Shown here: one piece after another, positions 1-64,000 of the stretch | How the letters are laid out: every line of letters begins with the position of its first letter | Position numbering within the stretch: position 1 is the stretch's first letter | Assembly (NCBI GenBank): GCA_027922465.2 | Contig: BQMF02000047.1 | Span: forward strand, 1,116,001 to 1,180,000 | Reading direction: 5' to 3' | DNA length: 64,000 bases | From: Turritopsis dohrnii | Taxonomy: Eukaryota > Cnidaria > Hydrozoa > Anthoathecata > Oceaniidae | Translations under genes and position numbers: made by a program | Notes under the pieces: generated by a model | Seen by the model: the letters and a program-made list of their open reading frames with translations, nothing else | Databases searched by the model: none | Told to the model about the DNA's origin: nothing

Positions 1-1070
1 TGTCACCACTGATTTTGAGTTTATATTAAAAAATATTTCAGACCTTATTTCCCCAAAAGAAAGACTTGGTGGAACAATACCAATTGAAAGTAATGAAAGA
101 CTGGCACTAACACTCCGCTATCTAGCCACTGGGGAATCTTTCCAGTCATTAAGTTTCCAGTTACCGCATATCGTTAAACGCTGTATCTTACATAGTGAAA
201 GGCTGCTGTAAAGCTATTGTTGATCGTTTAACTCCCAACTTCATCAAAGTCCCTTCAACAAAAGAGGAATGGTTAGAAATTTCTGAGAGATTTGAGGAGA
301 GATGGAATTTTCCGCATGCCCTCGGTGCGATCGACGGAAAACATGTTCGCATTCAGAAGCCTAAAAATGGAGGTTCATACTACTACAATTACAAACACAC
401 ACACTCCATTATTCTCATGGCTATTGCCGGCCCAAATTACGAATGCTTATATGCAGATGTCGGTTCCAATGGTAGGGTAAATGATTCGGGAGTTTGGAAT
501 AAGTCATCCCTTCATCAAGGTATACAAAATGGATCCATTCAACTACCTGACGACAGAGAGTTGCCCAATGGGGAAATCCCTCCGCATGTTTTTCTTGGGG
601 ACGATGCTTTCGCCCTAAAGAAATTCATGATGAAGCCTTTTCCCCAACAGGGTTTAGATGCTCCAAAGCGAGTTTATAACTATAGACATAGCAGAGCTCG
701 TCGAATTTCAGAGAATCTTTTTGGAATTCTGGCCAATAGGTGGAGAATTTATTTCACTATAATTAATCTTGAACCGAAACACGTTGAAAACGTAGTTCTT
801 GCTACACTCACCCTCCACAACATGCTGCTTACCAATAGCCCAAAGTCGGCCAATGTTTATCGTCCCCCTTTCTATGGTGATAGCTTATCGGAAAATGGAG
901 AAATTGTTGAAGGAGAATGGCGAGCTGAAAAATCTACTGAATCGTTGCATTCCCTGGAAATTCCACGAAGTGGTCACAATGCAACTTTGTATGCAAAATC
1001 AGTACGGGAAACCTTTATGGACTATTTCGTGAATGATGGGGCGGTTGAATGGCAATGGAAGTTTGTCTAA
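1..1070 (+). pseudogene. Harbinger transposase (HARBI1-like), frameshifted, 5' part missing
   Basis: This is a DDE_Tnp_4 family transposase that would cut and join the Harbinger element in the nucleus. Reading starts in frame from base 2 and matches the complete 417-residue copy at 20225-21478 nearly residue for residue. Near base 161 one extra T shifts the frame: upstream ...SFQSLSFQ, downstream YRISLNAVSYIVKGCC, which continues to the stop at 1070. The DDE landmarks are visible in order: GAIDGKHVRI, then ADVGSNGRVNDSG, then FLGDDAFALK, then ARRISENLFG. An apparent start at 195 is only a GTG inside the reading frame. The N-terminal third lies before the window. The frameshift could be real decay or an assembly error, but the companion gene is also broken. 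Confidence 0.9.
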
Positions 1071-1189
1071 TCAAAAAACAATAAATTAACTTAGTTATAT
1101 TAGTTTTTTTCTTTTTTTATCTCAATCATTTTAAGTATGAACTAAGTACTATAAATTAAAGAAAAAAACACACAACATTGTAAGATAGT

Positions 1190-1768
1190 TTATGATAACT
1201 CTGCATATGTCTTCCCATTTCTTTCCATTTGGACATGATTGAATGGTACCCGACTTTGACCTTGTTGAAAATCATAAGATAGTTGGCCGGCAATTGGGGT
1301 CCGGGGTTGGGGCTGATTGGGATCGAATGGCTGAACAGCTTGATACTGATGTTGATAGGAATTTCTTTGTTCTTGTTCTAACTCGGAAGACATTTCTGCT
1401 TCAAATAACACATCAGAAATTCGTTTTTCGGCAATTCTTCTCGGGCGCTCGGGTAGTTGAGATAATTTTTTGTCTACATATAAAGCAAAACTTGAAACAT
1501 TTGGGGCTTTGAATAGTTCACGCTTTGAATAGTCAGGGTGGTAAACATCCCATAAACACGAATTAGCTTCGAGCATATCAATAAGCAGAGAGATCTCTTC
1601 ATCTGTCCAATCTTTCGCTGTTTTAGTTTTTCCCTTTCTTCTTAGTCTTTTCATTACCCTTGTCAGTTTTGTGTTCTTTTCTGCTTTTTTTTCCTTAACA
1701 TATTTACTAAAGATCTCCCCTGGCTGATATCCATTTTCAGAAATACTTTCAGAATCGCTTGATGACAT
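1190..1768 (-). pseudogene. Harbinger companion MADF/Myb-like protein, internally deleted
   Basis: This is the second gene of the Harbinger element; in this superfamily the Myb/MADF partner helps bring transposase to the terminal repeats and the nucleus. The ATG at 1768 opens MSSSDSES, matching MDSSDSDS of the copy at 19181. A Lys-rich segment follows, then AKDWTDEEISLLIDMLEANS and LWDVYHPDYSKRE, the first half of a MADF-type domain. The reading then jumps directly to APNVSSFALYVDKKLSQ, which in the other copy lies about 130 residues further on. The second half of the DNA-binding domain is therefore deleted in frame. The C-terminal block RRIAEKRISDVLFEAEMS is kept, followed by a Gln/Pro-rich tail. 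It lies tail to tail with the transposase, 120 bp apart. Confidence 0.8.
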
Positions 1769-2181
1769 TTCGGTACTCTTGCTTTCTCTCCAAATACAAA
1801 GCTTTACCAATTAATTTGTTTTGTGTTGTTCGATTGATAAAAAAGTTCGAATAGGTGTTCGAAAATTCGAAAAACACTCCAACTCATTGCTTTTTACACT
1901 CATCGCAGAGACTAATCATAAAATGTTGGATGAAATTTGACTCAAATGCATCCAAACATAGAAATTGACGAGTTCCTTTCGAAACTCTTCTTTGATCTCG
2001 CCGCAAATGTTGGATGAAATGTTTGATGGCGATCAAACTTCATCCAACATCATCCAACATGATTTTTTTCTTCTTTTTTCTTTTTTCGAAAATTTCGAAA
2101 CCTCTCAAATGCATCCAACATTTCATCCAACATCGAGTTTTTACGATGTTGGATGAAATGTTGGATGCATTTGCGCCCACC

Positions 2182-3136
2182 TTTACTTTTTGTTACTTTT
2201 GTTAGCTTCAGACTTTATATTATATACTTTATATTACTTTATGTTTTTAGACTGACTTTTATATTATACTAGAACGTAGTATATGGCTGATTTTACATTC
2301 TGACTTTCTGATGCTGCTTTTCTAATTTTTGTGTTTGAAAGTGTGTTTTAAATCTCATTTTTTCTTGCAATCGGACTCTTGTGATTCTAGATTACTTGCT
2401 GAATGTTATTTGGCATAGCTTGTTCTTTCAGCAATGTGTTTCCTTGTTTATGGTCATCTGATCCCATCTTCTGACTGCTTAAAGCAGTGAAGAAAAACAC
2501 ACTTCCCTGATCTAAGTGAAAATTAAAGCAAGGAGATCATCAAAAGTCTTTATGGTTTTAACATCCTGGTATGAGAAGATAACATGGGCCTACTGTTATT
2601 GATTTGCTGCAGCTGAGTATTTGGATACTATATTATTGGCCTACCTTGCACGAGGCAAGGCTGTACGTTCATGTCAACATTTAAATTAACTCTATGTATT
2701 ACGTATTTGTGAATGTCCATGTCAAAGTAGTTTGAGTGGGCTAGGTTTATCTTGTCTTAATGTAATACATTCAATAGTTTTTATCTTTCCTCTTTTTTAT
2801 AATTTGGCAAATGAAGTGCAATTAATTCTTGCTTGCCCTCTTAAAACTTGTGGTTTTTCAGGGAGAGTTAAGATCTCACTACTTTACAATCTGTATAGTG
2901 AGATGAATTCCTGGTGGAGGCCCACATCAGTGAATAACACTGCCAGTTCCCCCCGGCCTCGATAAAATAAATTTAAAAAAAAAATTATTATTATCATATA
3001 GTATCACTTAATTTCTGGGAAATGTTTTTGTTCTATACAGGGTGGATTGCAAAAGTTAGAAGCCCACATAGGGATTTCAAAGTGTATATAGTTATGTCTT
3101 TGCTGGTTATTTTTAATTTGTTCTTAGAAGGTAAAA
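2182..3136. other. Intergenic, no gene seen
   Basis: AT-rich DNA with no convincing coding potential. A segment at about 2870-2985, ending in an A-rich tail after a C/G-rich stretch (CCCCCCGGCCTCG), looks like the 3' end of a short retroposon, but no tRNA-like head is visible. Possible splice acceptors at about 3040 and 3127 would place 5' untranslated exons of the next gene here. Confidence 0.4.
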
Positions 3137-4384
3137 ATGAATACTAAAGAGTTAGTTGGAGAATTTTTAAATTTGTTTCCCAAAGCTGATGTTGATAAAA
3201 AAGAAAAAGAAAAAAAAAGAAGAACTCGGAGACGATTTGCAAAATCAATTGAGGTATGTATATATTCAGTAATTGTTTGTAGTTAATTTTTTTGGTTGCT
3301 TAGTGTCCTTACTAGAAGGTTTTGCTTAATTGATTTTTATGGATTACGAACCTACGTAATATAAAATATCGTATACAGAGGATTTTACTTGATACAAAAA
3401 ATTTGCTTGGTTAGCAAATAGATATTTATTGGACATACTTTTAGGGATATCGTCCATCCATTACCTAAAAGTTACAACATGAATTTTTTTTTTTTTTCAA
3501 ACTTAACTTCTTTAACATAGAAGCAGATTAATTTACTCCTGGAATCACAATCGATTGAAGAAATCAAATCTAATCTTTGGCATGAAGTTTATTGTAAATA
3601 TGCGCTAATTGAGTGCAACGTATCGACAGCCGCTGCAACTGAAAACACTGATCAAGTAAGTAGAAGTTACACATTTCTTCCCAGGGAGCTTGCGGCCTTA
3701 TTATCATGGTAAATTTTGTAGAAATTAGCTTTTAGAACAAGACAGAAAGTCTTTGTTCTGTGTTTTGTATTTCACGCAGAAATAAAGTATGATATAAGAA
3801 ATCATCTCTAATAAATGTTACAAAAGTTTTAAAAAAGTAATTCACCTACTGAAGTATACTATTCATTATTTTGCTGATATAAAAATCTGAGCGCTTGGAT
3901 TTTTTACTCTAAGATTTTGATATTTAAAAACTCCATGTGTAACTTTGAATGAACAGATTATTTTCTTTTATCTTAGGATTACAATACTTGTTGCAGTGAT
4001 AAAGACGCCACACATCAACTTGAGGTGGCTCTTTATGAAGAAATTGGGAGCTTCATGTTAAAAGAAATCAGAGAAAATAAATTGAAAAAGCAGGTTTTGA
4101 TAAGAACTGCCAAACTTTGTAATACTGCTTTATGTAACGGTCTGATTGGTCAGTTAAATGAGGTGATTGTCAACACAGAGATTGAAGTTAAAGATTCAAT
4201 GGCTGTTGAGGTAAATGGCATGAAGAAAAAACATCGGGATTTTGTTTTGTTGAGTGGTAGATACCGGGACCGAGCAGTCTTGTTAAAACAAATTGAGACA
4301 AAGTCATCTTTGAGAAATAAAGCGACTCTCGTGTTAGGAAATGAACTGAAGATTCAACTATTGACCATTGATTGCTGTATTTGA
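3137..4384 (+). CDS. Three-exon orphan gene, 219 residues, function unknown
   Basis: I do not recognise this protein. Exons inferred from splice signals and uninterrupted frame are 3137-3253 (39 codons, donor GTATGT), 3521-3655 (45 codons, acceptor AACATAG, donor GTAAGT) and 3977-4384 (acceptor ATCTTAG, stop TGA); both introns are phase 0. The first exon encodes a very basic run after residue 20 (KKEKEKKRRTRRRF), resembling a nuclear-localisation or RNA/DNA-binding tract. The third is a mixed, probably helical region rich in Lys, Glu and Leu. A further possible donor (GAG/GTAAAT) near 4210 leaves the 3' end uncertain. It faces the broken gene at 5401-7971 tail to tail, so it may belong to an unrecognised mobile element rather than the host. 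Confidence 0.5.
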
Positions 4385-5400
4385 CGGTAGCAGTTACTTT
4401 TAAGTATAGTTTTATCAAGAATTTCACAACTATGATTGGCAATACTTTTTTTTGAAGATTAGAAAAAGTGTAGCCAATTGCAGTTGTCAAAAGCTTTTTC
4501 TGCATCTAAGCCACATATATAAACCGGTGTATCTTCTTGATTATATTTTTGGATGGTGTCTTTGTTCAATAGTTCTGCGTGAGTGGTTTATGAGTCTGCA
4601 GCAAAGCCAAATTGCATATTGTTATATTTCTTAAGGTTCGGACATTTGTTGACGATTGTTTTCTCAATGATCTTCGTTATTTTAGGAACTATACTTATGC
4701 CTCGATAGTTGTCGATAGTTGTCGAATGAAGGAGACAATGAATTTCTCGATATTGTCTTCAAGTTGTTTACAATCACAACCAATCATTTTGAGTGTACCA
4801 CTTCCATCATAGCATTTCTGTTTACTAAAATAATGATAACAACCAAAGGTTAGGTTTTATCAAAGTCATTTGAGATGCGTGAGTTAAAACTGACTAAACC
4901 TTGCATAATGAGTCAATATTTAAAAGTGAGACAGAAAGTGTTACCAGAATTTGGAAAACTATATCAAGGAAAAATCTACTGCAATATAAGCCTCACATTT
5001 AAGTATCAAGCTTGTACCTTTTTAAGTAGCATTCATATTGATATGCCAAATAGTCACATCCAATAAGTCTTAAACTTGACGGAATCTTCTGTTCTTGTCC
5101 ACGGTTACTGACAACAGTGAATAAGAACTTCCACAGGTACCGATGGTGTGCTAGTATACAGTGAAGTGAGCAAGGACACATGGTTTCAACAATGAAACCA
5201 GTGAGAAGTGGAGGTGCCTGAAATATTAAGTAAATAAATGATACTAAACAGATATTCAACAAAGTAAAATGGGACATCCGGAATTATTCTGTCTAGCTTG
5301 TGATATTCGACGATGCGCAGCATCTTCAACGGAGGAGAATAAAATTAGTTTCAGAAAGAAAGTTAGCTACATCATGAACTTTTTTCAACACAAAATTCGA
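4385..5400. other. Intergenic, no gene seen
   Basis: AT-rich sequence between two convergent genes. Several short open frames occur on both strands, but none shows codon bias, splice-supported extension or recognisable motifs. Confidence 0.4.
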
Positions 5401-7971
5401 TTAGCGTTTTACGTTACAGATGTATAATGAATTTTTCAAATGTTGTAATGCAATGAACAGGGGAATAATATCAAACACATATAAAAAATAATTTCTTACA
5501 TATTGCCCAAGATGGCTTTGTTGAAACTTCGTAAACTGTGTCAATTTATGGTCCAGTTTATCACCTAATACTTCCAAAGCTAAAAGTCCGTCCTTTTTCA
5601 TCTGCTCAACTGTTTGAGGCTGCCGAGGAAAATTGTTAAGACTATTCCAACTGTTCTTGGGTTCATTACACCAGAAGCAGCCATAAATTGATGCGGATGT
5701 ACATTTGCCTAGAATCTTTTCTAGTAGTCCAATATCGGTGACAAGGAAAACAACGATATTGAACCTTTCAACAGAACCATTCAGCATCAATTCTATACCA
5801 TTTTTAGAAATATGATCTAACTCTGAGAAATGACTTTGAACGTGCAAAATCAATTCGCTTCAACTTTCACTTCCTCGCCAAATGCCATTGATAAACTGTC
5901 CATAGGGGTTGTTTATCATTTCCCTGATAAACTCGCACTCGCACGGAAATTGTCGCCAGTTTGCCGTAGGAAAAAGGTGCGGTTTCCAGCATCAAGCTTC
6001 TGATATAGCTGCATATTTTTTTCCTTCAGGTATGTGAACAGGGATTTTTGTGCTTCAGTTGACTTGAACTCTATTTTTGGAAATAAGGAGGAAGATACAA
6101 TTTTTTGGAGTGTATCAGAAATTGATGTCGTAACAGACATGCAAACAGAGTCACACGAACAATCAGTGTTTAACACACCAATATCTAATTTGCTGTTGTA
6201 ATCTACGACGTCTTCATATTTAGGAAGCTTAATGTTACTTTGCTTCAATATCCTTTAGAGAGTTTTGTAGCCTCTCTGAGACATATTAGCATTGCTCAGC
6301 ATTAGTTCCGCCATGTGTGCACATGAAACATCAAATGGTCTTGGGTTTATCTTCAGATCTTTAATAAGCTGTGAGATGAATTGGTCTGAATCAGCGATAC
6401 CTTCATTCGCGATTTGTGGATAATTTTCGCACAGAAAAGTAATATAGCCTAGAAAAAAGAAAGAGTATATACGATGATGTATTAGATCATAATACAAAAC
6501 TAAATACAATATGCATTTTCAAAAATTCACAGTACATACGGCGGTTACTTTTAGCACAATTTAATTCAAATCAATGTCATAGCCCTGAAATCATTTTCCA
6601 TTCTTACTCTACCAAAATAGTCTCAGTTAAAGTAAAATTAATAATATTCAACACTTTTTTAATACTTTATTTGGAGAAAGTTTTGCGAGAGAAACTTTCG
6701 CAAGCTGAAAAACTCACGAAATATTTTGGATAAACTTTTCAAATGAAGAAGTTGCTTAATTTTTGCGAGTTAAACTTTCATGAATGAAGAAATTTTTTAA
6801 ATAATTTAGTATAACTTTTGGGAAACCAAGGATTTATTAGAGGGACAACATGGAAACAGAAAATATGACTGTAAAATATAATGTATAACAGTTGTTTTAA
6901 ATACTCACTTTTAACATCATCATTTGATATAAGTTTAGCGGCTCCATGAATCGTCATATTTCGTGCTCTTTTCGACTTTGCATGCAGTAGATCTTCTGTC
7001 TTTCCAGCATTTCTAGCTTTGACTGATGCAGCGTCAACTAGCTCTTCATACTTATTAGCATCAACTCTCATTCGTTTCGTACTTTCTTCAACAGGCTGAG
7101 AATTAACAGCAGCTTCACACACAGTTGTAGTGCATGAAAGAGAATTTAAAACTTCTGACTTATTTAAATTCATAGCCAGACCAGTTCCTGCATAGCATGA
7201 TGTTATTGTTTTGGAAAAATTGTTGCATTGCGAGAGTTGGTTTGTGTGATTTCAAAGCTTCATTTTTTTCTGAATCTTCAAGATAAGCAAATATAATGTG
7301 GCCCTGTATCACCTTCAACTATTTCACAGAATACTTTCAGTACTTTCGTGCCATACTTTATTTCTCTAATGGAAATAAATCCAGGGCGTAGCTGACAGAT
7401 GTGGTTTCCAACACGATACCGCTTATCTTCTATCGGAACACCATATGATTTCACACCAATCCACATTACTTTTGGTTTCAAAGAACAAGAAGATACCTCA
7501 TCACCAATTACAGTAGTATCACTATCACCATCATCTACAACCTTGGAAGCACTTTTCACATCTTGCCGATGAAACCCAAAAAACTCGTTGCCAGACCATT
7601 TTTTCTTTGAATTTGTGAGAAATTTTACAGTTCTATTTGATACAGCACTTGGATTTGTAGCAACAAAGCTTCTTAGTTCATCATTAAAACTGAAACAACA
7701 TTCGAAAGTGGTTTTCCAGCAGAGGATTTCTTTACGCTGCAAACCACATCTCTGTCATGTCAGGAGCTCGTACCTTTCTGATGGATTGAAAATTAGGCCT
7801 GTATACTATTCCTTTCACACCAGTAAAATTACAGAGAATGTCCGTATCTGGAAGATTTCCTGGGGAAAGCAGTCCACCCCATGCTACATTTCCTTTCTTG
7901 CTAACACTGGTTGATGATGCTGAGGACGGTTGAAGAAGAACAACAGTTTCTTCACGCATATTGTCAGCCAT
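5401..7971 (-). pseudogene. Decayed multi-exon gene, possibly transposase-derived
   Basis: I do not recognise the family with certainty. On the minus strand a series of open segments reads as one damaged protein: 7971-7732 (MADNMREETV...), 7742-7278, 7173-6900, an exon from about 6450 after a TTTTTTTCTAG acceptor, then 6248-5916 and 5853-5401. An in-frame TAA at about 6254 joins SQRGYKTL to RILKQSNIKLPKYEDV. A frame change near 5940-5960 separates NFRASASL from EMINNPYGQFINGIWRG, and another TGA follows. Frame changes also occur near 7740 and 7260. A CxxC pair in SIYGCFWCNEPKNSW, just after a hydrophobic strand, recalls the Cys-rich insertion in RNase-H-fold transposases of the hAT/KDZ type; that link is speculative. 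The Ser/Thr-rich start and multiple exons would also fit a host gene. Confidence 0.5.
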
Positions 7972-8394
7972 GTTTAATCGGATTTCGCAGACCGCAAAAT
8001 GAAGATAAAGACAGAAATGAAGAAGCGAAGATAGTCGTCAGCTTGTAACAACAGCAAAAATAAAAGTTCGATTTCAAGAACTTTAGCGTTGTTCAATACC
8101 TTATCGGTAAAAAATCCGTCGGTAAAAAGTGACGAATTTTTGCCTTGGTGACGAATATTTTATACCGACGAAAATTTTTGCCGACGAAATTTTTTACCGA
8201 CGAATATTTTTTACCGACGAATTTCTATTATTTTATTTTAACGCTATTATGCTTTTTGTCGCTTAAAGACACATTAGGGGTACCTACTGACCTTATCTTT
8301 GCTTTACTCGTGTTAAAATGTATTGAAAAATGACTAGATTGCTTATGGAATACGTTTTTTCTTCAGAAAATAAAAAGAATGATAAAGTTCACAG

Positions 8395-9303
8395 TTATTT
8401 ATCGTTTTGTCTTTTCTCAATGAATGGGTTTTCAATTCGTGAAATAACTTCGTTTGCTGACTTTACAGCTTCTGTTATACCTGCTTTGTCAAATCCATTC
8501 ACGATTGATTCATTCTGCTGCTTTAGGTAATCAAACATTTTAACGATCCAACGTGCATGCAATGGTTTCAAATCAGACAATTTCATTGATACTTTTACAT
8601 CACCAGGAGCTACACCTCTCCTTAACTGCTCGCTAACACGATCTGCGTACCACTTGTTGTACTGATGAGAAACAAACTTCTTTGCCTTTTGATTGATTGA
8701 AATATCAAGAGGCTGAAACTTGTTGGTCAAGTTATGCGGTACGATAACCAGCTCACATTCATTTTTCAAACATAATTCCTTTATTTCAGTGTTATCTTGA
8801 CCTTTGAAAGTATCCATTATAATTAATGAATACTGCTCCTTCGGGTATCCTAGCTCTTCCTTTTTGGATTTGAGATATGGAAAAATTATCTTCTTGAATA
8901 AGCTGACACATTTCTCATAATTGGACCAATGATTTGGTGTAAAGGTAACATCGAAGGCTTTGGGAAACACAAACTTAGGTAAACTGCGTTTGGTTTTGCC
9001 ACTGTAGATGAGCTGGATCGGCAAAAATTCACCTGATGCAGTAACTGTAAAAGTTGCAGTTATTTGTCTTTTGTCGTCGACACCCTTGATTGGAACTGTC
9101 TTTGAACCCCTTAAATCGAATGTATATTTCCCAGGTGAAACAAAGGACAAAGGGGTTTGATCCAGGTTTAACACAAGTTCCATTGGAATGTCAGGGTCAG
9201 AAACAACCTTTGCAATTGCACGTTGAAAAGTAAACTTTTCCTCTTCTAAAAACTTACTACAAGGTTCAACTTTTCCTGTTGTCCCTTTGGGTTGTTGATA
9301 CAA
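8395..9303 (-). pseudogene. Pogo-like DDE_1 transposase, N-terminal DNA-binding part missing
   Basis: This is the catalytic domain of a pogo/Tigger-type transposase, a DDE_1 family recombinase related to CENP-B and jerky proteins. The motifs are clear: first Asp in LVLNLDQTPLSFV, a conserved KRQITATFTVTASGEFLPIQ segment, TFTPNHWSN, second Asp in YSLIIMDTFKGQ, third Asp in LTNKFQPLDISINQKAKKF. It ends with the usual GFDKAGI block and stops at 8395. About 300 residues are open without interruption, but the paired CENPB-type helix-turn-helix domains expected before KGTTGKVEP are absent. Homology ends at about 9303, where an oppositely oriented acidic frame begins. The element was therefore probably rearranged and would need another copy for DNA binding. 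Confidence 0.88.
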
Positions 9304-9524
9304 TGGAAGAATTTGTGCTTAATTTTTACAGTTACGAATACACCGGAAATTTCTCAATTGACGATAATGAGGATGACGAAGACGAAGATTATCAAACCAT
9401 TATTATCGATTCAAATGAAACCGAAATTCAAGAGACAGAAACTCAATCCGAAATTCAGGAAACTGGAAGCCAAGGCATTGAAACAGAAAGTCAGTCGAGT
9501 AATATTGACTTACAAATAGATTAA
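9303..9524 (+). CDS. Short acidic open frame inside pogo-like element
   Basis: The ATG at 9303 opens 73 residues dominated by Asp, Glu, Gln, Thr and Ser (DDNEDDEDEDYQT, then ETQSEIQETGSQG), ending ...DLQID before a stop. An AATAAA lies about 25 bases downstream and the terminal repeat starts about 80 bases after that. A similar acidic frame (27120-27281, ending ...ITVID) occupies the equivalent position beside the right end of the related element at 26973-27512. Pogo-family transposases commonly end in an acidic tail, so I infer these are remnants of such tails. Its head-to-head position with the transposase fragment implies an internal inversion. Independent expression is not shown. Confidence 0.5.
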   Translation: MEEFVLNFYSYEYTGNFSIDDNEDDEDEDYQTIIIDSNETEIQETETQSEIQETGSQGIETESQSSNIDLQID

Positions 9525-9724
9525 TGTATTATTGATATACTTTTATAGTAAATAAAGTCAATAGAGAAAAACAGTAAAATTTAACGTTTTATTATGTGTT
9601 TCATTTATAGCCCGGTAAAAAAGTTCGTCGGTAAAAAGTGACGAATTTATGTCTAGGTGACGAATATATTTTACCGACGAAATTTTTTGCCGACGAAATT
9701 TTTTACCGACGGATTTTTTACCGA

Positions 9725-11739
9725 TAAATCTGAAATGATTTGGCCTTTTTATTACACTGTTATAATATCAAGTCAGGGAAATTTAAGTAATCATTATAAT
9801 TGTAAGTTTTCAAAAATCGAAATTAAAACTTTTCATTGAAGTTACAATTTTCAGATAATTAAATTTTAATTTTTCTTGAAGATTCAATTTTCAAAAATCA
9901 AATAATGCTTGGCACTTTCGATACACGGATTATATATTGTCTAATGTTTCAACTTTGTTGAACGGAATCGGAGTTGGTACTGCCGCGCATCTAGTTTTTC
10001 AAAATTCCTGACCGGTTGCACGTAGACACGTCGTTTTGTTTTTGTTGATAACAATGTGAATGTTGTTACGATGAATGGTAATTAAATGCTTGAAACAGTA
10101 GAGCATTGAATCTGTGATTTCAGTGCAAAGTTGAAAGTTCATTATTAAAAGCCAGGCTGAAGGTTTTAATTTTATTTTCATCCTGAATGTAGCCTAACAA
10201 CTGAAAAAAACATGATCATGGTGTACACAGCCAAAGGAAACCCTTTTTATGTGGCGAACAGCCAGTTTTGTTACTTCAAAAAGTACATAACAAAAACTGC
10301 AAGTAAAAACGTGATATCATATATGCAAAAAGACGTTCAGAGAACCAATTTTGTAAAATTATTTTAAATACACAGGATTGAGACACGTAAATAACTTGAA
10401 AAAATCTGGTCGAATGTACTTCCCAGGATAGTCGTTTAATATTTTGTCAGAATTTATTTTGTTTTATATGCAGGTGCTTTTTTTTGTAATTATCAATGTA
10501 AACATTTTCTCACGTCACTCTCCACTGCTGTAGGCATATTTTTTGTAAGTGTCGATGTAAGTTAGGTACGGCCTTAAGAATTTCTTAAGAATATATTAGG
10601 ATGACTTTGAATAAAAAGTTAAGAATATTCATCATGAAACGAAATAACACCATTCTTATAAAAAAAAGCGTGTATCATAATTCCCCTTTACTTTTTTATG
10701 CAAAATTTTGTAAAAAGAGAAAAAGATAAAATCCGAATTACCTTACTTCATTCTCTAATTATCGTTCCGAAATGTTTTTTTTAAAAAAACATCGAATAAA
10801 AAGCGGTAAGTCAACTACTAGTTGCAAAACATCGGGCAGAAGAACCAACCTTTACAGATGGGAGGACTAAAAACTCTCGGTTACTTACTTATTAATGGAC
10901 ATCGTAACTCAAGTATGAATAATTATGCAGTTTAAATAATTATAGTTCAAAAACATCATCTAACAAACACTGGTGATATTTAAGTTATTTTTATCTACAA
11001 GCTAAACTGCTTCCAAGTTATGAAAGCATGTATGAAAATAAACGCCCCCCATATGAAATCAAATTTCATAACGCCCATTACATAGCGCCCGGCATGAAAC
11101 TTCAAGTAAATGCAGCTTAATAGAAGCATTACAAATCTGATTACTAGACACTGAGAAAATCTTTAAACCAATTTAGCTGCTTTCTGCTTTCAACCACAGA
11201 AGCTTTTACCCTATTACCCCGTTTTTAAGCCTCCCTCGGATTTACGCCCATGGGCATAAATATGCCCTTTTTTCACGCGTCCGGAACTTATGTTATGACA
11301 AGGCTGTTGACAAACGATAATGTGACGTAGCTAATATCGCCCATACACGTCATTTTAGAATCTTTTGAATTTTTTGTGAAGTGGTGATGACATGACGATA
11401 GAAATTATTTGGTATTTAAAAAAAAAAAAAAAGAAAAGAAATAGTTTTTTCTACATCTAAATTTCCCTCTCCCGAACGTTTTATTATCATAAAAAGTTAC
11501 ACCCACTCAACCCTTCTACCTTGTTAGCCTATTTCTTAATTTAATCTAAATTAGTATAAGTTATGTCCGTAATATTTATTATTATACGTTTTTATACATT
11601 ATACGTAACACCATGCATATATATTTTATCCTATACGCTTTCTCTGTAAGAAGAACCATATTGATGGATGCAGGAAATATATCGATTAAAAAAAAAAAAC
11701 AAAAAAAAAATGTTTTTTTTAAAAAAAACATCGAATAAA
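9725..11739. other. Intergenic with dispersed repeats, no gene seen
   Basis: No coding sequence is supported. Segments 10030-10150 and 10325-10440 recur in the same order and orientation at about 58240-58360 and 61670-61790. A 33-base hairpin-forming word (core TTTTTTTTAAAAAAA followed by CATCGAATAAAAAG) occurs at about 10770 and again at about 11709. Homopolymer A tracts lie at 11409-11422 and 11689-11710. Confidence 0.5.
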
Positions 11740-11830
11740 AAGTTCCATCACTAAGAGCTTCAGAAACTTCCCTGTATCATTTTCAATAAGATTGTGAATG
11801 AATTTCCCAAGGAACGGCATGCTTGTAAAA
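11740..11830 (-). pseudogene. Remnant of last exon of the secreted-peptide gene family
   Basis: On the minus strand this stretch reads MPFLGKFIHNLIENDTG, which aligns with VPLVGEFIHNLVQNDPEG in exon 4 of the neighbouring gene. The frame then breaks, but the nucleotide similarity continues through the stretch corresponding to the following residues. No other exons are seen nearby. It shows that at least three copies of this family once stood in this region, in the same orientation. Confidence 0.75.
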
Positions 11831-11994
11831 GTATGTGTAATAATAGCAATGGTTGTTTTGAAATGACCAGTACTACTTTTCATTCAATCAAACCAAAGAA
11901 GATTTTCTAACTCTTGCGATGATGAAGGAAATAAACAAAGTTTAATGAAATTTTACAATTTCTTCACTTTCAAGATGTACAATAACGATCATTA

Positions 11995-13637
11995 TCAACC
12001 AATATTTTTCATAACAAGTCCCAATATCGCAAAGATGCCACCACTGAGAGCTTTAGAAACACCCTCTGGGTCATTTTGAACGAGGTTGTGAATGAATTCC
12101 CCAACTAAAGGGACGCCTCTCAAAAAGCCAATTTGTGATAAGAACTTTAACTTTTCCAACAACACTATAAAATAAAAATATAAAATAGTCATAAAGAAAT
12201 CACAAATTTCAGAGAAATAATGATGATTAGTTTTTACCGCCACCAGTTAAAACATAATAGGACTTGATAATGCTATTTACTTACATTTTTCAAGTAATTC
12301 TTTTTGGGGATCACCACCACCTGGTGGTCCCACATCTGGACCACCTGGTGGACCCACATCTGGACCAGGTGGAAGTTGTCTTCGTTCACGTACCTCTTCG
12401 TCCAAATCGTTCATTACACGTTCATCAATCGCATCGAAATCCTCGCAAACCTAAAAGTGACGCAAACCATTACAAACAAACCATTACCTATACTTTGTAT
12501 ATATCAATTTCCCGACGAATTTTGCGCTTGAATTTTTATGAAATTTTAGCCACTTAAAAATTAGTGTTCAGCATAAAAATTCATGATTACATCTAAAACT
12601 AGCATGTAGCTTTAGCTAAAAATGCCCCCGCGCTCAAGCATTCTCATTTATACAGACAGCAAGCTATACATTAACAGCGGAAACGAAAACAAGTTTTTGG
12701 CCGAAAAAAAAATGTTTGGGTTGATTTGGGACCTGATATGAGGCAAAGTTATATGCTTAAGTATTTCGACAAAATCAGTTTTTGGCATTTCAAAACCAAC
12801 TTGCAATATGCAAACCAAATAGATCTACACTTAAACAGATGAAAATATGCACAAAACTTTGTTACTTTTTGTTATCTCTTAGGTCTAAGTTACACTGATG
12901 CTAATATACCTTTCAAAAAGTGTAAATAAGGCTTAACAAGTAATATTAGAAAGTATTTGCTACAAACAAGAGAAATGTGTGAATTGAAACCATGGATACA
13001 TATTTTATAATTTTTATAATTAAAATAAGATTTGTTAAAAACATTCTGTAAGAGCCAAAAAAAAACTTTAAAAAAAAAAAAATTAAAACGAAAAATCCAT
13101 ACGTTTCAAACTTTGATTTAAAACAAAAAATAGCCAAAGTTTACATAAAAAAAACAAGAAAAAAATATATAGGTTTTATTGATCGTGATCACACTAGGTT
13201 TGGAAGACAGTCAAAGAAAAAAAACACGAAGAACGACAATTTGTAATATGGCTTTCTTGTATACACAGAAATCCAACTAAAATCTTTTGAAGGCAAGATC
13301 CGCCAAAAATCAGTGCATTAAACAAAATTATTGAAAGAAAAATTTAGAGTTAAAATATATACAAAAATAAAATGTATGGTTGGCAAAATTTCGGATATCA
13401 AGCTGTGCTTCAAAATCCTCTTCGTTCATTTCACTAAAACAACACAAAAGTAACACGAAAAATGTCTAAGCAATTTTAGCATACGATCTTCCTAAATAAC
13501 ATAGTATAATATAATAATAAATTAGGAAAGAGAAAAACATTCTGTCTCCCACTTACAGTACCATGCTTTGAAACGGGAAAAAAAACAAAGTCAGCTAACA
13601 ATTGTATTCCACCGTGTAACGTCAACACGAAAGTTGG

Positions 13638-13672
<35 letters not shown>

Positions 13673-14134
13673 GAACAAAATCGGAAACTGACATTCGCCT
13701 ATCTCGTGAAACTACTATGCCTCCTCGCTCGCTTACGCTCGCTGCGGGGGCAATAAGGCTTAAGAAAAATCAATCAATTGTAATATCCGGGAATTCTTCG
13801 TATAATCGTCCTCATATGAAAACGAAACGCACCTTTCTTAATATGAATTTGAAATAAAATCGGAAAATGTATGCAGTATCCCTGAAGGTTTTTTTTTCAA
13901 ATCGGTGGAAAATTTGATACTATACGAACATACCTTAGCTGAGAAAACTTCATCACATGACATTTCCTTTTCCACAGGAATGGTCCAGGCTTGTGCAAGA
14001 AGCACAACTCCAATAATGACGAAAAGAGATTCCACTGAAAAAGAAAAAATGTATATTGAATACGCAAATGCAAACCAAAATGTTAAAAAATTCATTGGTT
14101 CTCAGAGCAAAAAATAAAGAATAATGAACTTACT
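11995..14134 (-). CDS. Secreted peptide precursor, paralogue A (4 exons, 145 residues)
   Basis: This is a novel-looking secreted precursor of unknown function. Exons (minus): start-codon A at 14134 (donor GTAAGT), 13934-14034, 12285-12450 and 11995-12164 to TGA. Intron 1 splits the ATG after its A, intron 2 is phase 0 and intron 3 is phase 1; every junction keeps frame. The protein begins MESLFVIIGVVLLAQA, a typical signal peptide. An acidic pro-segment with two Cys follows (EMSCDEVFSAKVCEDFD), then a basic cleavage site RERR. After that come an 18-residue insert with tandem PPGGPDVG units absent from paralogue B, and an amphipathic/hydrophobic block (LEKLKFLSQIGFLRG, then NDPEGVSKALSGGIFAILG) ending KNIG. 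The terminal Gly could serve as an amidation donor. The layout resembles antimicrobial or signalling peptide precursors of cnidarians, but I cannot assign it to a named family. Confidence 0.85.
13640..13671. repeat. (GAT)n microsatellite
   Basis: Ten or so perfect GAT units lie inside intron 2 of peptide gene A. They create a spurious poly-His/poly-Asp open frame that is not a gene. Confidence 0.95.
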
Positions 14135-14215
14135 TTTCCCTTGCTTTCTGTTGCACGATTTGTACGTTTTGAAGACACTGTCGAGCTAAATGAGTGTAGC
14201 TTGAGAACTCCTCTG

Positions 14216-14223
14216 CTTTTATA
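14216..14223 (-). promoter_or_regulatory. TATA box of peptide gene A
   Basis: TATAAAAG on the minus strand lies about 80 bases before the first splice donor. The paralogue has the same word at the matching place (24338-24345), and similarity between the two promoters extends about 300 bp upstream, to about 14465 and 24565, including the shared word CAGATTTAAACAGGCA. This conservation outside the coding exons supports both the promoter and recent gene duplication. Confidence 0.75.
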
Positions 14224-14557
14224 AAGAAATCAAGTCTGGAAAATATTTGCATGGTGAGGCTCCTGAATAAATAAAAATCAATGAAAATTATTGAAAAAAT
14301 AGTTTGCCCAGAAACTTTCATTACATCTCTGTCATTATTGAACTTTTAGTAATTAAATTAGATCCAAGTCGTAAAGACATAGTTGTTAATATTTAACCAA
14401 ATTAAACCTAAAGTAATTGTACATTTCACAAACAGATTTAAACAGGCACTTTCTTTGTTTGCTTTATGTAATTTCTTAATGAGGAAATTTTAATTAAATA
14501 TAATATTTGACTTTAAGACACCCAAGGTGGAGTAAAGTATTTAAAATACCCGTGGTT

Positions 14558-14588
14558 TCTCCTCCTCCTCCTCCTACTACTACTCCAA
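14558..14588. repeat. (TCC)n/(TAC)n microsatellite with shared flank
   Basis: A TCC run followed by a TAC run, preceded by AATACCCGTGG. A nearly identical arrangement (ACACCCGTGG followed by TAC and TCC runs) occurs at about 45190-45225, so the microsatellites are probably part of one dispersed repeat family. Confidence 0.7.
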
Positions 14589-14639
14589 GTTATGAAGGTT
14601 TACGTGCAGCGTTTACATGACATCGTTGCCGAATTCGCA

Positions 14640-15320
14640 AATTTCGTCAAATTAGGACTTCCAGTTCACTAATTTTCATGAAAATTTGCACAGAGCACAA
14701 TTGAGAAGTGCTGATTTCGAATTTGACAATGATTTTGCCAGGTTTGACTAATATTGGGCAATTTAGGCCAAATTTGGACCAAATTTCGAAAGTTCTTCAA
14801 TTTTCATGAAATTTTACACGGATCACAATTGAAAGCTGCTGATTTCAAAATTGACAATGATATTGCCAGGTTTGACTAAAATTGGCCAATTTAGGCCAAA
14901 TTTGGACCAAATTTCGAAAGTTCTTCAATTTTCATGAAAATTTGCACAGAGCACAATTGAAGGGTGCTGATTTCGAATTTGACAATGATTTTTCCAGATT
15001 TTACTAAAATTGGGCAATTTAGGTTAAATTTGGACCAAATTTAGAAAGTTCTTTAAATTTCAAAAAATTTTGCGCCGATCACATTTGAAAGGTGCTGATT
15101 ACGAATTTGTCAGTCATTTTGGCAGATTTGACCAGAAATGGGTAATTCGGGCCAAATTTGGATCAAACTTAGAAAGTTCTGCAATATTCATAAAACTTTC
15201 TACAACGCACAGTTAGAAGTTGCTGATTTTGAATTTGCCAGTCATTTTATTAGATTTGAACATAATTTGGCAATTCAGCAACGTTGTGTTTTTGAATGTT
15301 ATAAAAAATTTTCCAGTGGA
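14640..15320. repeat. Satellite/minisatellite with 128-bp period, about five units
   Basis: Landmark words (TTCATGAAAATTTGCAC, GGCCAAATTTGGACCAAATT, TGACAATGATTTTGCCAG) recur at 14675, 14803, 14931, 15059 and 15187, exactly 128 bases apart. Units diverge progressively towards the right. No open frame spans the units. Confidence 0.9.
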
Positions 15321-15483
15321 CCATATCAATTTGATCAGAAAAGTCAGAATAAAAAACAGTGTTTTATTCATGTTAAACGTTTCGGTGTTTGTCTTACACC
15401 ATGTTCACTAACAATGAATTTTCACGTATATATCAACAAGATTATATAAATAATTATATAAATGGCGTACAAAAGATATCTAT

Positions 15484-17700
15484 TCAGAAAAGCTCCAGTG
15501 GATATGAAGCAACATTAACATTTAAGTTTGGCTTAAGTTTCTTCACGGTCAGCGATTCTTTGATCAACAGTTCTTTGTCGCTCTTCCCCGTTGCAAAAAA
15601 CTTCACATTATCGAGGAGCACTCCATGATTATTTTGCAGACAGTGTTCTGTCACGGCGGTTGGTTTTCTCACATCTCTGTGTTCGTTGAAGCATGTTTGC
15701 ATGTGACGTTTAGTTTTCCCCACATAAACCGAAACGCAATCTGTGCAGTGCACTCTGTACACCACGTGAGATCTGAACCTTTTAGGTACACATTTCTTTT
15801 TATAAGAAACCTCGATTTTGGGCTCAGGACTGGAGTTGCTAAGCATTTTTAAGAATCCAGGGCTAAAGTTGCTTCTAAGGTTGCTTAAAAATCTTGAAAT
15901 GATAGCTTTGTGTGTTTGTATTTTTCATAGATTTTGGTTATATAGTATTTTATCAAACATTTGATTCTTCATATTATTATGACTATTTCTATCAAAGAGT
16001 AAGAAAAATGCTTACAATGCACAAATTGACTCATTTTACCCATCTATCACTGGTAATTTTAGTCTGTCTTGATGGACAAAAAGAAATTTAAACTTATGTG
16101 AATTTTTTTTTTGGATTTTGTAGATTAAAAAAAGTTGTTATGAAGATTTCAGGGCTTAGGGTTGCTAAGCAAGTTGCTTATTTTTTTGGCCATTTTGAGG
16201 GCTGAGCCCTTAGCAACTCGGTTGCTTATAAAAAAAATGTGTATGATGTCTTTGTAGCGAAACAGATCACCAATACGGCATGTAGTTCTGAAAATTATTT
16301 TCAAATCAACTTGTGGATAACATAACGAGAACACAGCAATAATATCTTTCTTCAATTTTTCAGAGAGTTTTCCATGAAAGGGTAAGATTAAAAATACTTC
16401 CTTCTTCGAAATTGTGTCAATAACTTGTGGCTCTTCAGACATTTCCATTTTAATGATGAAATTCTTTATGATTGTGTTCAACAATGGCTCTGGGTACAAA
16501 TTTTTCAAGAGGTTGATTTTAATGATATCACAGTCTTGCTCGAACAACATCTTATCAGAACAAATGTTCCAAGCTTTATATAACAAGCACTTGACCAAGT
16601 TCATCTTATATTTCCTGGGTGTAAAACTATTCCAGTTGGCATACAGTCCAGTATGTGTTGGCTTGTAATACGTACTCGTCTTGAAATAATTTCCATGCTT
16701 CATTACTTTCACGTCCAGGAAAGGGAAAAAAACTGTTGTTAGGTGTTTCCTCCTCTTTCGTGAATGAGATGTTAGGATGAAGTCCATTTAAATATGCAAA
16801 GAATGGTTGAACATCAGTGCTATTTTTAAATATTACGAAACTGTCATCTACGTAGCGACGGTAAAATATTGGTGAATTACCAGGAAAATTACGAAAAGCC
16901 ATTTCTTCGAAATGTCTTACGAAAATATTTGCCAACACTGGAGCTAACGGCGAACCCATTGCTACTCCATCAATTTGATCATAGATTTTTCCATTGAAAA
17001 TAAAGTTGGTTTCTTTGGTTGACATTTCCAATAACTTTTTGAACTGTGGTTTTGATAGTCCACACACTGCATCACAATTTTCAAATACATAACGCAAAGC
17101 AATTTCAATGGTTTCATCCAATGGAATACAGGTGAAAAGGCTCGATGCATCAAAACTACAGATGTGTGAGGTAGCCAAATTCAAACCTACTTACTTTTTG
17201 GACGAATGTGAAAGAATTCTTGATTGTGTAATTATTATTAGCGTATGGAGACAATATATTAGCTAGTTCTGCAGCTAAACGATAGTTGTAAGAGTTAATT
17301 GATGAACAAATGGGTCTTAAGGGATGATTAGCTTTGTGAACCTTGGGTAAACCGTATAGTCGAGCTGGTTGAGAACCACCGGGACGGACTTTTTTGTAAA
17401 AAACTTCAGAAATTACACCTTTTTTCTTCAAGGAAAGTAAATGTCTGATCATTTTTTCTTCAGGTTTCATTGTTGGATCTTCATCAAGTAAACGCATACT
17501 GAACGGTATACCAACTGGAATAGTTTTACACCCAGGAAATATAAGATGAATTCTGACTTTTCTGATCAAATATGCATCGTTGTATTACGTCCTGAAGTCT
17601 TCAAGCCAAGCGGCTTCTTGTTTATATTCAGGTCGGCAAAGGTTCCCAAAACGGACCTTTTTTCATTCTTTTTGTATTCAGGTTTACGTATCATTGTTTA
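15484..17700 (-). pseudogene. Penelope-like retroelement: RT plus GIY-YIG endonuclease, broken
   Basis: This is a Penelope-like element polyprotein, a reverse transcriptase related to telomerase fused to a GIY-YIG endonuclease. In minus-strand order: 17569-17156 holds GGSQPARLYGLPKVHK and PLRPICSSINS, typical RT fingers. 17184-16627 holds motif A (CSFDASSLFTCIPLDE), motif B (GVAMGSPLAPVLANIF) and motif C (FYRRYVDDSFVIF). 16787-16149 holds the thumb and connector. 15846-15484 holds the endonuclease, VVYRVHCTDCVSVYVGKTKRH. At least two frame changes (near 17175 and 16750) and an insertion of about 0.4 kb between connector and endonuclease inactivate it. The 5' end near 17700 fades without a clear boundary. 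Confidence 0.92.
15830..16225. mobile_element. Small insertion splitting the Penelope element
   Basis: This stretch interrupts the Penelope frame between GDLFRYKDIIH and SYKKKCVPKRF, which would normally be close together. Its two ends carry GAGTTGCTAAG in opposite orientations, and TTGCTTA/TAAGCAA words recur inside. It is probably a MITE. Exact limits and target duplication are not certain. Confidence 0.6.
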
Positions 17701-18835
17701 CAAATATTTCATACATAGACGTTCAATACTTATGTACGTAGTTTTTCCCATTTCTCTTTCATGAAAAAATCAAAAACTTACTAAAAAGATATGAAATGAT
17801 GAACATATCGTGAAAAATTTTAAGGCTTTCTGCTTTTTTTTTAACATGCCCGCCGATAACATAGATAATAAAATAGCAATGCATGAAATTTCTGAGATAT
17901 TCGCTCGTGTAGACAAATTTTCTGTATATATTTGTAATACCTGCTATGAACAGTAATAGTGCCCCTCGAATTTTTGTAATTTTCTAATTTTAGAGCTGGT
18001 TAGTATAATTTAGGGGATCGTTATAAAAACTGCTCGAATTAGTATAAATTTGGTACTGATGATTTCAACAAAGTTCACAACTGGAAATACTTCAGTGAAA
18101 TCAAACAGACTAAAACCTAAACGGACTTCAGTATTCTGAAGATTCATTTCATTAACTAACAAGATTAATTGGTAATATATTTCTTACATGTAGGGTTTTT
18201 AGGGTAGATTTTGGAAAGCAGTTTCAAGTTTATTCAGCGATTTGCCAATCTTTTCCCAGAACATTTTTAATACGAGCATATTATTTTTTATTTTCACACG
18301 GAAGAAAGCCATCGTTTAACGATATCGAAAGGATAGTGATTTTGTCTTGTTTATTTATCTATCTGTCTATCTATCTATGTACAGTGATGCTTCCAAATGG
18401 CTGGACTTTCTGTAACTTTTAGCTTTGCAAGGGCATATTTACTAATTTTTGAACTCAATCGATTCAATTCTTGAAGTTTTCTATCTAGTGGAAAAATATG
18501 ATATAGTCAGGTCACTACCGATTAAAATTTTCGATTTTAAAACATTGCTGCGGATTATTCAAAACCTTAAAAAATGATAATGTTAATCCTTTCCCATCGA
18601 GAAAATGTTTACTGGCACCTTTAATTCCGCCAAATAAGTATTTATTAAAGATTCCAGGTTGTAAACCATTTGGATGCGCTAACAGAAGTAGAAGGAAAAA
18701 TTTGAAAAATTGCAATTTGACCCCCATATATATTTTGTATCTGAAGAAGACATTCATGTCGGCATGATTTTCAATTAAAATGAATGAGTCTGACTTTCCG
18801 TATGAACATGTTATAGTGGAATTGTGACGTCACAG
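17701..18835. other. Intergenic, no gene seen
   Basis: AT-rich sequence with a short TATC run near 18355. One minus-strand frame (18515-18727) starts with a hydrophobic signal-like stretch, but nothing else supports it. Confidence 0.4.
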
Positions 18836-19180
18836 TTAAGGCCCGAGTAAACAGATCCAACATTTACATCCAACACCCAAAAATAGGTGTTGGATAAGAT
18901 GTTGGATCTGTTTAAATGCACTCTTTCATCCAACATTTTTTATGAAAAAAGGAAAAAATAATGTTGGATCGTGTTGGATGAAATTGTTCTGGATCAAATT
19001 TTTCATCCAACAAAATGGCTGAAAAATGCGTGTTGGACGTGTTTAAACTGATTTTTCATCCAACATCTTATTTCGCGCCAAAAAATTCGAATTTCGAATA
19101 CTTTTTCGAATTACATTACAGTAGAATGTTTGTTTTGATTTTTAATTTCTAAGAGCAGTGTGTATTCATTCAACAAAACG

Positions 19181-20114
19181 ATGGACAGCAGTGACTCAGA
19201 CTCAACAGGATCAAAACAAAAAAGCCCTTTAAAAGGGCGTGTTTTTAAAAAGCATTTGACAAATAAATCTCAAGATGGAAATAAGAATACAGAAGAGCCC
19301 CAAAAGGAAGTGACGAAAGCAAAAAAAGATAAAGCACCAAGTAAAGGGGCAAAAGATTGGTTGGATGATGAAGTTTCGCTTCTGATAGAAATGTTAGAGG
19401 AAAGACCCTGCCTTTGGGATGTCTTCAATAAGGATTATTCAAAGCGCGATGCTAAAGATGTAGCCTACAATGAAATTGCTGATGTTTTACAATGCAATGT
19501 TAACTCTATCAAAACAAAGATCAATGGTTTAAGAGCTCAACTAGGGCGTGAAATGGCAAAAGTAAACAAAACCAAAAGCGGCCAAAGCACCCGACGAGCT
19601 TTATGTTAGCAACTGGACCCATTACAAGAGCTTGGTATTTTTACAGTCGGTTATGAAAGCATCTAACAGCAAGAATACTCTAAAGCAACCTAACGAAGAT
19701 CTTGATACAGAGTGTACAGACGTACCCGAAGTATCTAGAAAGAAATCAAAGACAATGGCAGAGAGGAAAATAGAGTTATTAACAAAGTGTACCGATGCAA
19801 TAACATCCAGCAGCAAAGAATCCCAAAGTCAAGGAGTAAAACGTACGGCATTCGCAACTTACATCGATGAAAAGTTGTCTACCTATAATAAGCGGCAGAG
19901 AGCGATTGCAGAGAAACGTATCAACGATGTTTTATTTGAAATTGAAATGTCGGATGGATGCTATCAGTCATTCCCAAATTCGCAGCCTGCTCCACAACAT
20001 GTATCGAGTGCTACATTTCAGCATCCAACTTTCCAATTTCAAAACCGAAATCCATACCAGCCAATGGAACAAGGAAATGAGTCATACTTAGAATATCTTA
20101 ACAGCTCAAAGTAA
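19181..20114 (+). pseudogene. Harbinger companion MADF/Myb-like protein, single frameshift
   Basis: This is the DNA-binding partner of the Harbinger transposase. The ATG at 19181 opens MDSSDSDSTG, then a Lys-rich region and a MADF-type domain: DDEVSLLIEMLEERPCLWDV, DYSKRDAKDVAYNEIADVL, NVNSIKTKINGLRAQLGREM. Near 19588 one extra base ends the frame (TRRALC, stop). The continuing frame reads DELYVSNWTHYKSLVFLQSV, which is the expected end of a MADF domain. The C-terminal part follows (LDTECTDVPEVSRKKSK, RQRAIAEKRINDVLFEIEMS) to the stop at 20114, 110 bp from the end of the transposase. It could be a sequencing error, because the rest is clean. Confidence 0.85.
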
Positions 20115-20224
20115 CTTTTTTTCAAACTTTTGTATGATAGCCACTATAAATTATATATGTATAACAGTATAATTTGGTTACGAGAATACAAATATATACA
20201 AGTATATAGTTGACCACAATAAAA

Positions 20225-21478
20225 TTAACAGTATTTCCATTGCCATGACACAGCACCATCTGTAACGAAATAATCCTTAAAATTGTCTCTTATACCCTTT
20301 GCAGAAGCTTTTGCGTTGTGACCACTTCTAGGTACTTGCAATGGATAGAAAGTGTCTCCTGTTATCACATCTCTTCTCCACTCTCCTTCGGTTACCTCGC
20401 CAGTTGAATTAACATAATCGGTGAGGGAGGTGGGTCTATATGCATTTGTTGAGCTAAGGCTTTTTAACAACATATTATGTAAAATTAAGGTGGATAAAAC
20501 AATATCCTTGACGATTTCTGGTTCCAAATTGATGATTGTAAAGTAAATTCGCCATCTATTCGCAAGTATTCCAAATAGGTTTTCCGAAATTCTCCTTGCA
20601 CGACTATGTCGGTAATTGTAGATTCTTTTATTCGCTGATAAATTCTGCTGAGGGTAGGGCTTCATCATAAAGTTTTTCAAGGCAAAAGCGTCATCACCAA
20701 GGAAAACATAAGGCATTTTGCATTCATCCATTAAATAATCATCGTCAGGCAACTTTATTGACCCATCCTCTATTCCTTGAAGCAGCGAACACTTGTTCCA
20801 TATCCCAGAGTCATTTACCCTGCCATTTGACCCAATGTCAGCATATAGGCATTCATAGTCAGGCCCAGCAATTGCTAATAGTATAATTGAATGTGTATGC
20901 TTATAATTATAATAATACGAGCCTCCATTATCAGGCTTCACTATCCGCACATGTTTTCCATCTATCGCACCAAGAGCGTGAGGGTAATTCCAACGTTGCT
21001 CAAACTTTTCAGAAATTTGTTGCCATTTAGCCGAGGAATCCGGAACTTTAATGAAAATATGTTGCAATCTTTCATTAATCGCACGACAACAACCTTTTAT
21101 AATATATGAAACTGCGGCCAAAGAAATTCGGAATTGGTAGCTTAGAGATTTGAAAGATTCACCAGTAGCGAGGTATCGCAACGTTAGTGCTAATCTTTCA
21201 TCAGGTTCGATAGGTTTGTTTCCACAAGCTCTATTTTCTGTTGAGATAAGATCAGAGATCTGACTGAGGATGTATTCATAATCTGCAACACTCATCCTGA
21301 ACATGTCTCTAAAACCAATACGGTCTTCTAATTTAAGTTCCTGGAAAATGTTTTGAAAGTAGCCACTTTCCTTCCTCCTTTTTATCCAGTCCCTTGTTTT
21401 TCCTCTACGAGGCTTTTCATCGTCTGAATCCATTAACTCTGCTAGAACAAGCACGAGTGCACTGTTTAAAGCGGCCAT
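20225..21478 (-). CDS. Harbinger transposase, intact (417 residues)
   Basis: This is a DDE_Tnp_4 (HARBI1-like) nuclease-recombinase. The ATG at 21478 (MAALNSALVL) is chosen because the ten codons before it have no ATG. The N-terminal region includes a helix-turn-helix-like part (DERLALTLRYLATGESFKSL). The catalytic core follows: Asp in ALGAIDGKHVRI, the GGSYYYNYKHTHS block, YADIGSNGRVNDSG, Asp in YVFLGDDAFALKN, Glu in RHSRARRISENLFG. The length suits the family and no stop or frameshift is seen. With its partner broken by only one base and perfect termini, this element looks recently active, or still able to mobilise the related MITE at 24833-25496. Confidence 0.95.
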   Translation of the reverse strand: MAALNSALVLVLAELMDSDDEKPRRGKTRDWIKRRKESGYFQNIFQELKLEDRIGFRDMFRMSVADYEYILSQISDLISTENRACGNKPIEPDERLALTLRYLATGESFKSLSYQFRISLAAVSYIIKGCCRAINERLQHIFIKVPDSSAKWQQISEKFEQRWNYPHALGAIDGKHVRIVKPDNGGSYYYNYKHTHSIILLAIAGPDYECLYADIGSNGRVNDSGIWNKCSLLQGIEDGSIKLPDDDYLMDECKMPYVFLGDDAFALKNFMMKPYPQQNLSANKRIYNYRHSRARRISENLFGILANRWRIYFTIINLEPEIVKDIVLSTLILHNMLLKSLSSTNAYRPTSLTDYVNSTGEVTEGEWRRDVITGDTFYPLQVPRSGHNAKASAKGIRDNFKDYFVTDGAVSWQWKYC

Positions 21479-21830
21479 ATTGAATGAACCAAAATAAATA
21501 ATAAACACGCGCTATGCTGTTGGATGTAAATGTTGGATGGTCCTTTCAAACAGCAAAATTGTTCATCCAACATACATCCAACATTTCATCCAACATTATA
21601 GAATATGTTGGATATGAATGTTGGATCTGTTTACTCGGGCCATTAATTTTTTAAAATCCTTTATTAAAAGCGAAGTAATGGTATTTTATCAGATTTTATA
21701 AATAAGCCTTTGGAACAATTTAACCAAAGTTGTATTTTTGACGTTACTTATCTCCTTCAAAAAGTAAATTAAATCTGCTTTACCAATACAGTAAACATAA
21801 GCAAATCAGAAAAGATTTCCTGAAACTCCA

Positions 21831-23160
21831 CCCAGCGGGCACACGACGTCTTTGAGATGTCTCATTTTAATCGTAAAATGGTCGTTTGCTTTTCAGATCA
21901 TTTTGCGTCGTCGTAGGCAGGTCTGAAAATGGGACGTCGCAATTGGGATCCTTTTACGATCAATTTTGACCTGATAAAAATTTAAAAATTTCATTCCGCA
22001 GTCAGTAAACAGTATAAATCGAGTAACACTTACATGCTTTTATAAGAAATAAATAAAATAAATTTACATTCGTATCGAATTCTGTTTATTGGTCGTGTGA
22101 GGGATGATTTTACGACGTATTTGGGACGTCTTTATAGATTAAATAACGACCTTCGAAACAATTACAATTACAACATCATTTTGCGATGTTGTACAGACGT
22201 CTGAAAATGGGACGTCCAAATTGGGATCCTTTTACGATCAAATTGCAATCTAATGAAAATTTTCAAATTTCAATATGCAGTCATTAAACAGTATACTTTG
22301 AGTAACAACAACATACTCCATATGGAATTTACATTCGTACCGATCCTTTTTCTTGGTCGTGTTAGGGATGATTTCACGACGTTTTTGGGACATCTATACA
22401 GATTAAATTATGACCTTCGAAAGAATTATAAATTTTCAAAAGCGATTAGTCAACAAAGATTCATCGAATATGTTTTACTACAGTTGCGTGTTTTAAAGAA
22501 TTTAAAATAGACCAATCGCAAATACGTAAGACAAAGAGGAATTCCCGGGTTATAAAATCCACGTGTGATATACAGAAAGTTTCAAAAGCATAGACTTTCT
22601 TGTAAGAAAAGGTTAATACTGTTAATAATGATACATGTAACATAAGTTTCGATAAAAAAGACGTTTCGATAAAACTTAGAAGAATTAATAAAACTGGCGT
22701 TTAATGGCGTAATAATGGCGTTTTGTCAAAGGTAAACTGGCAAAGTGGAAATGGAAAAACATCTTGTAAAGATGATCCTGTTACCGAAGGGAGTTTTAAA
22801 TGTGGAAATGGTGGTTCAAAATTTCACAACTTGATAACAAATTAGCTAGTATATCTGGAATAGTAAATTCTTGTGTTGTAAATTTTTATAAAGAATTATA
22901 AAGGCGACATCTTGAATTTTTATGTTTTGTTGGCCTATGATCTCAGGAAAAGGAGGTTGTTAATCGGACGTCTCTACGATGTCGTTACGGCCGGAGATTG
23001 ACGTCGTTGCGATATCGTTGGGATGTCGTCGAGACGTCTCAGTAAAGATGTGATTGGGGCATCTTTTGAGATTCCCACTTCGCGACCATTGAGCGACGTC
23101 TTTGGGACGTCTTGGTAGACTTCTCTACGACGTCTTTACGACGTCTTTGTGCCCGCTGGG
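21831..23160. mobile_element. Nonautonomous element with CCCAGCGGGCACA ends and internal tandem duplication
   Basis: The inverted ends read CCCAGCGGGCACA and TGTGCCCGCTGGG, followed by GACGTC/ACGTCTT words scattered throughout. Two tandem units of about 290 bp (about 21885-22180 and 22185-22440) share long stretches such as TCTGAAAATGGGACGTC and GGATCCTTTTACGATCAA. It has no coding frame. A solo end of a related family (CCCAGCAAACACAAAAACGTC) lies at about 44329. I cannot assign a superfamily. Confidence 0.8.
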
Positions 23161-23267
23161 CAGTGATAATTTGCAATGAGGCAGAAAATATACACAGATC
23201 AAAAACAAGGTTTCATTTTCTTTATATTCAAAACGTAGCTACAATGATCGCTGTTAAATTCATCTGC

Positions 23268-24255
23268 TTATCCAAGTGCTCCTAAAACAAATGGTAATAA
23301 TGCAAAGATGTTACCACTGATAGCTCTAGCAACACCCTCTGGATCCCTTTCAACGAGGTCTTGGATGGCTTGCCCAACGATAGGGATGCCTTTCAAAAAT
23401 CCAAGTCCTGATAAGAACTTTAACTTTTCCGTCAATGCTATAAGACAAGAAAACGATCAAATTTCTAACAGATAGAATAACTGGTTTAAATTTCTTTCTT
23501 GCATTCAAAAGCAAAAAAAGAAGGTTAATTGTTTGCAATGAATATTGACTTACCTCTTTCAAGAAAAACCTTGTCCAAACCACCAGGAAGTTGTCTTCGT
23601 TCACGTACCTCTTCGTCGAAATCGTTCATGACTTGCTCATCAATCGCATCGAAATCCTTGCAAACCTTAAAGCATACAAACGTATCTTTACGATTTTGAT
23701 TTGAAATTTTGTTGATCCATAGTGGAAGGAAAACGAATATTTAATTTCTTTATAATTGTTGCAACTTCGGCATTTACAGTCGATTCTCGAAAGCTCCTAC
23801 TTTCGATTTCTCGCACTCCTCGACAACTCGAACTTTTTTTATCGATTCCCTTGACATAATAGTTAGTGTAATTTCTACTAATTTCAACTCTCGATAACTC
23901 GAACTATTTTTTTGGTCCCCTGATTGCTCGAGTTTTCGAGATGCCAACTGTATTGAACTTGTCAAAGAAACATTGAACGAATTTTTTTCAAATCTGAAAT
24001 GATAGGATATTTGCTATATTCTATAAAGACGATTTAAAGAATTCGTTCTCATCTGGATGAGATATCATACCTTAGCTGAGAAAACTTCATCACATGACAT
24101 TTCCTTTTCCACAGGTATGGTCCAGGCTTGTGCAAGAAGCACAACTCCAATAATGACGAAAAGAGATTTCACTAATATGGAAAAAAAATGTTTTGAAATA
24201 AAAATTGTAGTAATAAATGAAAAATGAGTAATAAATGAAAAATGAAGAACTTGCT
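23268..24255 (-). CDS. Secreted peptide precursor, paralogue B (4 exons, 127 residues)
   Basis: This is the paralogue of the gene at 11995-14134, of unknown function. Exons (minus): start-codon A at 24255, 24071-24171, 23554-23665 and 23268-23437 to TAA, with the same intron positions and phases. Intron 1 has a GC donor (GCAAGT) where paralogue A has GTAAGT. The signal peptide MKSLFVIIGVVLLAQA is followed by TIPVEKEMSCDEVFSAKVCK, an acidic run (FDAIDEQVMNDFDEE), RERR, then QLPGGLDK directly joined to the C-terminal block (LTEKLKFLSGLGFLKG, ERDPEGVARAISGNIF) ending LGALG. It lacks the PPGGPDVG insert. After RERR the new N-terminus would be Gln, able to cyclise; the final Gly could be an amidation donor. 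The mature part has balanced charge and a strongly hydrophobic end, suggesting membrane interaction (inference). Confidence 0.85.
23777..23950. mobile_element. Mariner/Tigger-type MITE in intron 2 of peptide gene B
   Basis: Inverted ends CAGTCGATTCTCGA and TTTTCGAGATGCCAACTG are flanked by TA on both sides (23775-23776 and 23951-23952). The interior repeats ACTCGAAC words. The length of 174 bp is typical of this class. Confidence 0.8.
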
Positions 24256-24337
24256 TTTCCTTTACTTTTTCCTTGCACGATTTGTACGTGTTGAAAACAC
24301 TGCTCAGCTGAATGAGTGTAACTCGAGAACTCCTCTA

Positions 24338-24345
24338 CTTTTATA
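24338..24345 (-). promoter_or_regulatory. TATA box of peptide gene B
   Basis: TATAAAAG on the minus strand stands at the same distance from the first donor as in paralogue A. GAGTTCTC and ACTCATT are conserved just downstream, where transcription should start. Confidence 0.75.
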
Positions 24346-24832
24346 GAGAAATAAAGCTGAGAAAAATATTTGCGTAGTCAGCTCCTGACTAAATGAAAAT
24401 TGCTTAAATGCAAGTTTACCCAGAAACATGAAATAAATTTTATTGTTGAAGTTAATGCGTAATTAAATTTGTCCCAAACATCCCAAATATTTAATCACAT
24501 TTAACTTAAAGTAATTGAGGGTTCTAAACAGATTTAAACAGGCATCGATTGTTTGTTTCATATCAATAATAAAGATGAAAACGTTTGAACAGATCAAATA
24601 ATTAAATTAATAAATAAATTTGCTGCATACAGAAAAAAATGAAAAAGTGCAAGACATGTGTAGCTAATATGTACTTTTTTCCTGTTGAATTTAATGTGAA
24701 TGCCTAATGACAGTTCAGTACACCTTTCCTGAATTTCTGTTTAAATGTCGAGTTAATGCTTAGTTTATCAAGTTTAAACTTGTTTCTATGTATTTTATTG
24801 TTTTTCTAATTTAATAATGTTTTCAGTAAAGC

Positions 24833-25496
24833 TTAGGTCAAACGTGTCCAACATTTCATCCAACATTTTCATCATCGTGTTGGACGTTGGTTGGATGAAT
24901 GTTGGATGGAAGTTGGATGAAAATTTCGTGCCGGTCAAACGATCATGCAACATTTCATGGAACATCTATATGTTCATTCATTCTCTCCTTCTATAAAAAC
25001 AAAACATGTCCATTCATTCTCTCAAACTCAAGATGGGTGTTATTTTATCTGAACGTTTGGACTCTCTGACGACGAAAGGCCATGCCGGGGAAAAACCAGA
25101 GAATGGATGGAAAAGAAGGAGCAAGTTGGGAGCAGCTTTTTCCCTTTCTTGTTTTGGTATTTTTTGAAGGCTTTCCCTAACAGAATTGACGCTGTCAGCT
25201 GAGCTATCGCTCACCGTGGCTTCTTCTTTGTTGCTCATCTTTGCACTGAAACTCGTGATGTGATTTGACATACAAAAATGCGGTCTTATCTATTGAAATT
25301 CGAGCGTTTTAATAGTCGAAATGACATTTATTTACTATAGAATGACTTCATTTTCACATAGTGTTGGATGAAAAAGTGGTCAAACGCATCCAACACGAAA
25401 AATGTGTTCGATGAAGCCGTAAATGTTGGATGAAAAGTTTGATCCAACACCGAAAATTTTCGATGTTGGATGAAATGTTGGACACGTTTGACCTAA
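24833..25496. mobile_element. Harbinger-derived MITE
   Basis: The ends TTAGGTCAAACGTGTCCAAC and its mirror copy at the right are perfect inverted repeats, followed by the same TTTCATCCAACAT words as the two Harbinger elements in this window. The minus-strand frame 25271-25014 (MSNKEEATVSDSSADS within it) resembles the Ser/Asp-rich start of the Harbinger companion protein, so the MITE is probably a deleted autonomous element. TTA on the left and TAA on the right are not a clean target duplication. Confidence 0.8.
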
Positions 25497-25506
25497 GTTT
25501 AAGTAA

Positions 25507-26026
25507 AGCCTGGTTTTCACTGATCGTCTTAACGCTTAAAACGCAGCGATCTTAAGCCTTAAAATACATTTTCTATTTTGTAGTGAAAACGACCTTAAAA
25601 CAATCATTGATATTAGGGTTTAAAACAGTGATTTAACCAATAAAATAGATAACAAAAATTATTGATCGAAACTGTTTTAATACAGATATCAAAAACATCA
25701 TTTCCATTATCCATTGTTCGTCCTAAATTACAGCGTCAGAAGACTCATCTCCGCGAACCAATATCACCATTTTTTTCAATTGACGTAACTCATTCAAACA
25801 ATTAAATATTTTAAGCGTTAAGACAAAAACATCAAAAAATTTTGATATTTTGTTTTAAGGCTTAAAATATATTTTTAGCCTTAAGACTGTTCATTTTGTG
25901 TTCACACATGAGCAACAACTCTCTTAAAACACTAAAAGTTTTGATATTTGTCGTAAGTCTTAAAACTGTGTTAAGGCTTAAGATCGTTGCGTTTTAAGCG
26001 TTAAAACGATCAGTGAAAACCAGGCT
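25507..26026. mobile_element. MITE with 56-58 bp inverted ends and TAA duplication
   Basis: Both ends begin AGCCTGGTTTTCACTGATCG and stay inverted-repetitive for about 56 bases with two mismatches. TAA stands outside on each side (25504-25506 and 26027-26029). The interior is AT-rich and repeats CTTAAAA/TTTTAAG words. A solo end of a related family (AGCCTGGTTCAGACC) occurs at about 37748. Confidence 0.88.
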
Positions 26027-26029
26027 TAA

Positions 26030-26904
26030 TAGTTACTCGTTTTTTCAGTTCCCCCAGTCGAATAATTAGGTTACTTGCACGTTTTTCTTTTCTACCCTAA
26101 ATGACTTAACTCTCCTCCACAAATTTTGACTGACCTCTGGCTACGCCTCTGGAGGAAGTCAGGAGGCGATATGATTGTTTATGGAACACAACCAGTATGG
26201 ATTTCAAGCGTCACCGTTAATCTCCCACAAGGCCCAATTGCTTCACGTTTGGCTGAAGACTTTGTTATTGCTGGAGCAACTTATCGCAACAGCAACAGCT
26301 GCTCATATTTTGTTGGTGCCATTCTGAAAAACTTAAAAAATTACTCTTCATCATGTAACTTCGTATCTTTAACTAACAAATTGAATGCACCTTTAGTTTT
26401 TCTTTCCTGAGCTGCCTAACCCACATTCTTTTTCTATACCTACAATTCTTTTTTTCCTTTAAATTAATCCATAATAACAGATACAAAGTTCTTCTGCTGT
26501 GCTTACTTAGAAAAGTCGCCATATTTGTTTATGTTCTGAATTCATTTTCCCGCGGACTTTTTTGAGTGGAAATCACTGATTTTGAGCATAATATCGTTAT
26601 CTACCTTTACTTTAGAGAGTGATTTTGTTCAAATTCTTCATGGGAGCGTGTGATATCACGAAGAGCTTATTTGTATTAGTATACAACAGTGGAATCTCTT
26701 TATCTCGACTACCCTCCATCTCGAATATCTCTCTATCTCGAACATAAATCTCGGTCCCTATGTCAGTTTTTATGCCTTTGGAGAGATCATTTTCGAAGTT
26801 CGAAACCGGTAATTTAATTTCTTGAACTACTTCCAAAAATTCCACTAACAAATGCGAAATGAATTGATTCACCAACTAACTAAATCATAACTTACTTATT
26901 AACT
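26030..26904. other. Intergenic with a mariner-type half end
   Basis: No gene is supported. At about 26687-26756 a sequence like one end of a mariner/Tigger MITE (CAGTGGAATCTCTTTATCTCGA) stands alone; its partner end is not found. Confidence 0.45.
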
Positions 26905-26972
26905 AACATGTAGCTTTAGCTAAAAGTGCCCCCGCGTTCAAGCTTTCCAATTTGTACACACAGCAAGCTATA

Positions 26973-27512
26973 CCTTATCGGCCCTTTTTACGCCGGCCTT
27001 AATGTGGCGTTAATCTTGGTGCGCGGCGTTAAAAGGGCCGGCGTAAAAAGGGCCAAAAAAATGGAAATTTTTCAAAAAATCGGCGTTATTTTTTAAAGTT
27101 GAAATTTAGATTTGAAAAAATGAAACAAACTTTAGATGTGAAAGAACTCTTTGGAGACAATGAAGAGTCGGATGAAGGGGAAGTTGAAGCAGAAATAGAG
27201 GTAGAATCAGATGACGATGAGGGAATTAGAGAAAATAATGAAAGCATTGAAAAAGAGGACGAAATAACTGTAATAGATTAAGTCTTACGATGTATTAGAT
27301 GATATATATTCGAAGACATTTGTAGTATAGGTTAAAATTTGAACAGAAAAAGTGAAAAATAGTGCTTAAAAATTTTTTTTTTCTTTTTTACTTTTGAGGC
27401 GTAAATAACGGCCCTAAGTGGCGTTAAGGCAAAATCTTGGGGTGGCGGAATAAGGGCCGGCGTAAAAAGGGCCGGCGTTAAATTAGGGCCGGCCTAAAAA
27501 GGGCCGACAAGG
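26973..27512. mobile_element. Short pogo-like element with GGCCGGCG termini
   Basis: The ends CCTTATCGGCCCTTTTTACG and its near-mirror (…AAAAAGGGCCGACAAGG) are flanked by TA (26971-26972 and 27513-27514). The uninterrupted sequence AAGCTATACATTAA at 12661 preserves the empty site and proves the TA duplication. GGGCCGGCG words are reiterated near both ends. Only a short acidic frame is encoded. Confidence 0.88.
27120..27281 (+). CDS. Short acidic open frame in pogo-like element
   Basis: The ATG at 27120 opens 53 residues: MKQTLDVKELFGDNEESDEG followed by a nearly continuous Glu/Asp stretch, ending EDEITVID. It matches in composition, length and position the acidic frame at 9303-9524. I infer it is the leftover acidic tail of a deleted transposase; no catalytic part remains. 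Confidence 0.45.
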   Translation: MKQTLDVKELFGDNEESDEGEVEAEIEVESDDDEGIRENNESIEKEDEITVID

Positions 27513-27706
27513 TACATTAAAAAAGAAAACTTTCCGCCAAAACATATTGTAATTTAAGGATTTTTGTTTTGATTGATTTGGGGCCTGATAAGTGGCATAC
27601 TTTAAATTATTTCGACAAAGCCAGGCTTTAATGTATGTCAAGATACATAATATTTAAGATACAAATCCTGACGAAAGTGTTGAACAAAATCGAAACTGAC
27701 TTTCGT

Positions 27707-28837
27707 ACGATGGCCCAGAAGGGTCAAACTGCGCGCACGTCAAGAAATACTGCGCGCTTCCCTTTTACTGCGCGCTTCTCCCTTTTACTGCGCGCTCTTG
27801 TGTAACCTTACACTGCGCGCTGTCATCGACTATTCTGCGCGCTCTTCATAATACTGCGCGCTTCCCTACGACCACACTACTACGACCATATCAAAATTCG
27901 TGTTTTCGAATGGTGTGATTAAAGGAAAAATGTGTGATTTTTTAATTAGTCCATTTGACAGAAATATGTTTACATAACGCAAAAATTTTAAATATTCAAA
28001 ATGAGTTCTAGAAATTGAACTTTGTTGTAAAAACGTAGCTCCATTTACAACACGAGTTAAGTTTGACTTATGTGTTTTACACTAGTAATCACAAGACATA
28101 GAGTAAAACACGCTTTGTTTTTTTTAGTCAAATAAAGTATTTTCAGAGTTATTTTCAATTTCTCTAAAACATCGTTTTCCATTTTTTTCCTTTCCAACTG
28201 TTCAAAATTAAAAGATACAAAAAAATAATATATTTTTAGATCTATCCTTCAGCTTCTCAGTAAGAGCGCTTTATTGGTTTTGTAAATGGAAATCAAACGT
28301 AAGTGGCTCTGACATGAAAAATGAACACTGAAAAAAGAGCTTTAAATACAATTTTTAATCAATTTCTATTGTATTATCTCCTTGGTTAAATGTACCTTCA
28401 CATTTCTTGAGGCAATGAAGAAAATGAGGATTAGGAAGGCAAGGGAAAGTGACGGAAATATTTTTGATTTTATATTACATAAATAGTTGTTTTGAGAAGA
28501 TAAAGAAGTAGACCATCTCCAAATTGTGCTCAAAATTTGAAATTTTTCAAAATTACCTTTTTTCGTTTATCCGTGAAATTGAATTAACTCAAAATTTCAT
28601 CCACTTAAGGTATTATGAAATAAATTGCTCTTGGGATAAGAGAAGCGCGCAGTAATACGAAGAGCACGCAGTGTCACGAAGAGCGCGCAGTATTACGAAG
28701 AGCGCGCAGAAAGGTCGATGACAGCGCGCAGTATAAGTTTACACAAGAGCGCGCAGTAAAAGGGAGAAGCGCGCAGTAAAAGGGAAGCGCGCAGTATTTC
28801 TTGACGTGCGCGCAGTTTGACCCTTCTGGGCCATCGT
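27707..28837. mobile_element. MITE with reiterated ACTGCGCGC in both ends
   Basis: The inverted ends begin ACGATGGCCCAGAAGGGTCA and extend about 160 bp, each carrying six or more copies of ACTGCGCGCTYTT. The duplicated flank ACTTTCG (27699-27705 and 28838-28844) agrees with a 7-8 bp target, as in hAT- or P-like elements. A related unoccupied sequence at about 13690 (GACATTCGCCT) shows the pre-insertion state. The interior is AT-rich without coding frames. Confidence 0.88.
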
Positions 28838-28890
28838 ACTTTCGCCTGTCTCGCTTACGCTCGCTGCGGAGGGCAATTACACAGTTTGGA

Positions 28891-29486
28891 AACGGACGTC
28901 GGAGATAACCGGCCGGACATCTCGTTTCCAAACTCACGATAGGATGTCCAAATCTGTCACGGTACAATTAATTATCTATTACAAGACGCTAAGCGGGGCC
29001 GTCAGAAAAAGATCAGATTTTATTACATAAAAGGACTTTAACATTTAAAGTTATTGCTAAGATAGTTGCTACACTTGAATCGAAAGAAAAGTTTTCTTAA
29101 AAAATTTTCGACGCATACTTTGGCGCGTTCTTGCACTTCTTTAGTTATAATCAACCTAAAAGGAATAGTAGGACGGACATGTTCATAAATTTTTCTATAT
29201 TATATGTTGTTGACCCCATTTTATAACTGTCAAACCAGTCAGTGAAACTATCATCGGCTAGGAGTAGACGATCATTGTCAAAGTGCAAAGAAAAAATTTT
29301 CTTTCTGACACAAATGGAAAAACATCATCAGTCACGTCAAAAACTACGATTTTTTTCTTAAAAATTCAGATAAAGTTTTGGAAATCTCAATTGGAAAAGT
29401 ACATTATTATATACTAGATCCAGTTGAGTAGGGGGCTGCTTAAAGGTTCCTATAATTTCTGATTAACACCCTGAAAGTGTATATAG
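28891..29486. other. Intergenic, no gene seen
   Basis: AT-rich DNA without supported features. Confidence 0.4.
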
Positions 29487-30472
29487 CCCTTATGATAGTA
29501 AGGTATACATTAGGTTTACCTCAGGTATACCTAACATGTACCTTTGACACATACAGCATAAAAAAATGTACCTGAACTGTACCTTAAAATTCAGGTATAT
29601 ACATAAAAGATACATCAAGCAAACTACCTAATGTGCACCTACTATATATGTACCTAAAATGTACCTCAAGATCAGGTATATACATTATAGGTACAAAAAG
29701 CCGCAAAACTAAAGTGTACCTACTATATGAACCTAAATCGTACCTCAAGATCAGGTACAATATGGGTACAAAAAGCCACATACCTATATGTACCTACTAT
29801 GCACCTAAAATATATACCTCGAGATCAGGTATACAACGTGAAAACTTTGCGTGCAATAGCAATAAATTTAACACCTAAAATGTATATACCTAATGTGTAC
29901 CTAAAATATACCTTCAGGTCATATTAGGTATTAAGTATTAAGGTATTAATAGGACAACAAATCCAAAGTCGTTCATTTTTTTTTTGATAAGGATCCAGGA
30001 ATACTTGTTATTGAACGCTTGAAGGTTTGGTGAATTTCAGGTACAGTTATTAAGAATACCTTAACTTAAGGTATTCTTAAACAGTCCAAAATTAACCTTT
30101 TAATAATGTACCCAATACTTTCAATGTACCCGAACAAAACATTAAATGTACCCAAACTGTACCTGGGTCAATTTTTAAGAAATCTGAGGTTTGGCGAACG
30201 CTGTACCACAAATGTACTCTTGGTGTACCTGAGATATACCTTCATTAATATACCTTAGATACCACATGTCCTAAATTAGGCCTATTTATGTACATTTGAG
30301 GTACAGTTCAGGTACATTGATCTAAATGAAAGGTTTGCACATAATAATACCTATAACATACCGGAGCTGTACCTGAGGTATACCTGAGGTACAATCATGT
30401 GTCATTGTTCAAAAAAGGTATACCTAAAAAAAAGTATATATATGCCTAAGGTATACCTCATTATCATAAGGG
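29487..30472. mobile_element. Element composed almost entirely of GTACCT/AGGTAC words
   Basis: The ends CCCTTATGATAGTAAGGTAT and its mirror (ATACCTCATTATCATAAGGG) define a unit of 986 bp. Inside, TGTACCT, GGTATAC and AGGTACA recur dozens of times in both orientations at irregular 10-25 base intervals. Left-half and right-half words tend to face each other, so a long imperfect fold-back is possible. It has no real coding frame. Confidence 0.7.
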
Positions 30473-30755
30473 TATATGTATATATTACATTTGCATGAAA
30501 TGAAATGAAATTTCATAGGTTATTAATGGTTAATGGTTATAATGGTTATATGGTTATATATATTTCTTATAATTTCATATTATGTATCAAAAATTTATTT
30601 AAAGCTGAGGGTAAAAGGATATAGTTGTTGTTTATTTGCTTTAGTATATTTTATACTTGTCAGAATTTGCAGAATTAAGAAGAAAGATGTTACAATCAAA
30701 TAGAATTCAGTTTTGCAAAAGTCAAAGATCATTTCTGAAAAGCTTTTATTTAAAA

Positions 30756-33700
30756 ATGATGTTGAAGTCTTTGGTTGCAAACCCATTTACCAGAGAATCG
30801 TTAAACTCAAGAGGTAAGGTTTTGGTATAATACGAAAAAGGGAAAATGTCTTTATTTGAATGAAAATAAAGTCAAATTATTGCTCTGGGGAGATGTGGAA
30901 TATGAGATATATAAAATTATAAAAATAGAAAAATGAAATGTATCAGTTGAATTCTAATAAACATAGTTTTAACTGCCTTGTGGTAGAGTGCTTGCTTCCT
31001 GTTTGGGAAGTCATGGGTTCAACCCCCGACCAAGTCATGCCAGCAACTATAACTGTGTGAATCACTCCTCTCTCCAGCACTCAGCAATACAATAATACAG
31101 CTTTTGTAGCCCAAATGCGGGCTTTAAATGCTTTAAATGTCCTTCGCAGGACTCTAATTGATAACAGTACCTTAAGGAACTGAAGAGGCTATCCTGGGTA
31201 AACATTCGTTAAAATAAAAAAAATAAAAAAACATAGAACATGATTGTTATATAATTTCTTTATGTAAAAGTTACAGGGAATTTGTTTTTTGTCAAAGATG
31301 GGGGTTGTCCTTTCTGAAAGTCTTTAATTTCATTATTTTATGATGCTTAATGTTTTCTTCAGCTCTTTCAACAATCTCAGAGCAAGAGATGAGTCAATTT
31401 CAAAAGTTTACTAATGAATGGTGGAGGCCTGGTGGTGAATACACTGCATTGCGAAAGTTGAATGAGTTACGTGTGCCTAGGATAAAACAGTTACTACTAA
31501 AAGACAGTGTTTCGTCCCAGCATTTTAGGCCATTAACTGGTTTTAAAGTTCTAGACGTTGGAAGTGGCGGAGGAATATTATCTGAGGTAAAATGTCATCT
31601 TTAATCTTGATCATGACCTTGTTAGCTTAAACAATTTATGAATTTCAAACATGTGCATAAAGGGTCATTCCACCTCAACTTAACAACTGGTCCCCAGGTG
31701 ACCCTCTCAGATTTTGGTAATTTTTTGCATATTTTGTTCATTTATTAAAGATTAGAAGATCCTGAAAATTTCAGGTCAAAATCTTAAGCGGTTGGAAAGT
31801 TATGTCTATTTGAAGTTGTCATGGTAAGAGTAATTTAACCTCAACGGGTGCCAAATTGAATTTTTTTGTCATTTTCAAGACTCAATAACTTTTTTTCTAC
31901 TTTAGATCACCCTCTGAAATTTAGGAAATGAATATAAACTCGAAAAGGCTATAGAAAATACCCAAATTGACATTTTCAAATCTTTCAGAAAATCCATAAT
32001 GGCAGCTTGAAAATTGAAAAAAAAAACGCAAAATTGAATTTCGGGCCATTTTTGAGAAGCAATTACACCAATATTACACTAACATATGTATTAAAACTTA
32101 TAAATATGATAAATATACTAGGAATACTACCAAAACACAAAAAAAACAAGAGATTTATGTGACTATGTCCAATTCTACAGGCATCTCAAATGTGACCCAG
32201 CAAAAAAAAATTGCAAACACATCAAATCTTAAGTGCGTAAAGCAATCAAAAAAGCTGACTTTTGATACTGATTTTAGGTATATTAAATAAAACTAGCTGA
32301 TATACGGTATGTAAGCTTAAAAATATGATAAATATACTATTAGCAGAATAATGGAAGCTGTTTTTTATTAGTATCCTAAAACTGAAGTCTTGGCTTAAAA
32401 GCAGAAATCAGTTGGTGTCAACTAAAATTGTATTGTAGAACTATCTTATCAAAACATTAAAATGCAAATAAATTTGAAAAGTAATAAAGCCAGAAAATTA
32501 AAAAATTGATTATTTAATTAAATCAGTGACAAGCTGTTTAAGATGGTTATATGAAAGGGAAGCTAGATCGATGTGTTTATAGGTAGATTAAATTTGTTTA
32601 CATTTTAATGGAATAATTCTACAATACATTTTTAGTTGCCAGTTGAAGTCAGTTTTTTGACATTTAAAGCCTATTATCTTAATTTATAAATAGTTATTTT
32701 TGTTTTTGTTTTTATTTTTAAGGGTTACAATTTTCATATTTTCCTAAACTATGGCCGAAGTGCTTTACATACTGAAGATTTAGTATCTGCGATTTTATTT
32801 GCTAATCATGTTTGAGATGCTTGTAGAATTGGAGATAGTCACATAAATCTCTTGTTTTTTTGTGTTTTGGTAGCATTCCTAGTATATTTATCATATTTAT
32901 AGGTTTTAATGCATATGTTAGTATAATATTGGTGTAATTGCTTCTCAAAAATGGCCCGAAATTCAATTTTTCGGGTTTTTTCAATTTTCAAGCTGCCATT
33001 ATGGATTTTCTGAAAGATTTGAAAATGTCAATTTGGGTATTTTCTATAGCCTTTTTGGGTTTATATTGATTTCCTGAATTTCAGATGGTGATCTAAAGTA
33101 GAAAAAAAGTTATTGAGTCTTAAAAATGGCAAAAATGAACAATTTTTTGACATTTCAAGCCTATTATCTCAATTTTAAATAGTTATTTTTGACTTTTTAT
33201 GATTTCTAAGGGTTACAATTTCCATATATTCCTATACCATGGTCAAAGTGCTTTACATACTGAAGATTTGATGTGTTTGTGACAAACGGTTCTGAAATTA
33301 TGGCATCTTCTACTTTGAAAAATCTCAAACGACCTCACAAAAATCCAATTTTTTCCATTTTTTACCAATATTGAACTTAAAAATTAGTCTAAAAACCATC
33401 TTGAATCCACTTTTTTTATTGGATAAGTGAATTACTAAGGATGTTGGGCTTTTCTGAGTTGAATTTTCATTTTTAAAAAATATTTCCCAAGTAGGTTTTT
33501 TTGATACTGAGTGGAATCCACATTTTCGCATTTTTTTGCTGGGTCACATTTGAGATGCCTGTAGAATTGGACATAGTCACATAAATCTCTTGTTTTTTTG
33601 TGTTTTGGTAGCATTCCTAGTATATTTATCATATTTATAGGTTTTAATGCATATGTTAGTATAATATTGGTGTAATTGCTTCTCAAAAATGGCCCGAAAT

Positions 33701-36700
33701 TCAATTTTTCGTTTTTTTTTTCAATTTTCAAGCTGCCATTATGGATTTTCTGAAAGATTTGAAAATGTCAATTTGGGTATTTTTTATAGCTTTTTCGGGT
33801 TTATATTAATTTCCTAAATTTCAGAGGGTGATCTAAAGTAGAAAAAAAGTTATTGAGTCTTGAAAATGACAAAAAAATTCAATTTGGCACCCGTTGAGGT
33901 TAAATTACTCTTACCATGACAACTTCAAATAGACATAACTTTCCAACCGCTTAAGATTTTGACCTGAAATTTTCAGGATCTTCTAATCTTTAATAAATGA
34001 ACAAAATATGCAAAATTTACCAAAATCTGAGAGGGTCACCTGGGGAAGTCCCTTCTGAATTTGCTAAGTTGAGATGGAATGACTCTAAAACAATTTTAAA
34101 ACATATCTGTATGTATTTCACTTTTATTTGCAATACATATACTTTTAATATTGAACTGGAAACCAATTTATTAATGTATATAATATCAAATTGTCAGGTA
34201 TACAAATCACAAGTTAGGCCTCAAAACTTGAACATTTCAAAGTTTTTATCACAGTGACGATATTAAAAATGCTGCACACTATCATAATAAATTGACAGTT
34301 TATTGGAAATGGGCAATCCCTGTAGTAGTCTGTTTATAATTCAAACAGACAACGGTTTTAGATCAGGTTTCTTTTTTTCCATTTCTTAGATAATTGTTTT
34401 GGAACATCTTTTGTGCGGTTTTTTGAATGATATGAATAATTTTCAAGAACCTCTTGCATATTTTGTACAAAAAATTTCCTTCTTTTTGGAATGTTTAAAA
34501 CTTTTATTTTAGTGAGTATATATGATCAATTCTACTTGGTACCAGTCTTTTAATGTCTGATGAAAAATGATTCATGACCTAAATGAACTTTTGCACACAA
34601 ATTTTGTTTATTCCGTTATTCACCACTTTTAGAACAAATTAGATTTTTCAATATTGAAACACATGCTCAAATTTCCATACCTTTTGTTTACTGTGTGCTC
34701 AGGTTCATTAACAGAATTGTGAAAGTGTTGTTTGCTCGAATCAAATTTATTTGAAACCTATAGTGACAAGTTTCTAAAGTTATTTTAAATTTACTAGGTC
34801 ATCAAGAGTATCTCTCGATAACCTTTTACAACTGCTGTATATAAATCATTTCCATATCTCCTCTGCTACATTTATTATGTTCGTTTTGATGACTCGTGAA
34901 AATACCTTTAACCTTCCCTCTTAACTCTTTAGATCAGCTAGAATATCTATCAGCTGCATTGACCTTATTGGATTATAGGTAACAAGTATGTGATGACACA
35001 AGAATGACAAAAAAGCCCAACAAAATAAACAAAAAAAAACATAAAAAACACAAGAAAAACAGCAAGAGCACAAAACAAGAAAGATGTTACTGATAGGATA
35101 AGGAAATATCAGTTTGAAGACCATCAAGTCAGAGAACACAAAGTTATTTTTTTTATTTAAGAAGCCACCTACAGAACTATGTTAGCATATTTTAGGAAAA
35201 TTGTCACTATGAAGAGATATAAAGTCACATCACTTCCAATTATTATTCAGGGTTCACAGCATCTGGAAATTCAGGGGAAAAAAATATGTTTAACAGGAAG
35301 TTTCTGTAATGCCAGGGACCCAAACTTCTATCAATTTTTTTTTTTTTGTTTTTTTTTGTTTTTTTTTGTTTAACTAACATAGTATTGTAATATCTTCAAT
35401 CCTAATTTGAAATGTAAATTGATACTTCTGGATGTGTAATCTTGAATCTTAATCTTAATCGCAGTTTAAGTAGGCAATAAATTCACGAAAAAACAGGGTG
35501 TTTTTAGAGAAAAATCAGGAAAAATGATACCTTTTTAACTCCTTAAAGTCGGGGGAATCAGGGAAAATATTTTGGGAAAAGTGCTACGAACCTTTGTTAT
35601 TGCAAAATAGATAAAATAGAGAGAAAGTAGATTTTAGAAGTTAAATAATGATTAATAATGATTACACTCAATAATAAGAAAATAAGAAAATATTAACTAA
35701 TAAAAAAATAATGTTGAATGTTGAATAAATTTGTATCAAACCTTCACTAAGAATGACCACAGTCAGGTGTTTGGTGTTATTGTAGTGTATTATTTTATTT
35801 AACCAGATAGAATGAATTCTTTGAAATTCAAAGGATGTTTTTTATGTGAAAATGTTTTTGATTGAAATTCAACTTAAGCATGTTTACCTGCTACTTTGTT
35901 TTAATACAGTAAAGAGTCAACTATAGTTCCCTGTTCCCGTTAAATTAATGCCAAGCCAAGAAAAACTTGGCCGAAGGGGGGATTTATACATGCGAATTTT
36001 TCGCGCGAAGTTAATTTTTCGCTGGTGGACCATTGTTTTGGAAAAGTTGATTGTGCAATAAATTTCGCTTCATCGAATTTTTAGTCGTCTACAGTGTAGG
36101 ATTGTCGCTTGTCAAAAATTCGCTTGTGAACCAATCAAAGTACAAATAAAATGCTGATTTAACAGTAATAATTAATTCAGTAATAATTCAGTAGTTTTAT
36201 AAGTAACAGCTTCTTAAATTTATTCATCTTGTTTGTTTACAACCAGCCATGAAAACACTAATTCGAGCGCCAAAGTTTTGTTTGTGTAAATCGAGTTGAG
36301 GCGATTTTTTGCCGCTAAATGAAATATTCGCTGTGTGTAAACCCGCCTTAAATGTATTAACCAGTAATGATCATATTCCCCGTATAGAAAGTTATCTAAA
36401 AGTTTGTGTACCAAGGTAAAGTGAACTTAAAAAAACTTTTGTAGGCACCACACCGTTTCATTTCATATATGCTTAGTTTGGTTTATTCTTTCAGTAACTG
36501 AAATTCGCCATTAATTTTACAGTCTCAACATCTTTTATTATAGCCACTAGCACGTCTAGGTGCTGATGTTCTTGGTATTGATCCGTTACCTGACAATGTT
36601 GAAGCAGCGACAAATCATGCTAAATATGATAAACAGTTAGACAGCTTGAGCTATCAATGCAGTGCGGTTGAAGATCTTAGTGAAACACACCAAAATCATT

Positions 36701-37267
36701 TTGACATCGTAGTTGCTTCAGAGGTTTTAGAACATGTTCAAAGTCCTGATGTCTTTATTAAATCATGCTGTGATGTCATCCAGGTATTTATCCATTAACT
36801 GTGTTATATATCGACCTAATGATTTATTCAGGTTGTTTTGAACCTACTTTAGGGAAAAGATGAATTACTGACATTTTCGTTTACTTCTTTCATAGCCGGG
36901 TGGTCATATATTTGTAACAACCATCAATCGCAATTTATTATCAACTTTGCTGGTGAAGTATGCTGCAGAATATCTATTTCGCATTGTTCCTATGGATACA
37001 CATGATGAAAATAAATTTGTGAAACCTGATGAGTTGACTGACATGCTGAGATCTGGTAAATTGTCTTTTCTTGTAGAAATTTAATGTGAGTTTTATTTGC
37101 AACTAGCGTTACGTTTATTTAACCCTTTCCTTTAAGGTGATATGATAAATTTGAACTACCAAGGAATGTGGATGAATCCTATCACACAGACCTGGTCATG
37201 GAACTCTTCAACCTCATTGAATTATGCATGTTGGGCCAAGAAACCCGATTTCATAAGCGCTAAGTGA
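30756..37267 (+). CDS. COQ3: Ubiquinone biosynthesis O-methyltransferase, mitochondrial (COQ3), 5 exons, 270 residues
   Basis: COQ3 carries out both O-methylations of coenzyme Q synthesis, using S-adenosylmethionine, on the matrix face of the inner mitochondrial membrane within the COQ complex. Exons are 30756-30813, 31363-31586, 36544-36783, 36896-37055 and 37137-37267; every junction has GT-AG and keeps frame. The start MMLKSLVANPFTRESLNSRA is basic, hydroxylated and free of acidic residues except one Glu, as expected of a mitochondrial presequence. It continues with FTNEWWRPGGEYTALRKLNE and SAM motif I VLDVGSGGGILSE (residues 82-94). Next come LARLGADVLGIDP, whose Asp binds the ribose, and FDIVVASEVLEHV. 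The C-terminal part has PGGHIFVTTINRN and NYQGMWMNP. Intron 2 is 5 kb and holds a large fold-back; intron 1 holds a SINE. The protein looks complete and functional. Confidence 0.94.
30970..31225 (+). mobile_element. tRNA-derived SINE in COQ3 intron 1
   Basis: The head contains an A-box-like TGGTAGAGTGC at about 30981 and a B box GGGTTCAACCC at about 31016, separated as in a tRNA. A body without coding capacity follows, and then an A-rich tail (AAAATAAAAAAAATAAAAAA). The internal RNA polymerase III promoter points the same way as COQ3. Confidence 0.8.
31661..34086. mobile_element. Large foldback element in COQ3 intron 2
   Basis: Sequence 31661-32220 is repeated inverted at 33547-34086, beginning AGGGTCATTCCACCTCAACT and ending ..GAGATGGAATGACTCT. 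The arms are about 550 bp and highly similar. Part of the right arm (33547-33880) is also present as a direct copy at 32812-33145, and 32640-32780 resembles 33140-33270, so the centre has been duplicated. TAAA stands at both outer borders, a possible target duplication. RNA from the intron could fold into a long hairpin. Confidence 0.85.
35975..36352. mobile_element. MITE with AAGGCGGGTTTACACA-like ends, COQ3 intron 2
   Basis: The left end reads GAAGGGGGGATTTATACATG and the right end, inverted, AAGGCGGGTTTACACACAGC, both followed by CGAA and TTCGC words. Another copy of the right end lies at 51925-52015. It has no coding capacity. Confidence 0.65.
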
Positions 37268-38402
37268 TGTCGTTGGTTAGTTATATCCAATTCTTAATCT
37301 CTTGTTTGGGTATTTTCCAATACCCTTGTGAGCAGGATTTGCATGAAAAACTACTAAATAAATCACGGCAACATCCCATCATAAAAACTTGCTGCGGTAC
37401 CGGTGGATGGCCGCACTGCCTTGAATGAAAACACAACGACTTTTCAACAAAGTTATTTTGTGATGTCATGAAATGATTTTGCCGGGAAAATACTCCTTGC
37501 GGGCCGAAACTTTCGCAGTTTTTTTGTTGTTTTTCTTTTCTTTTTCTTTTTTTACCATAACGCGAAAGTTTTTTCACCCAAAAAAAAAGTTCAAAAAAGG
37601 AGACGAAATATTTATTTTTGAAGTGTTATTTTTTTTATGTTGTTCTGTTATTGAAAATTAATTTATTACAGCGATTTTTATGCTTTTTTCTTTTTTCTTC
37701 CCGCCAACATTACTCTGAGAGCATCACTTCCTTTTTTTTTTGCTATAAAGCCTGGTTCAGACCTGACGATTACGACGATTAAAATTCAGTGTAGTATGTT
37801 GAGAATGAAATTGCCATAACACGAACTTGCATAACTTAAGACAATTTTACTAAATGTACTCGTTATCAATATTTTACTATCAACAGTAATGTACTCACTG
37901 TGAGAATCCTAAACATTATTTTAGCTAAAACTCAATCGGCATGAATAATTGATAGGAGGCATTTACCAGGAAGCGTATGGTAGCAGTAAACAATGATTTA
38001 TTATCGAATGGTCCGGTGGTTTGCTTACGTTTGACTTTCATTTCTCCATCCATCGGTAGATTGTGAGACGTTCTTGTTGAGAGAACTGTTTGTTTGAGTG
38101 CGCGGAAATTTAAGAAATTGTCCAACTGGAGAAGTATGGCTCAATGGAAGTTTAGGCACATCATTTTTTTTAGAACTATTGTGCAGCTGATGATCTGATG
38201 TTTCTGGTAGCCATAAACCTCAAAATCGATGAATACAGATTGTTTGCTTTGTCGAAATGTTAATTGCATTGTTTGGTAGAGTATTTTAGTGTGACGGCCG
38301 AAGCAACCAAATTTATACGAATTGTGGATCCAAAATTAACATAAACAAATTCAGCAGATACCAAGAAAAATAATCCATCATTTGTAAATTGTTGTTTTCA
38401 TT
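37268..38402. other. Intergenic between COQ3 and PPP1R3-like gene
   Basis: It holds the COQ3 3' region and, at about 37747-37790, a lone MITE end (AGCCTGGTTCAGACCTGACG). Open frames here are short and overlap homopolymer tracts; none is supported. Confidence 0.4.
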
Positions 38403-38990
38403 ATGAATGCTGTTTCATGTTTCTCTCCGAAGATTTATGGGAAGAACAATCTAGTTGTCGATGGTGATTTTCTGAAGTTTTCGCAACCAAAAATTGCCAT
38501 TGGAAAAAAAGTACATTTTGCAGACGAGCTTGAAGGAGGGGTTTTGTGTGTAACGATACTTTTCGAAACTTCTCCCATTATTTATAAACCGAAGTTGAGT
38601 TTTCGGCAGCGGTCACCAACTGTCGGTCGTGTAAGTCGATACCGTTTCGTCTATAACGAGACTCGTTTGTTACTGAAACATGTTTGCGTCGTTGCGTACG
38701 GTTATACCAACGAAAATATTTTCGGTGGAATTGCTGTCAAGAATATTGCGTATGAAAAGTCGGTGTTAGTTCGGGCAACCGAGGATAAGTGGGAAACATT
38801 TCGTGACATTCCCTGTAAATACATTCATCAGGATTATTCTGGCCAGATAGACCATTTTGTTTTTTTGTTATCAAGATATGATTGTAAAAAGCTTGCAAGC
38901 TTTGAATTCGCTGTTCGTTATACTGTTTGTGTTGGCGAATTTTGGGACAACAATAGTGGTTTGAACTATAGTTTTAGAGAAGCTCGATAG
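38403..38990 (+). CDS. PPP1R3: Protein phosphatase 1 regulatory subunit 3 (glycogen-targeting, CBM21), 195 residues
   Basis: This family brings the catalytic subunit of protein phosphatase 1 to glycogen, where it dephosphorylates glycogen synthase and phosphorylase and favours glycogen storage. A single exon starts at ATG 38403. Residues 35-41 (KKVHFAD) are a classic RVxF-type PP1-docking motif. Residues about 88-192 form a CBM21 starch/glycogen-binding domain: VCVVAYGYTNENIFGGIAVK, KSVLVRATEDKW, HFVFLLSRYDC, then FAVRYTVCVGEFWDNNSGLN, where W, D, N, N and G are the conserved glycogen-site signature. Length and intronless structure suit the short liver/ubiquitous forms (3B/3C/3D), but which vertebrate paralogue it equals cannot be said. 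No break is seen. Confidence 0.9.
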   Translation: MNAVSCFSPKIYGKNNLVVDGDFLKFSQPKIAIGKKVHFADELEGGVLCVTILFETSPIIYKPKLSFRQRSPTVGRVSRYRFVYNETRLLLKHVCVVAYGYTNENIFGGIAVKNIAYEKSVLVRATEDKWETFRDIPCKYIHQDYSGQIDHFVFLLSRYDCKKLASFEFAVRYTVCVGEFWDNNSGLNYSFREAR

Positions 38991-39437
38991 CGTCTCAAGG
39001 CAATCTCTATTTACGACAGGCCGAGTATTATTTTCATCGTTTCTTAGAGCTGTTATCTACCAAGCTGAAGAAATTAGAATATTTGTCGATCAGTCTGTCA
39101 GTCTGTGTATTACATTTCAAGTGACCGAACCGTGCTTGCGACAACTGTGCCGTACGCTTTGGTGGGTCTTGAGCTGTCGTACAAAAGCAACTGCAGAGTA
39201 AGGATTGGTGCATGTTATCATGAAAGTGCTCAACAAGGATCATTTTATATTCACATACCATGGTTAACTTTTGCCGAAAATTTCTGACTTCAACTTCACT
39301 TCACCAACACAGTGACTAAACCAGTTCTAAATTATGTCTTCATGTAATTTGTGTTGTGTTTTATCCAATGCTTTTTGACATCTGAATTAAGAGAATGACA
39401 AGGACAGTTGACAGTTGTTCAGGTTATTTACTGTTAA
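38991..39437. other. Downstream region of PPP1R3-like gene
   Basis: Probably 3' untranslated and intergenic sequence. A 60-codon plus-strand frame at 39105-39287 has no recognisable motif and is not called. Confidence 0.4.
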
Positions 39438-40143
39438 TTACAACCTCATCCCCAGGGCTTCTTGCCTTTTTCGATATGCAGATGGCGGCGAAGAAAGCCC
39501 TGGTGCAGGCCGGTCGTTTCTCACTTGTGATTGGTTGTCCAGAATTAAATAATTAAGAAAATATTGCCCTTGGCGTCGAATGAGATTTAAAAAAAAACCC
39601 ATGCCGAGAGAAGTTTCAAAGCCAGAAATGGGAATAAGATTGAAAATATTCTGATGATCTGTTGAGTTATGTTTATGTGAAGGAGTTTTCTACATATATG
39701 ATGATTTTGTAGCATGCTTCCATTCATAAACAGATAAAAATAGTTTCATTGTTAAAGATTTTACCCAGTGAACAAAATTGTCAAAAAATTACTGCGATGA
39801 AGAGCATTTTTATTGGAAATTTTATAGAAATGCACTCCTTCGCAGCACTTTTCCAACACATCTACCGATTGGGAAATGACCTTTTACTCATTAAGGAGTG
39901 TTTGCTTTTTGGTCCCAATTTCTGATGTTTGATGAAAACATTTATAGGCCCGTGGGCCTTGGAAACGTTTTTCAAAGAGAGAACCATCCTAGCTTTCTTA
40001 CGGAGCATGGCACCATCGAGGCACTTTTAGGTCAAAAGACACATAGAGTGGAAGTTCGACATAACTTACTCGATATCTTTGAGCGCTATGTAAAATTTGA
40101 ATAAATTTGAATAAGTAAATAAGCCCTGGGGATGAGGTTGTAA
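39438..40143. mobile_element. MITE with TTACAACCTCATCCCCAGGG ends
   Basis: The 23-base ends TTACAACCTCATCCCCAGGG… and the exact mirror at 40121-40143 bound 706 bp of non-coding DNA. AAT/ATT outside both ends extends the palindrome, so the target site cannot be separated from the repeat. Confidence 0.85.
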
Positions 40144-40239
40144 TTGTAACAACTGTCAAGAAAGCTTTTCTCCCAAGAAAGCTTGATGTTTGATAGTTCA
40201 CCTGATAATATGTAACAAAATTATCTGTCATTACATACC

Positions 40240-40330
40240 GTATTTCCTCTATTAACCACCCGGGCGCTTTATTAAAGTTTTTCGAAGTTTAAGGGGGCGC
40301 TTAAAAGAGGGAGGGGCTATTGATAAAGCA
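40240..40330. repeat. Fragment of a dispersed repeat (CCGTATTTCCTC...CCCGGGCGC)
   Basis: ACCGTATTTCCTCTATTAAC followed by GCGCTTTATTAAAG and GGGGGCGCTTAAAAGAGG resembles the end of a widespread class of animal repeats with exactly this layout. Only one end is present. Confidence 0.5.
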
Positions 40331-40346
40331 CAGCAACAGTATTATT

Positions 40347-40804
40347 TCTTGATTATATCACGATCGAGATTTGTCCACGTTTGAATCCATTGACTAATCG
40401 AGTTTAGTGGAGGACCACGGAGTTTTTAGTTTAGAGAGTTTAGTGGGTTTTTTTTAATTTACGGTCAAAATCTTCTTGATCGTGGTCATATAGCGGCAGT
40501 TAGACCACGTAGGAAACATTAACGATTAGTATAATAGCACGTGGCATTTTTTTAAAAGCGTCGCGGGGAACCATTGCATTGCATCCCCAATGGAACGCGA
40601 CGTTTTTGGGGAAATAGTCCGAGAACCAATAGAGATAACTGACGTTTTCGGAGAACCGCGATAAGGGCGACGGGGTGACGAAAAATTTGGACCTAATTTC
40701 TTTTGGGCAATGCGGCTATGACGTCATCAAAACTTTTGTCACGGGGTTCACACACGGGAAAGGCAGATTTAAACTAGGTAAAAAAATTTTACCCGGGTTA
40801 CTAG
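40347..40804 (+). mobile_element. Nonautonomous Helitron-like copy
   Basis: The 3' end shows a hairpin (GGTAAAAAAATTTTACC) about 10 bases before a terminal CTAG followed by T, the usual Helitron terminus. The body (GTCAAAATCTTCTTGATCGTGGTCATATAGC split here, TTGGGGAAATA, GCGGCTATGACGTCATC) matches the two tandem copies at 59384-60511 in the opposite orientation. The 5' start at TCTTGATTATA is less certain. Confidence 0.6.
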
Positions 40805-41290
40805 TATTATTCTATTAGTAATTAATCCATTATCTAGGAAAACTAGACTAGGCCTCTAGCCTGATGTCCCTCCCCTGCTACCATACCATAAATCCCTTAA
40901 AAGAGCAAAAAGTGCATCACGGATCACATGAAAGAAATACAAACGGATAATGAAAGTGTGTGTTACTAAAAAGTGAGTGTATGTTGTTATATTATCCATA
41001 CAATGTTACTTGAACATTGAGAACGTTTTATTTTTCCATCCTCTTAAAGACTCCGCAGTGATCAAATTGTTCATAGTTTGTTACAGTTTAGTCTTCAGCC
41101 TTTCTCTTCTGATACGTCCCTGTCCTTAATACTTTCCCATTACGTCGATCATCCAGTTATCATTACAAATATATGAAGTGGGGAAATTTATGCAAATAAA
41201 GTCATTATTGAAGAACTAAATACAACATCGTACGTTGTCACATTACACTTTACTTTTCTTTGAATGAGTCGCAAAACTGGGCCTTGCCTT
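40805..41290. other. Intergenic / 3' region of the membrane protein gene
   Basis: AT-rich, no coding sequence seen. It probably includes the 3' untranslated region of the minus-strand gene that stops at 41291. Confidence 0.4.
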
Positions 41291-42077
41291 TCAGAATTTC
41301 ATTGCAGTGCAATTCACGGAATATGACCATGATGGTGCATTACCATGTTTCTCATAATTTGCTGCCTGCACAGCAGCCACAGAAGGTACGAATGGGTTTG
41401 GTGCAGTTCCTTGAGAGATTGGCATCAAGATAAACTGCTGACCGGAGGAGCTGGTAACAAGCTGGGGTTGATGTGCCTGATTGAGATGTTGTAGTTGTGG
41501 TTGAAGATAGGTCAGCTGATGAACAAGGTAATCCATTTGCATCTGTCCAGTAGAACCTATGTGATTATTATATGTTTGTTATTATAATTTATTACACATA
41601 TTAGCATATCGAAAAGATATATCAACAAAGCTTTCTCTTGATACCATCTGTCTTTGTCAATGTACAAACTATATATAATTCAACAAGTCCCAATATAATA
41701 TGTGTGATATATTTGATATGTGAGTAGAAATATTGCAAGAAATCAAAGGTACTCTCATAATTATAGATATATAAGCATACTTTGATTCTCACGACAGAAA
41801 TTGCAATCATCTCCACTACCTTCACAACATCCATCACAGGAACTGGTAAAGCAGTTGAATATTCGAAATCCATACACAGCTGATACAATGGAAAAGACCA
41901 ATTCAAGGGTACTTAATGCAACCAACATCCCATAAATCGGTTGGCCAATGTTTCTGATGATTTTGGAGTGACACTCAAATGGATGATAATAATTGTTAAC
42001 AACTGCAGCCATTCTTTGATAGTTCCGATCAAAGTAATAGTAACTAGCTACTATGGTTTGTTTTGCAATTGTAAAAT
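41291..42077 (-). CDS. C-terminal two exons of a CD20/MS4A-like membrane protein
   Basis: The minus-strand exons are 41781-42077 (acceptor TTTCTTAG, donor GTATGC) and 41291-41556 (acceptor CACATAG, stop at 41291), joined in frame through a split Ser codon. The first exon encodes VASYYYFDRNYQRMAAVVNN, a Cys-containing loop (HPFECHSK), a membrane segment (IYGMLVALSTLELVFSIVSA) and a Cys-rich stretch (FNCFTSSCDGCCEGSGDDC). This resembles the last extracellular loop and fourth helix of CD20/MS4A-type proteins. The second exon is a Gln/Pro-rich cytoplasmic tail (QLTYLQPQLQHLNQAHQPQL). Exons for the first three helices are not found upstream in this window; they may lie beyond later repeats or be lost, so gene integrity is uncertain. 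Confidence 0.6.
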
Positions 42078-43329
42078 CTAAGAAACAAAAGATCTAGAAG
42101 ACTGTGTACTTTACATACATTTGCTGTCTTACATACATTTATCATGCGGTGGTACATTGAATATAATATGCATGTTAAATTACGTCACGAGAGTCCTATT
42201 TGTTATGTTTTATAACATGGTGCTTGTATAATGCAAGTAATTCACCCTGTATCCTTTGGTACTTTTATTTTTTATGTGAACTATTTTGTTCTTAAGTTCA
42301 TCAAAATCATATGTCCAACTTAAGTTAGATAGAGGGCATTTGAAGGCTTTCATTACCGGGTATAGCTCTGTCAGTCCATCAGTCTAGAATGTTCTTTGCG
42401 CCCGCATGTATAACGTATACTGAATTTAAACTTTAATTTGTTCATCTGAAAACAGAAAATATAAGCACATTTATAAAAATGCTATGAGTTGCTTACAAGT
42501 TAACGTTAAGGTCGCCGACGTTTAATTTCTTTCAAATAGCTATAATAGAATAGATTTGTAAAACGTGCTAATCATGTGAGGAACACATAATTTGAAAAGT
42601 ATTTTTATTGTACTGAACTCTGAGATCCACTGACAACGTTTTAGCTCAATTTCCGCACAAGGTTTGACCATCTCAATGGATTTAAACCTGAAGTAGTTTA
42701 TTGGTTCAAAACAAAATGGTTTTCAAAGACCGTAAGAGCCTGAATATTGCTCTTGACGCTGTTTCTTTGTTGTTAAATTGATTTGCACATCTTGAGAATG
42801 ACATTAAAAGCATCGTTTGCAGTCCTTCTTAAATATAAGGACTTAATCTTTATATTCTTAGCCCAGAAATTAAAGCAAAGTATACGAAATTGATGTTCTA
42901 AATACTGCTGCTATCAACAAAAAATGCATGGACATGGACAAAAGAACATGGCAAGTCAAACACATTCTCGTAAACCATACCACGCTCCACTTTTACGACA
43001 TAGCGAAACCTACAAATTTGAAAGTAGATGGAAGCAAACTGAACGGGATAAATGTCATGCTGTACCAGTAATATGATGGAGAATGGATCCTAAGTGCCAT
43101 ATTGTACCAGTTATATGATGGAGAGTGGAGCCTAGTATCATGTGCATCACGATTCATGTCCATACATGAAATCGAAATGCTAGCAGTGAGCTGGAGATGC
43201 CGAAAAATGCACATGTATTTACATGGATTGTCACACTTCAAAATCCAAACCGTCGGTGCCAAAGGTATATGGCCAGGTATCAGAAGTTAATTTTTATGAA
43301 GTAAGCGATACAAATAACATAACTACATA
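42078..43329. other. Region upstream of the membrane protein exons
   Basis: No further exons with splice support were found on the minus strand. Short frames at 42993-43262 repeat a YNWYNMALRIHSP-like unit because of a local direct duplication (ATGATGGAGA.TGGA.CCTA) and are not convincing. Confidence 0.4.
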
Positions 43330-43333
43330 TATA

Positions 43334-43475
43334 TCTATGTTACCTATGTTACCTATGTTACCTGTGTTACCTATGTTACCTATGTTACCTATGTTACCTA
43401 TGTTACCTACGTTACCTGTGTTACCTGTGTTACCTATGTTACCTATGTTACCTATGTTACTTGTGTCTCCTGTGT
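43334..43475. repeat. (TATGTTACC)n nine-base minisatellite
   Basis: About fifteen tandem units of TATGTTACC with G or C variants at one position. They produce an artificial MLPMLPVLP frame. Confidence 0.95.
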
Positions 43476-44364
43476 TAAATACGTGCTACCTATGTTGTAT
43501 ATGTAATTGATGTTAACTAATGCGATGCTACTAATGATAAATGGACATAGATGGATATATGATGGCGTATTTATGTCATAATGTAATGTTTATTTTCAAT
43601 TATTCCGTTATCAGTAGAAACCAAACATGCATAATCAAGAACCGCTGACCACTTTAATTCACGAAGTATAAGAGTTCGGTAAAAATTGGATGATTTCCTG
43701 GATTTTCCCTGCGAGAGAACGCAGGAACTGATGAACATCTGTGTCAGAAAGGACCCAAACAATTACTGGACGTGATGGGTCCCTTATCAACTTTGCGAGT
43801 AACAATACTTCTAAGGTATGTAAAATGTTTAAGAAGTGTTTTACAAAGATATGGTTGGTAAAAAATAGAAAATGACATAGAGTAATAAAACAAATAAAGC
43901 AAGTTTCTGAAACAGATGATGTTATAAACTGCATCTGTACGAACACCTTTTTATGAAACTCTCTTCAGAATTTTCAAAAGTTTAGTCCTGGAAAAAAAAT
44001 GGTAAACGTAAAAATGTTTTCCGACACAACTACTTCCTATAGTTACTCTGATTTGAAATTCTACAAAAATAAGCGAAATAAAAATCAGATAAAAAGACAA
44101 AAGCTTTTTGTTTCAACTATGAAAACTTGTTAAAATTGAAATGAAATATCGAATAAATAACAATAACAAATTTTTGCGGTCACTTCAGTAACATACAATG
44201 ACATAACATAGAACTAGGAAGCATATTTTAAAGGAAATGTGACGGTCACAACAATATTAAAAGCATGTTCAATCAAGCGATCTTTGCAAGTTCTGCTAGT
44301 TCCATAACGTCAATTTTGTTCGCAACCCCAGCAAACACAAAAACGTCTTCAAGACGTCTTTCAA
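43476..44364. other. Intergenic, no gene seen
   Basis: AT-rich. At about 44329 CCCAGCAAACACAAAAACGTC looks like one terminus of a CCCAGC-type element related to 21831-23160; the partner end is missing. Confidence 0.4.
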
Positions 44365-45115
44365 GATATCAAAAGGACGTCTTTAATACGTCTCTATTTG
44401 GTTGCAATCTGTAACGCTTTGACATAGTAACACAGTTGGTCTGCAGTGATCTCGATCCCCAAAAGCATAATATCGATCTTAATAACGAAAATGACAATTT
44501 TGTGCGTATGAATGAAGTCGAGATGGATTTTGAAACATTTCGTTTTTCACCAATCATCTGTGTCAATCGACTATAAAATGCTTGACATTCTCTGCCCATC
44601 ATTCCTCCGTTAACGTTGAATACTAATGGCGTGAAACTTCCATTTTCAACTTGCAACACACGTTCGTTGTAGTGTTTTTTCTTCTCTTCATTTTTCGTGA
44701 AGCACTTCTGTAGGTTATTGTTCCTGTATCGCAGAGCGTTATGGTCAAAGATTGTTACGTCGCAAAATACTCGTTGACCAGGACTCCAAAAACCTACAGC
44801 ACTGATGTCAAGTCTCGCTTCGTCTCCGACGTTTACTGTCTTGTTCATCGAGCTTTTCTCCAGATAGTTTGCTCAGGTTCGGCTCTTTTCCTACGTCTTT
44901 GCAAACTTCATTCAAAAACGAAGCAGTGATATCCCTTACTTCGTTATGTCGTAGCGAAACAAATCCACCCTTTTTGCAGGATAGGACATGCTGCACATCA
45001 AATTGGCACAAGCACGTTCCATTGGTGTTCTTGGAATGAACCGATTGTATCTGAGCCTCAAAGCATCGCAGAATTGATCCTTACTTAGATTGTAATTGAA
45101 CCCATCTTACGGTTG
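44365..45115 (-). pseudogene. 3' fragment of RT element with restriction-like endonuclease domain
   Basis: This is homologous to the C-terminal part of the element at 52387-55730. On the minus strand, NYNLSKDQFCDALRLRYNRF is followed after a frame change by CQFDVQHVLSCKKGGFVSLR with HNEVRD, a Cys/His knuckle. Then come DEARLDISAVGFWSPGQRVF and CDVTIFD, the putative nuclease core with two Asp residues, and VLQVENGSFTPLVFN and SFIRTKLSFSLLRSI. It is separated by the nested elements at 45483-49263 from the more 5' piece at 49670-50045. Confidence 0.8.
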
Positions 45116-45482
45116 CGTTATTAACCAGTTACATGTGCCAGTTTGCTGATTTGCGTTATTACGGTAGCAGCGAAAGCGAATACCGTATTAAAACACCCGT
45201 GGACTACTACTACTCCTCCTCCTCAGCCGAAATGGCAGTTTAGTCTACGATTTAGAGTCTGCGAGACACAACTAATAACGCCATATAAATTCTAGTGAAC
45301 GAACGCAGCCTTCGTATTTTTGAATGTTTTGCATATCAAAAATTTAAAAACACGTTTTCTCTAATATTTTCTAACTGAAGTCATGAAAGAATGAATTATA
45401 ATCAAATAGGTTAACATAAAAATGGGACTGACAGTTACTTATGCGAACTGAAAATACTTTGATACTTGAAATTTGATATATA
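45116..45482. other. Spacer with CCCGTGG-microsatellite repeat
   Basis: Contains ACACCCGTGG with TAC and TCC runs at 45190-45225, shared with 14550-14590. No gene. Confidence 0.5.
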
Positions 45483-45866
45483 CAGTAGAATCCCGATAAC
45501 TCGAACCCCCGATAACTCGAACTTTCAATAACTCGAACCAATTTCGAATTCCCCTTCACCAATACTTTCTCATAAAATACCCCCGATATTATTATTATTA
45601 TTATTGAATATTTACCCAGGATAAAAACTTCAGTAATATGTACAATATTTACAATATATACAAATACTGTTATCAATGTTTGTCCTGCATAGTATTCAAA
45701 CAAAAAATAAAAAATAGATGTAATGTATATAAAAGGTGGAATATGTTTATTTGTTTAAAGGAATAATAAAGATAAAAAACAACTTTAAGCATTGCTTACG
45801 AAATAGCGCCAGCAGGAAAGCCAGAGATAGGGTGGGTGCTATTATGGAATGCTTTAAATTTGGTTA

Positions 45867-48800
45867 TTAAAATCGGCCTAACGAGTCACTACGATCACAT
45901 AGTGACTTAAACTTCTTAATATCGTGCTCTTTTCTGAAATTCAACGGCAGCTCATTATAAATTTTAGCTCCTAGAAAATAAAAAGATTTCCGAGCAGCCT
46001 CAAGTCTTACTTTTGGTAAACGTAATAAAGTACCAGTGTTTCGAGTTGTGCGATTTGATTCAAACAGTTCAAAATAGTTTCTGAAATTTTCATTTACGTC
46101 ATCATGAATGCACCGGTGGACAAATACCGCCGTCATTTTCAACTTCAATGTTTCGATGGGAGCGGGAGCAACATGGGTAGTACGTGTGGAGATTATTCTG
46201 CACGCTCTTTCGTCTATTGAAGCCAATTTACGTTTTTGAGTGTCAGTGAGCGAAAAACAGATCGAAGGACAGTATGTTAATATCGGTACCACCAGAGATA
46301 CATACAGCGTCAACGCTGCCTTGGTGGTAAGGAATGGTCGAAATCTTGACATAAGTCTCAATCTGCTGGATGCCTTTTTGTAAGATTTTTCAAAGTGACT
46401 TGTTAGTAGCAGAGTCTGATCCAGGACAATACCCAGGTATTTGTACTCTTTGGTTTCAGTGACATTTTTGTTGTGAAAGGATACATGATTGAGATTGTTG
46501 TTTTTCAGTTTTTGACGTGTCCCAAACAACATACATTCTGTTTTCCCCTTTTTGACATTTGGGATTAATTGGTTTCGATTCAGCCAACTGGAGATGTAGG
46601 AAAGATCTTCATTCAGGTAATGCTCGATTTGTTCCTTTTGCTTTGATGAGACAAATATCACTGTGTCGTCAGCGTATGTTAGTATTTTACAGTTCTTAAC
46701 ACATTCGTGGATTCCATTTAAATGAATCAGGAACAAAAGGGGACCCAGCAGGGAACCCTGAGGTACGCCACAGTACACAGGCTCAGGATGGGAAAGTTCA
46801 TTGTCAAATTTTACGCACTGCATTCTCCCAAACAGGTAATTGGTAAACCATTCATTTGGGGTGTCTCTGATACCATACTGATTGAGTTTGGAGATGAGTG
46901 AACCATGGCTAACGGTGTCAAACGCCTTACATAAATCGATGTAAACTACGCCCGTCAATTCACCGTCATCCATAGCTTTTCTGATGTGGTCGACAAGTAA
47001 TACTGCAGCGTGTTCGGTGGAACGAGTTGGTCTGAAGCCAAACTGATACAATGAAAGCAGTTTATTTGACTCAAGGTATCTGATCAACTGAGAGTGGACA
47101 CATTTTTCTAATATCTTGGATATAACTGGCAGGATTGATATTGGACGGTAGTTTTCGACTTTGTTCGAGTCTCCAGATTTGAATATCGGTGATATGCGAG
47201 CAATTTTAAAGTCACTAGGTACGATGCCAGAAGAAAGTGATGAGTTTATAAGATGTGTTAGTGGTCTTTTGATGACATCTCTGACATCTATCAAATATCT
47301 TGCAGGTATGTTATCTAATCCAGTTGCTTTTTTGCGTTTCAAGTTTTTCAGGTGCCGATCAACCAGACTCACAGATACTTTCTTAAAAACAAACTTTGGA
47401 AAATTCGAATACTTGTCCTTAGTTGCGTCACTCCATATATAGTTCGTAATTAAAGGAGAAATGGTTTTCCGAAGGGACTGAGCAATCGTAGAAAAGTACT
47501 CACAGAAGTGTTTGGCAATTGTAGGCTTTTCGGTAGTTCTTATGCCATCAATAACGAAGGACTCAGAGGAGCTTGAGACATCCTTCGTTGGAAAAATTCG
47601 TTTGAGTGACTTCCAGAATTTGTCAGAATTTTTTGAGTTTCTTTCGAGAAGTAGTCTATGGAAGTTACGTTTAGCGGACTTTATCAGGTTGTTAATAGAG
47701 TTTCTCATGGTACGGTATAGAGTCCAGTCCTCAGCTTTCTTAGATTTACGAGCCTTGCGGAGGAGTGTATCTCGCTTATTCATTTTTGTTTTTAAGGATC
47801 TGTCTAACCATTCGCAGGGTTTTCCTCTGACTTTTTTCTCGATGAAAGGAGCATGGCGATCTAAAATATTTATTAGCGTTGATTTCATAAAGTTCCATAA
47901 AGTCTCAGGATCATCACATTGATAAAACGGTTGCCAATTAACGTTTTGTAGCTCGTTGATAACAGTGGCAGCATCATAATTTCTGTAATTTCTACATTTT
48001 ATGGTTTTTGAAAGAAATTTTAGTTGATTTATTTTCCGTACAAAACCAATCATTTCGTGATCACTGAGTTCTGTAGGGATGGTACCTTCATTGTTGATAT
48101 TAATTGGTTTATTCGCGTAGATTACATCAATTAGCGTTTGCGAACGATCGGTAATTCGTGTTGCAGATTTAATGAGCTGTTTATATCCATGCAACTCAAA
48201 GATACGTTTCAGTTCTTTATGATCATTTTTAACGAGATAATTACAGTTTGTATCTCCCAGGATAATTACCTCTTTTTCAAGCAGAGCTATTTTTGAAAGC
48301 ATTTCATCAATTAATATATCAAAGTTTCTGTGTAAATGTTTTGATCCATCGGGGGGTCGGTATAAGGACCCTACAAGGAAGCTTTTAGTTTGTGGTGGAC
48401 AAATTTCAATCCATAAACACTCTATTTCGGGATTTTCCAAATCTTTTCTTCTCGTGCAAGAGATTCCTTGTTTGATATAGATACCCACGCCTCCTCCTGC
48501 ACCTGAACCTCTGTATTTTTGTTCATATGTGTAACCCGGAATTTGTAGAAATGACAATGGAGTGTCTGTTGTTGTGAAAGTTTCATTCAAGCAGCATACA
48601 TCAATATTATATGTGTTCAAAAGTTCAGCAAGGATATCTTTCTTTCCCAACAAACCTCGTATGTTTTGATGTATAATTTTGATTCCTCGGCGTAATGCAA
48701 GATTTCGAAGCTCTTTTATAAATACAGTCGACTCTCCCTAAAGCGGACACTCTATAAAGCGGACACCTCCATAAAGCGGACACATTTTCTCGGAACGAAT

Positions 48801-49177
48801 TGAAGTTTTCCTTTAAAAATACTTTCTATAAAGCGGACACTTCCATAAAGCGGACACTTTTTGCTGGAACGAATGGTGTCCGCTTTAGAGAGAGTTGACT
48901 GTACACTTTTTGGTCCTGGGCATAACTCTATATCTCCAGACAAAATCAACAGAATTTGTGTCACCGCTTTTGGTGGAAAGTAAACAAATCCTTTATTATA
49001 TACCCAAAGCGATGAAATCAAATGATTACTATAAATATTATCAACAGCTTCTCCATGAAACGAATAACAAACAGAATCTGCATTAACAAAACTAGCTTTC
49101 TTGATACATAAAGCCAAACATATCGAAATAGCAAGTCTTAGGATGATCGTTATCGTGACCGTACTCGCCGCCATCAT
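45867..49177 (-). pseudogene. LINE polyprotein: 2A-like leader, AP endonuclease, reverse transcriptase
   Basis: The ATG at 49177 opens a hydrophobic, signal-like start (MMAASTVTITIILRLAISIC) and leads to LLILSGDIELCPGPK at about 48935. This resembles the 2A-type leader known from CR1/L2-group LINEs (consensus D-x-E-x-N-P-G-P), with Cys instead of Asn. The MITE at 48725-48901 then breaks the frame. Coding resumes (RGIKIIHQNIRGLLGKK) and runs 940 codons without a stop. The endonuclease shows CLNETF, SLYRPPDGS, ILGDTNCNYL and ELSDHEMIGF. The RT shows ARISPIFKSGDSNKVENYRP, VVYIDLCKAFDTVSHG, GVPQGSLLGPLLFL and LTYADDTVIF. The C-terminal part ends near 45867. Apart from the MITE it looks intact, so the LINE is young relative to its surroundings. 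Confidence 0.92.
48725..48901. mobile_element. Palindromic mariner-type MITE inside the LINE
   Basis: Inverted ends CAGTCGACTCTCCCTAAAGC and its imperfect mirror are flanked by TA (48723-48724 and 48902-48903). AAAGCGGACAC is repeated five or more times. It disrupts the LINE frame between the 2A-like leader and the endonuclease. Confidence 0.88.
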
Positions 49178-49263
49178 GAATGAGAAAAAAACTAACTCGA
49201 ACATTCGATAAGTCGAACTATTTTCTTGGTCCTGTGGGGGTTCGAGTTATCGGGATTCTACTG

Positions 49264-49669
49264 TATTGTTTTTCTTGTTATCAGTTCAAAGCTTCCTATA
49301 CCACCTCGTTTGTTAGCTCTACTGCACTGTTTTGTGGCTTTCAAAGATCTAGTTCAAGGAAGGCAGTTATTTGTTGGAATTCATTTTTGGTTTCGTGAAT
49401 TTACATTTAAAAATACTTTTTTTTTGTCGACGTGCTTTTTTTCTACATAAGTTCTTGTAAAAAAAATTTCTTTATAAAAACAACAGCTCATGACATGCAT
49501 GTATAATTCTTTTGTCTTTAATTAATTAACTTCTGGTGTTTAATGATTAGACCCTATTTACACTTACTAATCATTTTAGCAACCATTACTAACTTTATCG
49601 CTTATGCCTGTTTTCCACCAGTGAGATTAAAAAAAAAACAAGATTTAAGGAACTCTTTTGTAATTTTTA
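49264..49669. other. Spacer between the MITE and an RT fragment
   Basis: AT-rich, no gene seen. Confidence 0.4.
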
Positions 49670-50045
49670 GAAGCAAATTGGCTGCTACCGTTTTGCGCCA
49701 TCTGGCTCTTGTTGCTTTTAAGTTGCTGAGAATCCGTCCGTGATTTTATATCTTTCAGCGGTTCTTCATTTTTTTTTGTCTTTCCTTCTTTTCTGATCTC
49801 AAGTTTAATCTTTGAAGTCTTCATTTTTCGGATGTGCTCTTAATCGAGAATAGTTCTGGACAGTTCTTCTGTCACCTTTATGGAATTGTTGTTCTCCACA
49901 TCTGCAACGTCTATAATTATCTTGACCACCAAAACGTGGAAGCAGCGATAGCAAGATTCTTTCATGATTTTTGCATATGTGTTGTCCACCCATTAAAGCT
50001 GGTAATACGTAATGGCGCACAGCATCTTCAACTGGATTTAAGTAC
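49670..50045 (-). pseudogene. Middle fragment of the RT/restriction-like endonuclease element
   Basis: The minus strand reads VRHYVLPALMGGQHICKNHE and RILLSLLPRFGGQ, matching RHQFIPAITGGHIVNDEERK and LSMPPRLGGLG of the element at 52387-55730. After frame changes LEIRKEGKTKKNEEPLK corresponds to its Lys/Arg/Glu-rich connector. Together with 44365-45115 it forms one old copy, split by later insertions. Confidence 0.75.
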
Positions 50046-51924
50046 GTTTTAAATCATTTTATTGTTCTAATGAAGTATTTGTATTTGTACTTTTGATAAC
50101 ACTTAACTTAATTTTATTTCTCGTGAACACAACGCGAGCTGAATATGAGCGGCGAGCGACGCCGCCTTGGCGGCTAGTTTTAAGTATATAATTCTATGCA
50201 GTTTGTTACTTTGAGACCAAAATCAGAGTTTGAGAACGTGAGTAGTCAGTAGTGGAAGATTTGTGCTTGATTTCTAAAGATTACTGGCAATCTTTCAATG
50301 TTTTGAGTTTTGATTTAAGTTTATATAGCTTACAGACTTTCCTGTTTCATTCAATGAAAATTTTCTTCTGTTTTAATTTTCTGTGTCGTTGGTTTAATGT
50401 AGTAGTAGTAGTAGTGTAGTAATGTAATGTAGTGATTTGTGGATAGCTGATAGATTTTATGTGATGATGGCTGTGATATTTTTGTTTGTAGTTATTTCAG
50501 AGTATTGACATGATCAAGTAATCCTAGCAGGTGACGTAAAGTTCTGGTTCTTGTTGGTCCCGATTCGGAATTCGTGTTGATATCAATGAATCAATGTCAT
50601 CCACATTGCGCAAATTTGATTCGTTGCTGAGATGTAACAGTATGTGCACTGAGGTAACCCCCTTTTCTGAAACTCTATAACAACCACCTGTCTTGAACTA
50701 TCTGAATTTGTCTATTTAAAACACATTTCTTTATTAAGTTATATCGACGTCTTTAAAGACGTCTTCACAATCGGGGGATTCCGTCTTTAACGGAATCAAA
50801 CGTTTCAAAACGTTTATTGCCGAATGGGAGAACGCTAACTATATTAGCATTGGAGTGTACTACCTATATTAGCATAGGAGTATACTATTAATTATTAATA
50901 GCATTTTCCGATTGTAAATTTTAAGAAGGTTTAACATAATCTGATAAACTTGAAATACAAACTGCTTGTGGTGTGCGTAACAGCTCGTATAATTGTTTAA
51001 ATGATTTGTGAACGCTACATTCTTTTCTTTTCTAATCTTTACAACTTGAGTTATTATGTGTTTTTTTGATATGGTATAATCCCTATTTCATTTCTACCGA
51101 TTGTAAAACAGATTTTTTCACCACACACATGACACCAATCCACATATTCGTCTTCTTTTCAGGAGGGGCCACGGCTTAGCTGGGTAGTATAACACACAAT
51201 CAATGCGATGTCGTACTAATAGAGAATATTTGGTAATACATAACATCGATAATACAAGAAAGAATGACACTTTTTCCGGAGTGGAATTCGCTTTCTAACT
51301 CGCCCGAAATCGACTTTTCCAGCCCAGCGCTTCTCACGTGTGATCCCGTCCGTCCATTTGAGATATTTTTTAAGAAGCATCTAAGAAATATTTCAGGCTA
51401 AGAAACATTCAGGCTCAACTCAAATTGTGTGTTTTTGACATAAAGAAAACGTGTATTCTATCAATGTGGTAAAAGGAGGCTAAACTATAGGACATATTTT
51501 ACAATTATTTTCTCAAAAACTTGCAAAAGAAACTGTCTGGCAGTTCCATCAAGGTGCGTGTAGCTGGAAAGCCCAAGAGGAAACAGACTCTGTTAGCAAA
51601 AACTTTGTATTGAGAAGGTAGAATTTTTATGAAATGGCCTTCTTAATTCTTATATTTCACACTACATAAACCCGATATAAACTTAATTTTTCATTCCTAA
51701 GAAGATACCTCACCCACTCTAATTCGAACGAAACTGTACGCAACCGAAGTTATGTAATTGATAGTTACCTTTTACTCAGTTAATTTAATTATGTCTGATT
51801 ATATTTAACTGTAACGCCTTTAATAGTGTACCAGTGTAATAGTGTAGTGATGTGGTAAAGTTACAATACAAACTGCTTGTGGCGTGCGTGACGACAGCGC
51901 GTATAATTTTTCAGTTTAATATTT
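50046..51924. other. Intergenic with palindromes, no gene seen
   Basis: Contains three successive perfect palindromes or hairpins at about 50747-50815 (GACGTCTTTAAAGACGTC, TCCGTCTTTAACGGA, AAACGTTTCAAAACGTTT), a TAG-rich run at 50400-50440, and a duplicated 50-base word at 50950 and 51867 (ATACAAACTGCTTGTGG). No coding frame is supported. Confidence 0.45.
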
Positions 51925-52018
51925 TTTTTGTTTGTGTAAATCAAGATGAGCCGATTTTTTCGCCGCTACAAGTTCGTTTCGCGCAAAACATTCGCGCTGT
52001 GTGTAAATCCGCCTTAAC
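51925..52018. repeat. Partial copy of the AAGGCGG-type MITE
   Basis: TTTGTTTGTGTAAATCAAGA followed by GCCGATTTTTTCGCCGC and TTCGCGCTGTGTGTAAATCC matches the right half of the MITE at 35975-36352 in the same orientation. Confidence 0.65.
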
Positions 52019-52067
52019 TGCTCTACCGCGTATCGTATAGCGGTAATCTTCGTGGGAGTGTTTTCGT

Positions 52068-52386
52068 TCATACGTTTATCGTGTTTCGCCACTCCATTTT
52101 CTCCATTTCTTTTTGCGTGGATTAATTTTTGCGACTTTTGCGACTTTTGGCCGAATTCGCAAAAATAAATCCACGCAAAACGTCAAGACATGGACGATTC
52201 GCAAAAAAAAAAAATCACGCAAAATTTTATGATTTTATTTGCTGATTTTTTTGGCTCTGTGTACCTTTCGTATTAACTATTTCCTTGTACTTATCAAGCA
52301 CCCATTGCTTTTGCAATGTGGCAGGCATGGAGATGGTGATTTTCCCTGATACTTCTAAGCTAAAATACACGCATTGAACTTATTTT
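52068..52386. repeat. Truncated copy of the GGGGATTTTTTTG MITE
   Basis: Matches 60780-61030 in inverted orientation (TTGCGTGGATTAATTTTTGC, GGCATGGAGATGGTGATTTT). It breaks off exactly at the poly(A) end of the RT element at 52387, which inserted into it. Confidence 0.7.
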
Positions 52387-55300
52387 ATTTTTTTTTTTTT
52401 TTTTTTAATATCATATAAACAACATCTTTCTTTGACATAAAGATACAATAAATATATAAAACTTTTATAAAATTTATAAAAAACCCATGAAAAAACCAAG
52501 GATAACATTCTAATCTCTAATTATACCAATAATACTGACTGTGTTTGAGAGATCCATGCCATTCATATCTTGTCCGGTGACAGTATGGTATGATCTGGAG
52601 CCTCTTAGACACAGTAACGTAGACCTTAACAAGGCAAAAGACAATTTTGTTTTGATATAAGTGTAGCTGCAAACGAGGTGTTTCTCTTTTCGCATATCAT
52701 CTCAGCGAGTCTTCTATAAAATGTTGCGCATTCTCTCGCCATTCCACCGTTTGTAGAGAATACCAAGGGCGTAAATGTCCCCCATTCTCAACTTGCAACA
52801 CCCTTTCACCGTATACTGCTTTCTTCTCTTTTTCGTTTCTCTCGAAACACTTCTTGAGTTCTAGACCCCTGTATCTTTGAGCGTTTAGGTCGAAGACCCG
52901 TACATCTAAAAATACTCTTTGACCAGGAGTCCAGAACCCAGTTGCGCTGATATCGAGGCGTGCTTCGTCTTTGATGTTTGTCCTTGGAAGGAGATTTTCA
53001 CCATTGATCGTCAGCAGTGACGGCTCTTTTCTCACATCACGACATACTTCCTCCAATAACTTGCCAGTAACGTCACGTACCTCGTTGTGTCTCTGAGTTA
53101 CGAACCCTCCTCTCTTGCAGAAGAGCGCATGTGCCACATCAAACGTCTTCCCACGTACACAATTCGTTGCCAGCTTTGGAATAGCCCAATTGTACCGTAT
53201 GCGTATGGCATCCCAAAACTGTTCTTTCGTCAGATTGTAGTTTAGGTCTTTAATTGGCAGACATGTCAGCCAGTTGGAAGCTCCACTTAGTTTGTTCGCT
53301 TCGTTTTGTCGTTTGTTGACGTCTGACATCTGTGTTCTTAGTTGCTGCAGTGTTTCTTCGTTTCGGTGTCTACGTTCGTTTTTTATCTGCAGAATGGTTT
53401 TTCCTTCTCCAATTTCAGGATCATTTTGTAGTTGGCTACGTAGAGGTGCTGTTAACTGAATGGAGTTATTGAATTCAAGTGGGGCCTCTTCCGTTAAGAT
53501 TTTTATGCCAAGTCCGCCTAATCTCGGTGGCATCGAGAGCAATTTTCTTTCTTCGTCGTTAACGATGTGACCACCAGTAATAGCTGGAATAAACTGATGG
53601 CGAATGACTTGTTCGACTGGTATGAGGAATTGCTCAATTTCCGGAATTGTTCTTATAAAATACGAAAATGTGTTGGTAACCACCTGTGTAACACGTGTAA
53701 GATGCTTGTGGTTGAGAAAGAGCAATCGTGGATAATATTTCTAGCTCGTTCACCCATTTTTCTACCAGTTTTCCACAATATTCCTTCTTGAATTCAGCAC
53801 TTCCAATGACTGCTCCCAAATGACGTTCTCCCCTTGTTGAAATCTGGATTTCAGTGTCAGCAAATGCATCTTGTGCAGGTGTTGTTGCTTTACTATGATC
53901 CATGATTTCTTCGGTTGTGGGAAGTAACCAAATAACGGACCAAATTCAGTCAACTTTTGCCACCAGGATCTCAGTGCTTTGCATTTCCCAACAGCAGTGA
54001 TGTCATCTGCGAATGCAGCCGTATCTGTCCCGATCGTCATTTCAAGCATCAGATCGATAAAAGGTTAGGCCGATCGCATATATGGCCATTCCCAAAGGAT
54101 CACCTTGTGTTGTACCTTCCTCAGATCTAATCTCGTAGCCACCAATTACAAACAGTCTTGCAGGCATCTGATAGCAATTCGTTACGTATCTCGCAAATAT
54201 TGGACATAGCATCTTGATATTGTGTAAGATTGATTTGCGATTTATGTTGTTTGCCGCATCCACCAACAGGACAGCTTCGGCATTTGCTCCTTCAAATATG
54301 TCACGTATTGAATGTATTACAGCTTCATTTCCAGCTGATTGACCTGAGCACATTTGAACATCACTGCAATTTTTGATGACATCGTATTTAACAATTTGCA
54401 TGACGACTTTCCCACATATTCTCCGCAAGACTTCACCCACACCAATTGGGCGCAGGCCGGGATGTTTATCAAGAGGCACAAGTCTGCATGCTAGAAAGCC
54501 TTCGAGTGAATCATCGCTTATTTCTTCTTTGCATATCTTCTTAGTAACGTTTACAAGGGCTTCTCTTAGATCCTTACCAGCAGCGCCGTAGACCTTAAAT
54601 GTCAGGGGTTTCCGCCACCCGTCCGCATCCAATCCAGAGGGACCAGCGCCTCCTTTTGTGTTAAGTGCTGCTTTCAATACCATAGACTCATCGATGGCTT
54701 CGTATACGATTGGATTAATCATTTGGTATCGGACCTTGTGGAAGAGCTTCTTCACGGGCTTCTCTCGCATCAGGATGTTTTTGTTTTAAATTGTCCAACG
54801 TTTCTTCAGTTAGGGGAAGAATACCACCAGCCATATTGTTCGTTAGAAGTTTGATTGCACCGTTAACATTTCCTTTTTCCATTTCACGTTGAAATTTTTT
54901 TGAGATCAAAGCGATATCATTCTTATCTTTGTATGTAGGTAGACGTCGCTGTAAAGTTTCAGCTTCGCTTAGAAGGGACATCATATTCCCTTTACGCCAC
55001 AATTCCAATCGCCTCTCCAATGCTTTTTGATGGTCTTTGCTTTTGGAGTTCTTTGAAGGCTTTTGCAATAACAGTTGTGGCATGATATGAATTGCTTTCA
55101 TTGTGATTTCTTTTACAGGACTATTTTCCACCCACGCATTTAGAAGTCGGGTCACTTCACGGATGTAGTTTTTTCCATTTGCCCCATTTGGCAACAGGAA
55201 AAGATTTTTTCTCCAGGTAGACGATCTTCTCGTAATAATCGTTAATTTCTTTCGTTACATTACTGCCCGGAACATCTCCCTAATAGAACCTTTCCTCTGA

Positions 55301-55730
55301 TGGTATTAATGGTTTATCAACTCCGTTATCTTCATTTTCTACATTTCCTGCATCCGGAGGCTTCGCAAGAGGAGGGTGAGGTTGATGACCAATCTCTGTT
55401 ACATTAACCCTATTCGATATCACTTTACATTGTCGCTGGTGCTGCAGTGCGCCCCGGAGTGTACGGAATCGTTTACCACATTTTACGCATGGAAATTCTG
55501 CGACTTCCTCAACGGATGCATTAACTGTTTGTGCATTTCTTCCTTGTCGCTACTCAAACTGCGGAGTTAGGATATATTATCTTCTGTTTTTTCAGCAATT
55601 TGTTGCACAAAAAGATAAGTTGAGCCTTAATCTCCCTTATTTTTTAACGTCAAATTTCCGTTAGACGGTTTTTGCGTCCGCCATCTTCGGAAGCCATTGC
55701 AATCTTCTTTTCCGTTCACTTTTACAGACG
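52387..55730 (-). mobile_element. Non-LTR-like retroelement: zinc finger, RT, restriction-like endonuclease; poly(A) tail
   Basis: The minus-strand element ends in a run of about 20 A (52387-52408), implying target-primed retroposition. The coding order zinc finger, reverse transcriptase, Cys/His knuckle, PD-(D/E)XK-like nuclease recalls R2/NeSL-type elements. The 5' boundary near 55730 is set by the junction with the next LINE and is approximate. Confidence 0.75.
52505..55697 (-). pseudogene. Polyprotein of the RT/restriction-like endonuclease element, multiply frameshifted
   Basis: A possible start is ATG 55697 (MASEDGGRKN). At about 55460 a C2H2-type finger is seen: FPCVKCGKRFRTLRGALQHQ followed by RQC. 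After an in-frame stop near 55280 come NGKNYIREVTRLLNAWVENS and TKGGAGPSGLDADGWRKPLT. The reverse transcriptase follows: GLRPIGVGEVLRRICGKVV, motif A AVLLVDAANNINRKS, motif B EEGTTQGDPLGMAIYA, motif C AAFADDITAVGK. The 3' part has FDVAHALFCKRGGFVTQRHN (knuckle), DEARLDISATGFWTPGQRVF with LDVRVFD (nuclease-like core, two Asp), ERVLQVENGG and LSFALLRSTLLCLRGSR. Frames change at about 54750, 54045, 53850, 53700 and 52720, so the copy is dead. Nuclease assignment is by motif and position only. Confidence 0.82.
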
Positions 55731-55743
55731 CAGTTCCGCATTG

Positions 55744-57986
55744 CAAGATCATATGGAGGAATGATCACACCATCGGATCATAAACTTGTGATGATGAACA
55801 TGCAACATGAAATACCCCTACATACCCAAAAAGAAATACATTTCACAGGTAAACATTGAAAACCTAAAAACAGAGCAGTTGCCGACCAATACAAAACCAC
55901 CCTCAATGAGAAATTACGCAACCTTCCCGACTCAAACAACACCGTGAAATGGAAACAAATCTCCGAAATTGTCAACGAAACAGCTTTCAATGTCCTTGGT
56001 AAAAAGCCGAAATATCGCTACCACATAAACGAAGAAATTGCGAAACTATCAGAAGAACAGAAATCTATCAGATTGGAGATCGAAAACTGTTTAGAAGTCA
56101 ATAGAATATACCAACTCAGGGGATATAGAAATGAAATCATGAAAGAAATCCATCAGAAAATGAAAGAGCAAGATGAAAGGAAAATCGAAAATCGCCTTAG
56201 AGAAATTGAAAACAGCAAAAACGACTCATCAAGGATGTTCAGAGCGATTAAAGAGATCCAGCGTAGTAAACCGAAACCATCACTGCTAATAAAAACTGTT
56301 AACGGAGGATACACTGCAAACGAAAAACAGCAAGCTGAGATCATTGGGAAATATTTCAAAAACCAATTCTGTAAAATGATCCCTCCAAATAACATAAACA
56401 TAACACCTGTACCAATGCGTCAACCATTCACGGCAAATGAGATTCAGAAAGCAATAACAACTTTGCGCAACAACAAAAGTGCTGGGGATGATGGAGTACG
56501 AGCTGAGTTGTTAAAAAACGCACCGAATATTCTTCATGAACTGATAGCTGATATCTACAACACATTATCAGAAACAGGAGAATATCCATCAGAATTAACA
56601 CATGGAATAATAACACCGTTGCAAAAACCTGGAAAGCCGAAAGGACCCGTGCAAAATCTACGACCTATTACGTTACTTTCCATGATAAGAAAAATTCTTG
56701 CCAACTGCATGAAAAACCGCATTGTTGATCGACTGAACGCTGAAATTCCACCATCTCAAGCAGCATACAGAGCAGGAAGAAGTACAACTGAACACGTGTT
56801 TGCAGCAAAAATCCTCTCAGAAAAAGCTATAACATCGACAAACTACCGAATACACCTACTAATGCTCGATATGTCAAAAGCATTTGATACCGTGAACAGA
56901 GAAAAACTCTTGAGAGAACTGTCAAGAGATCTGAATGAAGATGAAGTGCACATTATAAAAGTTCTTCTTAACACACAACTACAGATTCGCTGTGGAGCCG
57001 AAAAGAGTGAAATTTTTGCTACAGATACAGGTACACCACAAGGTGATAGTCTTAGCACCAATTTCTTCACCTACTACCTAGCAAAGGCCTAAGCTAGTGA
57101 AGAACACAACGACCATAACTACTGTAATGCCATCACAGTACCTCCATGGCACATAAGAAATGAGCATGCGTATGATGAAGAAGTGAATATCAACATGGAA
57201 TATGCAGACGATCTGAATCAAATATCAACAGATATAAGGAACATAGACCATGTGAAAGAATCCCTGCCAAAGAAACTTAGTAGATGGGACTTAGTTATAA
57301 ATGAAGAAAAAACCGAGCAGTTTACGATCATGAGAAACGGTGAGGAAAAATGGAAAAAGTGTAAATTGTTGGGAACATTGTTAGATACGGAAGAAGACAT
57401 CAAAAGGAGAAAGATCCTGGCAGTCAACGCAATATTGGCAATGAAAGATATCTTTTATGGAAACGTCAGTATTGACGTTAAAGCTCGAGCATTTGATTGT
57501 TATGTTGGCAGTATTTTTTTATATATAACTGTGAAATTTGGACCTTGACGAAATCGCTAAATAATTCAATAGATGCATTTCACCACAGACTGCTCCGAAT
57601 GGCATGTCTAAATGTGAGATGGCCGAACGTTGTCACAAACGAAGATGTTTATGTCATAACAAGGCAAATTCCCTGGTCTCAAGTAATAAGTAAGTAATTT
57701 GAGGCCAACGAAAAAGCCGAGAGGAAGGCAGAAATCCACATGGATTTCAATGATGCAAGATATGATAAGAGGAATGAGATTGGAATGGGAGGATGCTGCT
57801 CAGTTGGCAATGGACAGGTTGGCGTGGAATAATTTCATGGAACAGTGGTGTCCAATGAGATTATTAAACACCAATTATACATCGCGCGCCGTAGTCGCGA
57901 GTAGCAAACGCCCATTCTAACCTCACGCCCGTTACTACATAATGTATTTATTATACGAAAATGTTAATGATGATGATGATGATGAG
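55744..57986 (+). mobile_element. 5'-truncated RTE-like LINE with 12-bp target duplication
   Basis: AGTTCCGCATTG stands immediately before (55732-55743) and after (57987-57998) the element. The 3' end is a (GAT)n-type tail (57967-57986), as in RTE elements. It starts inside the endonuclease domain, so most of the 5' end was never copied. Confidence 0.92.
55750..57920 (+). pseudogene. RTE-like LINE polyprotein, truncated and broken
   Basis: The first residues include TPSDHKLVMMN, the last endonuclease motif (SDH). After a stop the frame 55944-57092 carries the RT: NNKSAGDDGVRAELLKN, GIITPLQKPGKPKG, NLRPITLLSMIRKILA, motif A LLMLDMSKAFDTVNRE and motif B TDTGTPQGDSLSTNFF. A TAA at 57090 interrupts, and the same frame goes on to motif C INMEYADDLNQIS. 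Later frame changes (about 57520 and 57695) lead to YNCEIWTLTKSLNNSIDAFH and finally KKPRGRQKSTWISMMQDMIR with AAQLAMDRLAWNNF, the C-terminal block typical of RTE-type proteins. Dead copy. Confidence 0.9.
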
Positions 57987-57998
57987 AGTTCCGCATTG

Positions 57999-59383
57999 AA
58001 CTTTGGCCTAGCTAAGGTAGTTAAGAATAGAGGCTAGTCTTCAGTGAAGTGGTACGCCATTGCATAATGCAGTTGAAGACTTTGGTTTTCTGCTAGCTTT
58101 TAAGATGATTCAAGAGATAAAACATTAAATGATGCGAATGAATCGTTTTATTTCAGTGTCTCCCTAAAATTTTTTGTGTTCTATTTTGAATGAATGTGTA
58201 AAAAAACAGAAAAAAAGTTATCAAATGTCACCGATGTTTTGTTTTTGTGTTGTTGATGATAAACAACACTCGTGTTACGATGATTGGTAATTAATTTCTT
58301 GCAACAGTAAAGGATTGAAGCTGTGAATTCAGAGCAAAGGTGAAAGTTCATGGCGCTATTGCACTTTTTAAATTAACGCTGCTTATTGGTCAGCGCGTTA
58401 AGCAGCTGATCTTTCATTAGCGTTTGTCCGTCCCATGTCCACAGTGCTAGCCTGGAGTCCTCATTAAAAGCTGATAGCACTTGGTAGAATAGAGGCTATT
58501 TGTTAATCGTGGCTTAATTCAGATTTTTCAGATAATTTATAATTACAGTTATTTCATCAGGGTGAGTGCGGCCTCAAATTATAACATGAGTTTTACGGTT
58601 TGCCCAACACACTGATATCATTTTGGAAATAAAAGCTAAAGGAAAGGGTCATTTTACACCAGAGAAGTAAAGAAATTCGTAATATTATCACCGTATATTA
58701 TAATTGAACCTGTTATTATTATACTGTTCAGTTTTGTGCTATATATTGGTCAGACCTGGAGATAGAGAGAGCTCTGCTGCCTCCAAAAAGGACCTCTGAT
58801 ATTACATCGGATATAATATAGGCAAGTTTTCAATATCACATTATCCTGTCTAAAATAAAAATTTATGCACACAAAAATAAAATGTGTATGTAGAAATCTA
58901 TATTATCTCTAGTCATCCACAAAAATTAATAGACATTATTTTGAAGTTTATAAAGCATTTAGTTACCTGTGGTGAAAGTGCGTAGTGCACTAATCCAAAA
59001 TGACTCTAACAATGATACCTATTCTGTGTTTGTTGTAATGCATTAATGTAGTAATCATCAGGCAAAAGAACAAAAAATATAATACGTTTGTAAACTCTAC
59101 ATCATCACGTTCGACATGAACGTTGTCTTTTCAATATCAACATTGAACAAATGAACAAATTACCTGTGTGGAGTCATTATGAGTCTCTTCACTTATTTAT
59201 AGTCTTGTCATTTTTCTTATCACTTATATTTTTTGTATCGTAAATGTGTGTCTCTGCATGACCAGCAGTTTCTTTTGTTTTCTTAATCTTAAATAATCGG
59301 CAGTTCTATTGCATGCCTTTTTTTATTTTCAGTGAAGAAAGGCAAAAATGTATGAATGGTGCATTACCACTCATACAAGCTCA
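57999..59383. other. Intergenic, part of a dispersed duplication
   Basis: 58240-58360 resembles 10030-10150 (GTTACGATGA.TGGTAATTAA, GAAAGTTCAT). No gene seen. Confidence 0.45.
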
Positions 59384-59943
59384 CTAGTATCTCGCGTAAA
59401 AGTTTTTTACGGCTTTAATTTCGAAAACGTTTTGCGTAAGTCCCGTGACGAAATGAGGTGACGAAAAATAAAACCATGGAATCGTATATAGAAAGTTTAC
59501 CCATGTTGTAGAGCTCGAAAAACTGATCAATAAAATGCATGGGATCGTTTCGCTACGACCAACCGTTGCAGAGATATCGTCGTTCAAAGATTTTGATGAC
59601 GTCATAGCCGCAGTAACAAATAGAATTTAGGCCCAAATCATGCGTCACCCCTTCAGCCGTATCGCCGACCCCAAAAAACGTCAGTTATCCCTATTGGTTC
59701 TCGAGATATTTCCCCAAAAACGTCGCGTTGGATTGGGGATGCAATGCAATGATTCCCTGTGATCATAAAAAAACTGACGTCAAATGATGCCACGTGCTAT
59801 TATACTAATCGTAAATGTGTCTTGCGTGGGCGAACTGCCGCTATATGACCACGATTAAGAAGATTTTGACCATTAAAAAACAAAAAAACAAACACTCTCT
59901 AAATTAAAAGTGGGATGCACACACGCGGATTAGTATAATAAGA
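59384..59943 (-). mobile_element. Nonautonomous Helitron-like unit 1 (tandem)
   Basis: Read on the minus strand it begins TCTTATTATACTAATCCGCG at 59943 and ends with a hairpin (CGTAAAAAACTTTTACG), ten bases and CTAG at 59384, followed by T. These are the expected Helitron 5' TC and 3' hairpin-CTRR ends with insertion before T. No RepHel coding is present. Confidence 0.72.
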
Positions 59944-60511
59944 TAGTATCCCGGGTAAAACCTTTTTACCGAACTTAACTTCGAAAACATTAGCTCAAAT
60001 CAACCATTCCCGTGTACGTACCCCGTGACGAAAAAATAAATCATAGAATCGCAACTCATAAGTGTACCTATGTTGTAGAGCTCGAAAAACTCATCAAAAA
60101 AGTGTATGGGATCGTTTCGCTACGACCAACCGTTGCAGAGATATCGTCGATCAAAGATATTGTCGATGACGTCATATCCGCAGTACCAAATAAAATTTAG
60201 ACCCAAATGTTGCGTCACCCGTTCACCCGTATGGCGGACCCAAAAAAACGTCAGTTTTCCCTATTGGTTCTCGAGATATTTCCCCAAAAACGTCGCGTTC
60301 GATTGGGGATGCAATGCAATGATCCCCTGTGATCATAAAAAAACTGACGTCAAATGATGCCACGTGCTTTTGGAATGATCGTGAAAAAAGTGTCCCTCGC
60401 ATCTACGTGGTTTTACGCGCACATAAGAGGACGATGACCGTAAATTAAAAGTAAATATATCACCCTCTAAAATAAAAGTGGGATGCACAATCGCAGATTA
60501 TTATAATAAGA
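59944..60511 (-). mobile_element. Nonautonomous Helitron-like unit 2 (tandem)
   Basis: It begins TCTTATTATAATAATCTGCG at 60511 (preceded by A) and ends with hairpin GGTAAAAAGGTTTTACC and ACTA at 59944, directly abutting the TC of unit 1. The two units share most of their sequence, including TTGTAGAGCTCGAAAAACT and GATCGTTTCGCTACGACCAA (plus-strand reading). Confidence 0.72.
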
Positions 60512-60651
60512 TGGTAGTTTTTAACATTATCAGTTATTTTTAGTCATTCCTTTGCAGAATTCATCTTTGTAATGTGTGTGAGAAGCTTGCTTTTGAACTC
60601 ATTGTAATCATTAGAATAAAGGTCTACGTGAAATTTTGCGAAGTACCTTAA

Positions 60652-61033
60652 GGGGATTTTTTTGCTTGGACTAACTTTGCAAACCAAGGTTTGAAAACGT
60701 TTTGCATGGATTAATTTTTCCGAGTCTGAGCTTCTCAAGGAAAATGTTTAGATTTGATTTTGCGAATGTGCACAAAGTGCAATGTGTGTATTTTATAATT
60801 AAGCTTAGAGGTAGCAGCGAAAATCACCATTTCCATGCCTGCGACATTGCAAATCCAATGGGTGCTTGATAAGTGTTAATAGACACTGAGTCAAAAATTG
60901 AGCAAATAAAATCATCAAATTTTGCCTGGATTATTTTTTGCCAATCGCTCATATGTCTTGATGTTTTGCGTGGATTTATTTTTGCGAATTTGGGCAAAAG
61001 TCGCAAAAACTAATGCACACAAAAAAAATCCCC
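60652..61033. mobile_element. MITE with GGGGATTTTTTTG ends and TTAA duplication
   Basis: Inverted ends GGGGATTTTTTTG / CAAAAAAAATCCCC (one base length difference) are flanked by TTAA on both sides (60648-60651 and 61034-61037), the target used by piggyBac-type and some other elements. TTGCG.GGATTAATTTTT words are repeated inside. A truncated copy lies at 52068-52386. Confidence 0.82.
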
Positions 61034-61038
61034 TTAAG

Positions 61039-62989
61039 CTTTTTTAAGGAATTGGTAACTTCTTTTGATTTTAATGCAATCCTGCATTTATTCGCCATCC
61101 GATTTTATTCAATTCACTTCAAAGACAATCGTATTTGTTTCATTTGTAATGTCCTTAGATAGCATAGATGAAAATCAATTGATAAGTGTTTGTATCTTTA
61201 ATTTCTGGATAAACATTTTATTGAATTAAGTTTTGTTGCACAATTTGGACACAATTTTGAGACCAGACCTGTTTGGTTTTATCATTGAATGTCTTATTCC
61301 TACTATTACTTCATTATTACAGTTATCGCTCATGAATTCCTATTTTGACCTTCCTGGAACAAAAACGTGGTTTTTCCATTTTTCAACTTTGGCCAAAGCG
61401 CTGACCTTCAGGCCTCTTGGCCTCTTGTTCTTATTGATATCTAAACCTAACCCTCTTCTGACCCTAACCCTAACCTTAAAGGGATTCCTGCGTCTAAAAT
61501 GATAATATTTACAAATATGATAGAGCTCAAAAAGTTCTTTAACAAGTCTCTTTTCAGTATTTCATAGCTAATTATTTATAGTTTCTGAGATATTTCATTT
61601 TTAAAATCTTATATATATTATAAATTTATGCAATGCATATTTATGGATGTAATAACTTTCTAATAATAATGTACAACAAGAAGTTCAGAAAACCAATTAC
61701 GTAGTATAATTTTTTAATACACAGGATTGAGGCAACTGAATAATAATAATCTGAAAAAATCTGCGAGTGTGGTTCCTGTATATAGTCGTTTTATCTAGCA
61801 GTAGAAACATAATTTTCTATGGATGAATTCTATGATCGCATAATTGATTGTTTTGATACTGTATACTGTTAATTTTCCTAATTACAACCAACCTTTCTTT
61901 ACTAACTTAAATCAAAACACATTCCAAATGATTCCAGCATAACATTCTATGAATTAAAAACTCTACACATCCTGTGTTGACCTCTGCCTTCAGCTAATAA
62001 TCTTTAGTGATTTGGGTATGGATGTATATTTTCACTACCAAAATCTGTTTATATACTTATTTATTTTTTTCATTTGGGATTTAGAGTCATTCATCACATT
62101 GACAATAAATGTTTAGAAGTACTTATTCTGAAGAAATAATTTGTGTGAGCATACCTTTTTGAATCAGAGATATTTTTTCGGAATACCGTATATACTTGAA
62201 TTTGATTATAAATTGCGATTTTAAACCCTTCTGTTTTTTGAAAACAACTCTCTTTTTTTCCTAATTACTGTTACTCATAATATTTGTTTATAGAGGTTGG
62301 TTTTTGATTGCCTTTGATAGTTATTTTGTGAATATGTCTACCCAAAGTATTTTAATGCACTGTGTACACTGTAGTCTTACAATTAGGTTTGACAGATTTT
62401 CTTTTGTTCTTTCGTAAACCTGTATGCAACTTTGATTGTTATAATGTTATTAGATGTTATCCGAGTTACGAAAAGGAACTGCTCTATTGAATTACATTGT
62501 TTCCCCATGATTTTATGGTACAAGCTTCTACAAGAACAAAGGTTATATGTTTATTATGATGGAATTGCCTTACATAATGATGCAGTTGTTGATGTGTTCT
62601 GTAAGAAAACTATTTAGTTGTTTAAGGGAAATATTAGACACATTTAGGTCTAGCTATGTCTACAGGAACTTTTCAGTCACTCTTTAACTCCCCCGCAAGA
62701 ATTTTATTTTTCTTACGATAATTGATAAAATGGCAACTTTGGGGAAGTATACAGCCACATTTTTGTGAATCTTGCTTAAAACTTGAAAAATCAGCACCAG
62801 ATGATAACCAGACCTATGTTATTGGCAGGGTTTCACAACGGACAAGCAAGAGTCTACATTTTTTTTAGTTTGGATCCCCGTTCTCAGGCATTAAAACACA
62901 AAGCATTTGTTGTTAAAACGTGTGTCACTCAAGTGAAATGAATGAGAATACACTTTCTTCTTGTTCGTTTCTTTCTTAGGTGTCAAGCA
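61039..62989. other. Intergenic, possible 5' region of the last gene
   Basis: AT-rich; 61670-61790 resembles 10325-10440. No coding exon could be supported before the splice acceptor at about 62979. Confidence 0.4.
61446..61482. repeat. Short interstitial telomere-like tract
   Basis: CCTAACCCTCTTCTGACCCT followed by AACCCTAACCTTAA is a degenerate run of CCCTAA, the metazoan telomere unit on this strand. Confidence 0.7.
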
Positions 62990-64000
62990 ATGAATATTCT
63001 CAATGACGTGTGCATTGACCTTTTAAAGAAGTTGGTAGAAGATTACCATCCTAATGGATCACTGAAATATTTCAGTAATACCTACGATATGGTTGATGCA
63101 CCTCTTGGTTTGGAAACTCTGTGTTTACCAAATATTATAGTATGGGATCCTTTAAGTCAAATCAAAGAATGTGGCTTGACCTGTCCACATTGTTTCGAAG
63201 ATAAGAATATTCATCAAAACTTACGTGAATCTAATTATTGGACTCTATGTCAGTCAAATTCAATGTCGCCACGTACTATATATGATGTTGGCTGGGTTTG
63301 TGTTGTGATTGGCAAAATATACATATGTCACAATCATCACCGAATCATTTCATATCATGCTGGATTGTTAAGTCAGTTAAGTACTGCTCAGTTACCCTTT
63401 ATTCTATCACACGACAGTGGTATGACTATTGAGCTACTTGATTTTATAATACGGTTAGTGGAAAGCAACACTTCCTTTAGCACAATTCAGAAAATTTTGA
63501 AAGAAAGTATGTACGATGAGTTTATGCGAAGGAAGAACAAGATTGCTATGGTTCCATTGAGTGTAGATGATTTCCAGTTAACAACCCCAAGCGTCAATTC
63601 AATTATAAATATCCTTGTGACCTTTTATGAAAACATAAACACATGTTCAAGGAACATTTTAATGAACAATCATTTACCTCCCTTACAATTGATCATACTT
63701 TTAAAGCAGTCACTAATATAGGATACATGAAGGGCAAGAAATGGATCAATCTTTTTAATTCAATTTTAATTTTGATGACAGAGACTGGTTATGTGAAGAA
63801 TTTTTCATTTCTTAAAGGAACGTCTTTGGAAATGTCTTCTGACATTCTTTCAGAGGTGTCTTCTGAAAATCCACATCCAGAGTATATTGTTGTTGATAAT
63901 TGTTGTACAGCGAGAAACATATTAAAATCTTATTTTCCTGACACAACTGTGAAATTAGACGTTTTTCATGCTGTTCAAAGATTAACAAAGCACATGTCGA
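62990..64000 (+). pseudogene. DDE-transposase-like gene with DUF6729-like Cys/His domain, 3' end outside window
   Basis: The ATG at 62990 follows a splice acceptor (TTTCTTTCTTAG). The protein starts MNILNDVCIDLLKKLVEDYH. At about residues 60-125 it has CGLTCPHCFED, PRTIYDVGWVCVVIGKIYIC and HNHHRIISYHAG, a two-part Cys/His arrangement resembling DUF6729. A frame change near 63640 breaks it. The other frame then reads LTIDHTFKAVTNIGYMKGKK, SILILMTETGYVKNFSFLKG, PEYIVVDNCCTARN and VKLDVFHAVQRLTKHMS. This is the spacing expected of an RNase-H-fold transposase: Asp in IDHTFK, then Asp in VVDNCC, then a His-containing helix. Upstream exons and the remaining catalytic Glu are not visible. It may be a mobile-element gene with one defect, or an assembly error in an intact one. 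Confidence 0.6.

Follow-up and report, generated by a model that had tools for sequence, protein, structure and literature searches.

Precursors of cysteine-free, probably end-blocked peptides form a multigene family in Turritopsis dohrnii with relatives in other hydrozoans

The arminins of Hydra are described as combining a signal peptide, an acidic N-terminal region and a C-terminal Gly that is thought to be amidated (PMC12013895). As presented in PMC10945409, the antimicrobial-peptide families of Hydra are multi-copy, and the known ones, including arminin, are reported from Hydra only, no homologues having been found in Hydractinia or Clytia. According to PMC8638164, pyroglutamate is common in cnidarian peptides, as are starts of the XP or XPP type, which keep aminopeptidases from acting. 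Below, we compare with these systems a family of predicted secreted peptide precursors from the hydrozoan Turritopsis dohrnii.

The window, i.e., the whole stretch of DNA that was analysed, comprises 64,000 nucleotides of the T. dohrnii assembly TUR_r2.0.1. A preliminary description had recognized in it two four-exon genes and a decayed exon, and our analysis upholds both: the predicted genes A (exons spanning 14198-11995) and B (24320-23268), both on the minus strand, match in exon order and phases and encode predicted precursors of 145 and 127 amino acids, respectively, whereas the decayed exon is a frameshifted additional copy of exon 4. In both genes exon 1 contributes the A and exon 2 the TG of the start codon (A|TG). 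Of the six introns in A and B, five are GT-AG, and intron 1 of gene B is GC-AG. The starts of exon 1 are predicted in both genes, that of gene A being assumed to lie 25 bases past the TATA box. The features, in window positions, are:

14224..14423, minus strand: 200 bp upstream of the gene A TATA box, conserved with gene B (z 8.0 and 4.4)
14216..14223, minus strand: gene A TATA box, TATAAAAG on the minus strand
14134..14198, minus strand: gene A exon 1, 5' UTR and the A of the split ATG; GT donor at 14133
13934..14034, minus strand: gene A exon 2, the TG that completes the start codon, putative signal peptide and first half of the pro-segment with the first Cys
12285..12450, minus strand: gene A exon 3, second Cys, remainder of the pro-segment, RERR, QLP and Pro/Gly linker
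12379..12390, minus strand: gene A predicted RERR cleavage site, followed by QLP (read from the sequence and gene model)
11995..12164, minus strand: gene A exon 4, conserved predicted helical core, end ...KNIG, stop TGA
11736..11858, minus strand: decayed, frameshifted extra exon 4, 3' of gene A (profile E 6e-4)
24346..24545, minus strand: 200 bp upstream of the gene B TATA box, conserved with gene A
24338..24345, minus strand: gene B TATA box
24255..24320, minus strand: gene B exon 1, 5' UTR and the A of the split ATG; GC donor
24071..24171, minus strand: gene B exon 2, putative signal peptide and first half of the pro-segment
23554..23665, minus strand: gene B exon 3, remainder of the pro-segment, RERR, QLP and start of the mature part
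23594..23605, minus strand: gene B predicted RERR cleavage site, followed by QLP (read from the sequence and gene model)
23268..23437, minus strand: gene B exon 4, conserved predicted helical core, end ...LGALG, stop TAA

Between A and B, identical bases number 99/101 in exon 2 (98%), 95/112 aligned positions in exon 3 and 127/170 in exon 4. The introns, said earlier to be conserved along with their phases and the TATA boxes, are so in position and phase but hardly in sequence (63-69% identity, with shuffles reaching 66-73%; z of the scores 0.6 to 3.1), while the TATA boxes are indeed shared. Likewise, the roughly 300 bp of conserved promoter originally suggested shrinks to the first 200 bp upstream of the TATA box, which stand out from dinucleotide shuffles with the z values listed above; bases 201-300 and 301-400 are at shuffle level (z -0.4 and 0.7). 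The decayed exon 4 also adjoins two near-copies of gene A on other contigs (C798 and C348).

The precursors of A and B begin with a putative signal peptide, judged from the hydrophobic N-terminus, followed by an acidic pro-segment (net charge -8 in A and -7 in B) with a Cys-x8-Cys pair, the RERR site, a Gln and a part that ends in Gly, as had been read before. The expected 60-70 residues after RERR fit gene B (69) but not gene A (87), the latter being longer because of a Pro/Gly repeat linker; such Pro/Gly-rich linkers vary in length among the members of the family. The last exon encodes a core with the motif K-[LIV]-x-[FWY]-[LI]-x3-G-x-L-x2-[IV]-P-x2-G ... V ... [SNKA]-G-x-I, which is our reading of the family alignments and to which both A and B conform. 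Counting K+R-D-E, the mature part carries a net charge of -2 in A and 0 in B, and between -2 and +1 across the seven members whose mature end could be delimited; it is thus not cationic. The mature parts that could be delimited are devoid of Cys.

Sequence searches place A and B in a larger family. Gene B alone as a query recovered an uncharacterized protein of Hydractinia symbiolongicarpus (LOC130644269, E 7.3e-35), and a three-sequence profile recovered 12 further proteins, all with E 3e-13 or better; three uncharacterized proteins of Clytia hemisphaerica match with profile E values of 2.6e-27 to 4.3e-24, and the exon-4 frames of genes A and B with 6.4e-30 and 6e-26. Matches at such E values argue that the family is not a product of chance. 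Altogether, there are 20 relatives, from Hydractinia (1), Clytia (3) and metagenomes, and the core displays 11 invariant columns among 19 of them. The Clytia proteins P0004 and P0005 differ from A and B in having no Cys pair in the pro-region. The proposal of a multigene family of predicted secreted precursors is supported by genome copies and by relatives in other hydrozoans, although two genes proved too small a count: at least nine copies that look intact are present in T. dohrnii. The four relatives with an organism name are all hydrozoan and none of these is from Hydra; within the limited reach of the searches, this fits a family that may be restricted to the hydrozoan lineage. The earlier failure to name a family also persists: Pfam gave no match above the cut-off for the two window proteins and 19 relatives, NCBIfam matched 0/19 relatives, and solved structures in the PDB offered no credible match in fold or sequence. 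A likeness to Cdc37 (E 0.029, query residues 43-79) was treated as chance because the profile search did not recover Cdc37 and the stretches concerned are acidic or short; one to Spidroin_N (E 0.25) was set aside on the same ground of acidic or short stretches. No paper on the LOC130644269-like family was found in the literature covered, outside which most subscription papers lie.

The marks of processing recur across species, as would be expected from the initial reading: a dibasic site, a Gln right after it and a Gly at the C-terminus. The dibasic site is present in 14/16 members with a pro-region and is followed by Q[L/M]P in 13/16; P0003 instead has REKR|GLS, whereas the divergent copies E1 and E2 have no site. 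Among complete chains, 22/24 end in G (15) or in Gly-Lys or Gly-Arg (7), a count from which P0002, P0008 and P0020 were left out because their C-termini are truncated or overextended. As E1 and E2 also end in none of G, GK or GR, processing is apparently not universal among the members. Within the single genome of T. dohrnii there are both G ends (A and B) and GR ends (copies D1 and D2), a coexistence that is the usual sign of amidation. Judging from these sequence marks, we consider it very probable that a processed peptide with both ends blocked is produced. Its core is predicted to be helical, hydrophobic and amphipathic: the AlphaFold2 model of the Hydractinia protein displays four helices in the mature part (block pLDDT 78-89), while the gene B core modeled alone has a mean pLDDT of 63 and a helix pattern that differs from the Hydractinia model.

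The two genes further illustrate an uneven mode of divergence after duplication. Amino-acid-changing differences between A and B amount to 30.5/122 sites in the core as against 4.5/145 in the signal and pro-parts (Fisher p 3e-7; dN 0.30 and 0.03, respectively), and the two regions do not differ significantly in synonymous changes (Fisher p 0.54). The family thus provides an example of a precursor in which, between the young copies A and B, the core changes about 10 times more per amino-acid-changing site than the signal and pro-parts. The core dN/dS is 1.28 for A versus B, not significantly above 1 (Fisher test of N against S, p 0.83), and 0.98 for A versus the copy B', as against 0.24-0.25 for the signal and pro-region; for the core of A versus D1 it is only 0.17. 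Three copies of gene A have six coding differences, all amino-acid-changing, six being too small a number for a test. In the core tree, A groups with Clytia-like sequences and B with Hydractinia; however, the AU test does not reject a tree that unites A, B and B' (p 0.215), and, with dS at only 0.24, we discard an ancient split and read A and B as young copies with a rapidly changing core. Tract-wise gene conversion may have occurred between A and B, and either gene conversion or synonymous constraint may account for the near-identity of exon 2. The genome has near-copies and inverted copies of the family genes, of which those on C798, C348 and C86 are 95-99.6% alike in pieces and may be alleles or paralogues, the published heterozygosity of T. 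dohrnii being 1.88 (PMC9835754). Gene B had no recognizable counterpart in the 43 kb of C798 or the 50 kb of C348 that were inspected.

We propose the following path for the product. The signal peptide would be removed first from the secreted precursor, and a furin-type or prohormone convertase would then cleave C-terminal to [R/K]xxR, with the acidic and probably disulphide-linked pro-segment, which might hold the peptide inactive until then, being discarded. The exposed Gln-Leu-Pro would cyclise to a pyroglutamate, and the C-terminal Gly would be converted to an amide, in some members after loss of a trailing Lys or Arg. The resulting product would be cysteine-free and about 65-90 residues long, with a Pro/Gly linker that varies in length and the predicted helical core; it might be secreted by epithelial, gland or stinging cells and act on membranes, in host defence or against prey or competitors.

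Defence or signalling is the most likely role of the family. Our tentative preference, to which we grant a little less than an even chance, is for a membrane-active host-defence peptide with an arminin-like layout that is not cationic. The rapid divergence of the A and B cores argues for it, as do the multiple genes with near-copies and inverted copies, reminiscent of the Hydra antimicrobial-peptide families, and the core net charge of +6 in E2. Against it stand the near-neutral mature peptides, unlike typical cationic antimicrobial peptides (a strictly cationic one is ruled out for A and B by the neutral mature part), a core dN/dS that does not significantly exceed 1, the separate model of the gene B core with its deviating helices, the want of a matching solved structure, and E1 and E2 with neither cleavage site nor terminal Gly. 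Further, the conservation of the core across species, together with the constraint between A and D1, is more like that of a peptide with a specific partner. These two observations, along with the pyroglutamate, XP/XPP start and C-terminal amide that are described as standard marks of cnidarian neuropeptides (PMC8638164), would also suit a large amidated hormone or paracrine signal whose conserved core is bound by a specific receptor; this is a doubtful alternative, as each precursor has a single copy with a core of about 55-60 residues, while the neuropeptides described there are short and often in many copies, and as multi-copy genes with a fast-changing core are less usual for hormones. Somewhat apart from these is a reading that we hold to be possible but on the unlikely side: a separate class of large, cysteine-free, near-neutral, helical peptides, blocked at both ends and widespread in marine hydrozoans, with a defined target such as a receptor or an ordered membrane pore, in which the signal and pro-parts are nearly fixed and the core diverges quickly after duplication, and of which E1 and E2 might be an older branch that keeps the core and Cys pair, maybe as the uncut ancestral form.

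The variable Pro/Gly-rich linkers could also fit a role in structure, adhesion or mucus, or as nematocyst content, without direct membrane attack, and Clytia larvae are described as having abundant taxon-restricted short secreted proteins for which antimicrobial and adhesive roles are offered as alternatives (PMC12225738). We deem this improbable: such a role would not need conserved terminal-blocking signals, and PF1 of those larvae, by its description, is cysteine-bearing and without relatives outside Clytia, unlike the LOC130644269-like family. Finally, the frameshifted exon next to gene A, and the GC donor and missing core His, otherwise conserved, of gene B, could raise the suspicion of faulty gene models or of genes that are silent relics. 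This is highly improbable, given that in nine T. dohrnii copies the frames are open and both splice signals and phases are retained, that the signal and pro-region remain constrained (dN/dS 0.25) and that four relatives (P0002, P0003, P0008 and P0014), of which three lie on contigs 1.6-1.9 kb long, run uninterrupted through both coding intron positions and hence resemble spliced transcripts.

The occurrence in Hydractinia, Clytia and Turritopsis makes these peptides candidates for defence or signalling in marine hydrozoans, the first two genera being laboratory models in which gene removal is possible. Among the described systems, the arminins of Hydra, with arminin-like forms in Trichoplax, resemble A and B in a signal peptide, putative in A and B, in an acidic N-terminal region whose removal would free the active part, in the presumed amidation at Gly and in their multi-copy nature (PMC12013895, PMC10945409). 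Compared by description only, they differ in an alkaline C-terminal region (PMC12013895), as against the roughly neutral mature part here, and in their reported confinement to Hydra (PMC10945409), as against the presence of the LOC130644269-like family in Hydractinia and Clytia. The precursors of GRFamide, GLWamide and X1PRX2amide share with A and B convertase sites, Gln with XP/XPP starts and a C-terminal Gly; however, as described, they yield short peptides with sequences unlike the core, in contrast to the one long predicted helical segment of A and B (PMC8638164). PF1 of the Clytia planula is, like the family of A and B, taxon-restricted, short, secreted and encoded by several homologous genes, but is set apart, by its description, by conserved cysteines where the mature part here is Cys-free, and by having no similarity reported outside Clytia, whereas A and B have relatives in both Hydractinia and Turritopsis (PMC12225738).

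Genes A and B, the two minus-strand genes of the window that encode putative secreted-peptide precursors, could both be built as four-exon models with matching phases, as the preliminary description had held; the starts of their first exons were assumed from TATA boxes at 14223 (A) and 24345 (B). The models, in window positions, are:

14198-14134, 14034-13934, 12450-12285 and 12164-11995, minus strand: exons of gene A, encoding 145 residues
about 11858-11736: additional, frameshifted exon 4 beside gene A
24320-24255, 24171-24071, 23665-23554 and 23437-23268, minus strand: exons of gene B, encoding 127 residues

In both genes the start codon is divided between exons 1 and 2 (A|TG), the exon 2/3 junction is in phase 0 and the exon 3/4 junction in phase 1; the first intron of gene B has a GC donor. 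Nucleotide identity between A and B is 98% in exon 2, 85% in the aligned part of exon 3, 75% in exon 4 and 86% from the TATA box to the end of exon 1. Judged against dinucleotide shuffles, the proposed promoter conservation of about 300 bp is clear only in the 200 bp immediately preceding the TATA box; of the introns and phases said to be conserved, the phases are indeed shared, whereas the intron sequence is hardly conserved.

Directly upstream of gene A lies a tandem array with a 128-base period (14663-15302), and a broken reverse-transcriptase element of at least four overlapping frames occupies 15484-17584 on the minus strand (RVT_1 in 17190-16630, E 1.8e-7). Between the two genes is a DNA transposon (18840-21641), which we take to be Harbinger/PIF-like:

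18840-18875 and 21606-21641: inverted ends of 36 bases, 94% complementary
21511-20225, minus strand: DDE_Tnp_4 transposase frame
19139-19609, plus strand: MADF-domain frame, continuing in another frame

The window further holds a second DDE_Tnp_4 transposase frame (153-1070, plus strand), an open frame of 956 residues that carries endonuclease and reverse-transcriptase domains (45867-48737, minus strand) and methyltransferase exon-like frames at 31344-31604 and 36544-36798, a pair that presumably resembles COQ3; the latter frame matches Methyltransf_11 (E 3.3e-12).

Across the genome (435,911,712 bases in 891 contigs), in which the window occupies C47:1116001-1180000, a DNA query recovered two near-copies of the region around gene A, on contigs C798 and C348, both keeping every exon and splice signal and both without two stretches that C47 has at window positions 10773-11498 and about 12599-13751. 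Since the start of the latter stretch (about 12592-12700) matches some 39 other genome places at 87-100%, it looks like a repeat inserted into intron 2 of gene A. A protein query brought in five more: a near-copy of B (C86), the inverted copies D1 and D2, about 24 kb apart (C220), and two divergent members about 3 kb apart (E1 and E2; G000:C68 537900-542600), which have the same exon phases and Cys-x8-Cys, without the dibasic site or C-terminal Gly. When the cores of D1 and E1, the core being the predicted helical part of exon 4, were used as queries, the copies already listed were recovered again, along with a single weak match on C535 (E 1.5). Hence, there are at least nine intact-looking copies (A and its two near-copies, B and its near-copy, D1, D2, E1 and E2); such counts are lower bounds, and some of the nine may be alleles remaining in the assembly.

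Gene B alone, searched against about 5.8 billion proteins at E up to 1, gave a single match, Hydractinia symbiolongicarpus LOC130644269 (54% identity). Profiles of three and of 15 sequences, with scoring restricted to the 7,999 candidates sharing the most words, returned 13 and 18 proteins respectively, 20 distinct ones in all (P0001-P0020). The named relatives are one from Hydractinia and three from Clytia hemisphaerica, each of the latter on a 676,460-base contig, probably one and the same; the remainder are metagenome sequences. No Hydra protein is among the named matches of these searches, which does not show absence from Hydra. Four relatives (P0002, P0003, P0008 and P0014) run uninterrupted across both coding intron positions and read as spliced transcripts would, while the metagenomic frames P0015-P0018 start at the exon-4 boundary.

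The processing marks are widely kept. Among 16 members with a pro-region (nine relatives and seven T. dohrnii copies, two A near-copies being left out), 14 have [K/R]R ahead of the mature part, followed in 13 by Q[L/M]P and in P0003 by GLS; the dibasic site is missing from E1 and E2. Cys-x8-Cys is present in the pro-region of 13 of the 15 members with a complete N-terminal part, the Clytia proteins P0004 and P0005 being without it. Complete chains (n = 24; P0002, P0008 and P0020, which run on or are cut, were excluded) end in G in 15 cases, in GK or GR in seven, and in neither in E1 and E2. All nine delimited mature parts are devoid of Cys. Their net charge ranges from -2 to +1 in the seven with an intact end (P0001, P0003, P0004, P0005, P0014, A and B), +4 in P0002 with its run-on tail and -1 in the cut P0008; the cores by themselves are cationic in D2 (+3), E1 (+2) and E2 (+6).

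For the pair A-B, residues 1-61 have a dN/dS of 0.25 and the core one of 1.28 (0.24 and 0.98 between A and the C86 copy of B). Relative to the signal and pro-part, the core is strongly enriched in amino-acid changes (A vs B, p 3e-7), but its A-B dN/dS does not significantly exceed 1 (p 0.83). Between B and its C86 copy, the core has one synonymous and six amino-acid changes as against four and two in the signal and pro-part. Gene A and its two near-copies show six coding differences, all of them amino-acid-changing, which are too few to test. Against D1 and D2 the core of gene A gives dN/dS values of 0.17 and 0.30, with synonymous sites near saturation, that is, long-term constraint.

The signal peptide, acidic pro-part and convertase site, together with a QLP start and a C-terminus of Gly, GlyLys or GlyArg, point to what would be a processed peptide blocked at both ends. 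According to PMC8638164, cnidarian neuropeptides carry these same marks, including XP/XPP starts that protect against aminopeptidases; a signalling peptide is our second choice, albeit a rather unlikely one, and a structural, adhesive or stinging-cell role comes third, being slightly less probable still. From the neuropeptides, the arminins and the Hydra peptide families taken together, we tentatively prefer a membrane-active defence peptide, at slightly less than even odds. As described in PMC10945409, Hydra antimicrobial peptide families are multi-copy and without homologues in Hydractinia or Clytia. Arminins, as characterized in PMC12013895, combine a signal peptide, an acidic region and a presumably amidated C-terminal Gly with an alkaline C-terminal part; A and B differ from them in the absence of that alkaline part, but resemble them in the signal peptide, the acidic region and the C-terminal Gly.
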